Positions 1 to 64,000 of a DNA stretch of 64,000 bases are shown here, in pieces (position 1 is the stretch's first letter; each line of letters starts with the position of its first letter). This DNA comes from Pelobacter sp. GTDB lineage: Bacteria > Desulfobacterota > Desulfuromonadia > Geobacterales > Pseudopelobacteraceae. The stretch is taken from positions 1 to 64,000 of the forward strand of contig JAVBXN010000012.1 in assembly GCA_030824515.1 (NCBI GenBank), given 5' to 3'. A model generated the notes under the pieces. It did no database searches and was not told where the DNA came from. It was given only the letters and a program-made list of their open reading frames with translations. The translations under genes were made by a program, and so were the position numbers.

Positions 1-129
1 ACGGCCAAGGGAGATGTTCCTTCCTGCGTTCTTCACTGCCTCGGCGGTTGCATGGAATTCGGAACAGTTGAAGAACTCGCTAAAAAAATGCAGGAAAAAG
101 GAAAAAAAGTAGCGCTGTTCGCACCATGA
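1..129 (+). CDS. C-terminal end of an iron-sulfur electron-transfer protein (5' partial)
   Basis: The window opens inside a reading frame that ends at 127-129. The visible 42 residues contain PSCVLHCLGGC followed by MEFGTVEELAKKM. The C-x3-C-x3-C spacing followed by a hydrophobic FG is like the last cluster segment of DMSO-reductase-type or aldehyde-oxidoreductase-type 4Fe-4S subunits. The subfamily cannot be fixed from this fragment. A MoaE-like gene 390 bases downstream fits a molybdenum or tungsten enzyme locus upstream of the window. Confidence 0.6.
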   Translation, partial: TAKGDVPSCVLHCLGGCMEFGTVEELAKKMQEKGKKVALFAP

Positions 130-198
130 TAACTGGCTGTTCAGTAAAAGATAGCATTGCCACTCAACAGTAGTGGTTTCTTTAGCAACATTAGAAAG

Positions 199-217
199 CC
201 CCCGGCAATGCCGGGGG
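199..217. terminator. GC-rich hairpin after the Fe-S gene
   Basis: CCCCCGGC and GCCGGGGG form a perfect 8-bp stem around an AAT loop. No run of T follows, so this is either a weak terminator or an mRNA-stabilising hairpin between the Fe-S gene and the small gene at 248. Confidence 0.5.
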
Positions 218-247
218 ATGCTTACTAAACTAAAAGGAGATAAAATC

Positions 248-448
248 ATGGCTGATGACAAAACAACACCGGTCCCCCCACGCAAGAAAATTGAGAAACC
301 CCTTAATCCGCTGGCAGCAAAACCAGGCCAGAAGTATGACAAACCGACCTTCGTGCCGACTAAAGAGTATGATGGTGGCGGGTTTGCCGGCGGCAACAAA
401 ACCGAAGGTGCAGTAGACGTCGTTGCAGAAGCGGCAAAGAAAAAATAG
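248..448 (+). CDS. Small basic, proline-rich protein of unknown function (66 aa)
   Basis: The ATG at 248 has a clear ribosome binding site (aaaaggag, 7-14 bases upstream), so this internal start is preferred over the longer frame from 173. The product is low in complexity: an N-terminal PVPPRKK stretch, a central glycine patch (DGGGFAGG) and a KKK end. It has no transmembrane segment and no recognisable domain. It lies between an Fe-S subunit gene and a MoaE-like gene on the same strand, and may be an accessory of that enzyme. No function can be assigned. Confidence 0.6.
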   Translation: MADDKTTPVPPRKKIEKPLNPLAAKPGQKYDKPTFVPTKEYDGGGFAGGNKTEGAVDVVAEAAKKK

Positions 449-520
449 CGTAATCTGTGTCAATATAGTCCGGTTGTTTTTATAAACGACCGGACTAATC
501 AAATAAATGCGAGGTAACAG

Positions 521-868
521 ATGATAAGCACATGGCTTAAAGAGGTGAAAGAGAGCGCAGACCCTGAAGAATTGGGGATGATTCTGATGCACAACGGCGT
601 TGTTCGTGGGACGTCAAAATACGGAGGGGCTGTACAGGGCATGAAGCTTTCCTACGACGAAGGCAAGCTGATCACTCTCTTGAACAAATATAAAGAGCAC
701 GACGGCATTGTAGAGATAAAGGCGTGGATCAACAGCGGCGAGCTGAACGTCGGCGACGATATAATGTATCTCATGGTGGCTGGAAGGTTCCGCACCGACG
801 TATTTCCGATCTTTGAATCCGTACTTTCCGCAATCAAGAAGGAAGTCGTAACTGAAATGGAAGATTAA
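521..868 (+). CDS. MoaE-like molybdopterin synthase large-subunit homologue (115 aa)
   Basis: MoaE makes molybdopterin by inserting sulfur, carried by MoaD, into precursor Z. The segment GMILMHNGVVRGTSK (about 19-33) matches the MoaE beta-strand with the G-x-VR signature. The stretch WINSGELNVGDDIMYLMVAGRFRTDVF (about 69-95) matches the conserved GEL.VGD....V.....R..AF region. The usual C-terminal PIWKKE motif is absent; the protein ends in IKKEVVTEMED. It is therefore a divergent, short MoaE (usual length near 140-150) and its catalytic lysines need checking. No moaD is next to it. Confidence 0.7.
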   Translation: MISTWLKEVKESADPEELGMILMHNGVVRGTSKYGGAVQGMKLSYDEGKLITLLNKYKEHDGIVEIKAWINSGELNVGDDIMYLMVAGRFRTDVFPIFESVLSAIKKEVVTEMED

Positions 869-882
869 GTTGGCTGAGGCAA

Positions 883-1719
883 TCAGCCGGAATGTGCCAG
901 CATACCGGCTGGCACCGGAGCCGAGGCTTCGAGCCCCAGCGCTTCCAAAACTTTTATGGTTCTCTTTGGCAACAATACGCTGGAGTCGTACTTTTCTGCC
1001 AGTTGCATGACTTTAACCACGGATATGAAACCGGCCAGATCTACCGGCACGTCGACATCAGGCACTATTTCAAGAATACCGAACGGTATCTGTTGCTCCA
1101 TAGCCTTGTAGGTAACCATATCAAGGGCCGTTACACCATCCTGGTTGTAGAACACGCCGTCGAAATTGAAGGGCGTAGCGCATGTGTAGCCCAACATATT
1201 AAAGCCACATTCCTGATCGGCTGACACCACCATGGCAGCCCCGACAGACGACTCCCCGTTTTCAACCAGAGTCCCATTATCGGAGCACGCCAGCTTTTCA
1301 AGCGTCCGTACCGCTTTTCGGATAGTTTCCTGCTGCAGGGAAGGAATGTCTCCACCGAGAATCAGAACCGAGTCGGCAAGCCGTGAAGGCGCACCGTTTT
1401 TCAAAATATGGTCAACGGCATATTGCATGCCTTTATCAAAAGTGCCACCATTGTCCGGAAAGACATCCTTGATTGCATGCGGATCAGCAGCCGCCTCCAG
1501 AACTGTGTTCAGATACGCGCGGTCTCCGCCTTTGTCATAACATATGTAGACATCGCAACTGTTCGATGACACGCAACAATCAACCACGTCCAGCAGGCTG
1601 GCTATATAGAATTCCTTTGCTTCCTCTCTGGTCAGGATTCCTCCACGGTCTGTCGTCAACCTGGTTTTTGAATCGCCGGCCTTAGGCACCTTGGTGAACA
1701 CGACAATTGCATTTCTCAT
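883..1719 (-). CDS. DUF2064 / TIGR04282-type sugar-nucleotide-like transferase
   Basis: The protein is a GT-A-like fold transferase of the family often annotated as 'rSAM/selenodomain-associated transferase 1'. Visible marks are the N-terminal VVFTKVPKAGDSKTRLT, the nucleotide-binding pattern of the family, and LILGGDIPSL, the G-x-D-x-P metal and nucleotide site. The start at 1719 is chosen because GGAGGT lies 7 bases upstream; the longer frame to 1746 lacks one. It gives 278 residues. The gene converges on the MoaE-like gene. Its substrate is unknown. Confidence 0.75.
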   Translation of the reverse strand: MRNAIVVFTKVPKAGDSKTRLTTDRGGILTREEAKEFYIASLLDVVDCCVSSNSCDVYICYDKGGDRAYLNTVLEAAADPHAIKDVFPDNGGTFDKGMQYAVDHILKNGAPSRLADSVLILGGDIPSLQQETIRKAVRTLEKLACSDNGTLVENGESSVGAAMVVSADQECGFNMLGYTCATPFNFDGVFYNQDGVTALDMVTYKAMEQQIPFGILEIVPDVDVPVDLAGFISVVKVMQLAEKYDSSVLLPKRTIKVLEALGLEASAPVPAGMLAHSG

Positions 1720-1776
1720 TTTTTTACCTCCAGCGATATTCAACATTGACGCATACGACCAAAAGAAGGAATAACT

Positions 1777-2055
1777 ATGTGCTGGTCATGCAACCCGTAT
1801 TGCGGTGGCTGTAAACCGCCGAAACCAAAGCCGATTAAATGCCCTGTCTGCAATACCTATACTTTTCCGGAACTGATAAAATGCAAGAGGTGCGGCACGG
1901 TGCTTCCGGATTTAAACAAACCGGAGGCGGTCATGTGCCTGTATATCGGGGAAATTTGCACAACCCCTTGCAACCGGCATAAAAAAGCATCTTTAGATGG
2001 CCTTATAAACACCTGCACATGGCATTCAGCACCTGATAACGAGGAAGAAGCCTGA
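1777..2055 (+). CDS. Cysteine-rich zinc-ribbon-like small protein (92 aa)
   Basis: Cysteine pairs run through the whole protein: CWSC, CGGC, CPVC, CKRC, then single Cys and His residues (CLYIGEICTTPC, CTWH). CPVC...CKRC about 18 residues apart looks like a zinc ribbon. The N-terminal CWSCNPYCGGC could bind metal or an Fe-S cluster. There is no membrane segment. The gene converges on trpG. The function is not recognised. Confidence 0.6.
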   Translation: MCWSCNPYCGGCKPPKPKPIKCPVCNTYTFPELIKCKRCGTVLPDLNKPEAVMCLYIGEICTTPCNRHKKASLDGLINTCTWHSAPDNEEEA

Positions 2056-2078
2056 AGCATTACGCTCTACCGGACAGA

Positions 2079-2651
2079 TCAAGCAGCGCTGATTTCGAGG
2101 AAATTTTTGAGGACATCCATTCCGCCTTCGGTAAGAATCGATTCCGGGTGGAACTGCACTCCCCAGAGCGGCAGCTCTCTGTGGCGAACCCCCATAATTT
2201 CACGGTTATCCACCCAGGCGGTAACCTCCAGGCAGGCAGGCAAAGTGTCCCGCTCCAAAACCAGAGAATGGTAGCGGGTGGCCCGGAACGGCTCGGGCAG
2301 TCCTTTGAAAAGCTCTTTTCCCGTATGGTGGATAGGTGAGGTTTTGCCGTGCATCAGCGAAACACTACGGACGACGTTCCCGCCACAAGCCGCACCGATG
2401 GCCTGATGACCGAGGCAAACGCCCAGAACAGGTATTTTGCCGGCAAAGTGCCTGATTGCAGCGACAGAGATACCGGCCGCCTCCGGGGAGCAGGGTCCGG
2501 GAGAGATCACCAGACGCTTGGGCCGCAAAGCCTCAATTTCATCCAGGGAAATCCGGTCGTTGCGGAACACACGTACATCTTCGCCCAGCTGACCGAAATA
2601 CTGGACAATATTGTAGGTGAAGGAGTCGTAGTTATCGATCATCAGCAACAT
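2079..2651 (-). CDS. trpG: Anthranilate synthase component II (glutamine amidotransferase)
   Basis: TrpG supplies ammonia from glutamine to TrpE for anthranilate synthesis in tryptophan biosynthesis. The class-I amidotransferase signature [10 protein letters not shown] holds the nucleophile Cys79, and the catalytic pair is His168 and Glu170 in FHPES. The length of 190 residues is normal. The start codon directly abuts the trpE stop (TAAATG), so translation is coupled. It may also serve PabA's role in folate synthesis, as single amphibolic copies do. No trpD follows: the downstream neighbour is convergent. Confidence 0.93.
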
Positions 2652-4127
2652 TTATTCCAGCCCTCCTTCAGCCATTTCAATTGCAAGGCGCACGGCTTTC
2701 GACTTGTTGATCGATTCCTGCCATTCAGCAGCCGGGTCTGAATCAGCGACGACCCCGCCGCCGGATTGCAGATGCACCTTGCCGTTCTTGATCACCATGG
2801 TGCGAATGGTGATGCACAGATCCATATTGCCGGAGAAAGAGAAATAGCCGACTGCTCCGCCATAAACCTCGCGCCGCATCGGCTCAAGCTCGTCTATGAT
2901 CTGCATGGCCCGTATCTTGGGTGCGCCGGATAACGTCCCGGCCGGAAAGGTGGCACGTACCAGGTCGAAAGCATCGCAATCGGCCCTGAGATTCCCCTGG
3001 ACATTAGTGACTATGTGCATGACATGGGAATATCGCTCAATAACCATCAATTCCGTAACGGCCACCGACCCGGTCGTGCAGACGCGCCCCAGATCGTTCC
3101 TTCCCAGATCCACAAGCATTACATGTTCGGCCAGCTCCTTGGGATCTGACAGCAGCTCTTCGGCAAGCCTCTTGTCCTCTTCCGCGGTTGCACCTCGCTG
3201 GCGTGTGCCGGCAATAGGACGCAACTCCACGCGATCCCCCTCCTTCCGGACCATGACCTCCGGTGAGGCGCCGACAATAACCGTGTCGTCCAGACGCAGG
3301 AAAAACATGTAGGGTGACGGATTAAGGGTGCGAAGAACACGGTAGACAGCAAACGGATCGACGGAAATATCTCCGCTGAAACGTTGGGAGACAACTACCT
3401 GAATGACATCGCCGGACCGGATATAATCCTTCGATTTTTCAACCATGGCCTCAAATGACTCGCGGCTCATGTTGGAACAGATCTCGCTTCGCACGGAGGT
3501 TGGCGGGATGGTACTATCAGGAATCGCCATATGCAGGCGTTTTATGATGGCTTCAATATTCTGCGTAGCTTTCAGGTAGGCTTCTTCGGACGACAAGTTG
3601 CCGTCCAGGTGTGCGTTGGAGACGACCTTGATCTTCTGATGTATGGTGTCGAAGATCACGATCGTATCGGTAATCAGGAAGTAGGCGTCGTAGGCATCAA
3701 TCAGGGCCGGTTTTTCTGTCGGCAGATGTTCAAAATAGCGGACCATGTCGTAGCCCATGTAGCCTACTGCGCCGCCGAAGAAACGAGGTAGCCCGGCCAC
3801 TTCCACAGGCGTAAAGTGTGAAAGGATATCGCGAATCGAGGCCAGGGGATCTTCTGAGAGTATTGTCGTAGTCGCCCCGTTTTCAACAATCTCTACCGTG
3901 GTCCCCTTGGAGCGGACGATCATGGAGGGACCGGAACCCAGAAAACTGTAGCGCCCCCATTTTTCACCGCCTTCAATACTTTCAAGCAAAAAGGAAAACT
4001 TACCGTCGTCCAGTTTTTTAAAGGCGCTTACCGGCGTGTCCATGTCAGCCATGATTTCCCGGTAGACCGGAATCAGATTTCCATGGCGTGCCAGTTCGAG
4101 GAAGGTTGTGTAATCGGGATAAAACAT
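2652..4127 (-). CDS. trpE: Anthranilate synthase component I
   Basis: TrpE converts chorismate and ammonia to anthranilate. Visible motifs are the LLES tryptophan feedback site (FSFLLESIEGGEKWGRYSF), the chorismate-binding core (ELRPIAGTRQRG) and FPAGTLSGAPKIRAMQIIDELE. The start at 4127 (MFYPDYTTF) is preferred to the upstream frame start at 4157 because it has a GGAGT site and matches the usual TrpE N-terminus, giving 491 residues. It is coupled to trpG and sits 57 bases after mog. Confidence 0.93.
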   Translation of the reverse strand: MFYPDYTTFLELARHGNLIPVYREIMADMDTPVSAFKKLDDGKFSFLLESIEGGEKWGRYSFLGSGPSMIVRSKGTTVEIVENGATTTILSEDPLASIRDILSHFTPVEVAGLPRFFGGAVGYMGYDMVRYFEHLPTEKPALIDAYDAYFLITDTIVIFDTIHQKIKVVSNAHLDGNLSSEEAYLKATQNIEAIIKRLHMAIPDSTIPPTSVRSEICSNMSRESFEAMVEKSKDYIRSGDVIQVVVSQRFSGDISVDPFAVYRVLRTLNPSPYMFFLRLDDTVIVGASPEVMVRKEGDRVELRPIAGTRQRGATAEEDKRLAEELLSDPKELAEHVMLVDLGRNDLGRVCTTGSVAVTELMVIERYSHVMHIVTNVQGNLRADCDAFDLVRATFPAGTLSGAPKIRAMQIIDELEPMRREVYGGAVGYFSFSGNMDLCITIRTMVIKNGKVHLQSGGGVVADSDPAAEWQESINKSKAVRLAIEMAEGGLE

Positions 4128-4184
4128 ACTGACTCCGACAGCTTGATATGAGGACAATTCAACCTAAAAAAACAGTTCACCGGC

Positions 4185-4682
4185 TCAACGAGAAAACTGT
4201 CCTCCACAATCGCTCTCATCGCCGCGGATCTTCTCCACAGCATGACCTATGACCGGCCAGATCGCTTCCAGATTTTCCAGCGCCCCCCTGGGGCTGCCGG
4301 GCAGGTTGACGATCAGTGACTGGTCGCGTGTTCCTGCGACCGCCCGCGACAACGATGCCATGGGGGTCTTATCCAGGCTCTTCTGCCGCATCAATTCGCC
4401 GATACCGGGGATGAGACGGTCAACAGCCCTCATGGTTGCTTCAGGAGTAACATCCCGCGGCGAAACGCCGGTGCCGCCGGTAGTCAGAATGAGGTCGGCT
4501 TTATCAGAATCGGCCCATGCAATCAATACGGACACGATCTGCTCGAAATCATCGGGAATGATTTCTGCGTGCACCGTACAGACACCCCGCTCCGCCAACC
4601 AGGCGGACAATGCCGGGCCACTCTCGTCAACGCGCTCCCCACGTGACCCCTTGTCGCTCAACGTCAGGATAGCCGCCCTCAT
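4185..4682 (-). CDS. mog: Molybdopterin adenylyltransferase (Mog/MoaB family)
   Basis: The enzyme adenylates molybdopterin before metal insertion. It has the MPT-binding signature TTGGTGVSPRDVTPEA (about 86-101) and NLPGSPRGALENL near the C-terminus, and is 165 residues long. Its ATG overlaps the moaC stop (ATGA), so moaC and mog form a coupled pair. They lie directly downstream of two DMSO-reductase-family genes on the same strand, which suggests cofactor supply is co-transcribed with its users. Confidence 0.9.
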   Translation of the reverse strand: MRAAILTLSDKGSRGERVDESGPALSAWLAERGVCTVHAEIIPDDFEQIVSVLIAWADSDKADLILTTGGTGVSPRDVTPEATMRAVDRLIPGIGELMRQKSLDKTPMASLSRAVAGTRDQSLIVNLPGSPRGALENLEAIWPVIGHAVEKIRGDESDCGGQFSR

Positions 4683-5161
4683 CGCCCATCCTCCCGGCGG
4701 TACAATCCACTTTTGCCGCCTTCCTTGTATAAAAGACGGATATTACCGATGCTGACGGATTTGTCGCTCCCCTTGCACATATCGTAAATGGTCAAAGCAG
4801 CCACCGCCGCACCGGTCATGGCTTCCATCTCGACACCGGTACGTTCCAAAGCGCGCACGGTACAGCTGACCTCGATTTTTCCGGCGGCAGCATCCTGTTC
4901 AAACTCTATCGCCACGGAATGAAGTGCCAGCGGATGGGAAAGCGGGATCAGATCCGGAGTTTTTTTGGCCGCCATAACACCGGCCAGCCGCGCAACGCCA
5001 AGCACATCTCCCTTTGCCACAGCACTGTTGCGAATGGCTGCCAGCAGTTCTATTGACATACACACTTCAGCCGCTGCCGTCGCAGTCCGCAACGTTGGCT
5101 GCTTGCCGCTGACATCAACCATAATGGCGTTTCCGCTCTCATCGAAATGATTGAAATCCAT
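4679..5161 (-). CDS. moaC: Cyclic pyranopterin monophosphate synthase
   Basis: MoaC forms cyclic pyranopterin monophosphate from the MoaA product. The conserved blocks are LIPLSHPLAL and GVEMEAMTGAAVAALTIYDMCK, the latter with the catalytic Asp and Lys. The start at 5161 (MDFNHFDESG) follows AAGGTGG and gives 160 residues; the frame could extend ten codons upstream but without a better site. No moaA is in the window. Confidence 0.93.
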   Translation of the reverse strand: MDFNHFDESGNAIMVDVSGKQPTLRTATAAAEVCMSIELLAAIRNSAVAKGDVLGVARLAGVMAAKKTPDLIPLSHPLALHSVAIEFEQDAAAGKIEVSCTVRALERTGVEMEAMTGAAVAALTIYDMCKGSDKSVSIGNIRLLYKEGGKSGLYRREDGR

Positions 5162-5208
5162 GATTACCACCTTTTGAAGTTTCGCTGTCAATACGCAGCC
5201 CTACGTTG

Positions 5209-7383
5209 TCATATCCCCAGTACACGACAGGGTATTCCGTTATATGTCGCGGTACCTATCAACGGATCAGCAGTATCATAGTCGGCGTTAGTCAGGACAT
5301 TTGCGTTGGCACCCCACAAACCGCCAAGAACGGGCTCGGAGGCCGGCATCTCAGGATACCACCAGCCGTATTCCACACTCACGGTGTTGTCGCACATTTC
5401 TGCAATTTTCAACGTGAAGCATGCTTTACCGCGCTCCGTCTCGACCCACACCCGGCAACCATCTGCAAGCCCGAGCATGGCGGCGGTGGCACTGTTGACT
5501 TCTGCCCACGGTTCGGGATGAATTGATCGCAATGAAGCAAACTGGCGAAAACTGGAGGCATAAAACGGCTGATAGCGTGCCCCGGTAATCAGGCTCAGCG
5601 GGAAGTTTTCTTTCGGTTGCTGAAGCATCCGGGGGGACGGCAGTGGATCCCCGCCAATTTCGGCAAGCAGCTCGTTATACAATTCAACTTTACCGCTGAT
5701 AGTCGCAAATCCGGCAGCCTTACCATTATGACGATCAATTCGTTCATGTTTTTTGTATTCTTCAGGTAGAGAATACAGGCCAAACTGGCAGAAAGTTTCC
5801 CAACTGACACCGGTCGGGGCCAACGTTGCTTCCAGGCTTGCTTCGAAGTTCTCCCAAGGCCAATATTTTTCCTGCCCGAGCCTCATGCCAAGCTCTCGCC
5901 AGAAATCGAAGTCGGAACGGCGCTCATAATATGGTTCCACAGCTTTTGCGCCGCCATAAATCAGATTGGACGTTCCGGCTTTTGTTTCAAACAAAGCGCG
6001 TTCCAAAGCACCGGCACTGGGCATGACATAGTCTGCAAGCATCGAGGTTGGAGTCTGGAACAATTCCAGAACAACGAGAAGATCCAGGCTCTTCAATGCT
6101 TCATAAATCAGGGAGGAGTCGGCCTGAGTCAGGAGCGGATTAGTCGCCATGACGATGAGAGAACTGATCGGATAAGGCTTTTTTGTCAGCATGGCTTGCC
6201 AGACAAGGTTTGGCTGGGCTGAGGTCAGGTAGCGCATCGGCAGGCGCTTGCCATGCTGCAGCGTCAATTGCTGGAGACGCTCGTAAGCCTGGTATGAATG
6301 CAGCTTGAGGTCGCCAAGCTGCTTGCTGCGTAATGACTCTGGGAATTGCCCGCTTAATTCCAGATCAAGCTCCGGAATAAAATCCGGCATTTCCGTCAGA
6401 TGCGAAGCGCCCTTAACATCAAGATTTCCGCTAATCGCCCGGAGGATCGCCAGGGCATGATGTGTCGGGACACTGTTGCGCCCGATCTGATCTATGCCGC
6501 GTCCCGAAAGCAGAGAAGAAGGCGAACGAGCGGCATAAAGACGAGCGACCTCGGCAACAGTCTCTGCCTTTATCCCGGTAATTGTTTCTACATACTGCGG
6601 AGTGAAAGATGCGACGTGGTCAGCCAGTTGTTCAAAACCGTGGCACCAGGTATCGGTAAACTCTTTATCATAGAGCTGCTCGGCAATGATCACCTGTATG
6701 AAGCCGAGCGCAAGCACGGCGTCCGTCCCGGGACGGACAGCCAGCCAGTGGGTTGCCAGCGCGGCGGTCCGTGTGCGCCGCGGATCGATGACTATCAGAG
6801 GTTTTCCGCTACGGCTGAATTGCTTGATCCGCTGCCAGAGCAGTGAATTGTCCGACTCTGCCTGGTTGACTCCCCAGCAAAGTGCGCAATTTGTAAGTTC
6901 AGGATCGAGTTCGTTGTCAATAGTCCAGCCATAGGTTGCGGAGTTAATCAACGTGACCGGATTCCAGCAGATCTGGCCAATGCCGACGTTATTGGGACTG
7001 CCGAAAAGTGTCATGAATCTGTGCAGCGGCCAGTACACGGCGTGTGGGCCGCCAATACAGGTGGAAAGCGTCTCGGGACCGAAACGATCTTTGAGTACAC
7101 TGAGCTTTTCTGCTATTTCGTGCAGAGCCTGTTCCCAGGAGATGCGTTCCCACTCCCCGCTGCCGCGCTCGCCAACTCGCTTGAGAGGGTGGTTAATCCG
7201 TTCGGGATGGTCCATGAATTCCGGGACAAGAGCCCACCTCCGGCATCCCTGTTGTATCTTTTCATCACCTGGATATTGAGTCGGGTCAGGTGCGACCGCG
7301 ACAACCCGACCATCTTGAACAGTTGCCGTCAGGCCGCACTGATAGCCGCAAAAACGGCAATTTGTTTTAACTGTCTTTTTCAT
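5209..7383 (-). CDS. Cytoplasmic DMSO-reductase-family molybdo/tungsto-enzyme (acetylene-hydratase-like), standalone
   Basis: This 724-residue catalytic subunit binds one 4Fe-4S cluster (C9-x2-C12-x3-C16...C47) and bis-MGD (GKPLIVIDPRRT, ATISGKVELY). It lacks a Tat signal, so it is cytoplasmic. Cys139 in GQICWNP lines up with the metal-ligand cysteine of Pelobacter acetylene hydratase, a comparison made from memory. Overall it is a paralogue of the protein at 12344. The ATG at 7383 lies inside the end of the Tes-like gene (17-base overlap). It has no Fe-S or membrane partner of its own. The substrate is unknown. Confidence 0.85.
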   Translation of the reverse strand: MKKTVKTNCRFCGYQCGLTATVQDGRVVAVAPDPTQYPGDEKIQQGCRRWALVPEFMDHPERINHPLKRVGERGSGEWERISWEQALHEIAEKLSVLKDRFGPETLSTCIGGPHAVYWPLHRFMTLFGSPNNVGIGQICWNPVTLINSATYGWTIDNELDPELTNCALCWGVNQAESDNSLLWQRIKQFSRSGKPLIVIDPRRTRTAALATHWLAVRPGTDAVLALGFIQVIIAEQLYDKEFTDTWCHGFEQLADHVASFTPQYVETITGIKAETVAEVARLYAARSPSSLLSGRGIDQIGRNSVPTHHALAILRAISGNLDVKGASHLTEMPDFIPELDLELSGQFPESLRSKQLGDLKLHSYQAYERLQQLTLQHGKRLPMRYLTSAQPNLVWQAMLTKKPYPISSLIVMATNPLLTQADSSLIYEALKSLDLLVVLELFQTPTSMLADYVMPSAGALERALFETKAGTSNLIYGGAKAVEPYYERRSDFDFWRELGMRLGQEKYWPWENFEASLEATLAPTGVSWETFCQFGLYSLPEEYKKHERIDRHNGKAAGFATISGKVELYNELLAEIGGDPLPSPRMLQQPKENFPLSLITGARYQPFYASSFRQFASLRSIHPEPWAEVNSATAAMLGLADGCRVWVETERGKACFTLKIAEMCDNTVSVEYGWWYPEMPASEPVLGGLWGANANVLTNADYDTADPLIGTATYNGIPCRVLGI

Positions 7384-8701
7384 GTAGTTTTCCGGCAAGA
7401 ATCTCGGCCCGCTTCTGCCCGTGAATATTTGTCAACTGGTAGGAGCAAAAGGGAATCAATGCGCCGTCCGGGCCGGCAACGGTCATGCTGCACTCTTTCA
7501 GACGCTTGAGGTCCATATCCGTGGCATCCATATAACTCATCACCACAATCGACAGGCCCGGGCCAAGCTCCGGAAACATCTTGTCGGCGATATCCGGCAA
7601 CACTGAACCTTGAGGGCTTGCCGGATCGAAATTCTCCATATACTCTTTCGGTGTGATCATGCTGGTAAGCGCTTTGAAGCGCCCCTTTTCTTCAACGATA
7701 TATGTGGCTGAATCACAGGTTGGATGCGAGCAGCCCAAAGGCCACAAATCATACGCCCCCAAGATGCCGTTACTCTGCCTCGCCAACAGGAAAGCGACAT
7801 CACCCATTGAAAGCCGGCGCTCGTTTGAAACCTCAAAGCGCCCGGAGCCGAAGGCTGGCTGGTAGGCGATACCGGCAATAACATCACGGTTTTCCAGGGC
7901 AAAGCGTAATACATCCCCGATCTGATTCTGGTTGATACCGTTTATGATCGTCATCGCAAGAACAACCTGCACACCCGCCTCCCGGCAGTTTTCGATCGCC
8001 TTCAGCTTTGTATGCAGCAGGTCTGCTCCGCGGATTTTTTCGTAGACATTCGAGGTCAGGCCGTCGAACTGCATAAAAATCCCGCTTATGCCGGCTTCAG
8101 CCAACTCCCGTACGTATTCCGGATTCTGCGCTACCACGACTCCGTTGGAATTTAATTCAATCGACGTGAAACCGATGTCCCTCCCCAGACGGACTATATC
8201 CGGCAAATCCTTGCGGATCGTCGGCTCACCGCCGGTAAGCTGGATACTGGTATTTGGACCGGTTTTTTTCATTATGCCTTTATATATAGCTTCCAGCTCA
8301 GCTAAGCTCGGTCCCGGCTGCGCAGCGGCCTGTACCGCTTCGGCAGCCATGAAACAGACCGGACAACGCAAGTTGCACCGTTCTGTAAGCTCTATCTCGA
8401 CCAGAGTGGGATGACGAAGATGTGACGTGCACAGGCCGCAATCCCGGGGGCACCCTTTTAATGATGCAACTGAATGCTCCGGCTTTACACAGGGAAACTT
8501 GAAAGAGTTCATCCAGGTATAATGATCAACATCAGGCCATAAATATGTTTTGAAGTGCCCATGTTCCGGGCACTCCTTTTCCATAGAGACAAGCTTGCCC
8601 TCGGCAACAACCTGTGCGTCAATAACATCCAGGCAGACCGGACAGACACTTTGCGTCGTGCACAATAACGTGGTAACCGTAGCAGTTTCAGAAACCGTCA
8701 T
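7367..8701 (-). CDS. Radical SAM protein of the MJ0619/Tes (tetraether synthase) type
   Basis: The protein has 444 residues. The N-terminal zinc/rubredoxin-like cysteines C20PVC23 and C44PEHG, then C84-x3-C88-x2-C91 (GCPRDCGLC), come just before the radical SAM triad C109-x3-C113-x2-C116 (ERCNLRCPVCF), and a GGEPT motif follows. This order matches archaeal MJ0619-like proteins, some of which join lipid chains (Tes), and their bacterial relatives. It has an AGGAG site, follows the chemoreceptor gene by 31 bases and overlaps the next molybdoenzyme gene. Family placement is from recall; the reaction is unknown. Confidence 0.8.
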   Translation of the reverse strand: MTVSETATVTTLLCTTQSVCPVCLDVIDAQVVAEGKLVSMEKECPEHGHFKTYLWPDVDHYTWMNSFKFPCVKPEHSVASLKGCPRDCGLCTSHLRHPTLVEIELTERCNLRCPVCFMAAEAVQAAAQPGPSLAELEAIYKGIMKKTGPNTSIQLTGGEPTIRKDLPDIVRLGRDIGFTSIELNSNGVVVAQNPEYVRELAEAGISGIFMQFDGLTSNVYEKIRGADLLHTKLKAIENCREAGVQVVLAMTIINGINQNQIGDVLRFALENRDVIAGIAYQPAFGSGRFEVSNERRLSMGDVAFLLARQSNGILGAYDLWPLGCSHPTCDSATYIVEEKGRFKALTSMITPKEYMENFDPASPQGSVLPDIADKMFPELGPGLSIVVMSYMDATDMDLKRLKECSMTVAGPDGALIPFCSYQLTNIHGQKRAEILAGKLHEKDS

Positions 8702-8732
8702 AGTGTTAAATCTCCTAAACGTTGGGAGGACA

Positions 8733-10631
8733 TCAAAGCTTGAACTGACCTACTACGCTACGCAACTCCCCTGCCAGCCCTGAAAGCAGGTTTGCTGATA
8801 CGGCGGATTCATGCGCCCCCTTGGATGTTTCTGCAACCACATCGGTAATCTGATGCATATTACTACTGATTTCAGCAGTAGTAGCCGTCTGTTCCTCGGC
8901 AGCTGTAGCAACCTGATTTATCTGCATGGTCACATCATTGATCTGCTCCAGAATCTTTTCCAGAGCCCTGCCGGAATCAGCTGCTTTTTCACTACCCTTG
9001 GCAACCTCACCAACACCTATTTCCATCGCTTTAACAGCCGCTTGAGTTTCATGCTGGATGGTGCGAATCATCTCGCCGATTTCCTTGGTCGCTTTTGTAG
9101 TGCGTTCCGCCAGCGCCCTTACCTCATCAGCTACAACCGCAAAACCGCGTCCCTGTTCTCCGGCTCTGGCTGCTTCAATAGCCGCATTAAGAGCCAGAAG
9201 ATTGGTCTGATCGGCAATATCCTCAATCGTACCGATAATCTGACCAATCTGCTCGGAACGACTGCCAAGATTTTCAACAGATTGAGCCGTTGCTCTGACT
9301 CTTTCTGCAATGCTGTTCATGACACAAATGGTTTCATCAACCACCTGAGAACCGGAGACTGCCGCAGCGCTTGCCTGTTGAGATCCCTCCGCCGCAAGAC
9401 TACAGTTCTGGGCGATATCACCGGATGTTGCCGCCATCTCCTCACCCGCCGTAGCAACCGTTGAAGCCTGTGCTGCAACTTCCTCAGCCCCTGTTGCTAT
9501 GTGTTCGGAGTTCAAACGTAACTGCACCGAGGCTGAGGCAACCTTTTCAGTTGTCTCTGCGACCCGACTTATCAAGCCATGAAGTTTATCCGCAAAGAGG
9601 TTAAAACAACGTGAGGCTTCACCTAATTCATCTTTTGATGTCGCGTCCAGACGCTTGGTCAAATCACCTTCGCCCTGGGCTATATCCTGCAACATGGATT
9701 TCATGGATTCCAATGGCTTGGTAATACTGGTGGCGATGTATAAAGATATGGCAATCGCCAGGACAAGTACAATCAGGATAATTACCAGTGAGGTCCATAA
9801 AAGGGCATTGAGCTTTGCCAGGACCTCTTTTGCCGGTACATTTACCGCCAGACTCCAGGTTGTCCCGGGAATCGGCGCGTAGGCGATATATTTAACATCG
9901 CCTTTGAACTTATACTGCGCAACCCCCTGCTCTCCTTTTACCATCTTTGCGGTAATTTCTTTTAATGCAGGCGGGGTCGATGCGTCGCTCAGCCCGTTTA
10001 TTTTCATCGCCATATCTGTATTCGGATGAATAATGATCAGGCCATCGCTGCGTACAGCATAAGCATATCCGCTGTCGGCGGCCTTGATTTCCCCGATGAG
10101 CTTTGACATATCTTCCAAGGGGACACCGCCGGCAACACCGCCAATTATTGCTCCATTCCCGGGAGAAGGCGCGGCAACAACCACAACAGCCTTTCCTTCG
10201 GCCTTGGAGATTACCGGATCACTGACAAAAGCTTTACCCGCCATGATCTGCTTAAAATACTCACGCCCGGCAACATTGATCTTTTCACCGGTTGTGAAAT
10301 TTGCATCACCTTTTGCATCCATCATCATAAAAGATAAAAACAAGGAATTACGCTTATGTTCATTTTCAAGATAACCGATAGCAGTTTCAGCAGTGCCGTC
10401 AGTCACTAGCGGAGAGTTAGCCAAAAATGATATTTCACTTTTACGCTCCGCTACCCACATTCCCAGTTTCTGGGCATTATCTTTGGACATGTCCTGCAGG
10501 TTATTTTCCATTTCCTGAATTATTATCTTTTTAGCGTTCCAGTAACTGGCTGCCCCGAAGACATTCAGAGATACAAAAATCAGGAGAACAATGGCCACTG
10601 ACAGCTTTGTCTTGATACTGCGAAACTGCAT
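8733..10631 (-). CDS. Methyl-accepting chemotaxis protein with a periplasmic Cache domain
   Basis: The order in this 632-residue protein is a short cytoplasmic start, TM1 (about 9-31), a periplasmic dCache-type sensor (about 35-275), TM2 (about 278-303), HAMP, and a long coiled-coil signalling domain. The hairpin tip reads EDIADQTNLLALNAAIEAARAGEQGRGFAVVADEVRALAE. There is no C-terminal CheR-tethering pentapeptide. It sits inside the molybdoenzyme run, 24 bases after the membrane subunit gene. This suggests cells are steered toward the substrate or redox state served by these enzymes. Confidence 0.93.
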   Translation of the reverse strand: MQFRSIKTKLSVAIVLLIFVSLNVFGAASYWNAKKIIIQEMENNLQDMSKDNAQKLGMWVAERKSEISFLANSPLVTDGTAETAIGYLENEHKRNSLFLSFMMMDAKGDANFTTGEKINVAGREYFKQIMAGKAFVSDPVISKAEGKAVVVVAAPSPGNGAIIGGVAGGVPLEDMSKLIGEIKAADSGYAYAVRSDGLIIIHPNTDMAMKINGLSDASTPPALKEITAKMVKGEQGVAQYKFKGDVKYIAYAPIPGTTWSLAVNVPAKEVLAKLNALLWTSLVIILIVLVLAIAISLYIATSITKPLESMKSMLQDIAQGEGDLTKRLDATSKDELGEASRCFNLFADKLHGLISRVAETTEKVASASVQLRLNSEHIATGAEEVAAQASTVATAGEEMAATSGDIAQNCSLAAEGSQQASAAAVSGSQVVDETICVMNSIAERVRATAQSVENLGSRSEQIGQIIGTIEDIADQTNLLALNAAIEAARAGEQGRGFAVVADEVRALAERTTKATKEIGEMIRTIQHETQAAVKAMEIGVGEVAKGSEKAADSGRALEKILEQINDVTMQINQVATAAEEQTATTAEISSNMHQITDVVAETSKGAHESAVSANLLSGLAGELRSVVGQFKL

Positions 10632-10655
10632 AAAAGCTCCCGGAATTCTTGATTA

Positions 10656-11600
10656 TTACTTATTCCATGCTTTCAGAAACGCTTCGTCGCCAAACGGCAG
10701 GCGGTTTTTGTATTTCTGTTCACCGGGGAGCCAGGTGCGGTCACTGCCGGCACGTACGACGAGGCAGCGTATGCTAACACCTCCCAAAAGGACCAGTAAT
10801 GCGCCAACAGCCTGGGCAATGAGCGAGGACTGCAATAAAAGTATCAGCGGCGCTATAGTTCCTAACAACATGACGATGGATTTGAAACTGGCGGAGATAT
10901 CTCCATCAATCCATCTTTGGGCACTGGCAGCTTCCGCTTCTGTGCCACCGGTACGCTTAACCCAGATGTAGCCGATCCATATTACCAACTGGAAGAATAA
11001 CAACCCTCCTGCCAATGCAGGCAAGGCCTGCATGACACCCGGAAAAGCTACCGGAGGAAGGAGTAAGCCACTCAAAAACTGGGCAGCGACACCGGTAACA
11101 ATGGAAGAGAGCAGAAACAGAGTAATCATGCCGGGCCCAACCCAGAAAGGACGACCTTTATGCCGACTCAGCAGAACACCTGGGTAGGTGGCGACAACAA
11201 GTCCGGTCAACAGGCCTACTGCAGACAAAAACTTACGGGCGGCATTCCAATCCTGCCAGAATAGTTTCTCCATGCCAAACCAGGCAGGATTAAGGCCAAA
11301 AGAGGCATACGCCAGCCCCACAACGATAGCTACTGACATGATCCAGGCACCCGCAGTCAATATGGCCTTGGGGTTCATAAATACGCGCCAGGACTGAAAA
11401 GGCCGCCCCAGTTCAAAAACAAGGAAAATACAGCCGATACACATAAAAACAGGTCCCAGCAGATTACCGACCAGAGAAGTTCTTCCTTCTCCTATAAACA
11501 GCTCAACAATCCCTGCAATTACAAGCATCCCGCCGCCCATCCCCGCAAAGAAGAAATCGACCGCTAACATCCAGCCCCAGCCTTGGTGTTTGTTTTTCAT
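10656..11600 (-). CDS. NrfD/PsrC-like quinone-interacting membrane subunit
   Basis: The start at 11600 follows AGGTGGAG and gives 314 residues; the frame's upstream extension runs into a palindromic element and is rejected. The product is almost entirely hydrophobic helices (about eight), from WGWMLAVDFFFAGMGGGMLVIAGIV onward, typical of the NrfD family that exchanges electrons with the quinone pool. It is the third subunit after the catalytic (12344) and Fe-S (11800) genes. The catalytic partner has no export signal, so the complex should face the cytoplasm. Confidence 0.85.
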   Translation of the reverse strand: MKNKHQGWGWMLAVDFFFAGMGGGMLVIAGIVELFIGEGRTSLVGNLLGPVFMCIGCIFLVFELGRPFQSWRVFMNPKAILTAGAWIMSVAIVVGLAYASFGLNPAWFGMEKLFWQDWNAARKFLSAVGLLTGLVVATYPGVLLSRHKGRPFWVGPGMITLFLLSSIVTGVAAQFLSGLLLPPVAFPGVMQALPALAGGLLFFQLVIWIGYIWVKRTGGTEAEAASAQRWIDGDISASFKSIVMLLGTIAPLILLLQSSLIAQAVGALLVLLGGVSIRCLVVRAGSDRTWLPGEQKYKNRLPFGDEAFLKAWNK

Positions 11601-11617
11601 GGACTCTCCACCTCTAG

Positions 11618-11799
11618 TTAGTTTCCGTCCGGAAACTCCGGACGAAAAACAGTTGGTTTCCGAATCGGAAAACGGGGATTTTTTCACCTGGCAAGGAAAT
11701 CGAGGGGTTGCGCGGAGGCGTACACCGGTACGCCGCACAAGCAAAGCCGAAGATTGACGCCGCCAGGGGGAAAAAGCACCCTTTCCGGACGGGAACTAG
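11618..11799. repeat. Nested palindromic intergenic element between psrB- and psrC-like genes
   Basis: Outer arms 11618-11635 and 11782-11799 are 18-bp near-perfect inverted repeats. Inside lie a perfect 8-bp hairpin (11626-11633/11637-11644), TTTCCGA/TCGGAAA, a T-rich arm matching an A-rich arm around CCTGGC/GCCAGG, and a tip GGCGTAC/GTACGCC (11717-11723/11728-11734). The whole 182 bases can fold as one long branched stem. It fills the gap up to the psrB stop. It resembles a dispersed intergenic repeat or structured RNA; the copy number must be checked in the genome. Confidence 0.7.
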
Positions 11800-12342
11800 T
11801 TAATAGATATAAAATACATACGGTTCAGTATTCAGTTCACCCAGAAGACGAGCAGGATTTTCACCATGCACCAGCTTGTATACATCACTGGTTTCGTCAT
11901 CCAGATCCCCGAAAATACGTGCTTTTTGATGACAGGTATTGACACAGTGAGGTTTTTTACCCACTTCGAGACGATCCTTGCAGAAATCACACTTCTGCAC
12001 TGCGCCGGTTTCGTGGTTTGGAACCCGTGCTCCATAAGGGCAAGCCATTACGCAGGCCAGACAGCCGACACACTTCTTGTCTTCGATGAAAACCACCCCG
12101 TCTTCCCGCTTCTGCGACGCACATGTCGGGCAACCATCGACACATGGCGGGTTGGCGCAATGCATACACAACAGCGGCAAATTGACCATATGAAGATTTG
12201 GATAAATACCTGTCGGACCGATAGTTGTTACCGAGTTGTAAATCATGTCCACCGGAAGCTCATTATGTACTTTGCATGCGACTGTACATGAATGGCAGCC
12301 GATGCAACGCCGTGTGTCTAGAACCATTGCATAGCGTGCCAT
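11800..12342 (-). CDS. Four-cluster ferredoxin-like electron-transfer subunit (PsrB/DmsB type)
   Basis: Sixteen cysteines occur in four groups: CIGCHSCTVAC, CMHC...CVDGC, CVGCLACVMACPYGAR, and CDFC...CVNTC. This is the standard layout for a 4 x [4Fe-4S] subunit linking the catalytic protein with the membrane quinone module. It is 180 residues long and has no signal peptide. Its start lies one base after the stop of the catalytic gene, with an AGGAG site inside that gene's end, so the two are translated together. Confidence 0.9.
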   Translation of the reverse strand: MARYAMVLDTRRCIGCHSCTVACKVHNELPVDMIYNSVTTIGPTGIYPNLHMVNLPLLCMHCANPPCVDGCPTCASQKREDGVVFIEDKKCVGCLACVMACPYGARVPNHETGAVQKCDFCKDRLEVGKKPHCVNTCHQKARIFGDLDDETSDVYKLVHGENPARLLGELNTEPYVFYIY

Positions 12343-12343
12343 C

Positions 12344-14584
12344 TTAATTCTCCTCCTTTAGATCAGAAGCTTCTACTTTACATACCCGGCAAAGCAGGCC
12401 GCGGTTAGCCCAGGCGCCGCTGTACGGATCGCAATCCTCGTCGGCAGAACTTGTCAGGATATTGGCATTTGATTCCAGGCAACCACCCAGTTCCGGCAGA
12501 TTTATCTCACGCTCCGGATACCACCAGCCTCGCTGGGTATAGATAACCCGGGGGTGAATCCCCTCTGTCAGGTTGGCTTTCTGCTTGATACGGCCACGCT
12601 TGGTTTCGATCCAGACCCAATCGCCTTCTTCGATAAACAATTCGGCTGCAGTAGCCGGATTGATATCCATGTATGGCTCATGGCGCAGGAAGCGCAGATC
12701 CTTGATCTGGAAATGTTCGGAGTGGTGGTACGGCATGAACCCGCCTCCGGTCGTCAGAACCAGCGGAAACTCCTTGGCCAGCACAGGATGATCGACTTCG
12801 TTCTCCGTCGGCCCGATATACGGCGGCAACGGAGGATAGCCAAGATCCTTGAGCACGGTGGAGTACAGCTCGACCTTCCCTGATGGCGTTGCAAATCCCT
12901 GACGCTCGTATTTTGAATATTCACGCTCCGGGAAATGGAAACGGTAACGGTCAACGAACTCGTCATAACTGCTGACGTCATACCCGAGCGGAGCTATGCG
13001 GTGATAATACGCGTCTTCCACCGTTTCCCATGGCCACTGACCTTGCTGACCGACAGCCAGACCGAGATCACGCCAGAAATTGTAGTCATTACGGCGTTCA
13101 TACATCGGCTGGATTGCCCGCTGAGATGCAAGCAGGAAGTCGGAACAACCGTAGGTACTGGTGATTGTCGGACGCTCAAGGGCTCCGGCGATCGGCAACA
13201 CGTAATCGGAAAGGGATGCCGTCGGTGTCATCCAATAGTCGCAGGTAATCATGAAATCAACGGCTTGCAGCGCCTCCATCACCAACTTTGTTTCACCATA
13301 GGAGTTGATCGGGTTGGTAGCGTTAACCAGCAGAGCCTTTACCGGATATGGTTTTTCGGTCAGGATCGCCCGGAAAACTGATGGTGGATGGGCCTCGCAC
13401 ATCCATTCAGCCGTCGGCGCCTTGCCCCATACTTTTCTGGTTTCTTCGGCGATGCGGCTGTAACCCGGCCATGTCACCAACTTGAAACGATCAGAACCGA
13501 TCTGTTTGGTTTTCTGGATATCTTGTAACTGGTCGTTGGCTTCCATCTCTTCATCGGTAATAAAATCCGGGCTGGGTCCGGTCAGAAGATCGGCGCCGGG
13601 TACATCAAGATTGCCGGTTATCGCCCGCAATATTGCACGGGCATGCATGGTGGAACCCGCCGGTTTGCCGATCTGATCGACGGATGTTCCCCATTGAATG
13701 TTGCCCGGTTTATTCATCGCGTACATATAGGCACTTTCCCGGATCTGCTCCGGTGTCAGCCAGGTAAGCGGCGCAGCCCATTCAGGAGTAAATTCCTCGA
13801 CATGATCGGCCAGCTCGCCAAAACCCTCGCAACTATTTGCCACAAACTCCTGGTCGAACAGACCATCATAAATAATGACGTTTATCCACGCCAGCGCCAG
13901 CGCCAGGTCGGAACCGGGACGCAGCGGCAACCAGAGATCTGCCTTGGCGGCTGTCTCGCTGAAACGCGGGTCAATGACGATGACTTTCATTCCCTTGGCC
14001 TGGAAATCGGTTATATGGTGCATCTCCGGCATACCTGCCGCTCCCGGGTTTTGCCCCCAGAGCACCAGACAACGACTGTTGCCCATATCGAGCTCAAACG
14101 GACACCAGCCATAGATGGCGGTTTCCACCATAAATGTCGGAATCCAGCACAGATGAGAGTTGTGGAAGCCGTTCGGACTGCCGAACTGATTCATGAAACG
14201 CCTGCGTGCCCAGTCATCCGTACGCTGAGTTCCACCGGCAGTTGCCACCGCTTCCGCACCAAAGTCATCACGGATTTTGGAAAGCTTGGCGCCTATCTCT
14301 TGTATCGCCTGATCCCAGGGAATCTGCTCCCATTTCCCCTCGCCGCGCTTGCCGACCCGCTTTAACGGGTAGTTAATCCTTGCGGGATGATCAAGGTGAT
14401 CCAGGGCGATATTCCCCCGACAGCACAAGCCCCCCTGGTTTGTCGGGAATTCAGGATCACCCTCGATATCAAGTACCTTGCCGTCTTTGACATAGGCCAG
14501 GACACCACAATTCTGGTGACAAAAGTAACAGGCCGACTTCTTTACTTCGATACCCTCTTGTTCCAAATCGATATTTTTGCTCAT
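12344..14584 (-). CDS. Catalytic subunit of a PsrA/acetylene-hydratase-like molybdo/tungsto-enzyme
   Basis: The protein has 746 residues, a 4Fe-4S site (C19-x2-C22-x3-C26...C54) and bis-MGD-binding segments (KVIVIDPRFSETA, ATPSGKVELYS). Cys146 (SHLCWIP) is the likely Mo/W ligand by comparison with acetylene hydratase. There is no Tat signal. It is first in the long minus-strand run and lies behind a sigma-54 promoter at 14731-14746. With genes 11800 and 10656 it makes a three-subunit complex. Polysulfide/thiosulfate-type reduction or another cytoplasmic reaction is possible; the substrate is not readable. Confidence 0.87.
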   Translation of the reverse strand: MSKNIDLEQEGIEVKKSACYFCHQNCGVLAYVKDGKVLDIEGDPEFPTNQGGLCCRGNIALDHLDHPARINYPLKRVGKRGEGKWEQIPWDQAIQEIGAKLSKIRDDFGAEAVATAGGTQRTDDWARRRFMNQFGSPNGFHNSHLCWIPTFMVETAIYGWCPFELDMGNSRCLVLWGQNPGAAGMPEMHHITDFQAKGMKVIVIDPRFSETAAKADLWLPLRPGSDLALALAWINVIIYDGLFDQEFVANSCEGFGELADHVEEFTPEWAAPLTWLTPEQIRESAYMYAMNKPGNIQWGTSVDQIGKPAGSTMHARAILRAITGNLDVPGADLLTGPSPDFITDEEMEANDQLQDIQKTKQIGSDRFKLVTWPGYSRIAEETRKVWGKAPTAEWMCEAHPPSVFRAILTEKPYPVKALLVNATNPINSYGETKLVMEALQAVDFMITCDYWMTPTASLSDYVLPIAGALERPTITSTYGCSDFLLASQRAIQPMYERRNDYNFWRDLGLAVGQQGQWPWETVEDAYYHRIAPLGYDVSSYDEFVDRYRFHFPEREYSKYERQGFATPSGKVELYSTVLKDLGYPPLPPYIGPTENEVDHPVLAKEFPLVLTTGGGFMPYHHSEHFQIKDLRFLRHEPYMDINPATAAELFIEEGDWVWIETKRGRIKQKANLTEGIHPRVIYTQRGWWYPEREINLPELGGCLESNANILTSSADEDCDPYSGAWANRGLLCRVCKVEASDLKEEN

Positions 14585-14730
14585 ACTCCACCTTTCGGGC
14601 TTTCTTTGCAGATAGTTTGCTCTTCAGCTTTCAGCAAAATGAATTTGATATCCCAGCCACGGTCTAAATTGGCTACAACAACACAAACCATGCTTGAATT
14701 TGTCCTGTGCAATTCCATGAAATCTGCAAT

Positions 14731-14746
14731 TGCAGTGACTATGCCA
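14731..14746 (-). promoter_or_regulatory. Sigma-54 promoter for the psrABC-like operon
   Basis: On the minus strand the sequence is TGGCAT-AGTCA-CTGCA. The GG and GC doublets have exactly the -24/-12 spacing (consensus TGGCAC-N5-TTGC). Transcription would begin near 14720, about 136 bases before the start codon at 14584. A shared 26-bp element lies 72 bases upstream. Confidence 0.7.
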
Positions 14747-14779
14747 TTGGAATAAAATATGCAAGTACCTGTAATAACG

Positions 14780-14795
14780 TGGCTTATTAGCCGCA
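14780..14795 (+). promoter_or_regulatory. Possible sigma-54 promoter facing the HdrD-like gene
   Basis: TGGCTTATTAGCCGCA keeps the GG/GC spacing of a -24/-12 promoter but has CCGC in place of TTGC. It points at the gene starting at 14864. The enhancer-like element lies downstream of it rather than upstream, so the call is weak. Confidence 0.35.
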
Positions 14796-14818
14796 ATCAG
14801 CAGCTAAAATTATTGTTA

Positions 14819-14844
14819 TGATAAGCTGATTATCAATTTGAAAA
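14819..14844. promoter_or_regulatory. Shared 26-bp regulatory element, copy 1
   Basis: TGATAA-N5-TTATCA-N3-TGAAAA. The first two half sites form a perfect dyad. The same 6-5-6-3-6 arrangement recurs at 17104-17129 and 22176-22201. Its near edge is 73 bases from the outer end of the -24 box at 14746, the same distance as in copy 3. It is a likely binding site for a sigma-54 activator and could serve both divergent units. Confidence 0.65.
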
Positions 14845-14863
14845 CACCGAAAGGGGAATCTCC

Positions 14864-15967
14864 ATGAAAAGCGACGGGATTGAGCATGCGATCGACAACT
14901 GCATGGAATGCGATATATGCGCAACTGACTGCTTGTTTTTGCGTGAAAGCGGGGAATCTCCCGCCGCAATGGCAAGGCGGGGCATCACCGCAAGCGAAGC
15001 ATACAGCTGTTCTTTGTGCGGCCTCTGCGCTGCAGTGTGTCAACAGGGAGTAAATCCGATGGAAATGTTTGCCGAGCGCCGTCGCGAAGCTGTATCAAAC
15101 AACGAGATCGAAATCGATGATTACCGTTATATGTTTCCGGACCGGATAAACAACGTGATGAGCGTTTATCGCCAGGAGTCCGGCATCGATTACAGTGAAA
15201 CCGATTCTTTCAAAGATGCGGATACCTGTTTTTTTCCAGGCTGCACATTAATGACCTATTCACCCGCTCTAACCATAGAGACGTTCAAACGGCTGAAATC
15301 CAGCGGTGCTTGCCAGGAGATGTGGACAGAATGCTGCGGAAAACCTCTGAACCAATTGGGATTACAACAGAGGCTGGAAAACATGCATAACAACCTGAAA
15401 CAGTTTGTAAAGGAACACAACATAAAGCGGCTAATCACAGCCTGTCCCGGCTGTTATTATGAATTGCGCGACATCTTCAAAGCAGATGAACTCAAGATTC
15501 AGACGGTCTACGAGGTCCTGGCCGCTGACAACCCGACCCATAACACAACGGGACGATACACGATTCACGACTCCTGCCCCGATCGTAGCGAAGGGGTCTT
15601 TGGCAGACAAGTACGTAGAGCCCTGGAGCAGCAAAATTGCGCAATAGTCGAAATGACACACAGCAGGAGAAACACGATCTGCTGCGGCAGCGGCGGCCAA
15701 CAATCCCATTTTCGCCCTGACCTGGTGGATGAAGTCGTGCAGATGAGACATGAAGAAGTTAAACGGGCCGGCGCTGACACTCTTGTGGGATACTGTATGA
15801 GTTGTGTTCTGAAATATGACGGAAAAATGCCGGGAGTATCCGTGGTTCACGCCTTGAGCCTGCTTCTTGATGTCGAAGTTGATTACAAGGGCGCCAAAGA
15901 CCGGGCAGGCAAAATGCTGAGCGGTACTCACGGAGAACAGTTGTGGGAGAAAATAATGGCAGAGTAA
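14864..15967 (+). CDS. HdrD/GlpC-like protein with two 4Fe-4S clusters and two CCG domains
   Basis: The protein has 367 residues. The N-terminus has C13-x2-C16-x2-C19-x3-C23 and C49-x2-C52-x2-C55-x3-C59, typical 4Fe-4S ferredoxin motifs. Two CCG domains follow (CFFPGC...CCGKPL...CPGC and HDSCP...CCGSGGQ...CMSC), as in heterodisulfide-reductase subunit D and related thiol/disulfide electron-transfer enzymes. There is no membrane segment. It is transcribed away from the molybdoenzyme operon from a shared 280-base regulatory region. It may pass electrons between cytoplasmic thiols or ferredoxin and that system; this role is inferred. Confidence 0.85.
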   Translation: MKSDGIEHAIDNCMECDICATDCLFLRESGESPAAMARRGITASEAYSCSLCGLCAAVCQQGVNPMEMFAERRREAVSNNEIEIDDYRYMFPDRINNVMSVYRQESGIDYSETDSFKDADTCFFPGCTLMTYSPALTIETFKRLKSSGACQEMWTECCGKPLNQLGLQQRLENMHNNLKQFVKEHNIKRLITACPGCYYELRDIFKADELKIQTVYEVLAADNPTHNTTGRYTIHDSCPDRSEGVFGRQVRRALEQQNCAIVEMTHSRRNTICCGSGGQQSHFRPDLVDEVVQMRHEEVKRAGADTLVGYCMSCVLKYDGKMPGVSVVHALSLLLDVEVDYKGAKDRAGKMLSGTHGEQLWEKIMAE

Positions 15968-16122
15968 GCGTGTAATACCAAGTTGCATTCAAGATGACAT
16001 TAACGTGTAGGGGCTAGGCTTGCCTCGCCCAATACGTGGCGGGCTTTTTCGCCACAAAGTCAGTGGTTTTAGAGTCATCTTTATTGCAAGGTGGAATAAG
16101 TACCTGCGGGTCAGGTCAGCTT

Positions 16123-16161
16123 CTCTTGATTCGGCCGATCGGTGGCCGGCCGAATCAAGAG
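16123..16161. repeat. Perfect 15-bp inverted repeat hairpin
   Basis: Arms 16123-16137 and 16147-16161 (CTCTTGATTCGGCCG and its exact complement) enclose a 9-base loop. There is no T tract on either side. It lies between the convergent HdrD-like gene and the 80-aa gene and may act as a bidirectional transcription block. It may also be the remnant of a mobile element, as the flanking 15970-16120 has no gene. Confidence 0.6.
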
Positions 16162-16183
16162 GATGTCAGGTTCATATATTCAA

Positions 16184-16426
16184 TTATGCCGACACACACT
16201 CAACTGCATTGCCGGCTTCGAGCATCTTTGCCTTCTCAAAAAGCTTATGTGCCTTTGTTTGCCCCACTACCAGATTATTAGCCAAAATTAGTTGATTACT
16301 CATATCATTCGGTGTAAGCCGATTCGCATACACTACCGACGTTTCAAACAGCCCTTTCAGCATGAGAAACCCCTTGCGAAGTTCCTGTATTTCTTTTGTC
16401 GTTACGGTAATTTTTTCTTCTCTCAT
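16184..16426 (-). CDS. Hypothetical helical protein (80 aa)
   Basis: The ATG at 16426 follows AAGGTGG at good spacing. The product is predicted mostly helical (TKEIQELRKGFLMLKGLFET...) with no membrane segment and no known motif. It lies in the gap between the HdrD-like gene and the hybrid kinase, close to another small minus-strand gene. The function is not recognised. Confidence 0.5.
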   Translation of the reverse strand: MREEKITVTTKEIQELRKGFLMLKGLFETSVVYANRLTPNDMSNQLILANNLVVGQTKAHKLFEKAKMLEAGNAVECVSA

Positions 16427-16545
16427 TTTCCCACCTTTTTGAAAAGTTATTTTACAGCAGCATAGCCCAAACCAATATCATTCATTGCAAGACACAATTC
16501 AGACCAAGGGCAAGAAGCAAAGTTTCAGAATACATTGAACCGGTT

Positions 16546-16794
16546 TCAGAAGCTCGCCGGTTTACAGCAGACAGGCGACAGAACACGTATCGACCGTGCT
16601 ACGGAACTACTCGAACCTCTCTCAAAAACCCGCCAGGAATCTTCCTGCTGCGCCAATGTTTCAATGGCAGCATTTAAGCAGTCCTTACATATACCATGCG
16701 AAATACCACCGTTTGAGCCGATTTCCGAAGGATTTATTTCGATATCGATTCCACACCATGCGCATATTATTTTTATGAAATTAACATTATTCAT
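16546..16794 (-). CDS. Small CxxC protein, likely zinc-binding (82 aa)
   Basis: The N-terminal half contains IICAWCGIDIE and SHGICKDCL. This paired CxxC (C-x2-C about 23 residues from C-x2-C) resembles the short zinc-ribbon tail seen on some sensor proteins of this bacterial group. The C-terminal half is charged, then serine-rich. A GGTGGC site precedes the start. It is divergent from the hybrid kinase, whose regulatory region begins at 16800. Confidence 0.5.
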   Translation of the reverse strand: MNNVNFIKIICAWCGIDIEINPSEIGSNGGISHGICKDCLNAAIETLAQQEDSWRVFERGSSSSVARSIRVLSPVCCKPASF

Positions 16795-17103
16795 TTAACA
16801 GCCACCAAAGCAGGAATTTTCTCAAGTTCACCATTATTTATGGTGACCTTGGCTCTCAAATTACAAATCAAACAGGATTCCTCGCACACACCAGGATTAC
16901 TAGCATGGAGCGTGCCATTAAAATCTGCCCCACAACCTGCTACTATTGTTTGATTTATTTATCCAACCTTTCGCGTGCATTCCTTTTTTGACAATAATAT
17001 TCAACATAACAACACCGCGAAACAATGAATAACAATCGCCACACCACCCCGAAGATAGCCAAAGATCGTTGTTTTTTTATGAAAACCGCTTTGATTTCCA
17101 AAA

Positions 17104-17129
17104 TGACACAAGCATTATCAAAATGACAA
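17104..17129. promoter_or_regulatory. Shared 26-bp regulatory element, copy 2
   Basis: TGACAC-N5-TTATCA-N3-TGACAA has the same half-site spacing as at 14819 and 22176. Its near edge is 63 bases upstream of the -24 box at 17193. It is a probable enhancer site for the kinase gene. Confidence 0.6.
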
Positions 17130-17192
17130 TGCTTTAACTATTTTTTATAAACATAATTTAATGACACCGGACAGTTGCATAATTTTCTTTGT

Positions 17193-17207
17193 TGGCACAA
17201 TCGCTGC
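17193..17207 (+). promoter_or_regulatory. Sigma-54 promoter of the hybrid kinase gene
   Basis: TGGCAC-AATCG-CTGC is a nearly perfect -24/-12 promoter. Transcription would start near 17219, giving a leader of about 140-180 bases. Confidence 0.75.
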
Positions 17208-17357
17208 TAATGCACAAAAACATCATTCATTGAATATCCGGGACGCGTTGCATATCCGAAGCTGATCACGACATCAGTTGCATTACAAGATAGTCGTAGC
17301 GGGCAGCCTGGTCCCAGAAAACAACAACCAGCCACTACAAGCAGCAGGAGGTTTTGA

Positions 17358-17411
17358 ATGCAGACATTATACGAATTCAGCTCGCTCACCAAAGTCGAGT
17401 ATGAAGCATAA
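17358..17411 (+). CDS. 17-codon upstream reading frame overlapping the kinase start
   Basis: AGGAGG at 17346-17351 stands at ideal distance from the ATG at 17358. The frame reads MQTLYEFSSLTKVEYEA and stops at 17409-17411, eight bases past the first base of the kinase ATG at 17401. It could be a leader peptide coupling translation. Alternatively it is the true N-terminus of the kinase separated by a frameshift. It is the best ribosome site in the region, so it should not be ignored. Confidence 0.4.
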   Translation: MQTLYEFSSLTKVEYEA

Positions 17412-18972
17412 ACCGCCCCCTTTCGGAATCCTGGAACGTAGAGCAAACGAAGAAAACCTCCGTAAGAGTGAAGAGCAAAAATCATCAATTCTTGACGCAA
17501 TTCCCTGTGCAGTTCTTGGCGTAAAAAATCGAATGATTATCTTTGCTAACGATTCAACGGAAAACGTTTTTGGCTGGAAACCTGGAGATCTCATTGGAAA
17601 AAGCACGAGAATGCTTTACAGGAATGAGGCGGATTTCAATGAAATTGCAGTGTTACTTAACAAGTCCTCCTGGAAGAAGCGTAATTACAAAATTGAGTTT
17701 ATCTGCCGCAAAAAAAGCGGTGATGCGTTCTTATGCCGAATGAGCGTTGGCAAAAGGCATGTACTGGAAGAAAAAGACATGGTTATTGTTTTTGAAGATA
17801 TCACGGAGTACAAACGCAACCAGGAAGAGCGGGACTGTCTCCAGGCGCAGGCTCTTCAAGCTCAAAAGCTGGAGGCTATCGGCACACTGGCTGGCGGCAT
17901 TGCCCATGATTTCAATAACTTGCTGACTGGCATCATGGGAAATCTATCCGTTGCGCTCATTAAATCAGGAAACGACGATGTCAGCACGTCCCTGCAGCGG
18001 GCACTGCAAGCGTGTGAACGGGCTACGCAGCTGACACGACAGCTGTTGACCTTTGCCAAGGGTGGGGCGCCGGTCAAACAACTGGCATCGGTTGCTGAAA
18101 TCGTCCGGGATTCGGCCGAATTCGCGCTGCGCGGGGCGAACGTCGCCTGCAAATTTGAAGTAACGGACGACTTATGGGCGGCAGAAGTGGATACCGGGCA
18201 ATTGAGTCAAGTCATAAGCAACCTCGTAATCAACGCAGATCAGGCAATGCCCAACGGCGGACTTCTGAATATCGCCATTAAAAACGTGGAGTTTAAGCGA
18301 GCCTCACATAACCTTTCTGCCGGTCGCTACATCATGATCACCGTCTCCGACAGTGGAGGAGGCATCTCCAAAACATCCATAGGCCGAATTTTCGAGCCAT
18401 ACTTCACCACCAAAGCTTCGGGGAACGGTCTGGGGCTGGCAACGACACACTCAATCATTACCCGGCATGGCGGTCAGATTGAAGTAACATCAGAAGTAGA
18501 ACGCGGTACAACCTTCACCATTTACCTGCCTGTATCAAGCATTATAAAACTGGATGAAGCACAGGTGGAGCAGGTTCAAATTTCAGAGGGGACCGGCAGA
18601 ATCCTCCTCATGGATGACGAAGACTTTATCCGGGATGTCGTGGTCGATATGCTTGAAATGATGGGGTATGAATGCGTCACCTGTGAAAACGGCCAGCAGG
18701 CCTGTACCTTGTACAAGCAGGCTTTGGAAACAGGCTGTCCTTTCTCGGCCATCATCATGGATCTGACCATCCCTGGTGGAATGGGGGGAGTGGAAACAAT
18801 GGCCGAAATCAGCCGGATAGATCCGATGGCACGGGGTATCGTGGCCAGCGGCTACTGTGGCGATCCGGTAGTTGCGTCGTTCAGAGATTATGGTTTTGTG
18901 GCTGCTATTTCGAAGCCGTTTTCTCTGAGTCAAGTGGCAGAGACGCTTGCAGAGATTCTTGCTCCAATGTGA
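17401..18972 (+). CDS. Soluble PAS-histidine kinase-receiver hybrid
   Basis: From the ATG at 17401 the protein has 523 residues. It has a PAS domain (about 25-135), a HisKA motif with the phospho-accepting His169 in GGIAHDFNNLLTG, an HATPase domain (N box NLVINADQA, G boxes SDSGGGISK and GNGLGLA), and a C-terminal receiver with Asp454 (IIMDLTIPG). There is no membrane segment. It carries its own receiver but no output domain. It lies behind a sigma-54 promoter sharing the element used by the molybdoenzyme operon. The frame extends upstream to a TTG at 17278 without a ribosome site. Confidence 0.85.
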   Translation: MKHKPPPFGILERRANEENLRKSEEQKSSILDAIPCAVLGVKNRMIIFANDSTENVFGWKPGDLIGKSTRMLYRNEADFNEIAVLLNKSSWKKRNYKIEFICRKKSGDAFLCRMSVGKRHVLEEKDMVIVFEDITEYKRNQEERDCLQAQALQAQKLEAIGTLAGGIAHDFNNLLTGIMGNLSVALIKSGNDDVSTSLQRALQACERATQLTRQLLTFAKGGAPVKQLASVAEIVRDSAEFALRGANVACKFEVTDDLWAAEVDTGQLSQVISNLVINADQAMPNGGLLNIAIKNVEFKRASHNLSAGRYIMITVSDSGGGISKTSIGRIFEPYFTTKASGNGLGLATTHSIITRHGGQIEVTSEVERGTTFTIYLPVSSIIKLDEAQVEQVQISEGTGRILLMDDEDFIRDVVVDMLEMMGYECVTCENGQQACTLYKQALETGCPFSAIIMDLTIPGGMGGVETMAEISRIDPMARGIVASGYCGDPVVASFRDYGFVAAISKPFSLSQVAETLAEILAPM

Positions 18973-19015
18973 CTTCAAAGTCCGACAGCTCAGCCAACCA
19001 CCTGTGCCAATCCGT

Positions 19016-22000
19016 TTACGTTGAAAACAAAGGGCAATCAACACCCATACATTCACTGTTGCGAGCCACCTGGCTACAGGCAAACAGCTCCACCGCAGGC
19101 AGTTCAAGCCCCCACATTCCCTCAGCAATCCGCAGCCCGCTTCTTAAAGCGATCCAGCTGTCACGCTGGCAACAGCGGGCGGCCTTGTACCCCGCTATCT
19201 CCGCCAACACCTGCTGGACGATCTTTTGCACTTTCTGACGGGCTTCCCCCTTCAGTGGCGTAGCCTCCAACAGGACGCTGAAGGCAATCCCGACACCGAC
19301 AGCAGCTCCGCAGACCCCCATGAAGCCACAGCTCCCTCCGCTCACTTCGCCACCACGCTGGACACCGGAGCGGATCTGCTCAGCAGACACCGGATGGCCG
19401 GCATTTCGCAAACAAGCCAAGAGCAGACCTGGCACCAGTGAATGGTACTGTGGTCCATGCAGCGGGAAAGATGGGTGACGGCGGAATTCGTGAAAGAGGA
19501 CCACCGGATCGCTTTCCGTAGATGTGCTACAGAGATGTTCGATCAATTCGAGGGCGTCGCCGGTATGGCAACGATCACAAACGAAGTGCCCCTGTTCACA
19601 GCAGGCATTGGCCGGAAGGCTCTTCCCGCAAAAATGGCAGGAGGTTACCTGCTCAGTCGTATAATACATCAAGGGAGCGCCGCAGACCATGCAGCCGGAG
19701 TCATGTACAGCCGGAGCTGGAGCGACGGAGACCGTGTGCGCTTCCGGAGATATGCAGCAGTTTGCACCGGCGGCAATAGCAACGTTGGTGACAAACCCAT
19801 GTTCATCAAGCAACCAGACCTGTTCGCCGAGATGTTCCGCATCCGCTGCGGAGATGGCAGCGCTCTGGCCGGGACGCAACAGTTGGCCGCCGGAGGTGAG
19901 CAATCCGCTCGCAGGACCGGGGTAGAAGGCGTTGACCATGACCGGCCGCGTGATGACCGGCTTGCTGACGACAAAGGTTAGCGAGTAAAAGGGATGGCCG
20001 TTGACCACCCGGTAGGGGAGCCGCTTTAATACCCGGAAGCCACTGAAGCCGCTCTCCTCCAGGATTCCGAGGAGATCTTTCTGGGTCATGGCCCCGCTGA
20101 TACATTCGCCCCGCAGGGTCTCGTCATTCAAAATACCGGCATCCGGCTCAACCTCACAGACGACATCCGCCGTAACCAGTCGTCCCCCCGGAGCCAGCAC
20201 CCGGAAGATCTCGCTGAATGTCATCCGCTTGTCTGCCGAAAGGTTTAGCACGCAGTTGGAAACGATGACGTCGGCAACGGCATCCTGCAGCGGCAATTCC
20301 TCCAGAAATCCGTTGGCAAATTCAAGATTGTCGAAACCGAGTGAGCGGCGCACATCCTCTGCCGCTCTGCGTGCCAGCGAAAGCATCGGCTCCAGCATAT
20401 CGACGCCGGTCACCATGCCGGTCTTCCCCACCAGGCGTGCAGCGATAAAACATTCCACCCCGCTGCCGCAGCCGAGATCGACCACCCTCTCCCCGGCTTT
20501 GAGTCCCGCATCCATCACCGGACTTCCGCAGCCGTACCCACGAAAGCGGTAGGCTGGGGGAATATGCTCGATCAGGTTTTCATCGTAATGCACCGGATTC
20601 AGGATCTCGCTCCGCTTGTCACCGGCAGCGGCGGCATAATATTCTCCAACCTTGCTGCGGCTGTCGGTCGAGCCATTCAGTGAAAGCAGGCAATTGGTAT
20701 GGCAGAGCGCAACCGGGCCGTGACTGCCGCAACTGACCAGCAGCTCCCCCATCTTCAGGCGCAACGCGGCAGCTGATGATTCAGGCAGACGCAGCGCGGT
20801 GCGGCGGATAAGCGTAAGCGCCACCTGCTCCATCAATGGCTGATAGGGATCATTCCCCGTAAACGTGCCGGCCTGGTAATAGCTGTGATCGAGATCTCCC
20901 CCGCCGAGCAGAAAACGCCACGGGTCATCAAGACCAGCCGCACTGGTTGCACGTATCGCGGAAAGCACCGGACTGTTCTTCCAGGCGTTGACAATACCAT
21001 CCGTGATCGGGGTGGCCAGCGCGTCCAGCCCGATAGTGGCGGCAGTGGGATACAGCCTGTCGTCAGGCCCGACGGCGGCGGCTTCCCACCCGGCGGCCGA
21101 CCCGTCGTAAATTGTGCCGGGGGGCGAGAACAACTGCCCTTTCAGGTTTTCGATATTGTCGATGATGATGCCCCTCGCCTCCGCCCGATCCATGGCCGCG
21201 ACAACAAAAGGGAGGAGTTCAAGTGGCGCAAGCTGCTGTTTGGCACTCCCCCTGCCGCGAATAAAGTGCCACATCAGGTGAACGGCGGCGGCTCCCCGGT
21301 CTGCGGCATAATCCACCAACCAGGGGAGATCATCGGCATTTTCCGCGGTGACACAGCAACTGAGGGTAAAACGCCACTGGTTTCGGGCCAGCCATGCAAG
21401 TTGCTGTTCAAGCTGCTGAAACCTGCCGGGTCCGCGCAGGCTGTCATGCCGTTCCGGCGTGCCGTCCAGACTGATTTGCAGATGAATCCGCTCCCGTGGC
21501 CATTCCGGTTTAAACTGCCCGGAGACGAGCAGACCGTTGGTCAGGAGCGCAATCCGGCTGTCCTGAATCGACAGAATCCGGTCTATCAGCCGGGTAAAAT
21601 CTGGATGCACGAGTGGTTCGCCGCCAGTCAGCGCAAATAGTCGGCATCCCTGTTCGGCGGCCTCTTCAACATGCTGCCGCAACCGCGCCAAAGACAGCTC
21701 CGCCTGCGCGTCACCGCCGGAACTGAATAGGCAGTGCGTACAGGCAAGATTGCAGCGGTCGGTAATATGCAGCCAAAGCTCACTCAGCACACGGCCTTCG
21801 GACTGCTGCGCTACCCTCCCCTTGTAGGCGTTTTGAGGCGGATCGGGCAGACGCAGCAGGAACGCGCGTGCCGCGAGATCATCAGAAGTTTCATTATCGG
21901 TGAGGCCACAGAGGAGCCGGTCACCGGCGGTCGTGGGTACAAACCAGGAGGGACAGCCAGGACAGAGCCAGACAGCTGTTTCAGAGATTGTTGTGCGCTT

Positions 22001-22024
22001 CCAGCGGGTTGGTTCAAAGGCCAT
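19016..22024 (-). CDS. Three-domain fusion: radical SAM/SPASM-like, methyltransferase, DUF5714
   Basis: The protein has 1002 residues. After CPGC at 21-24, the radical SAM triad is C91-x3-C95-x2-C98 (DRCNLACTHC), with LTGGEPL after it. A class-I SAM methyltransferase resembling ArsM/UbiE spans about 470-680, with VVDLGCGSG at about 513-521. A cysteine-rich C-terminal part from about 775 (CMVCGAP, CHFCG, CDRCH, GGSCGFMGVCG, ECMGVDCP) matches DUF5714 from recall. All three parts are cytoplasmic. A perfect sigma-54 promoter and the shared element lie upstream. It suggests one protein that generates a radical, methylates, and holds a metal or thiol intermediate; the substrate is unknown. Confidence 0.82.
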   Translation of the reverse strand: MAFEPTRWKRTTISETAVWLCPGCPSWFVPTTAGDRLLCGLTDNETSDDLAARAFLLRLPDPPQNAYKGRVAQQSEGRVLSELWLHITDRCNLACTHCLFSSGGDAQAELSLARLRQHVEEAAEQGCRLFALTGGEPLVHPDFTRLIDRILSIQDSRIALLTNGLLVSGQFKPEWPRERIHLQISLDGTPERHDSLRGPGRFQQLEQQLAWLARNQWRFTLSCCVTAENADDLPWLVDYAADRGAAAVHLMWHFIRGRGSAKQQLAPLELLPFVVAAMDRAEARGIIIDNIENLKGQLFSPPGTIYDGSAAGWEAAAVGPDDRLYPTAATIGLDALATPITDGIVNAWKNSPVLSAIRATSAAGLDDPWRFLLGGGDLDHSYYQAGTFTGNDPYQPLMEQVALTLIRRTALRLPESSAAALRLKMGELLVSCGSHGPVALCHTNCLLSLNGSTDSRSKVGEYYAAAAGDKRSEILNPVHYDENLIEHIPPAYRFRGYGCGSPVMDAGLKAGERVVDLGCGSGVECFIAARLVGKTGMVTGVDMLEPMLSLARRAAEDVRRSLGFDNLEFANGFLEELPLQDAVADVIVSNCVLNLSADKRMTFSEIFRVLAPGGRLVTADVVCEVEPDAGILNDETLRGECISGAMTQKDLLGILEESGFSGFRVLKRLPYRVVNGHPFYSLTFVVSKPVITRPVMVNAFYPGPASGLLTSGGQLLRPGQSAAISAADAEHLGEQVWLLDEHGFVTNVAIAAGANCCISPEAHTVSVAPAPAVHDSGCMVCGAPLMYYTTEQVTSCHFCGKSLPANACCEQGHFVCDRCHTGDALELIEHLCSTSTESDPVVLFHEFRRHPSFPLHGPQYHSLVPGLLLACLRNAGHPVSAEQIRSGVQRGGEVSGGSCGFMGVCGAAVGVGIAFSVLLEATPLKGEARQKVQKIVQQVLAEIAGYKAARCCQRDSWIALRSGLRIAEGMWGLELPAVELFACSQVARNSECMGVDCPLFST

Positions 22025-22088
22025 GAGCGTGTCCTGTTAAATATCCATCCATCAATTGCAGATACCGATCAGCATGCAATCGATAGAC

Positions 22089-22103
22089 GCAAAAAAGGTG
22101 CCA
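22089..22103 (-). promoter_or_regulatory. Sigma-54 promoter of the 1002-residue fusion gene
   Basis: On the minus strand TGGCAC-CTTTT-TTGC is an exact match to the -24/-12 consensus. Transcription would begin near 22077, about 50 bases before the ATG at 22024. Confidence 0.8.
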
Positions 22104-22175
22104 TTCAAAAAGCGACATCAACATGCCTGATTTATTCATCTTGAGGTTTAAGACGGTAGCCGATGTTTATTGTTA

Positions 22176-22201
22176 TGACAAAGCGCTTATCATTTTGATA
22201 A
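22176..22201. promoter_or_regulatory. Shared 26-bp regulatory element, copy 3
   Basis: TGACAA-N5-TTATCA-N3-TGATAA. Together with the preceding TTATTGTTA it matches copy 1 in 28 of 36 ungapped positions. Its distance to the promoter (73 bases to the outer end of the -24 box) is identical to copy 1. Confidence 0.65.
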
Positions 22202-22455
22202 ATACTTACTTGGACCGAGATAACTCTCCGACTCAAGAACTGCTGTCACCTGATCACTTGCTGAAGACACTGCACACGTCATTGCCGCAGTCATAGGAAC
22301 CTATCAACCAGACCACGGATACTCCGGCACGGGGATGCAGGTCGATTATGCTTTTGGCTCTTATGATTCCACAACGGGCTTGGAGATATTTTTGCGGATT
22401 TTGAGGAGTTTGAAACGGATGTTGCCGAGGAACCGCGGTTACAATTTATGTGGTA

Positions 22456-22564
22456 GTTGCTGGTTTACCAGCTTTATAATGGCTGTCAGCTTGATTTTTC
22501 ACCAACGCAATATCAGCTACATATATGGCTAGAATCAACCAACAAACAACATCCCGCTTTCCCC
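22456..22564. repeat. 105-bp dispersed repeat, copy A
   Basis: It is about 85-90 percent identical by eye to 24144-24253, sharing GGCTGTCAGCTTG, CACCAACGCAATATCAGCTAC and CAACCAACAAACAAC. It lies downstream of the DUF1697 gene on the minus strand. The left inverted-repeat arm is degenerate here compared with copy B. Confidence 0.75.
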
Positions 22565-22720
22565 ACGGAATTTACAGCCGAAGCGATAATTAAGTATGGA
22601 TGTCCACTAAATTTGGATTTTTTCATGCGGGTATGGAGTCCGTAAAAACCACTATCAATCTTTTTCCGCAAAAAACTGACTCTTCAAGACCTGCGACCGT
22701 GCCCTTTGCGCGTCCTTAGT

Positions 22721-23347
22721 TCACAGTTTTGCCTTATTCGCATCACGGGCTGGCAGTTGCCCCACAAGCCCGGCTTTTTCGGGCAGGCGGTGTCTGTCTG
22801 GTTGGGAATCGCATGCTGTTGTCAGCTCCTGCAATTTGCAGACGGTATTCCAGTTGCGATCAGTAATGGGGACACCAAGCAGCCTCTCGCTGCTGGAGGC
22901 GAGTTTGGATCTTCCAACACCTTCCGGCGCGTGCAGATAGAAGAATCTGCCGATTAGCCGAAACCGCTCACTATCTTTCTTCAGGTTTTCCAGCTTCGTC
23001 AGATCAGGTGCCTGGGGAGTGGACGACAGAAATCCAATGTGGAGTGAATTAGGAGTTGATTCTGCTTCCGGAAATGGGTTGCTTCGCATCGCCGATTCAA
23101 GATCGGTCAAAGTAATGACGAGTATATGCGGCTCGAAACCGAACCGTTTCAATATTTCCACTCCGATCTTTTTGGCCAGATTCGTGAGATCCGTGTGTCT
23201 ATGCCGGAATATGACGTTGCCGCTTTGAATATAGGTTTTGACGCTCTCTGCTCCCAATTCCTCAAAAACGGCTGTAAGCTGCTTCATGGGCAGTAGATTT
23301 TTCCCACCCACGTTGACACCTCTTAGAAGAGCTATGCACGTATCCAT
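22721..23347 (-). CDS. DUF1697 family protein (208 aa)
   Basis: The N-terminus MDTCIALLRGVNVGGKNLLPMKQL and the motif YIQSGNVIF are hallmarks of DUF1697, a family of unknown biochemical role with a two-domain alpha/beta fold. The start at 23347 is chosen because the family begins at this methionine; the frame runs upstream to 23431 without support. The C-terminal 25 residues (DSQPDRHRLPEKAGLVG...) look non-homologous to the family and may be read-through into flanking repeat DNA. It is the last gene of a cassette-like series on the minus strand. Confidence 0.8.
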   Translation of the reverse strand: MDTCIALLRGVNVGGKNLLPMKQLTAVFEELGAESVKTYIQSGNVIFRHRHTDLTNLAKKIGVEILKRFGFEPHILVITLTDLESAMRSNPFPEAESTPNSLHIGFLSSTPQAPDLTKLENLKKDSERFRLIGRFFYLHAPEGVGRSKLASSSERLLGVPITDRNWNTVCKLQELTTACDSQPDRHRLPEKAGLVGQLPARDANKAKL

Positions 23348-23374
23348 CCGTACTGGCGGGGTCACTGTTTCCTC

Positions 23375-23468
23375 CCTCTTGCCGCACCTAATTAACTGAA
23401 TTATGACGTCGACCGACGACCAGTGGCGCACCGGCGGAGCGAAGCGGAGATGGGTCTAGTCGGGGGTT
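23375..23468. repeat. attC-like hairpin region between methyltransferase and DUF1697 genes
   Basis: On the minus strand the methyltransferase stop lies in TTAACCCCCGAC-TAGACC. A CTCCGCTTCGCTCCG centre and the partner GGTCGTCGG follow. The pair can fold as an imperfect hairpin with an extrahelical base, like integron attC sites, but the GTTRRRY core is not exact. No integron integrase is in the window. Confidence 0.3.
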
Positions 23469-24060
23469 AAGACTTTTGTGCAACAACATAAACATGCTTT
23501 TCCGGGAACTGGTCCAACTCCAAATGCATTACGGCCAGCCCGTTGTTTATCAGTGCCGTCAGGTTGCCATTTATGCCAATCGAGCTGTAGTAGAACTCAT
23601 CCTCATGCCACCGGTCGGTATGCTCACCGGTCGTATTGCCAAATGTATAAATAAGGACACCGTTCTTTTCCAACAACGTGCACAACTTATCTATGACAGG
23701 TTGGTGCATGTTCAAAGGCAGATGAAAGATGCTATCCCATGCGATGATGAAGTCGAATTTTTTGTATGTTTCCCACGTACAGATATCCTGCACTAGAAAT
23801 GAAGCGTCTGGATGATGTTGATGCGCCAGATTTACCATCGCTTCAGATACATCTAGACCTGTTACTGCAAATCCTTGTTCTTCCAGTTTCCGAACAATTC
23901 TCCCACCTGAACCGCAGCCGACATCAAGTGCCAACCTACCCTCTGATGCAAATTTGAGTGCCATATCAAGTTGTTTCATACCATAAAGGGAATCCTGATG
24001 TTGCTCGTGCCACCATTGGGCGATCTTGTCATATTTTTTGCCAAGTTCTTGTGGTTTCAT
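23467..24060 (-). CDS. Class I SAM-dependent methyltransferase (197 aa)
   Basis: Motif I is LDVGCGSGGRI, followed by VTGLDVSEAMV (motif II region) and DFIIAWDSIFHL (motif IV region). The length and layout fit a small-molecule methyltransferase of the UbiE/Tam-like superfamily. The substrate is unknown. It sits between two hairpin-forming repeats and shares orientation with the TIR gene upstream and DUF1697 downstream, without obvious promoters of its own. Confidence 0.85.
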   Translation of the reverse strand: MKPQELGKKYDKIAQWWHEQHQDSLYGMKQLDMALKFASEGRLALDVGCGSGGRIVRKLEEQGFAVTGLDVSEAMVNLAHQHHPDASFLVQDICTWETYKKFDFIIAWDSIFHLPLNMHQPVIDKLCTLLEKNGVLIYTFGNTTGEHTDRWHEDEFYYSSIGINGNLTALINNGLAVMHLELDQFPEKHVYVVAQKS

Positions 24061-24135
24061 TTCGAATTCCTAAACGCCATAAGATTGACAGGCCATTTTG
24101 GCCGGTCTTGCCGCTGTGGCATCTGCGGGCATCTG

Positions 24136-24253
24136 CGGGACGTTGTTTGCTGGTTTGCTAGCTTTATTATGGCTGTCAGCTTGTTTTTCACCAACGCAAT
24201 ATCAGCTACTTATATGGTGTAAATCAACCAACAAACAACGTCCCGTTTTCCCC
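24136..24253. repeat. 105-bp dispersed repeat, copy B, with 20-bp inverted arms
   Basis: Arms 24136-24155 and 24226-24245 (CGGGACGTTGTTTGCTGGTT and its complement with one mismatch) enclose about 70 bases. The body matches copy A at 22456. It separates the TIR-HEAT gene from the methyltransferase gene. Function unknown: a cassette recombination site, a MITE or a transcription terminator are possible. Confidence 0.75.
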
Positions 24254-24261
24254 CATACTTT

Positions 24262-25557
24262 TTATTCTCTTGGCAGGGTGTACTTAATCCTTAACGCCGC
24301 AGACTGAATTTTCGAATTGGTACTGTCCATAAGCGCACGAAGTTTGGAAGTCACTGCAACGTTTCTTGAATGTAGGCACGACAGCGTTTGGATTGCTGCA
24401 ATGCACGTTGAGGGGCAACTTTCGTCCAATAAGGGCAGTATCGCAGTATCCTTGAAGGCCGCATGTTTTCCAATGGGACAAAGGCACGCCAGGACTTCCA
24501 AGCACAGATCTGGAGACTGGAGTTCATTGGTCATAATGTCCACTAAAGAAAGCACATCGGCATCCGGCGCTTCATTCACGTACCTACTGCGACTCAAGTA
24601 TTCCGCCCAGTAAAGTACATGTGCTGCTCTAACACGAGCCCGCGGATCATCGCTATCGATTAAAGCTTGCAGCGTGGACTTTGCCTTCTCGCCGAGTTTT
24701 TGCAGTGCACAACCTGAGTGCAGCAGTTCGTACCAACACCGATGTTCACCGGACTTGAATTTTTCCCACAGCAACGCCGATGCAAGTGGCCCAACCGCTC
24801 TCGCGTCACCAATACCACCAAGAGCGTGAACGATTGCACGGAGTCGCCGGTCGTTAGTATTGGGTGGCTGCTGTTGATCGAGTAATTCGCACAACAGAGG
24901 AACGGCTGCGTGAGCTTCGCTCGCCATTTCGCCAAGCTCAAATACGATGTTGCAAAACAGATTGTCGCTCGCGGAGGCGAGCGCATCTACAAGGAACGGC
25001 ACTGCAGCCGCACCGTAGCGAGTAAGCTCCCAAGCTGAGTCGGGGTTGCAGGTGTCGAGGCTCCGCAAAACTCTCGCTAGAGCCTCTTTGCCGACAGTCT
25101 TCTGCATTTCCTGGGCATTAACCATGGCCGCAGCGCTCGAAGGGACGACTTCCAAGATGCGCCGTATTCCATCCGACCAGTCGTGGTATAGTGCGACGTG
25201 CTGAATTGATCTCAGTGTCTCCCCGCCACCTATGTCTCTATCGGGAATTACCGTATCCGACAACAGAAGAGGAAGAAACCATGCACGATCCGTGGGGCGT
25301 TGTCGCAACTCATCAATCGCCAAGGTCAGTTCCTCATTCATGTATGTTCTATTGCGCTGTGAGAAGTGCTCTGAAAAGCACGCTAGGAAGAAATCACCAG
25401 AGCGGATAGCGGCTCGTATCGCATATTGCCAACGAGAGCCAGCCGCTATGTTTTCGCGATCAAGCCAGACTTCGATTCCGTAAGATCGAAGTGTAGTAGC
25501 AAGCCTATCCACGATCGGAGCATCTTCTCTGACGTATGAAAGGAATGCGTAAGCCAT
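24262..25557 (-). CDS. TIR domain protein with HEAT-like repeats (431 aa)
   Basis: Residues 1-140 form a TIR domain: AFLSYVREDAPIVDRLATTLRSYGIEVWLDRENI, then SGDFFLACFSEHFSQRNRTYMNEE. Glu75 or Glu76 is in the place of the NADase glutamate. From about 150 on, alpha-helical HEAT-type repeats follow (FLVDALASASDNLFCNIVFELGEMASEAHAAVPLLCELL and others). TIR enzymes of this kind cleave NAD or make cyclic ADP-ribose signals in antiviral abortive infection; the HEAT part may sense a partner. The ribosome site is weak. A defence role is inferred from the domains and accessory surroundings. Confidence 0.8.
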   Translation of the reverse strand: MAYAFLSYVREDAPIVDRLATTLRSYGIEVWLDRENIAAGSRWQYAIRAAIRSGDFFLACFSEHFSQRNRTYMNEELTLAIDELRQRPTDRAWFLPLLLSDTVIPDRDIGGGETLRSIQHVALYHDWSDGIRRILEVVPSSAAAMVNAQEMQKTVGKEALARVLRSLDTCNPDSAWELTRYGAAAVPFLVDALASASDNLFCNIVFELGEMASEAHAAVPLLCELLDQQQPPNTNDRRLRAIVHALGGIGDARAVGPLASALLWEKFKSGEHRCWYELLHSGCALQKLGEKAKSTLQALIDSDDPRARVRAAHVLYWAEYLSRSRYVNEAPDADVLSLVDIMTNELQSPDLCLEVLACLCPIGKHAAFKDTAILPLLDESCPSTCIAAIQTLSCLHSRNVAVTSKLRALMDSTNSKIQSAALRIKYTLPRE

Positions 25558-25616
25558 TTTATATTTAATCCTTTCTTTTCCTAGCGATAACGCCATTAGC
25601 CTGATCGGCTGGGGTG

Positions 25617-27014
25617 TTAGGGCCGGTCTTGGCGTTGGTTGGATTTCGCTTCAGACTTTTCTACTACCTTATGCATGGCTTGGCCACCAGGCGTAGAGTT
25701 TACCAGTAACAAAGATAGAGCAATGCATAACAAGTAGATAGTACATGGCAGTATCCAATAGATAATGGTAAGAGATTCAGGTTTTTTAGAAAATACCCAT
25801 CCATTGGCTATTGTAATCAGCGTAATAATCGACAGGTTCGTTCCCAAAACAGTTATGGCTCTCGTTGTTAACACTAGAAGTTGAATATCTCCATATTTAG
25901 TAAATGCAAGGACTACTAAAATTAAAAGAAAACACATATTCATCAAAAACCATTGCCACGCAAAACTCCTTGCATTTGGATAATAAAAGAAAAGAGTACC
26001 GTCCATTGGTTTTAAAGACGTTTCTTTCAAAATTTCATCTACATAAGAACTATCTATGTTTATCTTCTTTGCTTCTTCCTTAAGCTCAAACACATCTTTT
26101 TTGAATTCCCATAGTGGATACTGGTAACTCTTATCTTTCTCACTACGTGTCCTCTTTTGTACGATATCTTCTGCCTTCGGTCTTAACTTCTTATCTGCAA
26201 GCGACAGCCTAAAGAACTCTGAATTTGTCAGCAAATTCTTGATTTCAATTTCTGCCATATCCTTTCCAAGTTTTCTTGCTATCTCAAGAGTCCAATCAAA
26301 GGTGTTTTCGCTAGAAAGTAACAGTGGGCCTTTCAAGTTGAACTCATGATGGCCAGGTCGTCCATAAATTGCTACATAATGTGGAGTTGAGTTGTCAAAG
26401 ATAACACTATTCGTTACTGCGAATCCTACAATCGCTTGTCTTGGAAATTTAAATAATTTTGTAGTGCCATTATAACCTACCGATCCTGGACCACCAAAGA
26501 CGAAGCCGCCACCATATCCTTCTCCAATGGTAATGCTTCCGGGTTGGTCATTATAGGCATTTATTGCATCGTTAAAAGGTAGTTTAAGTTCAAATTTACT
26601 CAGGTCGATAGTTTTTTCTGGATTGTTTAAGTCAATGGCCCCGTAGGCAAAGGCAGGTTGAACTGGAAAATCGATAGAATCAACAATGATCTGATTTTTA
26701 GTACTTGGGTAAATATAAATAAGAGACTCTCCGAACGATGAAATAACTAACTTAGCCCCCACAGAGTTATTCTTTAAAAGTTGAAAATCACCTTTGAATT
26801 TACTATGTACTTCTTGGTCTATGACTTTTTTGTATTCAGTCACAAATATTTTGATAAACTTTACACCATCAGTAATATTCTCGTGATAATCGTTTTTGGA
26901 ATATTTAGGGCCATTATTATAAACTACTTCAAGTTCATGGCTTTTTATGTACCACCATAAAAATGATGTTAAACTAATAATAATTAAGGTGCCAATTATC
27001 ACCAGAGAAACCAT
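25617..27014 (-). CDS. Unknown membrane protein with large extracytoplasmic domain (465 aa)
   Basis: The start at 27014 has a strong GGGAGG site; the frame reaches a GTG at 27059 without one. TM1 is at 3-25, a predicted periplasmic or extracellular region of about 320 residues follows (with a Gly-rich GEGYGGGFVFGGPGSVGYNG patch), then three helices near the C-terminus and a charged tail. The gene is strikingly AT-rich against its neighbours, suggesting recent transfer. No family was recognised. It lies just upstream of the TIR-HEAT gene on the same strand. Confidence 0.65.
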   Translation of the reverse strand: MVSLVIIGTLIIISLTSFLWWYIKSHELEVVYNNGPKYSKNDYHENITDGVKFIKIFVTEYKKVIDQEVHSKFKGDFQLLKNNSVGAKLVISSFGESLIYIYPSTKNQIIVDSIDFPVQPAFAYGAIDLNNPEKTIDLSKFELKLPFNDAINAYNDQPGSITIGEGYGGGFVFGGPGSVGYNGTTKLFKFPRQAIVGFAVTNSVIFDNSTPHYVAIYGRPGHHEFNLKGPLLLSSENTFDWTLEIARKLGKDMAEIEIKNLLTNSEFFRLSLADKKLRPKAEDIVQKRTRSEKDKSYQYPLWEFKKDVFELKEEAKKINIDSSYVDEILKETSLKPMDGTLFFYYPNARSFAWQWFLMNMCFLLILVVLAFTKYGDIQLLVLTTRAITVLGTNLSIITLITIANGWVFSKKPESLTIIYWILPCTIYLLCIALSLLLVNSTPGGQAMHKVVEKSEAKSNQRQDRP

Positions 27015-27115
27015 TTTGGTCCTCCCTATATTAATTAATTTAGAATGTGTTTTTTTCACTTATAGCCTCAAAATCATGTTCAATTTGAACATCTTATTAT
27101 GCTGTCAGAATCTGT

Positions 27116-27251
27116 CATCTACCTGTAAATGCTTTCATCTACAGGTAGATGCTTGCATCTACGGATAGATGCCTTTCAAGCATATACATATAGCTGCTTT
27201 TTCGGTTTTTTCGGTTTTCCGTGGTTATCCCTTTCATCTACCTGTATATGC
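27116..27251. repeat. Cluster of four CATCTAC...GTAGATGC palindromes
   Basis: Units begin at 27116, 27136 and 27156 (exactly 20 bases apart) and a fourth at 27235. The best copy is CATCTACAGGTAGATGC at 27136-27152. The 20-base period puts successive units roughly on the same DNA face. Possible operator array upstream of the membrane protein gene, or a simple repeat. Confidence 0.65.
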
Positions 27252-27404
27252 TTTTCCAATGTTGTTCCGGCAATATTTCCATATTTACGAACCAACATCT
27301 GGCCCGGATATCTGTTCACGCAAACCGATCAATAAAATCGCTCCAATCTGACTAAAGCATTTCCGGTTTATAATCAAGCCCATTCTCAAAGATTAAAAGT
27401 GAAA

Positions 27405-27472
27405 AGAAACTTTACACCTGTACGAATTCACCTTCAATATCGGCAGGTTACAAAGGTGTAAAATTTCTTTAT
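27405..27472. repeat. 17-bp inverted repeat pair
   Basis: AAAGAAACTTTACACCT (27405-27421) and AGGTGTAAAATTTCTTT (27456-27472) are complementary with one mismatch and 34 bases between them. Confidence 0.6.
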
Positions 27473-27651
27473 AGCAGCGAAATGGCGTAGTTTTGCCTGA
27501 TTTTATCAAAATTATTTCGTGGAGACCTTGCAGATCGTCACCAGAACTTCAGAAAAGCATGCTCGTGCAAGCCATGTTTCAAGCTCATGTCTGTCAGGTG
27601 TGGTGTCGGGAAATGGATGGGAGCGAGGGGAAAAAATCATGCAAGAAAACG

Positions 27652-27683
27652 AAAAAGGCCCCACGGAATTTCCGTGGAGCCTT
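27652..27683 (-). terminator. Displaced native terminator of tRNA-Leu
   Basis: On the minus strand GGCTCCACGGAA pairs with TTCCGTGGGGCC, followed by TTTTTCG. It lies six bases beyond the att repeat at 27689. It is therefore the terminator that would have followed the tRNA gene before the island inserted. Confidence 0.75.
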
Positions 27684-27688
27684 GATTC

Positions 27689-27710
27689 TGGTGGTGCCCG
27701 AAGCCGGAAT
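27689..27710. repeat. Distal attachment repeat of the tRNA-Leu island
   Basis: A 22-base exact copy of 42429-42450, corresponding to the last bases of the tRNA-Leu gene including CCA. After one mismatch four more bases agree. It marks the far end of the integrated island. Confidence 0.85.
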
Positions 27711-27916
27711 AGAACTATATACACAACACACTGTTATTGTAACGCTTATAACATATGACATTCAATGCATGCCCCCATAAATGCCCCCAAATATATTTAC
27801 GCGGCATATTTGTTTATTAAATATTGGCAATTTATTGTAAGTTTCATAAGTATCAGCCTTGCTAAATTATGCTCAAAATGGCCGCGCTTACACGACCAAA
27901 TACATCCATTTATCTG

Positions 27917-28747
27917 TCAATCTAGAGGCGGCGAAAGGATTTCCAAATATCGGGTGGTTTTAAGAGCCGCTTCGTGATACCACCCACCATCACTTTTCAG
28001 GTACGATTCAAATTCGCGGAGCTTCTCAATTAGCTCATCGAAATTGGACTCGGCAATTACGACAGCTTCCGCTGGCCGGTCGTCATGGTCAAGTTTGAGC
28101 GAACCATTGGGAGGCAATCCGACCTTCTTAAAGTGGTGTTTGTTAAGAATCAGAATACTGCCTAGAAGTGCGATTTCTCGCTCTGCTCGACGCGATGTTG
28201 ATACTCCAATACGATTCTGAAATAGCTCGGCGAGTCGAGGTTGTAAGAATTGGACAGCATCGTATGCTGCACCAGCATCTCGATCATAGCGATCCCCGGA
28301 CCGTTCATCAATTGAAAAAGAATCACTGTAACATTTGAGAATCAAGTCAATTGCAGCAAGACACGCGTTGTCAAAAAAGAGTTGATGAGTGTAGAAGGTT
28401 GCTTGAAGGTCTTTGTAAGCATCATATGGTACAGGGCCTCTAAGGCCTTCATCATTTACGAATTCTTTGTCGATCCATGCTTGGTTCACTTCGGCAATCT
28501 TTGCTAGAAGACTTGCGAATGCGTTTCTTTGATGGTCGAAAAATAAAGATGTACGCAACTGCTGCAGTTGGCTCTCATGTTGAATCGCTTGAATGCGGGT
28601 ATTGAGTTCTGCTTTATGATTCTCAAGCTTCTGTGAATATTCATGGCGGATTGACTGTTGGAGACGTTCAGATATCCAACCACGAAGAAGCCAGACCAGA
28701 ACAAACCCGGCGGCACCACCAGAAAGAAGGCTTAGTATTGTATCCAT
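27917..28747 (-). CDS. Membrane-anchored hypothetical protein (276 aa)
   Basis: A single N-terminal hydrophobic segment (about 4-22, LSLLSGGAAGFVLVWLLRGWI) is followed by a charged coiled coil (about 25-75) and a helical cytoplasmic domain. An AAAGGAAAGG site precedes the ATG. The architecture, a short anchor plus coiled coil, resembles many accessory proteins of defence islands, but no known domain is visible. It is the outermost gene of the island. Confidence 0.6.
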   Translation of the reverse strand: MDTILSLLSGGAAGFVLVWLLRGWISERLQQSIRHEYSQKLENHKAELNTRIQAIQHESQLQQLRTSLFFDHQRNAFASLLAKIAEVNQAWIDKEFVNDEGLRGPVPYDAYKDLQATFYTHQLFFDNACLAAIDLILKCYSDSFSIDERSGDRYDRDAGAAYDAVQFLQPRLAELFQNRIGVSTSRRAEREIALLGSILILNKHHFKKVGLPPNGSLKLDHDDRPAEAVVIAESNFDELIEKLREFESYLKSDGGWYHEAALKTTRYLEILSPPLD

Positions 28748-28797
28748 GATTCGCCTTTCCTTTCAAACTATCCAAATCAGTCTTATTCAGTACACAG

Positions 28798-29292
28798 TCA
28801 TAATTTTTCAAGATAAGCATCCAAACCTTCGATTGCTTTTCGCGCAACTTTTTTCTGCATTTCTGTCCTGTTCAAATCACCTCCGCAAATTACATCTTCA
28901 TACACGAAACCTGCCGCACCATTATAGTCAGCATAAATTGCAACATACGCTATGGGCGCATTAAACCTTGGATCACTAGGCGTTTCTGCATAACCTGTTG
29001 TTGCAATTCCAATATGTGTGCTAAACATCTCGCATACTCCTTGTGCCATCTCCCGCGCTACTTGGGGCGACACACAATTCACTTCCTCTGCATGCGGTTC
29101 ATCCACTTTCAAATGTTCAACTTTCTGCTCTTTTTGATATGCTGTTATGCCGCCCTCATAAAAATCAGATGAGCCGGAAATGGAGCCTAGTATAGACTGA
29201 ATATTTCCAGACGTGAGACTCTCTGCGACGGAAACCTTCATTTTGTGAGCAAGCATTTTGGCTTTTATTCTTTGCATAATTTCAAGCTTCAT
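28798..29292 (-). CDS. CinA C-terminal-like (nicotinamide-nucleotide amidase family) protein (164 aa)
   Basis: The start at 29292 follows GGAGAG. The pattern VSVAESLTSGNIQSILGSISGSSDFYEGGITAY is the PncC/CinA_C signature, with the catalytic Ser in the AESLT-G region, followed by AREMAQGVCEMF and IGIATTGYA. Family members deamidate NMN, recycling NAD precursors. This one is a standalone domain encoded in a restriction-type island two genes after a deoxyribosyltransferase-like fusion. A role in nucleotide or NAD metabolism during defence is possible, but only inferred. Confidence 0.8.
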   Translation of the reverse strand: MKLEIMQRIKAKMLAHKMKVSVAESLTSGNIQSILGSISGSSDFYEGGITAYQKEQKVEHLKVDEPHAEEVNCVSPQVAREMAQGVCEMFSTHIGIATTGYAETPSDPRFNAPIAYVAIYADYNGAAGFVYEDVICGGDLNRTEMQKKVARKAIEGLDAYLEKL

Positions 29293-29320
29293 ATTCTCTC
29301 CTGCCAATGTAATATCATTA

Positions 29321-30259
29321 TCAACCCACAGAAACATCCCAATCAACTGCCCTGAGCTCTCCAGTCTGGTGGAATTGTCGAACCAGTTTGATGAACAGCA
29401 TAAAATCAGCGTTCTCCTTAGCCAGTCGATTACAGGCGTCCCAGTCTACGTTTGTACGATCCCGCGCCGGAATTAAAACTTCACTTTCACTTGGATCATC
29501 AACATTCAGGCGAATGAGCCCGATACCATGGGCCGCGGACAGTATCCGCAGTTCCTTCATTGTGTCGTCTTGAACTTCTTTTGCTACCAGATAGCCGAAA
29601 TTTGCCCATGACGAGTTTGACACCGCCTGAAACCAGGCCTCTCTCACATTGGAACGATTCAGGAGCAGCTTTACTTCAAACGACCATAACCGCGCCCGCT
29701 TGTCCCCATACTGATTCACGCAATCCTTGACTTCACTTTCCCAATCAGCGCTCAGATCCTCAATACCCACCAGATCAGGAAACAACCACTTATTGCCATT
29801 TGGTCCGCGTCGATTTGAAGCGCGTTTTTCATCGATTCGTTTAGGATGAATTCCCCATACGGAATAAAGATATCTTGCAAGCAATGGGTAGAGCTCGTGC
29901 TCAGACTGGCTGGCTGCATTTCCAACAGGGAGTTCCGGGGTGACAGCACCACCTTCTATTCTTGCCACCTCTGCTTCGTCACTGACGGTTGAGTAGAAAT
30001 AGCGCCGAGGGCGGCTTTCGGTTGTTTTTATCTCTGGGTGGCGGCGCTGGATATCAGGCCTGTTTGAGCTTATTTCTGCTGTCAGTTGCATCAAAAAGTC
30101 TTCATCATTAGCCAAATCCTGCTTACTTTGAGCTCGTTTTTCCTCGCAGGCTTCCCGATAATTATCAAATACCCACAGGCCGATTTGCCGGGCAGTGAAG
30201 CGCTCTTCAGGTCGAGCTTTAAGAAAATCGACGATGGTTTTTCGAAGGTTAAGACCCAT
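29321..30259 (-). CDS. HrgA-like / COG2958 protein (312 aa)
   Basis: The N-terminal part (MGLNLRKTIVDFLKARPEERFTARQIGLWVFDNY) looks like a winged-helix HTH. The C-terminal half holds a nuclease-fold-like pattern (WLFPDLVGIEDL...LWSFEVKLLL), resembling the D...ExK of PD-(D/E)xK domains. This matches the COG2958/HrgA family, genes known next to restriction systems. An AGGAT site precedes the start. It lies between the DGQHR fusion and the CinA-like gene, in the same direction as hsdM and hsdS. Biochemical role unknown. Confidence 0.7.
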   Translation of the reverse strand: MGLNLRKTIVDFLKARPEERFTARQIGLWVFDNYREACEEKRAQSKQDLANDEDFLMQLTAEISSNRPDIQRRHPEIKTTESRPRRYFYSTVSDEAEVARIEGGAVTPELPVGNAASQSEHELYPLLARYLYSVWGIHPKRIDEKRASNRRGPNGNKWLFPDLVGIEDLSADWESEVKDCVNQYGDKRARLWSFEVKLLLNRSNVREAWFQAVSNSSWANFGYLVAKEVQDDTMKELRILSAAHGIGLIRLNVDDPSESEVLIPARDRTNVDWDACNRLAKENADFMLFIKLVRQFHQTGELRAVDWDVSVG

Positions 30260-30287
30260 AAGTAATCCTTTCTATCTCAGGAGATAA

Positions 30288-31886
30288 TCAGTCACCCTTG
30301 AGTTTATAATATATTTCTAAAGACTCAGTTAGCCCTTCTTCAAGCACCCTCGTACTCTCAAAGCGCAGCTGCTGCCAGCTCTTGAGATTGAAACCTATGT
30401 CGCTTTCCAGTTCCTCGCCGCGCGTTTTTTTATCAGCAATCAGGATAAAGTTGTCCTGTTCAAGCGTCTTGCCCCGGTTAAGACCCATAAGATAGCCGAT
30501 TTCGTGATAGACGTTGCGGTTGCCGAAAGTGAGATCAGCAATCAAGAGTCCAGAACCTTCAATGACTTTTAGGATTTCGTCATCAATTGTGTAGCTGTGC
30601 CCCTTGTTGAAGTTGTCAATACGTATTTCGCGGAGGTCAATATCCAGTTTGTGCTTATCGTTGATCTGCCTAACCGTCTTCTGAATTGTCTTGTAGGTTT
30701 CTACGGTTTCGGGTCGGAAGGCCATAGAAACGAAGATTTCCCGATGTCTAGCTTTAAGGATGCTTTCAAACACACTGACCAAACTTGCTGCATCCACCGC
30801 CTGGGTGCGGCCCAGGTGGTAGTGGTAGCCCAAACCCTGTGTCATGGTCGCCGGCGCTAGATGGTCAATACGGTTGCTGACCGCCCAGCGTTCGAAGGCG
30901 GCAAGCTGTTTGCCGTCGTTATGCAGGGCAAAATAGAGGAAGGCCACCAGCACACCGTGACAACCGCTTTCTGCAAGCTTGAGCCGCTTCTCGTAAATGG
31001 CATTTACCGCCTGGAATGCTTGGCGTAGTCGGGATACCTGTGCATCCAGCGTAACCGCATCCTTTGCCTGTCCAATGGCCTCGTCGCGGGCAGCGAGGAA
31101 CTGCGACAGTGCCAATGCCAGGGTGCGGCGATTCTCCAACAGTTTTACGATCCCAGTGAGGTAACGCTCATCAAGGTCAGCCAGAATTTTACGCGCCAGA
31201 TAATATGGAGGGCCAAAACTCTGGCTCTCCAGAAGGACCTTGTCTTCAAACAGTCGATCTTCGCCATCTTCGAGGATCAACCGCAGGTTTTCCTCGGAGG
31301 TAAGCGGGATCTGCTTGGCGTTGATGTTGTGGAATACCACCCTTTCGAAGCGCTGCGCTAGTGATGGATCATCATGTAGTACGATGCAAAACGGTGTAGG
31401 TAGGTTATAATTTCCATCCCCCGGCTTGGCATCGTGCGCGGCAGAAAGGCGGTGGTTACCGTCGATACGAAACAGCTTGAGCCCTTTAGTAAGCTGTTCC
31501 TCAGGCAGTTCGATATAGGCAATTTCAGCACCTTCAGAGCCACCAATTGCCTGTGCAGGGGCCTTGGTCTTCACCACCTTTACCGATATGCTGTTGATGT
31601 TGGAGGTGAAGCCCTTGCCGGAAAAGATGTCCGCTACAGGGTTAATCGTCTGCTTACCCTTATAGGCATTGAAGTCGAACTTGAGCGATGCCGATAGGAT
31701 CACTTCCGGAAAGAACAGGTATTGCCGATCAGCTAGAAAACGCTCAATCTCAGCACGGTGAGTGTCAATCAGGTTGCGCTGGTAGTCCCCGTATTCGGAA
31801 ATTCGGGCAAGTTCGCCCAACGGGGCAACACCTCGGATCACAGTAAATCCGCCCAGCGAAAAATGTAAGATACCGGAGAGAATCAA
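30288..31886 (-). CDS. DGQHR-domain protein fused to a nucleoside-deoxyribosyltransferase-like domain
   Basis: A TTG at 31886 overlaps the hsdS stop (TTGA) and follows AAGGGGG, giving 532 residues. The longer frame to 31940 would overlap hsdS by 58 bases. D142-GNHR-146 (LFRIDGNHRLSAA) with NINAKQIPLTSEENL downstream resembles the DGQHR/DndB family. The last 150 residues (from about 382: EIFVSMAFRPE...LLIADLTFGNRNVYHEIGYLMGL) match nucleoside 2-deoxyribosyltransferase-like folds, found as effectors or nucleotide sensors in defence. Translation is coupled to hsdS. Combination inferred from motifs. Confidence 0.7.
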   Translation of the reverse strand: MILSGILHFSLGGFTVIRGVAPLGELARISEYGDYQRNLIDTHRAEIERFLADRQYLFFPEVILSASLKFDFNAYKGKQTINPVADIFSGKGFTSNINSISVKVVKTKAPAQAIGGSEGAEIAYIELPEEQLTKGLKLFRIDGNHRLSAAHDAKPGDGNYNLPTPFCIVLHDDPSLAQRFERVVFHNINAKQIPLTSEENLRLILEDGEDRLFEDKVLLESQSFGPPYYLARKILADLDERYLTGIVKLLENRRTLALALSQFLAARDEAIGQAKDAVTLDAQVSRLRQAFQAVNAIYEKRLKLAESGCHGVLVAFLYFALHNDGKQLAAFERWAVSNRIDHLAPATMTQGLGYHYHLGRTQAVDAASLVSVFESILKARHREIFVSMAFRPETVETYKTIQKTVRQINDKHKLDIDLREIRIDNFNKGHSYTIDDEILKVIEGSGLLIADLTFGNRNVYHEIGYLMGLNRGKTLEQDNFILIADKKTRGEELESDIGFNLKSWQQLRFESTRVLEEGLTESLEIYYKLKGD

Positions 31887-33259
31887 GAGTTGCCCCCTTG
31901 CAAAAGTTGTTGCTCGAACCGAGCACGAGCCATGTTCCATACGTTTTCGGCATAAATGCGGAGTTCACGGGCTCGATTGCGGCGCGTGATGGCTTCCTCT
32001 GCTATTTGTTTTTGCATAACGATTCCAGGAGCAGGAATTTTGAGTGAGCGAAACATACTGGGGTCTAGTCGCCTACGTCCAGAAGATCCGGTGGTCATTC
32101 CTTTTGATTGTGCATAAACAAAAGAGCAGAAGAACATTGCGTAAAGATATTCCAGATTTGAAACCCCAGAGCGAGGTGTTACAACATAGAACTCCGTTGA
32201 TGTATATGCATAGTCATACCCTTTTAGGTCTTCTACCAGCACATACTTTTTGTTAAAAATGCTCGGTTCAATTCGCGCAAAGAGTATATCACCTGGCCGA
32301 ATAACACTTCGCCCCTTTACCTCTTTGTATGGACGAAGAACGACCTCACGAACTTCAGTTTGATCACATTCTGGTAATCCAATGTAAGGAACGAGAGATT
32401 CGTCATCTGGTTTATCAACAGAGTGGTTATTGATTGCAGCCAAACTTTCAAGAGGGACCAGAGGAACAGAGGGTATTTTTCCTTTTGCAACAAGAGGTTG
32501 GTATGCAGGTGGGTCTAGTCGCTGCCCTCTAACCGTACCCAACTTTACCGCAAATGATTGACGGGTATTCTCATCCGCTAGAGCAAGACCAAGAGAGGAA
32601 AGAAGATAGCTATCAAAGGTTTCTAGCAACTTTTCCGCTTCAGACAAAGCACGATCACGCTCATCTCTAGCGGAATTCAGTTCAGCAACCAATAAACTTT
32701 GTATTTCAATTGGAGGAATTACAACCGGGAATGATTCGACAATCCCTTGTGAAATTGTTGCCATCGTGGTTACATTTGCATGAGCCAGAATGTACTTTCG
32801 AGCGAGATCAGTCCGCAAGTAATTAGAGAGATATGCAGGTATGACATTTTGGTTATTCACTCGTGCTCTAATTAAATGACACTCGAATACACACGATTCT
32901 TGTTCATCCTCAAGATAGGATGACCACCCCACTCCTTCAGGTTTTATTGATGAACGGCAAAAGAAAATATCACCTTTTTTGGCGTTAAATCGTTTGTATT
33001 CATTTTCCGAAACCGGAACTCGGTCAAGCTTGTTTTCGATAATAGAAGTACTTTGAAAAAGATCATACACATTCACTAAACGCATGCCTGAGCCAAACTC
33101 ATGCGGACGCTTAAAAATGCCATTTGTTAATGGCTCTGTTAAAAGTACTCCAAGTTCAGTCAACTTGTAGCTGCCAGGCAATTGTTTGAGTACAGCACGA
33201 GCGGAAATATACTCGGCGAACTTATAGCTGACATTCTGGAGCACTTCCCCCCGCCTCAC
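31883..33259 (-). CDS. hsdS: Type I-like specificity subunit
   Basis: The protein has two target-recognition domains, each followed by a helical spacer. The first TRD ends near ATISQGIVESFPVVIPPIEIQ and its helix is LLVAELNSARDERDRALSEAEKLLETF. The second ends near SLKIPAPGIVMQKQIAEEAITRRNRARE. This is the classical HsdS layout. The start is uncertain: no ATG lies near the hsdM end. The GTG at 33259 (VRRGEVLQNVSY) is used here; another GTG is at 33244, and the open frame extends to 33388 within hsdM. It directs the neighbouring nuclease-methyltransferase to DNA. Confidence 0.8.
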   Translation of the reverse strand: MRRGEVLQNVSYKFAEYISARAVLKQLPGSYKLTELGVLLTEPLTNGIFKRPHEFGSGMRLVNVYDLFQSTSIIENKLDRVPVSENEYKRFNAKKGDIFFCRSSIKPEGVGWSSYLEDEQESCVFECHLIRARVNNQNVIPAYLSNYLRTDLARKYILAHANVTTMATISQGIVESFPVVIPPIEIQSLLVAELNSARDERDRALSEAEKLLETFDSYLLSSLGLALADENTRQSFAVKLGTVRGQRLDPPAYQPLVAKGKIPSVPLVPLESLAAINNHSVDKPDDESLVPYIGLPECDQTEVREVVLRPYKEVKGRSVIRPGDILFARIEPSIFNKKYVLVEDLKGYDYAYTSTEFYVVTPRSGVSNLEYLYAMFFCSFVYAQSKGMTTGSSGRRRLDPSMFRSLKIPAPGIVMQKQIAEEAITRRNRARELRIYAENVWNMARARFEQQLLQGGNS

Positions 33260-33294
33260 CGCAAAGCAAACTGCTTGCCCAACGTGAGCGGGGG

Positions 33295-35358
33295 TTAGAC
33301 GAAAAAAGACTGTGGTTCCCTCTTGAACGCCACGTATTGACCGATCAGTCCGCTTCCCGGCACCACATGGCGGTGGCGCTCGCTCCACTGCCCTGGTTTA
33401 TTACCTTCCCCGGGTTTCCAGTCAAGCAATACTTCCCAATCGAACAGGTCGCAACGCTGAAATTCAATACGTTGCTTTTCTGGATCCTCACTTAACACAT
33501 CCACTTGGTATGTCTTACGGCCAGCCGCGTCATAGCCAATGTTTTCTGCCATGGCCATAAAGATTGCCTCGTCGTCAGAGGCTGGTATTTTTATCTGGCG
33601 CTTTTCCAAAATCACCACCGAAGATTTTACACCCGCACCGTAGTGAGAAAAGGCAAACTGCGGCAGACTCACAACGGCCTGCACTTTGAATCGCTCTAAT
33701 AACCAGTCGCGAACAGGTTGCAAACTGGAATTGGTCAAAAGCCCGTCGGGCAAAACTACGGTTGCCTGACCGCCAGGTTTCAGAAGCTGCCAGATTCGTT
33801 CACAATAGATGATTTCGGTCTTGACGCTGGCGCGCTGTTTGATTGACTTCTTCCCCGCCTTGGAGTCAGCGGTTGTATCTTCGGGATCTTCTTCGTCCTT
33901 GCCGCCTTTGCCGATAAATCGGGAGAGTTCATATGTTTTAAGGTAGCTATGCAATTCTTCTTTTACTACGGCACCAAAGGGCGGATTGGTGGTGATTTTG
34001 TCAAACCCCTTGGCTTCGTCTCGCTTACCAGTGGTTGTGTCGATGCCGATGATCTTGGAAAAGGTGGCGTTTTTTTGACCGATGGTCACCAACGGTTCAA
34101 GTGCGTCGTTGCCGATGACGTTGGTGTGACCATCGTCATGCACGATCATGTTCATCTTAGCCACGCGGGCGATCTCTTCGTTGATCTCGATGCCAAACAG
34201 CCGCTTTTCCGCAAAACTGTGCCAGTGATCAAAGTGCTCTGCGCTCCCCTCTTTGTGGAACTCACCCGCCGAGCGGCGCACATGGTCAAGCGCATGCAAC
34301 AGAAAACCGCCGGAACCGCACGCAGGGTCCATCACGGTGTCGTCGGCCTGGATATCGAGCATCTGGATGGCAAAGGCAATGATGTTGCGCGGCGTAAAGT
34401 ACTGGCCGAAATCCCCCTTGAAAAAACCATCCATGAACTGCTCGAAGGCCACCCCCTTGGTGTCCAGATCGGTGGCAGTGAGGTTGATGCTTTCCAAGTG
34501 CAATACCACGTTTTTAATCGTGATATCGTCAATCTTGATTGTTTCGGTAAATACATCCGGCTCACGGGCGCGCTCGGCTTCATATAGGGCACGGATTCGA
34601 ACAGCCAGCCGCTCGGGCGTTTCGTTTGTCTTGATCTGGAAGGAGTAGGGCTCGCCCTTTTTACGTGGCGCTTTTTCGTCGCGAGTCTTAACGAAGATGA
34701 GCTTGCATAGCTCTCCAAAGGCAGTTGGTGGCGACAGTCTCCCGCCACCCCACAAGGTCTGATGACACTTGCGAATGGTCTTGATTAAGTCGTCACGAGT
34801 GACAGCGGATATATCAGGCTTTGGAAACGCATTCTTGTAGTATTTGAAGTCTTCTGGCTTGCCGTATTGCATTGGTAAATCGGCAATGATGTTCGCCTCA
34901 CGCTCAAGAGCACCAAACTTGTCAGTGCAATCATAGAAAGCACGGGTCTGACCGGCGATGACACCAATATATTCAGCCCTGAATTTATGTGCGTGGCCAT
35001 TGCCAAAAGCCTGCTCAATAGCCTGTTTAAATTCGGCATCAGACACGCCGTCACGTTTGCATTCAATTACGGCAAAAGGTTTGGTCCGGGCAGCGTCCCG
35101 GAAAATCACCAAATCTGCCCGATCATGTGGCGTGCGGTCAGGCACCGTAACTTCAACACCAATGCATTCCGGTTTGTATCCGTAACGATAGATCAACTCA
35201 GCATAGTAGGCGGCACGGACCTTCTCTTCCGGGTCGCTCCACTTTTCGGCAACATTGACGGCGGCATAGCGCATCTTTTCAGTCTTGCCAGATTGAATCA
35301 GCTGAAGATGACCGTCGTCAATAGCTTGCTGATAAAAGCTCTTGGTGATTTCAGACAT
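33295..35358 (-). CDS. Fused HSDR_N nuclease and N6-adenine methyltransferase (687 aa)
   Basis: Residues about 1-150 form an HSDR_N-like PD-(D/E)xK nuclease: D82 in RADLVIF and E99-C-K101 in AVIECKRDG. The rest is an HsdM-type methyltransferase with motif I DPACGSGGFL and motif IV TNPPFG. HsdM proteins are usually near 500 residues and lack the nuclease part. No HsdR helicase is encoded nearby, so cleavage probably comes from this polypeptide with HsdS, as in type IIG/IIB-like systems. Start ATG at 35358. It is the first gene of the hsdM-hsdS-DGQHR-hrgA-cinA run. Confidence 0.85.
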   Translation of the reverse strand: MSEITKSFYQQAIDDGHLQLIQSGKTEKMRYAAVNVAEKWSDPEEKVRAAYYAELIYRYGYKPECIGVEVTVPDRTPHDRADLVIFRDAARTKPFAVIECKRDGVSDAEFKQAIEQAFGNGHAHKFRAEYIGVIAGQTRAFYDCTDKFGALEREANIIADLPMQYGKPEDFKYYKNAFPKPDISAVTRDDLIKTIRKCHQTLWGGGRLSPPTAFGELCKLIFVKTRDEKAPRKKGEPYSFQIKTNETPERLAVRIRALYEAERAREPDVFTETIKIDDITIKNVVLHLESINLTATDLDTKGVAFEQFMDGFFKGDFGQYFTPRNIIAFAIQMLDIQADDTVMDPACGSGGFLLHALDHVRRSAGEFHKEGSAEHFDHWHSFAEKRLFGIEINEEIARVAKMNMIVHDDGHTNVIGNDALEPLVTIGQKNATFSKIIGIDTTTGKRDEAKGFDKITTNPPFGAVVKEELHSYLKTYELSRFIGKGGKDEEDPEDTTADSKAGKKSIKQRASVKTEIIYCERIWQLLKPGGQATVVLPDGLLTNSSLQPVRDWLLERFKVQAVVSLPQFAFSHYGAGVKSSVVILEKRQIKIPASDDEAIFMAMAENIGYDAAGRKTYQVDVLSEDPEKQRIEFQRCDLFDWEVLLDWKPGEGNKPGQWSERHRHVVPGSGLIGQYVAFKREPQSFFV

Positions 35359-35897
35359 TGGAACTCCTATATTTTTGTTAGTTAGTTTGGGACTGTGCTT
35401 GGCTGCTGGAATGGCTGAGTTACGGAATGAATGGCCACCGTTAAAATTAGGCAGATGGCCACAATTGGTTGTTTTTTAACACACCCATGCTTAAAAAGCT
35501 ATTGATAGCATTGAATTATCAGAGGAAGCGTTTAGTGATTACCTCTTTACTCCACAGTATTGGTATTACGGGATTGCGGCACTTTTCCTCTGCGTCGCAG
35601 GTGGGGTATCGTAGACGCTGTGGGAAAGCGCCGCATTGTTACCGTCGGCATTACGGAGAAGCGCAGCCGGAGCCGTTATGACCAAATGACTTTGTATTTT
35701 TATTGCTGTGGTAATTATAGTTATATTGAGAGTTGGGCAACAGCTCTTACAGGATGAAAATCCTGTTTCTACGCCGTAGTAATACGGTGCCCTGATGCCG
35801 GACGAACAACACTTTATTTCAACGTCCTATGGATGCCCCGGCTCAGAAAAAATGTATGAAAATGCCCACTGGCTAACGTCAGTGGGCATTTTCATGT
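35359..35897. other. Intergenic region inside the island
   Basis: No gene was found in this stretch between the modification gene and the 170-aa gene. It should contain the promoter for the defence operon; no clear -35/-10 pair stands out. It ends in a strong hairpin at 35856-35895. Confidence 0.5.
35856..35895. terminator. Bidirectional terminator
   Basis: ATGAAAATGCCCACTG and its exact complement form a 16-bp stem with an 8-base loop. The A/T ends supply a T tract in both directions. It ends the 170-aa gene just to its right. Confidence 0.8.
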
Positions 35898-36410
35898 TTA
35901 TTGATACGATTTATGCTCCAGACTTTCAAGGAAAACGCGTCTCAGGTAGCTATAGCTCAGTTTCTGCCGATGGTATTTTTTCAGATAGTATGCTATGTCA
36001 CGCCACGACTTTCCCTCTGATCTCAACTGCTGGATAAGCGGGAGATATCGTTTTTCTATCTTCGTTTTTGTTGGTGAACCTTTTACCTGCTTCCGACTGT
36101 CAATCCTAGCGTTGCGAATGTCTGCTACACGGGAAGCATCACGCTCTGTCAGTAATTGGTGATTGCTGGCTGCGCGCTCAAGGCGTCGCAGTTGGGCAAC
36201 CGCCTGGAGAAAAGTTGCATAGGTGAATTCTGGTTTTTTGCCATCATGGCGTTCAAGGCTTCGCGTGCGCATGATTGCAGTATGTTGGTGGTGCGCTTCG
36301 ATTTGCATCAATCTTGGCAGCTTCGCATAATACCGGCATAATGCCCCGTATTCGTGGCGTGGTATTGCCGGTATCAGGCTGGCGATATATTTCAGGTCAT
36401 ATTGTTGCAT
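35898..36410 (-). CDS. Putative DNA-binding protein of the island (170 aa)
   Basis: The start at 36410 follows GAGGTGC; the frame extends to 36461 without support. The C-terminal part (YLPLIQQLRSEGKSWRDIAYYLKKYHRQKLSYSYLRRVF) reads as a helix-turn-helix of the kind seen in recombinase-associated and plasmid proteins. The middle part is basic and rich in arginine. It is divergent from the recombinase at 36844 and may regulate or assist it. No firm family. Confidence 0.6.
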   Translation of the reverse strand: MQQYDLKYIASLIPAIPRHEYGALCRYYAKLPRLMQIEAHHQHTAIMRTRSLERHDGKKPEFTYATFLQAVAQLRRLERAASNHQLLTERDASRVADIRNARIDSRKQVKGSPTKTKIEKRYLPLIQQLRSEGKSWRDIAYYLKKYHRQKLSYSYLRRVFLESLEHKSYQ

Positions 36411-36843
36411 GTTGCACCTCTGTGACGGGTAGTGTTTGTTATGTCCGTGTATTACAAACACTGCAAGAATCCGGCATGAGATAACAACGCTGCAACAACA
36501 CTGCGGTTTTAGATGCCGTTTAGCTGATAGCTAAACGGCATCTTCTGTTTCTGACGGTCGATTTATCTTTACAGCGGCATCCTGCGTGATACGCAACAAT
36601 CATAAAAATTGCGAGTGGCACGCAGCTTAAACAACTGCCACCGGCACCACCTGTCCCTTGGGGCCGTTACCGTTGCATCGGAACATTGTTAGGGACAACC
36701 TGTAATCGTCTACAGTGGTTTGCCGCGTGTCCAGCTCGGACCGCAGACGAAGAGCAACGCGGGCTCTTAAAAAACGTGGTGGATTTAACAACACGGCTGC
36801 CGCGCCAATAGCGGCATTGGGCTACGGCCCAAACGGGATAAAT
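36411..36843. other. Divergent intergenic region with a 15-bp-stem hairpin
   Basis: It contains a perfect hairpin at 36511-36543 and no convincing gene. The open frame of the recombinase runs back to 36715, but with no ribosome site there. Confidence 0.5.
36511..36543. terminator. Perfect 15-bp-stem hairpin
   Basis: AGATGCCGTTTAGCT, loop GAT, then the exact complement, followed by TCTGTTTCT. It could terminate or attenuate transcription toward the recombinase gene. Confidence 0.6.
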
Positions 36844-37812
36844 ATGAGAGGTTCAACGGTATTTCAGGTACAACAGCTCTGGCAAACATCTGGAATAAAT
36901 CAGATAGGCATCTCAAAGCATAGTGCCAAGAACAATCGCAGAGAAATGTTGGCGGTGTCGGGTGATTCGGCGACAGCGCAGAATATCGCAAAGGGGCTAG
37001 GAATTCATTCATACTCAACGGCAGACGCGTATCGTGATGTCTGGATTTCGGTATTGAATTACGCCAAAATGGAGCATGGCGTAAGATCAATAGATAAATT
37101 AACTGGAGAGATCGTTGCTGGTTACCTGAACACAGTTGTCTGCTCCGGTGTGAAGTATGCCACTTTCCAACAATACGCCGCCGCAACCGAGAAACTGGCT
37201 ACAGCGCTAAATTGGTACACGGCTAAAAACGACACTAAAGGGCAGTATGATTTCAGCAATGCAATCAGCGATGTAAGGAAAACTGCCCAAGTAGAGCTAG
37301 ATCGGTTCACAGGATCGAGGGCATACAATGCCCCTCTAACGGTTATAGAAGCAATCAGTAATCCTGATTATATTTTAGCGGCAGTGCTGCAACATACCGG
37401 GGGAGCTAGGATATCGGAAGTTGCACTGATACGACCGGAACAGTTAAGGGGGCTTAATGTTGATGAGATAACCGGGACTGTTAAAGGGTACTTTGAAGCT
37501 CAGGGCAAGGCGGGTAAGGTCACGCTCCATCATACTGATGCCGAAACATATCGGCTGCTTGAAAAGCGAATTTCCGAAGTTGGATTGTTCAAGGTTGATA
37601 AAAATAAGTACCGCGCCGCCATCAAAGAGGCATGCGCGGCAACTGGCAATACATATCAGGGTTCGGGTTCGCATGGATTCAGATGGTGCTTTGCTTCCGA
37701 ACGTTTCAATCAGTGTATGGCATCCGGAATGACATATGAAGAGTCTCTTGCACGGGTATCATTGGAAATGTCACACGAAAGGGTGTCTATTACGGAGCAT
37801 TATCGTCGGTGA
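36844..37812 (+). CDS. Second tyrosine recombinase (322 aa)
   Basis: The catalytic set of the tyrosine recombinase family is visible: Arg in GGARISEVAL, HxxR in SHGFRW, a late His in EMSHERVSI, and Tyr in TEHYRR close to the C-terminus. The N-terminal part resembles a SAM-like core-binding domain (SYSTADAYRDVWISVLNYAKMEHG). ATG 36844 is chosen with a weak GGGATAA site. It is unlike the P4-type integrase at 40981 and is the only island gene on the plus strand. Its end overlaps the convergent gene at 37790 by 23 bases. Confidence 0.8.
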   Translation: MRGSTVFQVQQLWQTSGINQIGISKHSAKNNRREMLAVSGDSATAQNIAKGLGIHSYSTADAYRDVWISVLNYAKMEHGVRSIDKLTGEIVAGYLNTVVCSGVKYATFQQYAAATEKLATALNWYTAKNDTKGQYDFSNAISDVRKTAQVELDRFTGSRAYNAPLTVIEAISNPDYILAAVLQHTGGARISEVALIRPEQLRGLNVDEITGTVKGYFEAQGKAGKVTLHHTDAETYRLLEKRISEVGLFKVDKNKYRAAIKEACAATGNTYQGSGSHGFRWCFASERFNQCMASGMTYEESLARVSLEMSHERVSITEHYRR

Positions 37813-38203
37813 GGCCGGAGTTCTTGACCGACCAGGCGGCGGTTTTTTTGACCATTGTCACAAGGGCGTCAATATTGACGTCTGAATAGGCCGGGTCGCC
37901 GAGCTTAGTTAGCGATTCGTCGATGACTGCAAGTGCCCAGACATCGAATATTTTAAGATATTGCAGCGAGCCGCCTGAATAGAGGAGATGCAACTTAACG
38001 CCATTATCATATTCATTGACCAAGACCTGTTTTAGTCTGGTTGTGGCGCCGGGATCATTCAGCCAATTATTTATAAGATCACGATAAATACTTAACGCGG
38101 TGTTTCGTCCGGCAATCGTTGCTAATGCAAGGGTCTTGAAGATCATTTTCCCGTATCCGGACTGCTGCCCCTGCCAGTTAATCAAGTTTACAATATCATT
38201 CAT
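37790..38203 (-). CDS. Small island protein A1, paralogue of the gene at 38392 (137 aa)
   Basis: AGGAG precedes the ATG at 38203. The C-terminal half FDVWALAVIDESLTKLGDPAYSDVNIDALV...KKTAAWSV is nearly identical to the protein at 38392-38769, whereas the N-terminal halves are diverged (INWQGQQSG against IDWQRQHPK). No known domain; likely soluble and helical. It is part of a duplicated two-gene module. Confidence 0.7.
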   Translation of the reverse strand: MNDIVNLINWQGQQSGYGKMIFKTLALATIAGRNTALSIYRDLINNWLNDPGATTRLKQVLVNEYDNGVKLHLLYSGGSLQYLKIFDVWALAVIDESLTKLGDPAYSDVNIDALVTMVKKTAAWSVKNSGLTDDNAP

Positions 38204-38287
38204 GATTTTCTCCTTAAAAGTAACGAGGTATGTGTCAATATTGATATAAGTAAGCAGCGGCAGGCCCATCCTGCCGCCGCCATGCTC

Positions 38288-38374
38288 CTACAGGTCAGTG
38301 GCATCGGGGTTGATGGCAGCTTTCTTGCTGAGTTCCGCTACCTCGGTCTCGTGCTGCTGTGCCGGAGTCTCTGA
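38288..38374 (-). pseudogene. Truncated 3' end of a second copy of gene B (38849)
   Basis: In frame the fragment reads ETPAQQHETEVAELSKKAAINPDATDL and stops at 38288. The intact gene B ends INQQHDTEVAELYRKAGVRPDTYNL. The fragment lies between A1 and A2 exactly where a second B gene would be in a tandem B-A duplication. Confidence 0.7.
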
Positions 38375-38391
38375 GGATTTACGATGAGTCT

Positions 38392-38769
38392 TTACACTCT
38401 ACTGACCGACCAGGCGGCTGTTTTTCTGGCCATTGCCACAAGGTCGCTCATATTAACGTCTGAATAGGCCGGGTCGCCGAGTTTATTTAGCGATTCATCA
38501 ATGACAGCCAAGGCCCAAACATCAAAAATAACTAAGAAGCGTGCGCCCTTCAGACACACCTTCTTAGTGATTTTGCCATATGCTGAGACCAGGGTATGAC
38601 GCAGCTCACGTGTGTTGCTATCGTTGTCCCGCCAGTTTTCAAGCAGAATTATTCCTATCTCCAAGGCAGTGGATCGCCCAGCATTCGCCATTGAAAGTGT
38701 ATTCCGGCTCATGCTTTCCTGCACTTTAGGATGCTGCCTCTGCCAGTCTATCAACTCTAAGGTTGTCAT
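38392..38769 (-). CDS. Small island protein A2, paralogue of the gene at 37790 (125 aa)
   Basis: GGAGGAG precedes the ATG at 38769. It shares FDVWALAVIDESLNKLGDPAYSDVN..LV.MARKTAAWSV with A1. The ending SVSRV is shorter. It follows gene B (38849) directly, and the pair B-A2 appears to be the complete copy of the duplicated module. Function unknown. Confidence 0.7.
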   Translation of the reverse strand: MTTLELIDWQRQHPKVQESMSRNTLSMANAGRSTALEIGIILLENWRDNDSNTRELRHTLVSAYGKITKKVCLKGARFLVIFDVWALAVIDESLNKLGDPAYSDVNMSDLVAMARKTAAWSVSRV

Positions 38770-38848
38770 TGTCTCCTCCGTGATATGTCGCGCATTCGCT
38801 CTAGAGTTAAAATGTCGGCGGCAGCCCCATGCTGTCGCCGACAACCTG

Positions 38849-39364
38849 CTACAGGTTATAGGTATCGGGTCTGACGCCCGCTTTCCTGTAAAGTTCCGCT
38901 ACTTCAGTATCGTGCTGCTGGTTTATGGTTGCGATGGCGTCAGACTTCTGCTTTTCCAGCTTCCGAATGGCTACCTCGGTGCGCCCGCTGTTGATATGCC
39001 TGTTGACAGCTTCTTCTGCCAGGTCAGGTGCCATATAAGTCCAGTCGATCGCATCTTCAAGGCTTGAAGTTGATGAATTGGCAAGCTGGTGGTTCCCAAG
39101 CGAACTGAGCAGATCTCTTCCGTTGTCCCAGTCGCGGTATGCGAAGTATTCGCCGTTATGAGGGCCAGTTACTCTGGCAGACTGGCCGTCGATTGTCGTC
39201 GTATAGCTTAGATAATGCATGCCATTATGGTGAGAGGCACGGACCGTCCACATGCGCCCGTGAGCATCTGTATACGCGCCGCCCATTTTCGCCACTTCCG
39301 CGTCTATCGCCTGCGCCTCCGCAGACTCTTTGTTGTCAATGACTACCGTCTTGTTTGATGACAT
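38849..39364 (-). CDS. Small island protein B (171 aa)
   Basis: AAGGAGG precedes the ATG at 39364, so the upstream part of the frame (to 39529) is not used. The protein is hydrophilic, with a central region rich in Tyr, Trp and Gly (MHYLSYTTTIDG...EYFAYRDWDNG) and a C-terminal coiled coil (AIRKLEKQKSDAIATINQQHDTEVAELY). No family was recognised. A truncated second copy of its C-terminus is at 38288. Confidence 0.65.
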   Translation of the reverse strand: MSSNKTVVIDNKESAEAQAIDAEVAKMGGAYTDAHGRMWTVRASHHNGMHYLSYTTTIDGQSARVTGPHNGEYFAYRDWDNGRDLLSSLGNHQLANSSTSSLEDAIDWTYMAPDLAEEAVNRHINSGRTEVAIRKLEKQKSDAIATINQQHDTEVAELYRKAGVRPDTYNL

Positions 39365-39548
39365 ACGAATCCTCCTTGGCTGTCGCCAGTAATTGTTGGC
39401 ACCATTTCTGCGCCAGTGGCAGCACTGTACCCGCCTCCCAAAAGGCCCTTTCCGGGGGCTGGCATGGCTAGAATGTAGATATTGTCTTCGCATAGTGAAA
39501 TGATTCTGGCCAAATAAGGCCCAAATCACATCACATAGGGAAATAATC

Positions 39549-40022
39549 TTATGATGTGTCGGGATTTATTTCCCCGGATGGTGTGATGCATTTCCCTCGG
39601 TAGAGTCGTGGTGTGTTTTTCCTTGGTTTCGGTATGAAACTCTTCCAGCTCGACGCAACGAACTCTTTTGTGCCATAACTGCGCCACCTGTTTGACAAGG
39701 TGAACTCGTTTGGCGCTTTTATTTCGCCATAGCAACCACCCTTGCTCACGGGGTCTAAAAAACCATATTTAACAAGTTGCTCTATAGCTTTTGCGAACGT
39801 GGAAGTAGGGAAGCCAAGGCGTTTGGCTTCGCTGTATGGGAAGCTGAATGGAGTTGTATATTTTCTAGGGTCGGCAGGTGAAAGTTTGACCTTGCCGAGA
39901 AAATACGGTAGAGCAGCGCGGGAGTAGTGGCAAAGCTCGATAAATGCCGCTGAGATAAGCAGCTCCCATGTGATAGCTACAAATGCTTTTAACGGCGGAG
40001 TTTTTTGTCGGCGGCGGGTCAT
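39549..40022 (-). CDS. Winged-helix-like island protein (157 aa)
   Basis: Its ATG overlaps the stop of the AlpA-like gene (ATGA). The middle part (FSFPYSEAKRLGFPTSTFAKAIEQLVKYGFLDPVSKGG) reads like a winged helix: a helix, a turn with S/T, then a recognition helix and wing. Short proteins of this kind accompany AlpA in P4-like integrated elements and may act in element replication or control. The C-terminus is basic. Assignment is by pattern and context only. Confidence 0.6.
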   Translation of the reverse strand: MTRRRQKTPPLKAFVAITWELLISAAFIELCHYSRAALPYFLGKVKLSPADPRKYTTPFSFPYSEAKRLGFPTSTFAKAIEQLVKYGFLDPVSKGGCYGEIKAPNEFTLSNRWRSYGTKEFVASSWKSFIPKPRKNTPRLYRGKCITPSGEINPDTS

Positions 40023-40240
40023 TCCGGCACCCGCTCAAACAAGGCCCGAATATCGGACGCGTACCACACGGTGGTACGTGGGCCAAGATGCGTGGGTTTC
40101 GGAAATCGTCCAGTTCGGACTCCTTCCCACCAGGTACTTTTGCTTACGGGGATTACTGCGGGAATTGGCGGGTTGGCTTTGGGGTTGCCGATAATCATCG
40201 ATAACCGGACAAAACCTGTTTCGGGGAAAGTATGTTTCAA
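40019..40240 (-). CDS. AlpA-like excisionase/regulator (73 aa)
   Basis: It is small and MerR-like: FVRLSMIIGNP...IPAVIPVSKSTWWEGVRTGRFPKPTHLGPRTTVWYASDIRALF. The sequence VSKSTWWEGVRTGRFPKP..LG.R...W...DI is the standard AlpA/excisionase helix-turn-helix with its wing. Such proteins activate the integrase or direct excision. It is followed with overlap by the winged-helix gene. Confidence 0.85.
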   Translation of the reverse strand: MKHTFPETGFVRLSMIIGNPKANPPIPAVIPVSKSTWWEGVRTGRFPKPTHLGPRTTVWYASDIRALFERVPE

Positions 40241-40313
40241 GCGAGTCCACCTCCTTGCTGTGATGTGAAGATCATAGCAAGGAGGTGGAGTGGTTAGGGG
40301 CTATCCATTTAGC

Positions 40314-40988
40314 TCAATAAATATCTTGACAATCCTTTAAATATATTTGTTCAAACGTCGTCCGAATAAGGCGTATCAAGTCGAGCTCATTTCTACAGTT
40401 TGCAATAATTGATATATCTATTTTTGAAGTTGCGACTCGATGTATGTAAGTTTTAGAATTACTCAAGTCTAAATCAATAAGTATTTTCCTGGCATTATAT
40501 TCTGCAAGCTCTCTATTATAAGTCGATTTACGCTCAAGTTCATAGATTAGTTTTGCAATCATAAACTCAAAGTTCTTAAGTACGAACTGAACCTCATTGT
40601 GTGGGAATACATACGATAGATGAGGACGGAAGTATCCCCCTTTTCTTAGAGTCAATGCCTTTTTAAGATTCGATAAGCTTAGGCCGTTATTTTTGGCGAC
40701 TTGCTCTTTTGTATCAGTTCGATTTAGAAAAATATCACCACTTTCAATCCGACGCTCATACTCCTTAATGGCCTCTATCATTCTCCAGAATGTCTCATGA
40801 GACGGGCCAAGGGATTTGGGCCCTCGCCGGGATGGTGTCTCATCCAGTACTTGTTCAAGCAATGATGAAAGAAGAGTTCTGACCTCAACAGGTTGGTCAA
40901 TGAGATTCCCACTGTGTACAGATTTAAGCAAAGCCTCTTTATCAATGCCCGTGATATTTGGTACTGTTACCTTTATGGTTTTACTCAT
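40314..40988 (-). CDS. Hypothetical island protein (224 aa)
   Basis: It overlaps the integrase gene by 8 bases. There is no membrane segment. The sequence SRRGPKSLGPSHETFWRMIEAIKEYERRI then VAKNNGLSLSNLKKAL resembles a DNA-binding helix-turn-helix region. The C-terminal half is helical and charged, without a known domain. The AT content is higher than in the core genes. Function unknown. Confidence 0.55.
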   Translation of the reverse strand: MSKTIKVTVPNITGIDKEALLKSVHSGNLIDQPVEVRTLLSSLLEQVLDETPSRRGPKSLGPSHETFWRMIEAIKEYERRIESGDIFLNRTDTKEQVAKNNGLSLSNLKKALTLRKGGYFRPHLSYVFPHNEVQFVLKNFEFMIAKLIYELERKSTYNRELAEYNARKILIDLDLSNSKTYIHRVATSKIDISIIANCRNELDLIRLIRTTFEQIYLKDCQDIY

Positions 40989-42252
40989 CGGAATGGCCGT
41001 TCCCAGGCAACGTGAAGGGTTTACCTGCTTTCAGAGAATCAAGATAATCAGCCCAAAGCTGCATCATTTTCTTACGCTCAACGAGATGAGCTGTCCGGTT
41101 GTATGCTCTGCCGTTAGGGTCTTTGACTGCATGTGCAAGTTGATGCTCTATGAAGTCAGGGCGTATCTGCAATACTTCATCAAGAATAGTTCGTGCCATC
41201 GCCCGAAATCCGTGACCGGTGATCTCTGACTTTTCAAACCCCATTCGACGCAAACCAGCATTGACAGCATTTTCTGACATACAGCGCAGCGGTGAACGGT
41301 GGCATGGAAAAACGTATTTACTATGGCCCGTTAACGGCTTCAATTCATACAGTACCTGAAGAGCCTGTTTTGATAATGGTACGAGATGGGCAACCTTCAT
41401 TTTCATTTTTTCAGCCGGAATATTCCACTCGGCGGAATCAAAATCAAACTCTAACCATTCAGCAGCGCGTAGTTCTCCAGGGCGAACAAACAACAGTGGA
41501 GCAAGCTGTAAGGCGCATTTGACCACGAAAGAGCCTGTAAAGTCGTCAATCGCTCTCAGAAGCGGAGTAACTGCTTTCGGATCTGTAGGCGCGGCATGAT
41601 GTCCATTCTTGACTGGAGGCAATGCACCTTTCAGGTCGGCAACAGGGTCTCGGTCAGCACGTCCGGTGGCTACAGCATATCGGAAAATGGAACTACATTC
41701 AAAGCGTACCCTATGCGCCGTATCCAGAATACCGCGAGATTCAAGGCGGCGTAATACCGCCAGAACATCTGGTGACGTGATCTCTTTAATAGGCCGCTTG
41801 CCTATCCATGGAAAGACATTCTTTTCAAGCCGTTCAAGTTTATGCTGCGCATGGCTGGCAACCCAGGTATGGGAAAATTTACTGTGCCATTCTCGGGCAA
41901 TAACCTCAAAAGTGTTTAAATCTTGTTCACCCTGTGCGGCCTTCTGTGCTTTCTTCATTTCGCCGGGGTCTACACCATTCGCCAGCAACTTCTTCGCATC
42001 CTCACGTCGCTGCCGAGCATCAGCAAGAGTGATTGCGGGGTAAGTGCCGAAAGACAATTTCTTCTCTTTACCATTGAAATGATACTTGAAGCGCCATAAT
42101 TTTGATGCAGGTAACGGTTTACCATCTGACGAATATTTTTGTTGTGAGATGAGAAGGAAAAGCCCGCCTCCGTCGAATAGTTTTGTTTCCTTTTCTGTTG
42201 GTTTTGTTTTTTCAATCTTCATGTCGGAGAGAGGTATTATCAGCTTTGCCAT
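40981..42252 (-). CDS. P4-type tyrosine integrase of the island (423 aa)
   Basis: AGGAGG precedes the ATG at 42252. It has an N-terminal DUF4102 arm-binding domain (LFDGGGLFLLISQ...WRFKYHFNGKEKKLSFGTYPAITLADAR), a core-binding domain, and a catalytic domain with Arg in RPGELRAAEW, HGFRAMART, His in HQLAHAV and Tyr in RAYNR. It lies 180 bases from the tRNA-Leu gene and drives integration at its 3' end. Confidence 0.92.
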   Translation of the reverse strand: MAKLIIPLSDMKIEKTKPTEKETKLFDGGGLFLLISQQKYSSDGKPLPASKLWRFKYHFNGKEKKLSFGTYPAITLADARQRREDAKKLLANGVDPGEMKKAQKAAQGEQDLNTFEVIAREWHSKFSHTWVASHAQHKLERLEKNVFPWIGKRPIKEITSPDVLAVLRRLESRGILDTAHRVRFECSSIFRYAVATGRADRDPVADLKGALPPVKNGHHAAPTDPKAVTPLLRAIDDFTGSFVVKCALQLAPLLFVRPGELRAAEWLEFDFDSAEWNIPAEKMKMKVAHLVPLSKQALQVLYELKPLTGHSKYVFPCHRSPLRCMSENAVNAGLRRMGFEKSEITGHGFRAMARTILDEVLQIRPDFIEHQLAHAVKDPNGRAYNRTAHLVERKKMMQLWADYLDSLKAGKPFTLPGNGHSDE

Positions 42253-42375
42253 GATCAGTCCTCCTGTTTCGGGGCCTCTATTTTGCAATCGGGGCCTTTC
42301 ACTACAATAACGGCCCCCATAACCCTTGGATTCAGCCATACCAGAATGGACTACAAAAAACAATAGGTAATAAAA

Positions 42376-42398
42376 AACCCCCTATTTTCAAGGGGGTT
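42376..42398 (-). terminator. Island-borne terminator now serving tRNA-Leu
   Basis: On the minus strand AACCCCCT, a 7-base loop, AGGGGGTT and TTTTATT. It lies on the island side of the att repeat, so it replaces the native terminator displaced to 27652. Confidence 0.8.
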
Positions 42399-42428
42399 AG
42401 AGACTTCACTGGATTGTATTGGATTAGT

Positions 42429-42450
42429 TGGTGGTGCCCGAAGCCGGAAT
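42429..42450. repeat. Proximal attachment repeat in the tRNA-Leu 3' end
   Basis: A 22-base exact repeat of 27689-27710 covering CCA, the discriminator, the 3' acceptor strand and part of the T arm. Confidence 0.85.
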
Positions 42451-42518
42451 CGAACCGGCACAGCATTTCTGCCGAGGGATTTTAAGTCCCTTGTGTCTAC
42501 CAGTTCCACCATTCGGGC
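42432..42518 (-). tRNA. tRNA-Leu (anticodon UAA)
   Basis: It is an 87-base class II tRNA. The acceptor pair is GCCCGAA/TTCGGGC, the anticodon loop is ACTTAAAAT with TAA, the variable arm is long, the T arm is GGTTCGATTCC, and CCA is encoded. It is the insertion site of the genomic island, which keeps the gene intact. Confidence 0.95.
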
Positions 42519-42540
42519 GCAATTACCGGCAGACAGTTAA

Positions 42541-42819
42541 TCAGCAGTTGACCCGTTCCTTGAGGTCTTTGCCGGTCTTGAAGAACGGGGTCTTCTTGGA
42601 TGGAATCCGCACGACCTCCCCGCTCTTCGGATTGCGAGCTTCACGGCCAAGTCTCTCGCGGATCGTGAAACTGCCGAATCCGCGAATTTCAACTTTGTCG
42701 CCGGACTTGAGCGCTTCCTCGATGGAATCGAAAACAGTGTTAACCACTATCTCGGAAACCTTCATGTTCAGCATGCCGTGAGTCTGGACAACTCTTTCAA
42801 TAAGTTCACTCTTGGTCAT
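42541..42819 (-). CDS. ihfB: Integration host factor beta-type subunit
   Basis: A 92-residue HU/IHF family protein: MTKSELIERV, KSGDKVEIRGFGSF, then R.ARNPKSGEVVRIPSKKTPFFKTGKDLK. It directly follows rpsA, the conserved rpsA-ihfB order, which favours IHF beta over HU. IHF bends DNA and assists sigma-54 promoters, relevant to the three -24/-12 promoters in this window. Confidence 0.88.
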   Translation of the reverse strand: MTKSELIERVVQTHGMLNMKVSEIVVNTVFDSIEEALKSGDKVEIRGFGSFTIRERLGREARNPKSGEVVRIPSKKTPFFKTGKDLKERVNC

Positions 42820-42842
42820 AATCCCTCCTGCAATTTACCCAA

Positions 42843-44573
42843 TTAATTATTTCGATTGTTAAGACCCTGTTTCAGCAGATCTCCAAAAGTGGAAGTTGAT
42901 TCTCCCTGTGATCCCATGTACTGCTCGAACTCGGCTTTTTCGGCCGCGGCATGCACGGACTTGATCGAAAGCGAAATTCTGCGCTCCTTGGGATCGCAGC
43001 TCAGCACGACCGCTTCCAGGTTGTCGCCGATTGCTGCGAATTCCTTGGCCGAAGCGACTTTTTCGCGCGACAGCTCGGAAACGTGGATCAGGCCTTCGAT
43101 GCCCTCTTCCAGCTCCACGAACACGCCGAAATCGGTCAGTGAGGTGACCTTGCCGGTTACGACTGTACCGTTGCGATATTTTCCGGGAGCGAGGCTCCAT
43201 GGATCGGGCTCAAGCTGCTTGATGCCCAGGGAAAGACGCTCGTTCTCGACGTCAACCTTCAGGACAACCGCCTGTACCAGCTGACCCTTCTCATATACGT
43301 CGCCGGGGTGCTTGATGCGCTTGGTCCAGGACATGTCGGAGACATGCACCAGTCCGTCGATGCCGTCCTCGATACCGATGAACATGCCGAAGTCGGTCAT
43401 GTTCTTGATCTGTCCCTCGATCTTGGTGCCGGCCGGGTATTTGTCGGCGATTGTCGTCCAGGGGTTGTCGGAAACCTGCTTGAGTCCCAGGGAAATTTTG
43501 CGGTTGGGCATGTCGATGCCCAGAATCACGGTTTCAACCTCGTCGCCCACATTGAGGATGTCGGCGGCACGGCGAACGCGCTTGGTCCAGGACATCTCGG
43601 AAACATGGATCAGGCCTTCGATTCCGGCTTCCAGCTCGACAAACGCGCCGTACTCCATCAGGCTTACCACACGGCCGCTGACACGGTTTCCGACGGGGAA
43701 CTTGTTGGGTACGTCCAGCCATGGATCGGCCAGGGTCTGCTTGACGCCCAGCGAGATCTTGCCCTTGGCGCGATCGAATTTGAGGATTTTGGCTGTGATC
43801 TGCTGACCCGGCTTGAGCACGTCGGCCGGCTTGCCGACCCGGCCCCAGGAGAGGTCGGATACGTGCAGCAGTCCGTCAACGCCGCCCAGATCAACGAATG
43901 CGCCGTAATCGGTAACGTTTTTGATTATCCCTTCGACGATCTGGCCTTCCTCGAGTTTTTCCAGCGTAACGTCGCGGATCGAGGCGCGCTCTTCTTCAAG
44001 CACTGCGCGGCGCGAAAGTACGATGTTGTCGCGGCGCTGGTTGATCTTGATCACCTTGAAGCGGCCTTTCAGGCCGATGTAGCTGTCGGTGTCAGATGAG
44101 GGACGGATGTCAACCTGTGAAGAGGGCAGGAATGCCTGGACTCCGATATCGACGGTAAAGCCGCCGTTGACCTTGCCGGTGATGGTGCCCTCGATGATGC
44201 CGCCTTCCTGGCCGGCGTCGCCGATCTTGTCCCATGCAGCCAGGTAATCGGCTTTCTTTTTGGAAAGAACATAACCCTTTTTGCCGTCTTCGCGGGTCAT
44301 AAGCACCCGGATTACGTCGCCGATCTGAACGGCCATCTCACCATTGGCATCACGGAATTCAGCAGCGGGCACATGGCCTTCCGACTTCAATCCGATATCA
44401 ACAAGAACAGTGTCCTGGTCAACCCGCACGACGGTTCCTTCTATGATTTTATCCCGTTCGGGACGTTCTTTAAGACTTTCTGTGTAGAGCGCTGCAAACT
44501 CACTGCTCTGCTGATCGCTGTCGAGATCCTCATGTTCACTTTCGGCAGCATCAAGCCTTTTGAAATCAACCAT
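42843..44573 (-). CDS. rpsA: 30S ribosomal protein S1
   Basis: It has 576 residues and six S1 RNA-binding domains. The later ones show the repeated pattern GxVxxxxxfGxFVxLxxGxxGLxHxSxxS, for example ITDFGMFIGIEDGIDGLVHVSDMSW and SLTDFGVFVELEEGIEGLIHVSEL. It binds mRNA and supports translation initiation. It is preceded by ispH and followed by ihfB, as in related genomes. Confidence 0.95.
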   Translation of the reverse strand: MVDFKRLDAAESEHEDLDSDQQSSEFAALYTESLKERPERDKIIEGTVVRVDQDTVLVDIGLKSEGHVPAAEFRDANGEMAVQIGDVIRVLMTREDGKKGYVLSKKKADYLAAWDKIGDAGQEGGIIEGTITGKVNGGFTVDIGVQAFLPSSQVDIRPSSDTDSYIGLKGRFKVIKINQRRDNIVLSRRAVLEEERASIRDVTLEKLEEGQIVEGIIKNVTDYGAFVDLGGVDGLLHVSDLSWGRVGKPADVLKPGQQITAKILKFDRAKGKISLGVKQTLADPWLDVPNKFPVGNRVSGRVVSLMEYGAFVELEAGIEGLIHVSEMSWTKRVRRAADILNVGDEVETVILGIDMPNRKISLGLKQVSDNPWTTIADKYPAGTKIEGQIKNMTDFGMFIGIEDGIDGLVHVSDMSWTKRIKHPGDVYEKGQLVQAVVLKVDVENERLSLGIKQLEPDPWSLAPGKYRNGTVVTGKVTSLTDFGVFVELEEGIEGLIHVSELSREKVASAKEFAAIGDNLEAVVLSCDPKERRISLSIKSVHAAAEKAEFEQYMGSQGESTSTFGDLLKQGLNNRNN

Positions 44574-44650
44574 TACACCATACCCCCTGGACGTTTATCG
44601 TTCTTCTCCGATTATGAAGCTATGTAATGTAGCAATATGAGCGGTAAATT

Positions 44651-45493
44651 TCAATTGCTTTTATTCAATTCCTCAATTTTGTCCATAACTTCATCAATTA
44701 TCCATTTGGGTGTCGAAGCACCGGCGGTCACCCCCACCCTTTCGACACCTTCGAACCACTCCGCATTTATTTCGGAAGCGGTTTCAATATGATGGGTGCG
44801 CGGCTGCAATTCGGCGCAGACTTCCGCCAGTCGCCTCGTGTTGGCGCTGTTGTAGCCCCCCACCACCAGCATGCAGTCCACCTGGTCGGCCAACTCCTTG
44901 GCCTCTTCCTGTCTGACCGCGGTTGCGTCACAGATCGTGTTGAAGACGCGGATTTCGCCGCCGCGCAGCAGGCACTCCGAAACCACGTTCTTCAGATTTT
45001 CAAACGACTGGGTGGTCTGGGCCACCACGCCGATCTTGTTCATCTTGGGCAGTTTTTTGACCTCTTCGCCCGAACCGACCACAAAGACCTTGTCGCCGCC
45101 ATAGGAGACGATCCCCTGCACTTCGGGATGATCGGCGTCGCCGACCACAACCACGCCGTAGCCCGATTCGGACAGGCTCTTGACATGTTCCTGGGCTTTT
45201 TTGACAAACGGGCAGGTCGCATCGACAATGTCCAGTTTTTTATGTACGGCTTCACTGATCTCGCCCGAGGCGACGCCGTGGGAGCGGATGATGATGGTGC
45301 CGGTCTCCATGCTGTCCAGGTTGTTCAGCACCTTTACACCCATCTCCTCCAGCTTGTTGACCACCTGGGGAGAATGGATAATCGGACCCAGGGTGTAGGT
45401 TTTCTGGTCTTTGCCGGCCGCCTCGAATGCCATCTGCGTGGCACGTTTGACGCCGAAGCAGAAGCCGGCTCTTTTTGCAAGAATCACTTTCAT
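44651..45493 (-). CDS. ispH: 4-hydroxy-3-methylbut-2-enyl diphosphate reductase
   Basis: IspH makes IPP and DMAPP in the last step of the MEP pathway, using a 4Fe-4S cluster. The three ligand cysteines are visible in AGFCFGVKRA, DATCPFVKKA and NTICDATAVRQ, and GGYNSANT follows. The length of 280 residues is normal. Its ATG overlaps the cmk stop (ATGA), so it is translationally coupled. Confidence 0.94.
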   Translation of the reverse strand: MKVILAKRAGFCFGVKRATQMAFEAAGKDQKTYTLGPIIHSPQVVNKLEEMGVKVLNNLDSMETGTIIIRSHGVASGEISEAVHKKLDIVDATCPFVKKAQEHVKSLSESGYGVVVVGDADHPEVQGIVSYGGDKVFVVGSGEEVKKLPKMNKIGVVAQTTQSFENLKNVVSECLLRGGEIRVFNTICDATAVRQEEAKELADQVDCMLVVGGYNSANTRRLAEVCAELQPRTHHIETASEINAEWFEGVERVGVTAGASTPKWIIDEVMDKIEELNKSN

Positions 45494-46191
45494 ATATGGT
45501 TTCCCGTCGAACTGATTTTTTCTCTGTACAGATTCACCATTTTGTCGATGACGTCTTCGACACTCAGATGGGATGAATCAATGGCAATGGCGTCATCGGC
45601 CTGTCGCAGCGGCGCGATGTCACGATCCGAATCCTGACGGTCCCTCTTGATCACGTCGGCGATCGTATCCACCAGAGTCACCCGCGACCCGTTTCCCGAC
45701 AATTCCTCGCAACGCCTCCGGCCCCGTTCCTCGGCCGAAGCCGACAGGAAGAACTTGAGCTCGGCATCCGGGAACACCACCGTGCCGATATCCCTGCCCT
45801 CCAAAACGACACCGCCGCCGTTGCCCATCTGGCGTTGCGATTTCAGCAAGGCATCACGCACCGGCTTCAGTGACGAAATCCGCGAGGTCAAAAGCGACAT
45901 TTCGGGGGTCCTGATCTGGTCGGTCACGTCCATTCCGTTGGCGATCACGGTCTGGCGGCCGTCGCTGTATTCCAGGCTGATGTCAAGCTTCCGGCAGAAC
46001 TCATCCAGCGCGGCCAGGTCGGCGGGGTCGATCCCGGCCCGGGAAATCAGCAGCGCCGCAGCGCGGTACATGGCGCCGGTGTCCACCTGCAGGTATCCGA
46101 GGCGCTCTGCCAGAAGGCGCGCCACGGTGCTCTTGCCTGCACCAGAAGGCCCGTCGATTGCTATGATGATTCCGTTGGTCCGCTTCTTCAT
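45490..46191 (-). CDS. cmk: Cytidylate kinase
   Basis: It phosphorylates CMP and dCMP. It has the P-loop IDGPSGAGKST, the CMP site (VDTGAMYRAAAL), GRDIGTVVFPDA and the lid DRQDSDRD. The length of 233 residues is typical. It lies between aroA and ispH with almost no spacing. Confidence 0.94.
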   Translation of the reverse strand: MKKRTNGIIIAIDGPSGAGKSTVARLLAERLGYLQVDTGAMYRAAALLISRAGIDPADLAALDEFCRKLDISLEYSDGRQTVIANGMDVTDQIRTPEMSLLTSRISSLKPVRDALLKSQRQMGNGGGVVLEGRDIGTVVFPDAELKFFLSASAEERGRRRCEELSGNGSRVTLVDTIADVIKRDRQDSDRDIAPLRQADDAIAIDSSHLSVEDVIDKMVNLYREKISSTGNHI

Positions 46192-46195
46192 AGGC

Positions 46196-47485
46196 CTACT
46201 TCCCCGCCACTTTTTCCAGCAGCTGGAAAAAGTTGGGAAACGAGGTCGCCACGCAATCTATGTCACGTATGGTTATCTCGCCGTCGGCCACCAGCGCAGC
46301 CACCGACAGCGACATGGCGATGCGGTGATCGCCGAAGCTCTCCACATTACCCCCGGCGAGGCGCTCGACCCCGGTTATATCCATGCCGTCCTCGGTCTCG
46401 GTCACCGTCACCCCCAGAGTTTTGAGATTGCCGGCCATGGCGGTGATGCGGTCGGTTTCCTTGACCCGCAACTCTTTGGCATCACGGACCGATGTGACCC
46501 CCTCGGCGCAGGCGGCGGCAACGCAGACCGCCGGGAATTCGTCGATCGCCCGGGGCACGACACTGCCGGAGATTTTGATGCCTTTCAGGCGCGAACTCCG
46601 CACCAGTATATCGGCCACCGGTTCACCGGAGAGCTGACGCTGATCCAGCAGTTCGATGTCGCCCCCCATCGCCTTGAGGATGTCGATCACCCCGGTGCGG
46701 GTCGGGTTGACGCCGACATTGCGGATCAGGATTTCCGAATCGGGGGTGATCAGCGCGGCGACGATGAAGAAAGCGGCCGAGGATATGTCTCCCGGCACCG
46801 AAACTTCCTGGGCTTTCAGCTCGAATCCTCCGCGCACCGTGACACCATTTTCGGAAAGCGCCAGCGAAGCGCCGAACTGGCTGAACATCCGCTCGGAATG
46901 GTCGCGGGACAGGCTCGGTTCATGCACGGTCGTTTCGCCCTCCGCATACAGTCCGGCCAGCATGATCGATGACTTGATCTGTGCGCTGGAAACCGGCGTG
47001 CTGTATTCGATGCCGGCCAATCCCCCTCCGTTGATCGCCAGCGGCGCCAGGCTGCCCTGGTTGCGTCCCAGTATCCTGGCACCCATGCGGGTCAACGGTT
47101 CGACCACCCGCTTCATCGGCCGCTTGCGCAGGTACTGGTCGCCGGTGACAACCGAAAAGAACGACTGCCCCGACAACAGGCCGGTTATCAGCCTGATCGT
47201 GGTCCCGGAGTTGCCGCAATCCAGCACGTCCCCCGGTTCCTGCAGCCCGTGCAGCCCCCGCCCGTGGATCGAGATGGTTTCTCCGTCATCTTCAATATTG
47301 ACTCCCATGGCGCGAAAGGCGTGCATGGTGGACATGTTGTCCTCGCCCCGCAGGAATCCGCGCACCGTGGTGATGCCGTTGGCAATGGCGCCCAGCATGA
47401 TCGAACGATGGGAGATGGACTTGTCGCCGGGAACGGCCAGCTCTCCCTTGAGGGAAGTTGCAGGTTGGACGGTAATTGATTTCAC
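46196..47485 (-). CDS. aroA: EPSP synthase (3-phosphoshikimate 1-carboxyvinyltransferase)
   Basis: It is the sixth step of the shikimate pathway. Conserved blocks are GDKSISHRSIML, LDCGNSGTTIRL, GDQYLRKRPMKR, and KETDRITAM...FGDHRIAMSL. It has 429 residues. It is part of the pheA-tyrA-aroA-cmk run, linking chorismate synthesis with its use. Confidence 0.95.
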   Translation of the reverse strand: MKSITVQPATSLKGELAVPGDKSISHRSIMLGAIANGITTVRGFLRGEDNMSTMHAFRAMGVNIEDDGETISIHGRGLHGLQEPGDVLDCGNSGTTIRLITGLLSGQSFFSVVTGDQYLRKRPMKRVVEPLTRMGARILGRNQGSLAPLAINGGGLAGIEYSTPVSSAQIKSSIMLAGLYAEGETTVHEPSLSRDHSERMFSQFGASLALSENGVTVRGGFELKAQEVSVPGDISSAAFFIVAALITPDSEILIRNVGVNPTRTGVIDILKAMGGDIELLDQRQLSGEPVADILVRSSRLKGIKISGSVVPRAIDEFPAVCVAAACAEGVTSVRDAKELRVKETDRITAMAGNLKTLGVTVTETEDGMDITGVERLAGGNVESFGDHRIAMSLSVAALVADGEITIRDIDCVATSFPNFFQLLEKVAGK

Positions 47486-47509
47486 AAGCGCTCCGTGTGG
47501 TTGATCTGG

Positions 47510-48373
47510 TTATAGTATTCCATCCCGAAATTTTTTGGCGGTGGTGAAGAATTCAGACAGGCCGTCGCTGTCGCCACTGTCGATGCGCCGGCGCAATTCG
47601 GCCAGGCTGGCGGTGAAGCCATCGATGCTCGCCAGCAGCGCATCCCGGTTCATCAGCGAAATATCGCGCCACATGACCGGATCGGATGACGCGATGCGGG
47701 TAAAATCCCTGAAGCCGCCCGCTGTGTAGGAGAGCACGTTCTCACCCTCCACGTCGGCCGTACCCACGGCATGCACCAGCGTGTAGGCGATGGCGTGCGG
47801 CAGGTGCGATATCTCGGCAAAGATCCTGTCGTGGTGGCCGGCCTCCATGCTGCAGACCTCGGCCCCGGCAGCCTTCCAGAGCCTGGCGACCGTATCGAGG
47901 GCCTGAGCGCCGCTGGTGGCGCCCGGCGTCAGTACGCAGCGTTTGCCCCGGTACAGCGCGGCAAAGGCGGCGGTCGCGCCCGAGTTCTCGGTGCCCGCGA
48001 TCGGGTGTCCGCCAACGAAACTGCATACGGCCGGGATCAGGGCGTCGCACTCCCTGACAATCGCCGCCTTGACGCTGCCGCCATCGGTGACGATGCACCC
48101 CTGGGGAAGCGATGCAGCAAGGGAACCCAGCACCGACGAGATCGAACAAACCGGCACCGAGATGAAGACCACCTCCGCGCCGGAAACCCCGGAACAGGCG
48201 TCTTCGGCAATCTCGTCCACAAGACCGAGCGAGAGAGCCTGCTCAAGATTGGAACGGTCGGAATCGATGCCGACGATCCGCTCGACAGCGCCCGCCTCAC
48301 GCAGAGCCAGGGCGAACGAGCCGCCGATCAGTCCGGTGCCGATGATAGCCAGCTTTTTAATGATAAACGGCAT
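47510..48373 (-). CDS. tyrA: Prephenate (or arogenate) dehydrogenase
   Basis: The NAD-binding motif IIGTGLIGGSFALAL is at the N-terminus, followed by VGGHPIAGTENSGA and HHDRIFAEISHLPHAIAY, all typical of TyrA. The 287-residue length has no fused mutase. It makes 4-hydroxyphenylpyruvate for tyrosine. It sits seven bases after pheA and 24 before aroA. Confidence 0.93.
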   Translation of the reverse strand: MPFIIKKLAIIGTGLIGGSFALALREAGAVERIVGIDSDRSNLEQALSLGLVDEIAEDACSGVSGAEVVFISVPVCSISSVLGSLAASLPQGCIVTDGGSVKAAIVRECDALIPAVCSFVGGHPIAGTENSGATAAFAALYRGKRCVLTPGATSGAQALDTVARLWKAAGAEVCSMEAGHHDRIFAEISHLPHAIAYTLVHAVGTADVEGENVLSYTAGGFRDFTRIASSDPVMWRDISLMNRDALLASIDGFTASLAELRRRIDSGDSDGLSEFFTTAKKFRDGIL

Positions 48374-48379
48374 GCAGAC

Positions 48380-49459
48380 CTACATCGACCGGGGATACGA
48401 ACCGAGAATTTTGATGAACTGGCAGCACTGCTTGAGCTCTTCCAGGGCAGCGGCAACATCCGGGTCGGAGACATGGCCCGAAAGGTCCAGGAAGAAGATG
48501 TATTCCCAGGCCTTTTTCTTGAACGGCCGCGATTCGATCTTGGAGAGGTTGATGCCCCGTTTGGCAAAAGGATCGAGCATGCGGCAGAGTATGCCCGGCT
48601 CATCCTTGACCGAAAAGAGCACCGAGGTCTTGTCGTTGCCGGAGCGTTCGCACCCTTTGCGGGAAACTACCAGGAAGCGGGTAAAGTTGTTGACCTGGTC
48701 CTCGATCCGGCTGCGGACCACCTTCAGGTCGTAGAGCGACCCGGCCAGTTCGCTGGCGATTGCCGCCGCGGTGTAGTCATCGCTGACAATCTGGGCCGCC
48801 ACCGCGGTGGAGGCCACATCGACCATCGGCACCCCCGGCAGGTTTTCCTCCAGCCACTGGCGGCACTGGGCAATCGGCTGCGGATGGGAATAGACCTTCT
48901 TGATGTCCTCCAGCCGGCCGGTGCGCGACAGCAGATCATGGTGGACTTCCAGCATGATTTCCGAAGTGATCTGCAGAGCGCTTTCCACAAACATGTCCAG
49001 TGTGTGGGAGACAACCCCCTCGGTAGAATTCTCGACCGGCACGACACCGTAGAGCGCCTTGCCCTTTTCCACCTCTTCAAACACGGCCGGGATCGACTTC
49101 TGCGGAACCAGCTCCGCGGAGAGCCCGAACTGCTGCATCGTGGCCAGGTGGCTGAAGGTGGCCTTGGGACCAAGAAAAGCGACCTTCATCGGCGATTCCA
49201 GAGCCAGGCAGGCCGAAATTATCTCACGATATATGCTTTTCAGCGCATCGTTGGGAAACGGACCCGGATTTTGTCCCAGCAGCCGTTCATAAATTTGACG
49301 CTCACGCCCCGGAACATGGAAATCCAGGTTGTCGCCGGATTTCAAGCGCCCGACTTCCAGCACCACCCGTGAGCGTTCGTTGAGAAGGTCGAGAATACCG
49401 TCATCGATGGAATCGATGCGGGATCGTAAATCCTGAATTTTATTTGGAGTATCCTGCAC
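48380..49459 (-). CDS. pheA: Bifunctional chorismate mutase / prephenate dehydratase (P-protein)
   Basis: The GTG at 49459 gives 359 residues, the normal size; the frame extends to 49600 without support. An N-terminal AroQ mutase (IQDLRSRIDSIDDGILDLLNERS) is followed by the dehydratase (VAFLGPKATFSHLA, VPVENSTEGVV, with the SRTGRLEDI region) and an ACT domain (SVKDEPGILCRMLDPFAKRGINLSKIESRP) for phenylalanine feedback. Confidence 0.93.
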   Translation of the reverse strand: MQDTPNKIQDLRSRIDSIDDGILDLLNERSRVVLEVGRLKSGDNLDFHVPGRERQIYERLLGQNPGPFPNDALKSIYREIISACLALESPMKVAFLGPKATFSHLATMQQFGLSAELVPQKSIPAVFEEVEKGKALYGVVPVENSTEGVVSHTLDMFVESALQITSEIMLEVHHDLLSRTGRLEDIKKVYSHPQPIAQCRQWLEENLPGVPMVDVASTAVAAQIVSDDYTAAAIASELAGSLYDLKVVRSRIEDQVNNFTRFLVVSRKGCERSGNDKTSVLFSVKDEPGILCRMLDPFAKRGINLSKIESRPFKKKAWEYIFFLDLSGHVSDPDVAAALEELKQCCQFIKILGSYPRSM

Positions 49460-49614
49460 TGGAAACCGCCTGAATGGAGAATATGCTAGATTGAGCTTAA
49501 AATTTGAGCAATGTAAGATATGGGACCGGAAAAAGCAACTACTTTTGGGCCGACGCCCGGCAGGAATGGAGGCTGGAAGAAACAGGGTCCGCATGGGCAA
49601 CCGGCGTAACTGTC

Positions 49615-50163
49615 TCAGACACCATCAAAGCGCTTCAACCATGAATCGAAAATGGCAACCTTATCGGCACCGAACGAAGCCAGCTTTTTCCTGACACGCC
49701 CGGAAGTTTTGCGTTCGGCCAGTTTGCCCGGTTTTTTCGAATAGAACAGGTCGGAGAAGCAGATGATCTGCTCAGCCAGCGAGACCGGGACCATATCGCG
49801 CCGCGGTAGCGGCAACTGCTGCCGGTCGATATCGGCAACGGTCAGGCCGACGCCGATATGCCTTTCACAGATCAGCGCGTGTGCCGGATAACCTTCGTTC
49901 TCCAGGATCATTCGCCCGATCACTCCGTGCGTGATGTAGGGTTGGGAACCGTGCAGCCCGATACCGGGGGCATGAACCCGGCAGACGCCAATATCGTGCA
50001 GCATCGCCGCTTCCTCGACAAATTTCAACTCTTCGGCTCCCAGGCCCAGGCGAGCGCAAACAGCCAGTGCCAGCGCGGCCACATGGCGGCTGTGCTCAAG
50101 CACGATTTCCAGTGATTCTCCCTTGAGATAGCGGGATAGCAACTCTTCAGCGAACATGCTCAA
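49615..50163 (-). CDS. HD-domain phosphohydrolase (182 aa)
   Basis: HSRHVAALAL then AAMLHDIGVCRV (the HD pair) and a later H in ICERHIGVGLT form the metal site of the HD superfamily. This small variant resembles YfbR/YqeK-like or tRNA-nucleotide hydrolases often annotated as 'phosphohydrolase'. The C-terminus is basic. It lies between pheA and the EAL-HDOD gene, in the same direction. The substrate is unknown. Confidence 0.8.
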   Translation of the reverse strand: MSMFAEELLSRYLKGESLEIVLEHSRHVAALALAVCARLGLGAEELKFVEEAAMLHDIGVCRVHAPGIGLHGSQPYITHGVIGRMILENEGYPAHALICERHIGVGLTVADIDRQQLPLPRRDMVPVSLAEQIICFSDLFYSKKPGKLAERKTSGRVRKKLASFGADKVAIFDSWLKRFDGV

Positions 50164-50352
50164 CTCTCCTGAGTCATTTTTTTGAACACCACGACCGCGT
50201 TTACGGCCGAACTACTGTCATTATTATGACCCACACTTCATAACTGCTTGTATTATAATAATTATTGCGTTTGGCATCAATCATGCTTTTGCTGGATCAG
50301 AACAGCGGCGCTGTATTTTTTTCCAGGTTTCATATTTTAACGGGGTTTATCT

Positions 50353-50520
50353 ATGTACGCAAAGTTTCCATACTACTCAGTCGCCCAGATGTACGCAATG
50401 TCACTTGATATGCCGGTCGCGATCATGCTCGGGGGAGATCTGCTCTATTGGGTTGTTGACCGGCAGAGAGAGGTCGAATACCAGAAGATCGGCTGTTCTT
50501 TGCTTTCCCATTCCTGTTGA
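50353..50520 (+). CDS. Possible 55-residue protein
   Basis: The frame runs from ATG 50353 to TGA 50518-50520 with a helical hydrophobic centre (MYAMSLDMPVAIMLGGDLLYWVV). The ribosome site (ACGGGG, 10 bases away) is poor. It is the only frame in the 377-base gap between the HD gene and the EAL-HDOD gene. It may be real or a chance frame; no homologue was recognised. Confidence 0.3.
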   Translation: MYAKFPYYSVAQMYAMSLDMPVAIMLGGDLLYWVVDRQREVEYQKIGCSLLSHSC

Positions 50521-50540
50521 ATCAGCCCAAACCTGAATCG

Positions 50541-51785
50541 TCAATCCTCGGCATATATGATCGAACTCCTCCAGTTAAAGGCTTCCAGTTGAGCAGTCAA
50601 CAGCTGGTCCAGTGAAACGCCGCACTCCTTCAGCAGCACATTTACCGCATCGAAGTCAGTCACCTCCAGTTTTTCCGCCAGCGTCAGCATGCGTCCCAGC
50701 GGGCCGTTCCTCTTTAAAAGAGCCAGACTGACATCGTCGTTCAGGTTGAGATTGGAAATGATCTCCTCCATCGGAGTCTCGAACAGCACATCCAGCAGCG
50801 AGAGGATTCCGACCATGAATGCAGCCTCGGCCCTCTCATCCCCGAAATCGGCATTGGACAGCTGTCGCACCAGAATCTCCAGCAACCTGCCGCGCACGGC
50901 GGCCATCTCCAGCAGCGGGTGGTTGATGCTGCGCGAATCGTGGCCGGCAAACAGGGACAGCTGGATCCAGCGTCGCAGGTGGTTTACGCCCAGCATCACA
51001 ATCGCATGGCGGAGCGTCTTGATCTTCTCGCGCATCCCCATTGCCACGGAATTGACCAGCCGCAACAGGTTGTACGACAGGGCCGGATTTTCCTTGAAGG
51101 TCTGCTCGATCACATTGACCGGGGCATCCATGGTCAACTGCTGCAGCAGCTTGAGCATCGCCAACCCGGACACATCGATCTTTTTCCGTTTCAACACGAC
51201 CGGACGCGCAAAGAAGTAACCCTGGAAGAATTCGAAACCCAGGTCGTAACAGATCTGGAACTGCTCAATGGTCTCGACCTTCTCTGCCAATAATTTGACA
51301 GGGAATTTGCGCAACTGCCTGGCTATCTCCGGCAAAGCCTCCATTCCGGTCAAAAGTATATCAATCTTGATGATGTCAACTACGCTGTAGATTTCGGTGT
51401 TGTTCGGGTCGAACTCATGGTCGTCGAGGGCCAGCAGGAAACCCAGCTCCTTAAGTTCGCGGCAGCGCTCGACCACCTGCTCATCCAGCTCGATCATCTC
51501 CAGCAGTTCCAGCACCGTCTGCCCGACCGGCAGCAGTTCCAGCATCTCCGACAACAGCACCCGCAGGTGGACATTGACAAATCCGAATTTCCCTCCCAGC
51601 ACCTCGTGAATACCGAAAGAGGACAGGGCGTGGGCAATGACGCTGGCGCTGGCGTGGGAATAGCTCTCGAAAACCGCATGGTCGATATCGGCCGAACGGA
51701 ACAAAAGCTCGTAGCCGACAATCTCCTGATTGCGGTCAAGAATCGGCTGGCGACCGAGAAAGAATTTTTCGACTGGTCCTTCCAT
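50541..51785 (-). CDS. EAL-HDOD signalling protein (YuxH type, 414 aa)
   Basis: An N-terminal EAL domain (about 8-210) is followed by HDOD (about 215-400). EAL residues are only partly kept: ELL in GYELLFR replaces EAL, DDHEF replaces DDFG, while KID, AEKVET and FQGYFFARP remain. c-di-GMP may thus be bound rather than cleaved. The HDOD part shows NPALSYNLLRLVNSVAMG and HAIVMLGVNHLRRW. It has no receiver and no membrane segment. Confidence 0.85.
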   Translation of the reverse strand: MEGPVEKFFLGRQPILDRNQEIVGYELLFRSADIDHAVFESYSHASASVIAHALSSFGIHEVLGGKFGFVNVHLRVLLSEMLELLPVGQTVLELLEMIELDEQVVERCRELKELGFLLALDDHEFDPNNTEIYSVVDIIKIDILLTGMEALPEIARQLRKFPVKLLAEKVETIEQFQICYDLGFEFFQGYFFARPVVLKRKKIDVSGLAMLKLLQQLTMDAPVNVIEQTFKENPALSYNLLRLVNSVAMGMREKIKTLRHAIVMLGVNHLRRWIQLSLFAGHDSRSINHPLLEMAAVRGRLLEILVRQLSNADFGDERAEAAFMVGILSLLDVLFETPMEEIISNLNLNDDVSLALLKRNGPLGRMLTLAEKLEVTDFDAVNVLLKECGVSLDQLLTAQLEAFNWRSSIIYAED

Positions 51786-52009
51786 TTAACAACACCTTTG
51801 TGCATTAGCAACGCGGACTGGCAGACCATTTAATACTGGATAAACTATACTACATTAGCAGAAGACGGTCAGAATTCAAGCAGAACTATTCCCGTTTACA
51901 CCCTTTACAGAATCCCTTTACCTGTGCTAGCTTCAGAAAAATTCAGGTCCCGTGATGTGACGCACCCCTTCCAGATAAGTCACCCCATGGAGCCCCAGGA
52001 GCTCTTTAA

Positions 52010-53017
52010 ATGAAACGTAAGGCAATCGCCCTCCTCTCGGGAGGACTCGACTCGACGCTGGCAGTCAAGATGATGCTGGATATGGATATCGATGTCGAGG
52101 CCCTCAACTTCACCTCACCCTTCTGTACCTGCACCGGCAAAAATTCAGGCTGCAAATCCGAAGCTGTCCGTGTCGCCCAGGAATTCGACATCCCGATCAA
52201 AGTCGTCCACAAGGGCCTGGACTATCTGGAAATCGTCCGCAATCCCCGCCATGGCTACGGCAAGGGGGTCAACCCCTGTGTGGACTGTCGCATCTACCTG
52301 CTGCGCAAAGCCAAGGAGTACATGCTGGAGAGCGGAGCGGACTTCGTCATCACCGGTGAAGTGCTCGGCCAGCGCCCGATGAGCCAGCGGCGCGACACGC
52401 TGCGGGTGATCGAGCGGGAGAGCGGCCTGGAAGGGTTGCTTCTGCGCCCGCTCTCGGCACAGCACTTCGAGCCCACCATTCCGGAACGTGAAGGGTGGGT
52501 CGATCGTGAGAAGCTGATGGCAATCAAGGGGCGCTCGCGCAAGGAGCTGTTCGAACTGGCCGACGAGCTGGACGTGAAGAACTACCCCTGCCCGGCCGGC
52601 GGATGCCTGCTGACCGAGCTCTCCTTTGTACCCAAGATACAGGATATATTCGACCATTGCCAGGAGTTGGACCTGCGCGATTTCCGCCTGCTCAAGATCG
52701 GCCGCCATCTCCGCATCGGCGACTCGAGCAAGGTCATCATCGGCCGCAACGAAGCCGACAACAATCTCCTGGAAACCATCCGGCAGCCGGAAGAGGCGGC
52801 GCTGACCTGGCTGGACGGCAACACGCCGGTCGGCATCGTTACCGGGGCGCAGGGCGATGATCTCTACAGCCTGGCCGCCAGGATACTGCTGCGCTATACC
52901 AGGGCCGAACCGGGCAGCGCATGCAGAATGGAAGTCCGGGTCAACGGAGATACGCAAACTTTTTCGGTAAACAATGATCTCAACGAGAGCATGGTGGAGA
53001 GTTACCTGGTGGCTTGA
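52010..53017 (+). CDS. PP-loop ATPase/sulfurtransferase, MnmA/ThiI-related (335 aa)
   Basis: The PP-loop SGGLDSTLAVKMM is at 10-22. Cysteine pairs follow in CTCTGKNSGC, NPCVDC and YPCPAGGC. These are features of tRNA thiolation enzymes that carry persulfide or an Fe-S cluster. The arrangement is distinct from classic MnmA (usual length near 360) and belongs to a family often labelled tRNA (5-methylaminomethyl-2-thiouridylate) methyltransferase-like. The exact target base is not known. The stop overlaps the possible TTG start of the next gene. Confidence 0.7.
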   Translation: MKRKAIALLSGGLDSTLAVKMMLDMDIDVEALNFTSPFCTCTGKNSGCKSEAVRVAQEFDIPIKVVHKGLDYLEIVRNPRHGYGKGVNPCVDCRIYLLRKAKEYMLESGADFVITGEVLGQRPMSQRRDTLRVIERESGLEGLLLRPLSAQHFEPTIPEREGWVDREKLMAIKGRSRKELFELADELDVKNYPCPAGGCLLTELSFVPKIQDIFDHCQELDLRDFRLLKIGRHLRIGDSSKVIIGRNEADNNLLETIRQPEEAALTWLDGNTPVGIVTGAQGDDLYSLAARILLRYTRAEPGSACRMEVRVNGDTQTFSVNNDLNESMVESYLVA

Positions 53018-53047
53018 AAGCCGGCACTGTCGTTCGCCTGTATTCGC

Positions 53048-53076
53048 TTGACAGTGAACCTGATCGTTTCTATAGT
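53048..53076 (+). promoter_or_regulatory. Near-consensus sigma-70 promoter before the FHA gene
   Basis: TTGACA, 17 bases, TATAGT. The predicted start of transcription is near 53083, which is also the first base of the proposed ATG. Confidence 0.65.
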
Positions 53077-53082
53077 TCCGGC

Positions 53083-54075
53083 ATGCCATCAATCAGAATC
53101 CCTTCGGGAACAATCGTAAAGCCCCGCCAGAGTTTCAGGCAGGAAGCCCTGGCTGACACACTTGCAGAACTGTGTCAGCCGGGCAGCGATTTTACCGGTT
53201 TTATCTCGTTTGAATCCAACGACAACCTGCACCTGCTTTTTTTCTTCAAGGGCGCCCCCTACTCAGCCGGCAAATCCGTCGGCGAAAAGCCGTTCTCACT
53301 CTCGATCCGCGAATTCTTCCGGGAAATCAACCTTCCTGAAAACAGCGCCGCCTCCGTTTCGGTTCACGCGACGGACCCGGTACTGCTGAAGTGCCTGTTG
53401 ATCTTCATCCAGGACAACCTGACGGTCAAGGCGCCGGTGGCGCTGATCAACCTCGAGGCGGTGCTTGACCGGATCAGGCAGGAATCCGCCGATGCGCTGA
53501 TAATTCTCGAAAAGCAGGGTCTGTTCAACTTTTTCTTTTTCAAGGATGGCATCCGGGGAAAAAGTTATTATTCCGACCCGGACGTATTACAGAATGATGC
53601 TGTTGTGATGGAAGATCAGGTGCTGGAGTACGCATTCCGGGAAGGTGACGTGGATGCGCTGGTCTACCGAAACATGGCCACGATGGGGGCAGCCGATTCG
53701 GACGGCATCGATCTGGCGCAAATGCTGTCACTTCTGGGAAACAGGGGACAAATCCAGCTCACGGCCGAATCTCCGTACGGAAGCAGGATCAGGTTGTCGG
53801 TCACCGGCGGGCCGCTGACCGGGAAGAGTTTTGAGGCGCGGATTCCATGTGTGCTGGGGAGAAAAGACAGCGATGTGATCGTGGCCGACCCGATGGTTTC
53901 CAAGACGCACGCCGCGATCCGGCTCCTGGAAGGCAGGCTGACGCTGGTGGACCTGAACAGCACCAACGGCACCACGCTCAACGACCGGCCGGTCAAACAG
54001 CAGGAGCTGAAAAAAGGCGATTTGATCGGCATGGGCAGCACATACCTGAAGTTTCTTGGCGTAGTCCCCGAATAA
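53083..54075 (+). CDS. DUF4388-like plus FHA domain protein
   Basis: From ATG 53083 (MPSIRIPSG) the protein has 330 residues. The frame opens at TTG 53014 overlapping the upstream stop. The first 200 residues (FTGFISFESNDNLHLLFFFKGAPYSAGKSVG; a second half FNFFFFKDGIRGKSYY) resemble the DUF4388/PATAN-type sensor of this group. The C-terminal FHA domain binds phosphothreonine: VLGRKDSDVIVADPMVSKTHAAI and DLNSTNGTTLNDRPV. The ATG lacks a ribosome site, which fits either a leaderless mRNA or the upstream TTG start. Confidence 0.78.
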   Translation: MPSIRIPSGTIVKPRQSFRQEALADTLAELCQPGSDFTGFISFESNDNLHLLFFFKGAPYSAGKSVGEKPFSLSIREFFREINLPENSAASVSVHATDPVLLKCLLIFIQDNLTVKAPVALINLEAVLDRIRQESADALIILEKQGLFNFFFFKDGIRGKSYYSDPDVLQNDAVVMEDQVLEYAFREGDVDALVYRNMATMGAADSDGIDLAQMLSLLGNRGQIQLTAESPYGSRIRLSVTGGPLTGKSFEARIPCVLGRKDSDVIVADPMVSKTHAAIRLLEGRLTLVDLNSTNGTTLNDRPVKQQELKKGDLIGMGSTYLKFLGVVPE

Positions 54076-54105
54076 TCCGCGGTAAATCCATGGTCAAAAA
54101 AAACA

Positions 54106-54134
54106 GGGCGAAGCAGAGAAATTCTGCTTCGCCC
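54106..54134. terminator. Terminator between FHA gene and accA
   Basis: GGGCGAAGCAGA and its complement form a 12-bp stem. The T run is strong on the minus side (TGTTTTTTTT) and weak on the plus side. It therefore ends the dnaE-accA transcript and probably also the FHA gene. Confidence 0.85.
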
Positions 54135-54178
54135 TCGGCTTTTCAAGAATGACACAAATCGACCCGCCAGCTGATCAA

Positions 54179-55135
54179 CTACTCCGCGCAGCGCGTCATT
54201 GCACGGAACTTCCTGTAGCGTCCCTCCACCAGCTCATCGCCGGAAAGCTTGTTCAACTCGGCCAGATTGCGCGCTATCGCCTCTTTCATGGCCGCTGCGG
54301 TGGCCTCGTGGTCGCGGTGGGCGCCGCCGATCGGCTCCTTGATGATCTCGTCAATGACACCCAGCTTGATGATGTCCTGGGCGGTCGGCTTGAGCGCCTC
54401 GGCCGCCTGGGCGCCTTTGGTGCCGTCGGACCAGAGTATCGCGGCGCACCCTTCGGGAGAAATTACGGCGTAGACCGAATGCTCCAGCATCAGGATCCGG
54501 TCGCCGACCGCGATTGCCAGAGCGCCGCCCGATCCGCCCTCACCGGTGATGCAAACGATGATCGGGGTCTTCAGGCTGGCCATCTCGCGCAGGTTGCGGG
54601 CGATCGCCTCGGCCTGGCCGCGCTCCTCGGCGCCGATGCCGGGATAGGCGCCGGGCGTATCGACAAAGGTGATCACCGGCAGCTTGAACTGCTCGGCCAT
54701 CTGCATCAGGCGCAGGGCCTTGCGGTAGCCTTCCGGATTGGGCATGCCGAAGTTGCGGTAGACCTTCTCCTTGGTGTCGCGCCCCTTCTGATGGCCGATC
54801 ACCATCACCGGCTGATCGTTGAAACGGGCCAGTCCGCCCACTATGGCATGGTCGTCGCCGAAATTGCGGTCGCCATGAAGCTCCACAAACTCGGTGAACA
54901 TGTATTTGATGTAGTCCAAAGTAAAGGGACGGTTGATGTGACGCGCCACCTGGGCGGTCTGCCAGCGGGAAAGATTGGAGAAGATATCGGCGCGCATCTC
55001 TTCGACACGCCCCTCCAGCGCGCTCACGTCAGCGGCGATATCCAGGCCGTTGCTGGCCAGGGAATTCAGCTCCTCGATCTTCTTTTCCAGCTCCACAATC
55101 GGTTTTTCAAATTCCAGATAAAACGGAGTAGCCAT
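54179..55135 (-). CDS. accA: Acetyl-CoA carboxylase carboxyltransferase subunit alpha
   Basis: AccA transfers the carboxyl group to acetyl-CoA for fatty-acid synthesis. Typical segments are FELHGDR-like [66 protein letters not shown] and [14 protein letters not shown]. The length is 318 residues. It follows dnaE, as in many proteobacteria. accD is not in the window. Confidence 0.95.
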
Positions 55136-55317
55136 TATGACACCTCATTCATTTTCACAAGAAAAGTACGGAGCTTCAGCAGTGATAAATTTAACCGGGG
55201 TGAATGGCAGCGCGCAGGAGCATTGAAACCACCCCGACTTGATGCTACACGTTTACCCTTATAAAATATGACTTTTTGCCGATTCGCGCTTCTGTGTTAA
55301 TCCTGCGTTTTTTATTA

Positions 55318-58300
55318 TTACTCAAAAGTGGCGGCATTATAACCGAACAGGCGCTCCACTTCCAGTCTTAATTCATCACTGGCCGAAACGTTCATTTCGG
55401 ACGGCAGCGGCATGGTTGAACAGCTGCGCTGCGGCAGCACAAACTGGACGAAGGCCGGAACTCCGCCGCGGTGTCGCTCGATGATGATTTTCAGCGCATC
55501 GATCTGCTCAACCGGAGTGCTGTCCATCCGCACGGTAAACAGCACCTTCTTGGTGGTCTGCGCCCTGGCCTCGGAAAGCAGCCTGATATCTCCGGCCGGG
55601 CCGCGCTGTTGCTGCTGCCACTTATTGCCGCCTTCCTTGTTGGCCTGAACCAGAACCTTACACCCCTTTTCGCCTTTTTCCAGTTTACCGACCACCAGCA
55701 GCGGATCGTCGGATTTCAGCAGGGTGGAGCTGGTGGCATAGATATCGGAAAAAACGGTGATCTCCACCGAACCGGTCAGGTCTTCGATCGTGACGAACCC
55801 CATCCGGTCCCCCTTCTTGGTGGTGATCTCCTTGAAGGCCGAGACAATGCCGCAGATGCGCACCTCGCTGCCGTCGGCCATTTCCACCATGTTGGCGATC
55901 TCGGTGTTGGCCAGCCGCCGGATGTCGTCGATATAGCGGTCCAGTGGATGCCCGGTAATCAGAAAGCCCAGCGCCTCTTTCTCGAAGGCCAGCTTTTCCT
56001 TGTCGTGCCACTCGGGAACATTGGGCAGCTTCAGGCCGCCATTGCCATTGCCCCGCACCACCTCCTCAGTGCCAAACAGTGAAACCTGGGCGCTGGCCTT
56101 TTCCTCCTGGATTTTCTGACCGTAACTCGTGGCCGCTTCCAGCCCCTCGATCAGCGCAGCGCGGTAAGCGCCGGTGGAATCGAACGCGCCGCACTTGATC
56201 AGCGATTCGATCACCCGCTTGTTGACCCGGCGCAGGTCAACCCGCTCGCAGAAGTCGTACAGCCCCTTGAAGGCGCCCTCTTTTCTGGCCTCCAGTATCG
56301 CCTCGATCGCGCCGGCGCCGACGTTCTTGACCGCCCCCAGGCCGAAACGCATCGAATGACCGACCACGGTGAACGACAACCCGGAGCTGTTGATGTCGGG
56401 CGGCAGCACCTCCAGTCCCTGTTCGCGGCAGTCGCTGATGTTCTTGATCACCTTGTCGGTGCTGTCCATGTCGCAGGTCAGGAGCGCCGCCATGAACTCG
56501 ACCGGGTAATGGGCCTTGAGATAGGCGGTCTGATAGGCGATCAGGGCATAGGCGGCCGAGTGCGACTTATTGAAGCCGTACTCGGCGAACTTGGCCATCT
56601 GGTCGAAGATCGCTTCGGCCTTTTTCGTGTCGATTCCCAGCCCTTTGGCGCCGGCCAGGAACGTGTCCTTCTGGCGCTCCATCTCCTTGGCGTCCTTCTT
56701 ACCCATGGCGCGCCGCAAAAGGTCGGCCTGTCCCAGCGAATAGCCGGCCAGCGAGCGGGAAATCTGCATGACCTGCTCCTGGTAGACAATGACGCCATAG
56801 GTGTCCTTCAGGATTATTTCCAGCTGGGGCAGGTCGTAGACCACCTTTTGGCGGCCGTGCTTGCGCTCGATGAAATCATCCACCATGCCGCATCCGAGCG
56901 GTCCGGGACGATAGAGGGCGCAGGCGGCGATCACGTCCTCGAAGCAGGACGGCTTCAGCTTGACCAGCATCTCCTTCATGCCGCTGGATTCCAGCTGGAA
57001 CACGCCGGTGGTGTTACCGGCGGTGATCAGGTCGTAACTGGCCTGGTCATCATCGCGCAGGAGAGTGATGTCGAAATCCGGGTCTTTGCCCGCCCGCACC
57101 AGCCTGACGGCATTTTCGATCACGGTCAGGTTCTTGAGTCCCAGGAAGTCGAACTTGACCAGGCCGACCAGTTCGACGTACTTCATCGAATACTGGGTAT
57201 TGATCGAACCGGTCTTCTGGTCCTTGTAAAGCGGCAGGAACTCTTCCAGCTGATCCGGGGCCACCACCACGGCGGCGGCATGGGTCGAGGCATGGCGGGT
57301 CAACCCCTCCAGGCATAGCGCGGTATCCAGAAGGTCTTTGACCTGCGGGTCTTCCGCGGACAGTTCCTTTAGCTGCGGTTCCTGCTGCAGGGCCTTGCTC
57401 AGGGTCATCTTCAGGTCGTCCGGGATCAGCTTGGCGATCCTGTCCACATCGCCGTAGGTCATGTTCAGCGCGCGGCCAACGTCGCGCACCACGGCCTTGG
57501 CGCCCATGGTTCCGAAGGTGATGATCTGGCAGACCCGGTCGCGCCCGTACTTTTCCACCATGTACTGGATCACCTCGCCGCGGCGGTCCTGGCAGAAGTC
57601 CACGTCGATATCAGGCATGGAGATGCGTTCCGGATTCAGGAAACGTTCGAACAGCAGGTTATAGGGGAGCGGATCCAGATCGGTGATCTTGATCGAATAG
57701 GCCACCAGCGAACCGGCCGCCGAGCCCCTGCCCGGCCCGACCGGAATGCCGCGGTCCTTGGCCCAGCGGATGAAGTCGGACACGATCAGGAAGTAAGCCG
57801 GGAACTTCATCTCGCGGATACAGTCCAGTTCGACCGTCAGACGGTCAAAATATGCCTGCTGCTGCTCCAGCGTCATGTCGGGATACTTGGCCAGGATCGT
57901 GACCATGCGCTCCTTGAGCCCCTCGGTGGCCAGATCCCTGAGCATGTCGTCGTGGTTCTGCCCTGCGGGAGGGTCGAAGTGCGGGAAATAGTAGGTCTTG
58001 CCGTCCACCGGCAGATCCAGGTTGCAGCGCTCGGCAACCACCAGGGTATTGCTGACCGCCTCCGGGGCGTAGGAGAAGGCCCGTGCCATCTCCTCCGGCG
58101 ATTTCACATAGAACTCCTCCGCCGAAAAACGCATGTGGGTCGGGTCGCTCATGGTCTTGCCGGTCTGGATGCAGAGCAGCACCTCGTGGGCCCGGGCGTC
58201 CTCGCGGTTCAGGTAATGGCAGTCGTTGGTGGCCACCAGTGGCAGCTTCAGCTCCGCAGCCACCTCCATCAGGCGCTTGTTTACCAGGTCCTGCTCGGTC

Positions 58301-58872
58301 AGCGTGTTTTCCTGCAGTTCGATATAGTAGCGTTCCGGGAACAGCTCGCTGTACCAGCGGGCGGTGGCGACGGCGTCCTCCATCCGTCCCCGGCCGCACT
58401 GCATCGCCACCTCCCCCTTCAGGCAGGCCGACAGCGCGATCAGCCCCTCGGAATGGCCCGAGAGCAGCTCGCGGTCTATGCGGGGGCGATAGTAGAAGCC
58501 CTCCTTGTAGCCGGCCGAGGTCAGGTAGGAGAGGTTCCTGTAACCCTGCATGTTCTCGCAAAGCAGGATCAGGTGGTAGGCCGCGTCGGAAATCCCCCTG
58601 GCATCCCGGGAAAAGCGCGATTCGGGCGCCAGGTACAATTCGCAGCCGATGATCGGCTTGACGCCGGCCTTCTTGCATTTGAGGTAGAACTCGGCCGCCC
58701 CGAACATGTTGCCATGGTCGGTGATCGCCACTGCCGGCATGTTCTGTTCCTTGGCCTTGGAGATCAGGTCATCGAAGCGGATCGCACCGTCCAGCAGCGA
58801 GTATTGGGTGTGAAGATGGAGGTGGACAAAGGTGCTTGAGGATACGTTTCCAGCAATATCGGATGGTTCCAT
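55318..58872 (-). CDS. dnaE: DNA polymerase III alpha subunit
   Basis: 1184 residues of the DnaE1 type. It has a PHP domain (FVHLHLHTQYSLLDG at about 15-29, DHGNMFGA), a palm with catalytic PDIDVDF (and GRGSAAGSLVAY before it), a finger region, helix-hairpin-helix, and a C-terminal OB fold (ICGIVSAFKEITTKKGDRMGFVTIEDLTG). It is the main replicative polymerase. There is no proofreading exonuclease insertion, as expected for DnaE1. Confidence 0.96.
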   Translation of the reverse strand: MEPSDIAGNVSSSTFVHLHLHTQYSLLDGAIRFDDLISKAKEQNMPAVAITDHGNMFGAAEFYLKCKKAGVKPIIGCELYLAPESRFSRDARGISDAAYHLILLCENMQGYRNLSYLTSAGYKEGFYYRPRIDRELLSGHSEGLIALSACLKGEVAMQCGRGRMEDAVATARWYSELFPERYYIELQENTLTEQDLVNKRLMEVAAELKLPLVATNDCHYLNREDARAHEVLLCIQTGKTMSDPTHMRFSAEEFYVKSPEEMARAFSYAPEAVSNTLVVAERCNLDLPVDGKTYYFPHFDPPAGQNHDDMLRDLATEGLKERMVTILAKYPDMTLEQQQAYFDRLTVELDCIREMKFPAYFLIVSDFIRWAKDRGIPVGPGRGSAAGSLVAYSIKITDLDPLPYNLLFERFLNPERISMPDIDVDFCQDRRGEVIQYMVEKYGRDRVCQIITFGTMGAKAVVRDVGRALNMTYGDVDRIAKLIPDDLKMTLSKALQQEPQLKELSAEDPQVKDLLDTALCLEGLTRHASTHAAAVVVAPDQLEEFLPLYKDQKTGSINTQYSMKYVELVGLVKFDFLGLKNLTVIENAVRLVRAGKDPDFDITLLRDDDQASYDLITAGNTTGVFQLESSGMKEMLVKLKPSCFEDVIAACALYRPGPLGCGMVDDFIERKHGRQKVVYDLPQLEIILKDTYGVIVYQEQVMQISRSLAGYSLGQADLLRRAMGKKDAKEMERQKDTFLAGAKGLGIDTKKAEAIFDQMAKFAEYGFNKSHSAAYALIAYQTAYLKAHYPVEFMAALLTCDMDSTDKVIKNISDCREQGLEVLPPDINSSGLSFTVVGHSMRFGLGAVKNVGAGAIEAILEARKEGAFKGLYDFCERVDLRRVNKRVIESLIKCGAFDSTGAYRAALIEGLEAATSYGQKIQEEKASAQVSLFGTEEVVRGNGNGGLKLPNVPEWHDKEKLAFEKEALGFLITGHPLDRYIDDIRRLANTEIANMVEMADGSEVRICGIVSAFKEITTKKGDRMGFVTIEDLTGSVEITVFSDIYATSSTLLKSDDPLLVVGKLEKGEKGCKVLVQANKEGGNKWQQQQRGPAGDIRLLSEARAQTTKKVLFTVRMDSTPVEQIDALKIIIERHRGGVPAFVQFVLPQRSCSTMPLPSEMNVSASDELRLEVERLFGYNAATFE

Positions 58873-59025
58873 GGGGTACTGCCTCCGGACAAATCAATGA
58901 GGCTTGATTATGCCTCATGGCTAGATATGGTGTCAAGGGAAGGGAGTCGGCGCAAGATTTTGTATTCGATGAAGAAAAAAAGTATCCCGAAAAGATTCTG
59001 CATTGCAACCCCGCACAATCCGGTC

Positions 59026-59757
59026 CTACCCTATATCGAAACCATCCCTGAGCATGCGCATTATCTCGATCTGGCGGTTGAAAAGAAACTTTGCAATATG
59101 CCTTTCCGATGTTTTGTCCGATGTGAAACCGAATATGAAGCGTGGCAGCGAGCCATCTTCCAGCGCGGTAATGAATCTGGCTGGCACCTTGATATCACAG
59201 GACGTATTGATATTATCCGCATCCGGCAACTGGAACGACAGTTTCCCGTCACCCCAGGTATCTATGTCAACCGTATGATCGACCACCATGATGGTTCCCG
59301 CTGTAGACAGTTCGATCAGCTCGCCCCTTACCTTACCTTCCGGCGTCAGGTACTGGGCATCTATCGGTGGATGGACCCTGAGGCGGATATGGTTCCTGCG
59401 TTCGGCACCGATCTCCACATAGCAGGGGTGATACAAAGAAACGGTTTTTTCCTTGATGCTCACCTGGCGAGCCTTCACAACGATATCGTGCTTGAATATT
59501 TTGCTGCGAATGAAAGTGTAGTTGTCATCGGAAATTGCCACAGCCTGACGCGGGTTGACCCGCAGTTCCAGCTCATCCCTGCCGACACCGGCAACCGTGG
59601 CATTGAACGAGAGCGGCATCCCCTTGTAGTAATTGATCAGCTGCAATTCCAGACCGGGATCATTTCTGAGTGCGGTTTTAAAGGCCGACATGATGTCGAT
59701 CTGGTCTTCGGACAATGTCTTTTGAATGCAGGTTCTGTAGAGGTGTGTGTATTTCAT
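59026..59757 (-). CDS. PilZ domain protein, likely c-di-GMP binding (243 aa)
   Basis: The N-terminal half is a YcgR-like beta domain (about 35-110). RRNHIRLRV (about 120-128) and the following ELSTAGT fit the PilZ R-x3-R and (D/E)-x-S-x2-G motifs that bind c-di-GMP. It lies upstream of dnaE in the same direction. It may act on motility or surface attachment, as YcgR-type proteins do. Confidence 0.85.
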   Translation of the reverse strand: MKYTHLYRTCIQKTLSEDQIDIMSAFKTALRNDPGLELQLINYYKGMPLSFNATVAGVGRDELELRVNPRQAVAISDDNYTFIRSKIFKHDIVVKARQVSIKEKTVSLYHPCYVEIGAERRNHIRLRVHPPIDAQYLTPEGKVRGELIELSTAGTIMVVDHTVDIDTWGDGKLSFQLPDADNINTSCDIKVPARFITALEDGSLPRFIFGFTSDKTSERHIAKFLFNRQIEIMRMLRDGFDIG

Positions 59758-59913
59758 CCGTATCCCCCGTGTTTATGCCGCCGGTAACCGAGTCAGGCAT
59801 GCGACCGTATCAGTCGTTCATACCAGAGTTCAGCCGGCATTTCCACATGATTAACAGACAATTAAGTACTAAACACCTTAGATATGAACCGACTGGATTC
59901 CGGGATGCAAAAA

Positions 59914-59943
59914 AGCCCCGCCTCAGGAACCGGGAGCGGGGCT
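59914..59943 (-). terminator. Terminator of sucC-sucD
   Basis: On the minus strand AGCCCCGC, 14-base loop, GCGGGGCT, TTTTTTGC. It lies about 30 bases past the sucD stop. Confidence 0.9.
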
Positions 59944-59971
59944 ATTGATTTTGCTGTCGCGAACAAACAGA

Positions 59972-60901
59972 CTACTTCTTGGCCTTCCTGGCAGCCGGCT
60001 TGGCGACCGCTGTTTCCTCATTCTTGCCGGCGGTGGCCATCGCCTCCAGCATCGCCTCGCCCATCCTGGTCGGACTGGTGGAGACAACCACGCCACACTC
60101 CTGCAGGGTGCGGATCTTGTCCTCGGCCTTGCCCTTGCCGCCGGTAATGATCGCGCCGGCATGCCCCATGCGCTTGCCCGGGGGAGCGGTTACTCCGGCA
60201 ATGAAGGCCGCCACCGGTTTTTTCATGTTCTTCTTGATCCACTCGGCCGCCGCCTCTTCCGCACCGCCGCCGATCTCGCCGATCATGAAGACGCCTTCGG
60301 TTTCGGGATCCTGGTTAAAGAGCGTCAGAACGTCGATGAAGTTCATGCCGATGATCGGGTCACCGCCGATGCCGACGCAGGTTGACTGGCCCAAACCGAC
60401 ATCGGTCAACTGTTTGACCGCCTCGTAGGTCAGTGTGCCGCTGCGCGAGACGACGCCGATCTTGCCCTTTTTGTGGATATGGCCGGGCATGATGCCGACC
60501 TTGCATTCGCCGGGCGTGATTACGCCGGGACAGTTGGGGCCGACCAGCCTGGTCTTGCTCCCCTGCAGCACCGCCTTGACCGGCACCATGTCGCGCACCG
60601 GGATGCCCTCGGTGATGCAGACCGCCAGTTCAATCCCTGCATCGGCCGCCTCAAGGATCGCGTCGGCCGCGCCGGGAGGCGGTACGAAGATCATCGAAAC
60701 GTTGGCATGGGTGTACTTGACCGCTTCGGCCACGGTGTTGAAGACCGGGATGCCTTCGATGTGGATGCCGCCTTTGCCCGGTGTAACGCCGGCCACGATG
60801 TTGGCGCCGTATTCACGGCACTGCTGGGTATGGAACAGGCCGCTCCGGCCGGTGATGCCCTGCACCAGGATTTTTGAGTTTTTATTGAGCAGTATTGACA
60901 T
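59972..60901 (-). CDS. sucD: Succinyl-CoA synthetase subunit alpha
   Basis: It forms succinyl-CoA or generates ATP/GTP in the TCA cycle. The CoA site [49 protein letters not shown] and the phospho-histidine segment [11 protein letters not shown] are all present. There are 309 residues, ending in a lysine-rich tail. It is co-directional with sucC, 88 bases away. Confidence 0.95.
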
Positions 60902-60989
60902 AATGCCGTCTCCATTTTGTCTGTTTTCTGTAGGGGCAAATCTTGAGTTTGCCCATGACCGGCGCTCACAAGGACCGCGCTGGCATGGT

Positions 60990-62147
60990 CTATCCCAGCA
61001 TCTTCACGATCCGCGCCGCCGCGTCACCCAGGTTGTCGCCGACCTGGACATTAAGGCCCGATTCGCGCAACAGCCTCTTGCCCTCCTCGACCTTGCTGCC
61101 ATCCATGCGGACCACGATCGGAAGCGTGCAGTTGACCTCGCCGGCCGCTTCGATGATGCCGTGCGCAATCACGTCGCAGCGCATGATGCCGCCGAAGATG
61201 TTGACGAATACCCCTTTGACGTCATGGTCCTGGAGGATGATCCGGAATGCCTCGGCCACCTTCTCGCGTGTGGCTCCGCCTCCAACATCCAGGAAGTTGG
61301 CAGGTTCGCCGCCGCACTCCTTGAGAACGTCCAGGGTGGCCATGGCCAGACCGGCGCCGTTGACCAGACAGCCGATCGAGCCGGTCAGTTTGATGTAGGC
61401 CAAATCGTATTTGCCAGCGGTGATTTCCAGCGGATCCAGCTGGGAATAGTCCATCATGTCCGGATATTCACGGTGACGGTAGACCGCATTGTCGTCGAAG
61501 GTGATCTTGGCGTCCATGGCCATCAGCCAGCCGGCCTTGGTGACCACCAGCGGATTTATTTCGACCAGCGCACAGTCCTTTTCCTGGCAGGCGCGGTACA
61601 GGTTCATCAGCAGTTCGACACAGTCCTCGCAGACCGAGCCGGACAGCCCCAGCGCCAGGGAAATCTTGCGGGCCTGGTAAGGGCGCAGGCCGGTGAAGGG
61701 ATCGATCTGCAGCGTATGGATCTTTTCCGGGCTCTTGCTGGCCACCTCCTCGATGTCCATGCCCCCTTCGGCCGAGGCGATCAGGATGTAGCGCGAGGTT
61801 TCACGGTCAAGCGTGATCGAAAGATAGAATTCCCGGGCGATTTCGACCGCCTCCTCCACCAGAATACGACGGACCTTCAAACCTTCCGGACCGGTCTGAT
61901 TGGTAACCAGCGTACGGCCGAACAGTTCCTTGCCGTATTCCATAGCCTGTTCCGGGTAGTGCACAAGCTTGACCCCGCCCGCCTTGCCGCGTCCACCGGC
62001 ATAGATCTGGGCCTTGACCACACAGCGTCCCCCCATCATCTTGGCGGCCCGCTCAACCTGATCGGAAGTCAGCGCCACCCTTCCGCGTGGAATCGGGATG
62101 CCGTAACTGCTCAGAATTTCCTTGGCCTGATACTCATGAATGTTCAT
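60990..62147 (-). CDS. sucC: Succinyl-CoA synthetase subunit beta
   Basis: The start at 62147 ([22 protein letters not shown]) follows GGAGCG and matches the family; the frame extends to 62231 without support. An ATP-grasp domain is followed by the CoA-ligase domain, with [18 protein letters not shown] and [15 protein letters not shown]. It has 385 residues. Geobacter-type organisms may rely on this enzyme or on a CoA transferase for the same step. Confidence 0.95.
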
Positions 62148-62261
62148 GCTGTACGCTCCGTCGGATAAATTTTGGGAATTATAACAGGAAAAAAAGCGTA
62201 TACAAGCGGTATTTACTGGAAGTGAACACATTTAATATGACTAAATAGTTGTATGACCACA

Positions 62262-63020
62262 TTACATCTTTTTCTTGCGATTAATCTCCGCTTCCGAAGC
62301 ACGCAGATAGGTCGCAAGCAGCAACGCGGGGGGCACAGCCTCTCCGCGGAGACAGGCTTCCAGCGCCAGAAAGGCTCCATTGGCTGCACGAGAAACATGA
62401 AACTGGAAGGGGGCGATCATGCCCCTGTCGGCGATGCGTTGCAGTATCACGTCAGAATAGCGCTGGGCGCCATCGCCGGCAAAGATCACCGGTTGATCGG
62501 TTGAGGAGAGGATCAGGTCAAGCAGGTCGGCCGGTGGCAGCACACAGTCTTTAATGATCGGAACCGGCGTGGGGGAGGAACAGCCATAAAGTCCGGAGTA
62601 GACTTCACTCTTGCGGGCATCCAGAACCGGGCAGACCGGATATGGCGAGAGTGAAAAGTTCATTGCCAGCAGGGCCAGCGACGAGTATCCGACGCAAGGC
62701 TTGCCGGTGGCCAGCGCCAGGCCCTGGATGGTCGCCAGTCCGCCCCGCACCCCGGTAAAGGAACCCGGGCCGATTGAAGCGGCAAACAGGTCAATTCCGG
62801 CGATCTCGACGCCGGCCAAAGTCATCAGCCGTTCGATCTCCGGCATCAGCCTGGCCGACAGCGTGCGGTCGGTACTGAAAACGGCTTCCGCCAGGACTCT
62901 GCTACCGCATGTGATCGCGGCGCTGGCCATGGAGGTGGAAGTATCGATAGCAAGTATCTTCAGGTCCGGGGCATTGTCGTTGATATCTGAATCAGGCCTG
63001 CCGGTTTGCACTGCTTTCAT
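62262..63020 (-). CDS. tsaB: tRNA threonylcarbamoyladenosine biosynthesis protein TsaB
   Basis: ILAIDTSTSMASAAI and GPGSFTGVRGGLATIQGLALATGKP are signature TsaB segments; it partners TsaD in making t6A37 in tRNAs. The ATG at 63020 has GGAGAG, giving 252 residues with a 20-residue leader before the usual start. It is the distal gene of the tsaB-permease pair. Confidence 0.9.
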   Translation of the reverse strand: MKAVQTGRPDSDINDNAPDLKILAIDTSTSMASAAITCGSRVLAEAVFSTDRTLSARLMPEIERLMTLAGVEIAGIDLFAASIGPGSFTGVRGGLATIQGLALATGKPCVGYSSLALLAMNFSLSPYPVCPVLDARKSEVYSGLYGCSSPTPVPIIKDCVLPPADLLDLILSSTDQPVIFAGDGAQRYSDVILQRIADRGMIAPFQFHVSRAANGAFLALEACLRGEAVPPALLLATYLRASEAEINRKKKM

Positions 63021-63062
63021 TATCTCTCCAGTCGTTATTTTATGATGTGCGGTCGTTGGTTC

Positions 63063-64000
63063 TCAAATCACTCCCTGTTCCTTTACTTCGGCCTTCAGCC
63101 AGGCATACAACACCGGAGCGGCCACCAGGCCGGCAATCCCGAAAGCCGATTCCAGGAGCAGCATGGCGCTCAGAAGTTCCCAAGCGGTGGCATGGACTTC
63201 GTTGCCGACGATCCTGGCATTCATGAAATATTCCGCCTTGTGTATCAGAACCAGAAAGACCAGCGAAGCAACACCGACCATGGGAGACACACCCAGGCTG
63301 ATCACCACGATGAAGGTATTGGAAACCAGGTTACCGACCACCGGAAGCATGCCGACAGCAAAAGTGAGCAATACCAGGATAGTTGCCATCGGCAGATGCA
63401 CCCCGAAGAGCGGCAGCAGCACCAGCAGGTATACTGCTGTAAATGTGGTGTTTAGCGAGGATATTTTAACCTGGGCCAGAACAACCTTGTCAAACGCAAT
63501 CACCAGCACACGCAGGCGACTCCGCAATGCCGCCGTGAGCGGCGGCAGTTCGTGATGTTCCCGGAAGTGATGAACCGCCGCCATCCCGCCGACGACCATT
63601 CCCAGCAGGATATGGGCGAACACCTTCAGACTGCCGAAACCGACTACCGATATCTTCTGGACATGCTCGCTCAGGATCTCGGCCAGCTGCTGACGCAGCC
63701 CTTCGATCGTCGTCGGCAGCACATCGGCTACCGACGGCGGCAGTGTCCGGCGCAGAGTCCCAAGTGTTTCCACAACAGTTGTCAGTAATGCGCCAATACC
63801 CTGACTGCTGCCGATAAAGTACCAGACCGCGGCCCCCACACCGGTCATACAGGTCATGACACAGAGCACAACCACTCCCAGGGCGACCTGGCGGGCAACC
63901 CGGTTCATATTTTTCGGCAGATGCCGTGACAGTTTGATCGTCAGCACATACACGGTGAGCCCGGCAAATACCGCCGGAACCAGGTGAAAACGCAGTACGA
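63063..64000 (-). CDS. AI-2E/PerM family membrane permease (5' partial)
   Basis: The frame continues off the right edge: VLRFHLVPAVFAGLTVYVLTIKL is read upstream of the apparent start at 63953. It has several membrane helices (about eight in the full family). The family has a broad, poorly defined transport role, including Na+/H+ exchange in some members. The C-terminal segment FAVGMLPVVGNLVSNTFIVVISLG is typical. Confidence 0.85.
   Translation of the reverse strand, partial: VLRFHLVPAVFAGLTVYVLTIKLSRHLPKNMNRVARQVALGVVVLCVMTCMTGVGAAVWYFIGSSQGIGALLTTVVETLGTLRRTLPPSVADVLPTTIEGLRQQLAEILSEHVQKISVVGFGSLKVFAHILLGMVVGGMAAVHHFREHHELPPLTAALRSRLRVLVIAFDKVVLAQVKISSLNTTFTAVYLLVLLPLFGVHLPMATILVLLTFAVGMLPVVGNLVSNTFIVVISLGVSPMVGVASLVFLVLIHKAEYFMNARIVGNEVHATAWELLSAMLLLESAFGIAGLVAAPVLYAWLKAEVKEQGVI

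Follow-up and report, generated by a model that had tools for sequence, protein, structure and literature searches.

A candidate sigma-54 regulon of molybdenum/tungsten enzyme genes and its putative XylR/DmpR-type activator in Pelobacter sp.

Three transcription units in a 64,000 bp stretch of Pelobacter sp. DNA (contig JAVBXN010000012.1; the whole stretch is hereafter called the window) appeared to start from -24/-12 promoters preceded by a similar palindromic element. This raised the question of whether they are under common control and, if so, which activator would act on them. The preliminary description had placed three such promoters and three elements here, and all of them were found at those positions. 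Its pattern, TGAYAM-N5-TTATCA-N3-TGAWAA, matched the window six times when up to 3 mismatches were allowed, corresponding to the three sites read on both strands, whereas 100 shuffled windows gave 0.22 +/- 0.42 expected matches and a maximum of 1. Copies 1 and 3 were identical at 28 of 36 positions, as had been reported. The element proved to be a 35-bp bipartite, roughly symmetric site consisting of two 15-bp imperfect palindromes of the TTATCA-N3-TGATAA type, separated by a 5-bp spacer and arranged in tandem with a 20-bp period.

Candidate activator site 1 (TTTTCAAATTGATAA-N5-TTATCATAACAATAA read toward the promoter; 14810..14844, minus strand) was detected by both pattern and score matrix and belonged to promoter 1 (TGGCATAGTCACTGCA; 14731..14746, minus strand). 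Site 2 (TTTCCAAAATGACAC-N5-TTATCAAAATGACAA; 17095..17129, plus strand) was detected by the matrix, for whose training it had not been used, and preceded promoter 2 (TGGCACAATCGCTGCT; 17193..17208, plus strand). Site 3 (TTATCAAAATGATAA-N5-TTGTCATAACAATAA; 22167..22201, minus strand), again detected by pattern and matrix, preceded promoter 3 (TGGCACCTTTTTTGCG; 22088..22103, minus strand), and 6/6 paired positions matched in its distal half. Read toward the promoter, the gap between site and the T of TGGC was 63 bp in all three cases, placing the site centre near -107 relative to a start deduced from the -24/-12 sequence. The spacings of 73 and 64 bases given previously, with copy 2 about a helical turn closer, were thus a registration artefact, because all copies had been read on the plus strand although promoter 2 faces the opposite way. 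A fourth, weaker candidate site (16980..17014, minus strand; proximal half TTGTCAAAAAAGGAA, distal half degenerate) scored -8.8 with the matrix, far under the threshold, and was located 62 bp from promoter 4 (TGGCACGCTCCATGCT; 16902..16917, minus strand). In the related genome G092, whose contig covers sites 1, 2 and 4 and stops before site 3, site 1 was identical at 32/35 positions compared with 175/228 in the remaining intergenic region. The corresponding values were 30/35 for site 2 and 29/35 for the fourth site, and 15/16, 16/16 and 16/16 for promoters 1, 2 and 4, respectively. The window promoters fit the -24/-12 class (TGGCAY-N5-TTGCW-like, with a GG-to-GC distance of 10 bp; PMC3063778 gives the consensus). 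The strict form TGGC-N7-TGCW occurred four times in the window, with 6.3 expected, and none of these matches was a promoter of the preliminary description, indicating that the -24/-12 sequence alone tells little. Three promoters of the window, and probably the fourth as well, are assigned to the proposed regulon.

The specificity of the element was examined in the 4.65 Mb genome from which the window comes and in 141 genomes of the order (this genome and 140 others). At 3 mismatches, the original pattern gave 43 matches in the whole genome and 15 in the backwards control; because it was unspecific at this scale, a refined oriented pattern was adopted. The refined pattern gave six matches in the genome and none in the backwards control, and the backwards control across all 141 genomes produced a single match. 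The seven genomes encoding a close activator homologue (described below) contained 25 matches, 23 of which were examined, leaving out a repeat copy on contig C42 and a site in G114; in 23/23, the best -24/-12 sequence within 220 bp was located 62–65 bp downstream. The score matrix was then applied, at a threshold of at least 22 bits, to 340 kb in regions of six genomes chosen for pattern matches or activator genes. It detected 36 sites, compared with none in the reversed sequence, and 35 of them were 62–65 bp from a -24/-12 sequence. Twenty-three of the 36, window copies 1 and 3 among them, had served to train the matrix; of the 13 outside the training set, 12 showed a distance of 62–64 bp and one a distance of 57 bp. 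The geometry of an activator bound upstream of the promoter, proposed earlier, was thereby borne out, and random placement of the element was not seen in the regions examined. Two promoter-anchored searches were less selective: each matched 52/141 genomes, including some without a close activator, and 7 and 9 single matches appeared in the respective backwards controls. One match from these searches, C51:30145, was put down to chance, and similar matches occurred in G075 and G101. In a search aimed at more distant named genomes, among the best 80 loci of at least 560 relatives, only L115 (the same as G092) and L127 reached at least 24 bits, implying that the full 35-bp form is narrowly distributed. 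The -24/-12 sequence of L127 was 54 bp from its site. These comparisons indicate that the element is real and marks promoters, predicted to be co-controlled, of Mo/W-enzyme genes and of metal supply.

The genes behind promoter 1 form a closely spaced run on the minus strand. The first encodes Mo/W enzyme A (12344..14584; 746 aa), identified as acetylene-hydratase-like by PDB and Pfam matches, in whose sequence no signal peptide was seen by eye. It is followed by a 4Fe-4S ferredoxin-type subunit (11800..12342; Pfam Fer4_11), an NrfD/PsrC-like membrane subunit (10656..11744; Pfam NrfD), and a chemoreceptor with dCache_1, HAMP, and MCP signalling domains (8733..10631; domain search). The next gene encodes a TrsS-like/Tes-like radical SAM protein with an HMPTM-type zinc ribbon (7367..8701), which scored 395 bits with the NCBIfam TrsS model and 336 bits with Tes, both under the cut-off. 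Mo/W enzyme B (5209..7398; 729 aa; acetylene-hydratase-like by PDB match) and MoaC for molybdenum cofactor synthesis (4679..5191) end the run. Promoter 2 faces a hybrid histidine kinase with PAS, HisKA, HATPase, and receiver domains (17401..18972, plus strand; start codon picked by eye), and promoter 3 faces a 1002-aa fusion of radical SAM, ArsM-like methyltransferase, and DUF5714 domains (19016..22024, minus strand; domain search). Downstream of promoter 4 are a small ORF of 82 aa with a CxxC motif (16546..16794, minus strand) and, farther on, one of 80 aa (16184..16426, minus strand), neither with a Pfam match. A MoaE-like protein (521..868, plus strand) is a putative further member; in G092, its homologue lies downstream of a site, a 778-aa enzyme, and the Fe-S partner of that enzyme.

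Operon 1 had been labelled psrABC-like, a label that did not hold for its catalytic subunit. Among solved structures, enzyme A scored 436 bits with the acetylene hydratase of Pelobacter acetylenicus (2e7z) and 242 bits with thiosulfate reductase (2vpw). Structure 2e7z was the best PDB match of all three acetylene-hydratase-like Mo/W enzymes, namely A (436 bits) and B (351 bits) of the window and the 778-aa third enzyme of relatives (266 bits), which was looked for in this assembly and not found. For A and B, the match spanned almost the entire protein. Copies of enzyme A 88–97% identical turned up in four genomes when the 140 others were searched, and all four had the element.

The activator had been expected to be encoded outside the window, and an NtrC-type candidate was indeed found on contig C19 (75297–76928; 543 aa). 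Its XylR_N, V4R, sigma-54 AAA, and HTH_8 domains all scored above the Pfam cut-offs, V4R only just (32.5 versus 31). The best NCBIfam score was to MobR (360 bits, under the model cut-off of 999), and the top PDB match was DmpR/CapR (6iy8), covering residues 7–468. His91 and Trp118 aligned with the phenol-anchoring His and Trp of MopR, and Cys139, Glu162, Cys165, and Cys173 with its zinc ligands, which are described as three Cys and one Glu (PMC7264223, PMC10715001). These residues were invariant in the 8 aligned sequences; the sensor as a whole scored only 91 bits against MopR. The sigma-54 contact loop, GAFTGA in this family and in the homologue from G113, reads GSFTGA here, a conservative change that nevertheless departs from the motif and speaks against the assignment to some degree. 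This protein was the sole XylR-type sensor found in the genome (E <= 1e-15), which also encodes RpoN, and the 5' end of its gene carries one element site. The gene and the element also occurred together across the order: all seven genomes with a homologue at least 59% identical had the element, compared with 8/134 other genomes with one match each (Fisher 3e-8, with genomes counted as independent and kinship ignored; all seven belong to one family). Of five Geomonas loci, three (L118, L119, and L125; not L124 or L126) had a shorter site, TATCATAATGATA, next to the homologue and with unchanged spacing. The C19 protein is thus most likely the one that binds the candidate sites, and, judging from its pocket residues, its ligand is fairly likely to be a phenolic compound.

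It is very unlikely that the XylR-type gene is a mere neighbour and that the sites are bound by a different regulator, such as ModE, some other NtrC-type protein, or a response regulator that receives its signal from the hybrid kinase. It would fit the ModE-like gene present in the island, the hybrid kinase among the targets, which adjoins a receiver-domain protein in G092, and the several activator paralogues in each of G092, G116, G117, and G125. However, a unit of TRTCA and -24/-12 promoter diverged from the start of the gene in 20 of 29 homologues at least 50% identical to the C19 activator, compared with 0 of 49 below 50%. Nine of the 29 were without the strict unit; in the best homologue of G125, it was present by matrix. 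The 20 included cases from genus g21: ten of its genomes have the unit at an XylR-type gene, although enzyme A at >=88% identity was not found in them. In Geomonas L118 and in G113, the gene behind the divergent site encodes a flavoprotein rather than a Mo protein, which argues against a Mo-dependent regulator; a PDB search with the T. thiogenes flavoprotein gave no match at 1e-40. Promoters of the -24/-12 class require an AAA activator, and ModE, which is not one, was judged unlikely.

That the regulon serves acetylene metabolism, the enzymes being acetylene hydratases and the inducer acetylene or an alkyne, is very unlikely even though 2e7z was the best match of all three enzymes. Asp13 and Cys141-Ile142, which we take to be active-site positions of acetylene hydratase, were only partly kept: the Cys was retained, but Asp13 was replaced by His in enzyme A and Gly in enzyme B, and Ile142 by Trp in both, so this function was rejected for A and B. 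Unlike acetylene hydratase, enzyme A has extra redox subunits, including the NrfD membrane subunit expected for a redox enzyme, and the sensor carries the phenol-type His/Trp pair. That the element arises by chance or from the base composition of AT-rich promoters is barely conceivable. The half-sites are AT-rich, and the eight genomes with the element and without a close activator each had a single match at 2–3 mismatches; against this stand the excess over shuffled windows, the nearly empty backwards controls of the refined pattern, the fixed spacing in 35/36 matrix sites, and the conservation of sites 1 and 2 in G092.

The scan, the geometry, and the co-occurrence therefore favour the shared sigma-54 regulon with one activator that the preliminary description had suggested, and we put the probability that this regulon exists with the C19 XylR/DmpR-type protein as its activator at about 0.88. 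In this genome it would comprise some ten candidate sigma-54 promoters; seven score at least 22 bits, one of the seven being the repeat copy at the end of contig C42. They probably sit in one metabolic island, whose contiguity we infer; in the predicted layout it joins contigs C19, C42, and C13, with the 778-aa enzyme between C42 and C13. Operon extents, binding, and activation are likewise predictions from sequence. In G125, where an activator gene lies at C1:946431–948137, the predicted targets include the promoters of moeA-moaA and of a 756-aa enzyme, and the promoter diverging from the activator gene. A phenolic or related aromatic ligand would fill the N-terminal pocket of the activator bound to the two tandem palindromes upstream of each promoter, and the ligand-filled protein would drive opening of the sigma-54 RNA polymerase complex at the expense of ATP. 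Switched on in this way would be acetylene-hydratase/catechol-dehydroxylase-like Mo/W enzymes and their electron-transfer subunits, Mo-cofactor synthesis and probably molybdate uptake, and, in addition, transporters (one of the aromatic-acid-symporter type), the chemoreceptor, the hybrid kinase, and radical SAM enzymes. Tentatively, the island enzymes might act on an aromatic substrate, perhaps via reductive dehydroxylation.

An extended scheme, in which the island is a phenolic-inducible factory for a modified pterin cofactor and the enzymes using it, is unlikely. One activator would drive molybdate uptake and a large part of the Moco pathway, namely MoaA, MoaC, the MoaE-like and MoeA-like proteins, MobB, and, in relatives, a MobA-like protein. 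It would also switch on radical SAM proteins whose zinc ribbon is of the pterin-methylase type (HMPTM), together with nucleotidyl/glycosyl transferases that resemble CofC (weak matches to DUF2064). The enzymes would carry a custom Mo/W-pterin, phenolics (catechols, hydroxycinnamates) would serve as respiratory electron acceptors, and the chemoreceptor would steer cells to them.

The candidate activator shares with XylR, DmpR, MopR, MobR, and PheR the XylR_N-V4R-AAA-HTH_8 architecture, the phenol-anchoring His/Trp, the zinc ligands, and a gene that diverges from its target, a palindromic site and -24/-12 promoter accompanying the pair. XylR/DmpR sites are of the TTGATCAATTGATCAA type, whereas the sites described here are tandem TTATCA-N3-TGATAA palindromes with a 20-bp period, 63 bp from TGGC. 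Palindromic upstream sites of the family lie about 100–200 bp from the promoter (PMC7264223), and the three strong window sites are centred at the promoter-proximal edge of that range. With PheR, whose target is the pps-ppc phenol cluster, the family is also shown to have a role in the anaerobic breakdown of phenol (PMC10715001); here, in contrast, many promoters are concerned, and the predicted targets are Mo/W enzymes with metal and cofactor supply. The catechol dehydroxylases Dadh, Hcdh, Cadh, and Cldh are Mo enzymes reported to be closest to acetylene hydratase, as are the island enzymes among solved structures; they are induced by their own substrates, some have 4Fe-4S and membrane partners, and homologues are reported in Geobacter with reference to the G. 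lovleyi genome paper (PMC7028382). The gut catechol dehydroxylases named in PMC11887054 have LysR-type or other regulators, whereas the candidate here is of the XylR/DmpR type. No report of this regulon was recognised among the open-access papers that the search covered.

Many anaerobes encode Mo enzymes of the acetylene-hydratase/catechol-dehydroxylase-like kind. According to PMC7028382, the vast majority of dehydroxylase homologues are uncharacterized, and in cultured Geobacter lovleyi SZ, 11 molybdopterin oxidoreductases were counted, five with a named function (PMC3403914). A defined DNA code that ties the expression of Mo/W enzymes to a phenol-receptor-like sensor would make their inducer findable and their substrate guessable. 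The regulon would also represent a sigma-54 system that appears to supply both a metal cofactor and the enzymes dependent on it.

The preliminary description had proposed that three copies of one element stand upstream of sigma-54 (-24/-12) promoters, and both sites and promoters were present where it had placed them. With up to three mismatches, its pattern gave six matches in the window, representing three places each read on both strands; across 100 shuffles of the window, 0.22 matches were expected and the maximum was one. Over the whole genome (G000), the same search with 3 mismatches returned 43 matches versus 15 in the backwards control, indicating weaker specificity than in the window. 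By aligning the window sites with better sites elsewhere in G000, we derived a 35-bp unit in which 5 bp separate a 15-bp palindrome (TTATCA-N3-TGATAA) from another 15-mer (TTRTCA-WAA-CAAKAA or TTATCA-N3-TGAYAA). Copies 1 to 3 occupy 14810-14844 (minus), 17095-17129 (plus), and 22167-22201 (minus), with a weaker fourth candidate at 16980-17014 (minus). The oriented pattern with up to three mismatches matched six places in the 4,653,444 bp of G000 and none in the backwards control: two in the window, three on contig C19, and one on C42, the last within a 98% copy of the final 163 bases of C19. Copy 2 was missed because it is too diverged. A matrix trained with window copies 1 and 3, not copy 2, ranked the three sites at the top of the window (50.5, 47.7, and 24.3), the next place scoring 14.7.

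Once each window copy is oriented toward its promoter, 63 bp separate the end of the element from the T of TGGC in all three. The 9-bp difference previously assigned to copy 2 is absent; it appeared because this copy had been read in the sense opposite to its promoter. A promoter-anchored pattern (TATCA or TGTCA, 71-74 bases, TGGYAY-N6-TGCW) had nine matches in G000 and none in the backwards control. Eight were known or neighbouring sites, among them a fourth window promoter at 16902-16917 (minus) and one at C19:63888 (minus); the remaining match, on C51, is probably due to chance. Copy 3 falls outside this pattern, as its promoter has TGCG at its end. Outside the seven genomes with a close activator homologue, such searches gave 0-3 matches each, and backwards controls gave seven and nine single matches over 141 genomes. 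A further C19 site, at 74961-74995, scored 21.9 bits and has a -24/-12 sequence at 62 bp.

Matrix scanning of 340 kb from six genomes (G092, G116, G117, G125, G113, and, from G000, the first 40 kb of the window and stretches of C19 and C42), in regions picked for holding pattern matches or activator genes, yielded 36 places of at least 22 bits; read backwards, the same DNA held no place reaching 22 bits. The best -24/-12 sequence within 120 bp began 62-65 bp past the element in 35 places and at 57 bp in one. The matrix had been trained on 23 of the 36; among the other 13, the distance was 62-64 bp in 12. Two places (the C19 end and C42) are copies of one repeat. Conservation was compared with G092, a genome of the same order, for sites 1, 2, and 4, the G092 contig ending before site 3. 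Site 1 was identical at 32/35 positions and promoter 1 at 15/16, versus 175/228 for the remainder of that intergenic region; sites 2 and 4 matched at 30/35 and 29/35, promoters 2 and 4 at 16/16 each, and the remainder at 363/505. The promoters stand out clearly from the surrounding DNA and the elements moderately. At 17358-17411, a 17-codon ORF, partly conserved in G092, follows an AGGAGG-like sequence and overlaps the hybrid kinase gene start; it possibly encodes a leader or coupling peptide.

A candidate activator of 543 aa is encoded at C19:75297-76928 (minus), with XylR_N, V4R, sigma-54 AAA, and HTH_8 domains. Its closest solved relative is DmpR/CapR, and its sensor domain matches MopR, DmpR, and PoxR. 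According to two studies, a His and a Trp of DmpR hold the phenol hydroxyl, and three Cys and one Glu form the zinc set (PMC7264223, PMC10715001). Their counterparts here are His91, Trp118, Cys139, Glu162, Cys165, and Cys173, all invariant in the eight aligned sequences. The activator is the only protein of its sensor type in G000 at E <= 1e-15; RpoN is encoded on C6. A site lies 15 bp upstream of the activator's called start codon, and its -24/-12 sequence points away from the activator.

Homologues with a sensor at least 59% identical occur in seven of the 141 genomes of the order (G000, G092, G116, G117, G113, G114, and G125), and the element was found in all seven (1-8 matches each), as anticipated for an NtrC-type activator gene co-occurring with its sites. 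Among the 134 other genomes, eight had the element, each as a single match with 2-3 mismatches; the backwards control gave one match over all 141. Fisher's test gave 3e-8, which is indicative only, as the genomes are related. A TRTCA...-24/-12 unit diverges from the gene's own start (within 400 bp) in 20 of 29 homologues at least 50% identical, versus none of 49 less similar ones; of the nine without it, three are among the four best paralogues of G116. Eight XylR_N-type activators are encoded in the single 4.1-Mb genome of G116 (C1), some near the same element.

In G092, a single 128,531-base contig carries the counterparts of C19, C42, and the window in that order, together with some extra genes. 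The window begins at base 1 of its contig, C13, and a repeated sigma-54 promoter lies at the ends of C19 and C42; most likely, the three form one island broken at this repeat. Near the sites lie, in order, an MFS transporter; moeA-moaA-DUF2064-DUF169 and following genes; a 178-aa protein without a Pfam match and an Mrp/NUBPL-type ATPase; the activator; a CDGSH protein, a protein that resembles a porin by eye and lacks a Pfam match, MobB, and an aromatic-acid-symporter-type MFS protein (328 bits; cut-off 419); and an MFS protein, ModE, and the molybdate transporter ModABC, with a QRPTase-family protein also in G092. Next in G092 come a 778-aa Mo/W enzyme, whose gene was not found in the G000 assembly, its Fe-S partner, and MoaE. 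The order continues with operon 1 of the window (from 12344-14584 to MoaC at 4679) and the remaining units of the window. Transcript extents of these putative operons are suggested by gene spacing. Genes of the trpE/trpG type, for anthranilate or aminodeoxychorismate synthase, occupy 2079-4157, downstream of operon 1, and G092 has them at the corresponding position. Sites with -24/-12 sequences also lie upstream of radical SAM genes at G092 C15:70121 (416.5 bits against the ArsS model; cut-off 300) and G117 C1:557565 (similar by eye). Arsenosugar biosynthesis-like parts recur in the regulon: radical SAM genes, DUF2064, and the ArsM-like domain of 19016-22024.

Acetylene hydratase is the closest solved relative of enzyme A (12344-14584), enzyme B (5209-7398), and the 778-aa enzyme. 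Asp13 and Ile142 have functional roles in acetylene hydratase, whereas both are absent from enzymes A and B. Catechol dehydroxylases are reportedly the group nearest acetylene hydratase and have homologues in Geobacter (PMC7028382). The N-terminal cluster motif of the 778-aa enzyme (G092 L100:623-2959), CGWSPPGDHPVGCG, is unusual. The gene for this enzyme occurs in four of 141 genomes: G092 (the query source), G116, G117, and G125. Identity in the latter three (86-93%) exceeds that of their activator sensors to G000 (63-74%), which may reflect recent transfer or strong constraint. Enzyme A occurs at 88-97% outside G000 in exactly these four genomes; more remote relatives (40-44%) are encoded in these genomes and in G097, G030, and G005. 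Each of G113 and G114 has the activator and a single site, and neither enzyme A nor the 778-aa enzyme was found in them at E <= 1e-150.

In Geomonas (L118), Trichlorobacter thiogenes (L116), and G113, a flavoprotein gene diverges from the activator homologue; the best NCBIfam score of these proteins is to vinyl phenol reductase (341-384 bits; cut-off 600). The gene follows a site in L118 and G113; in L116, the sole match lies beyond it. These neighbours and the sensor pocket suggest phenolic compounds as the probable signal and perhaps the substrate.

The regulon first proposed from three window sites was correctly recognized, and the case for it is better than originally put. A search of open-access literature brought up no account of it. 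The kind of regulation is a known one; the regulon itself and its site are new, and its set of targets is unusual. What was observed is the DNA layout and the protein features; the remaining steps likely follow established DmpR-type behaviour. A phenolic ligand would enter the XylR_N/V4R pocket, and the activator, on two palindromes centred near -107, would contact sigma-54 polymerase and the promoter would open. Once induced, cells would produce the enzymes, take up molybdate, assemble the cofactor, and show chemotaxis in response to the compound.
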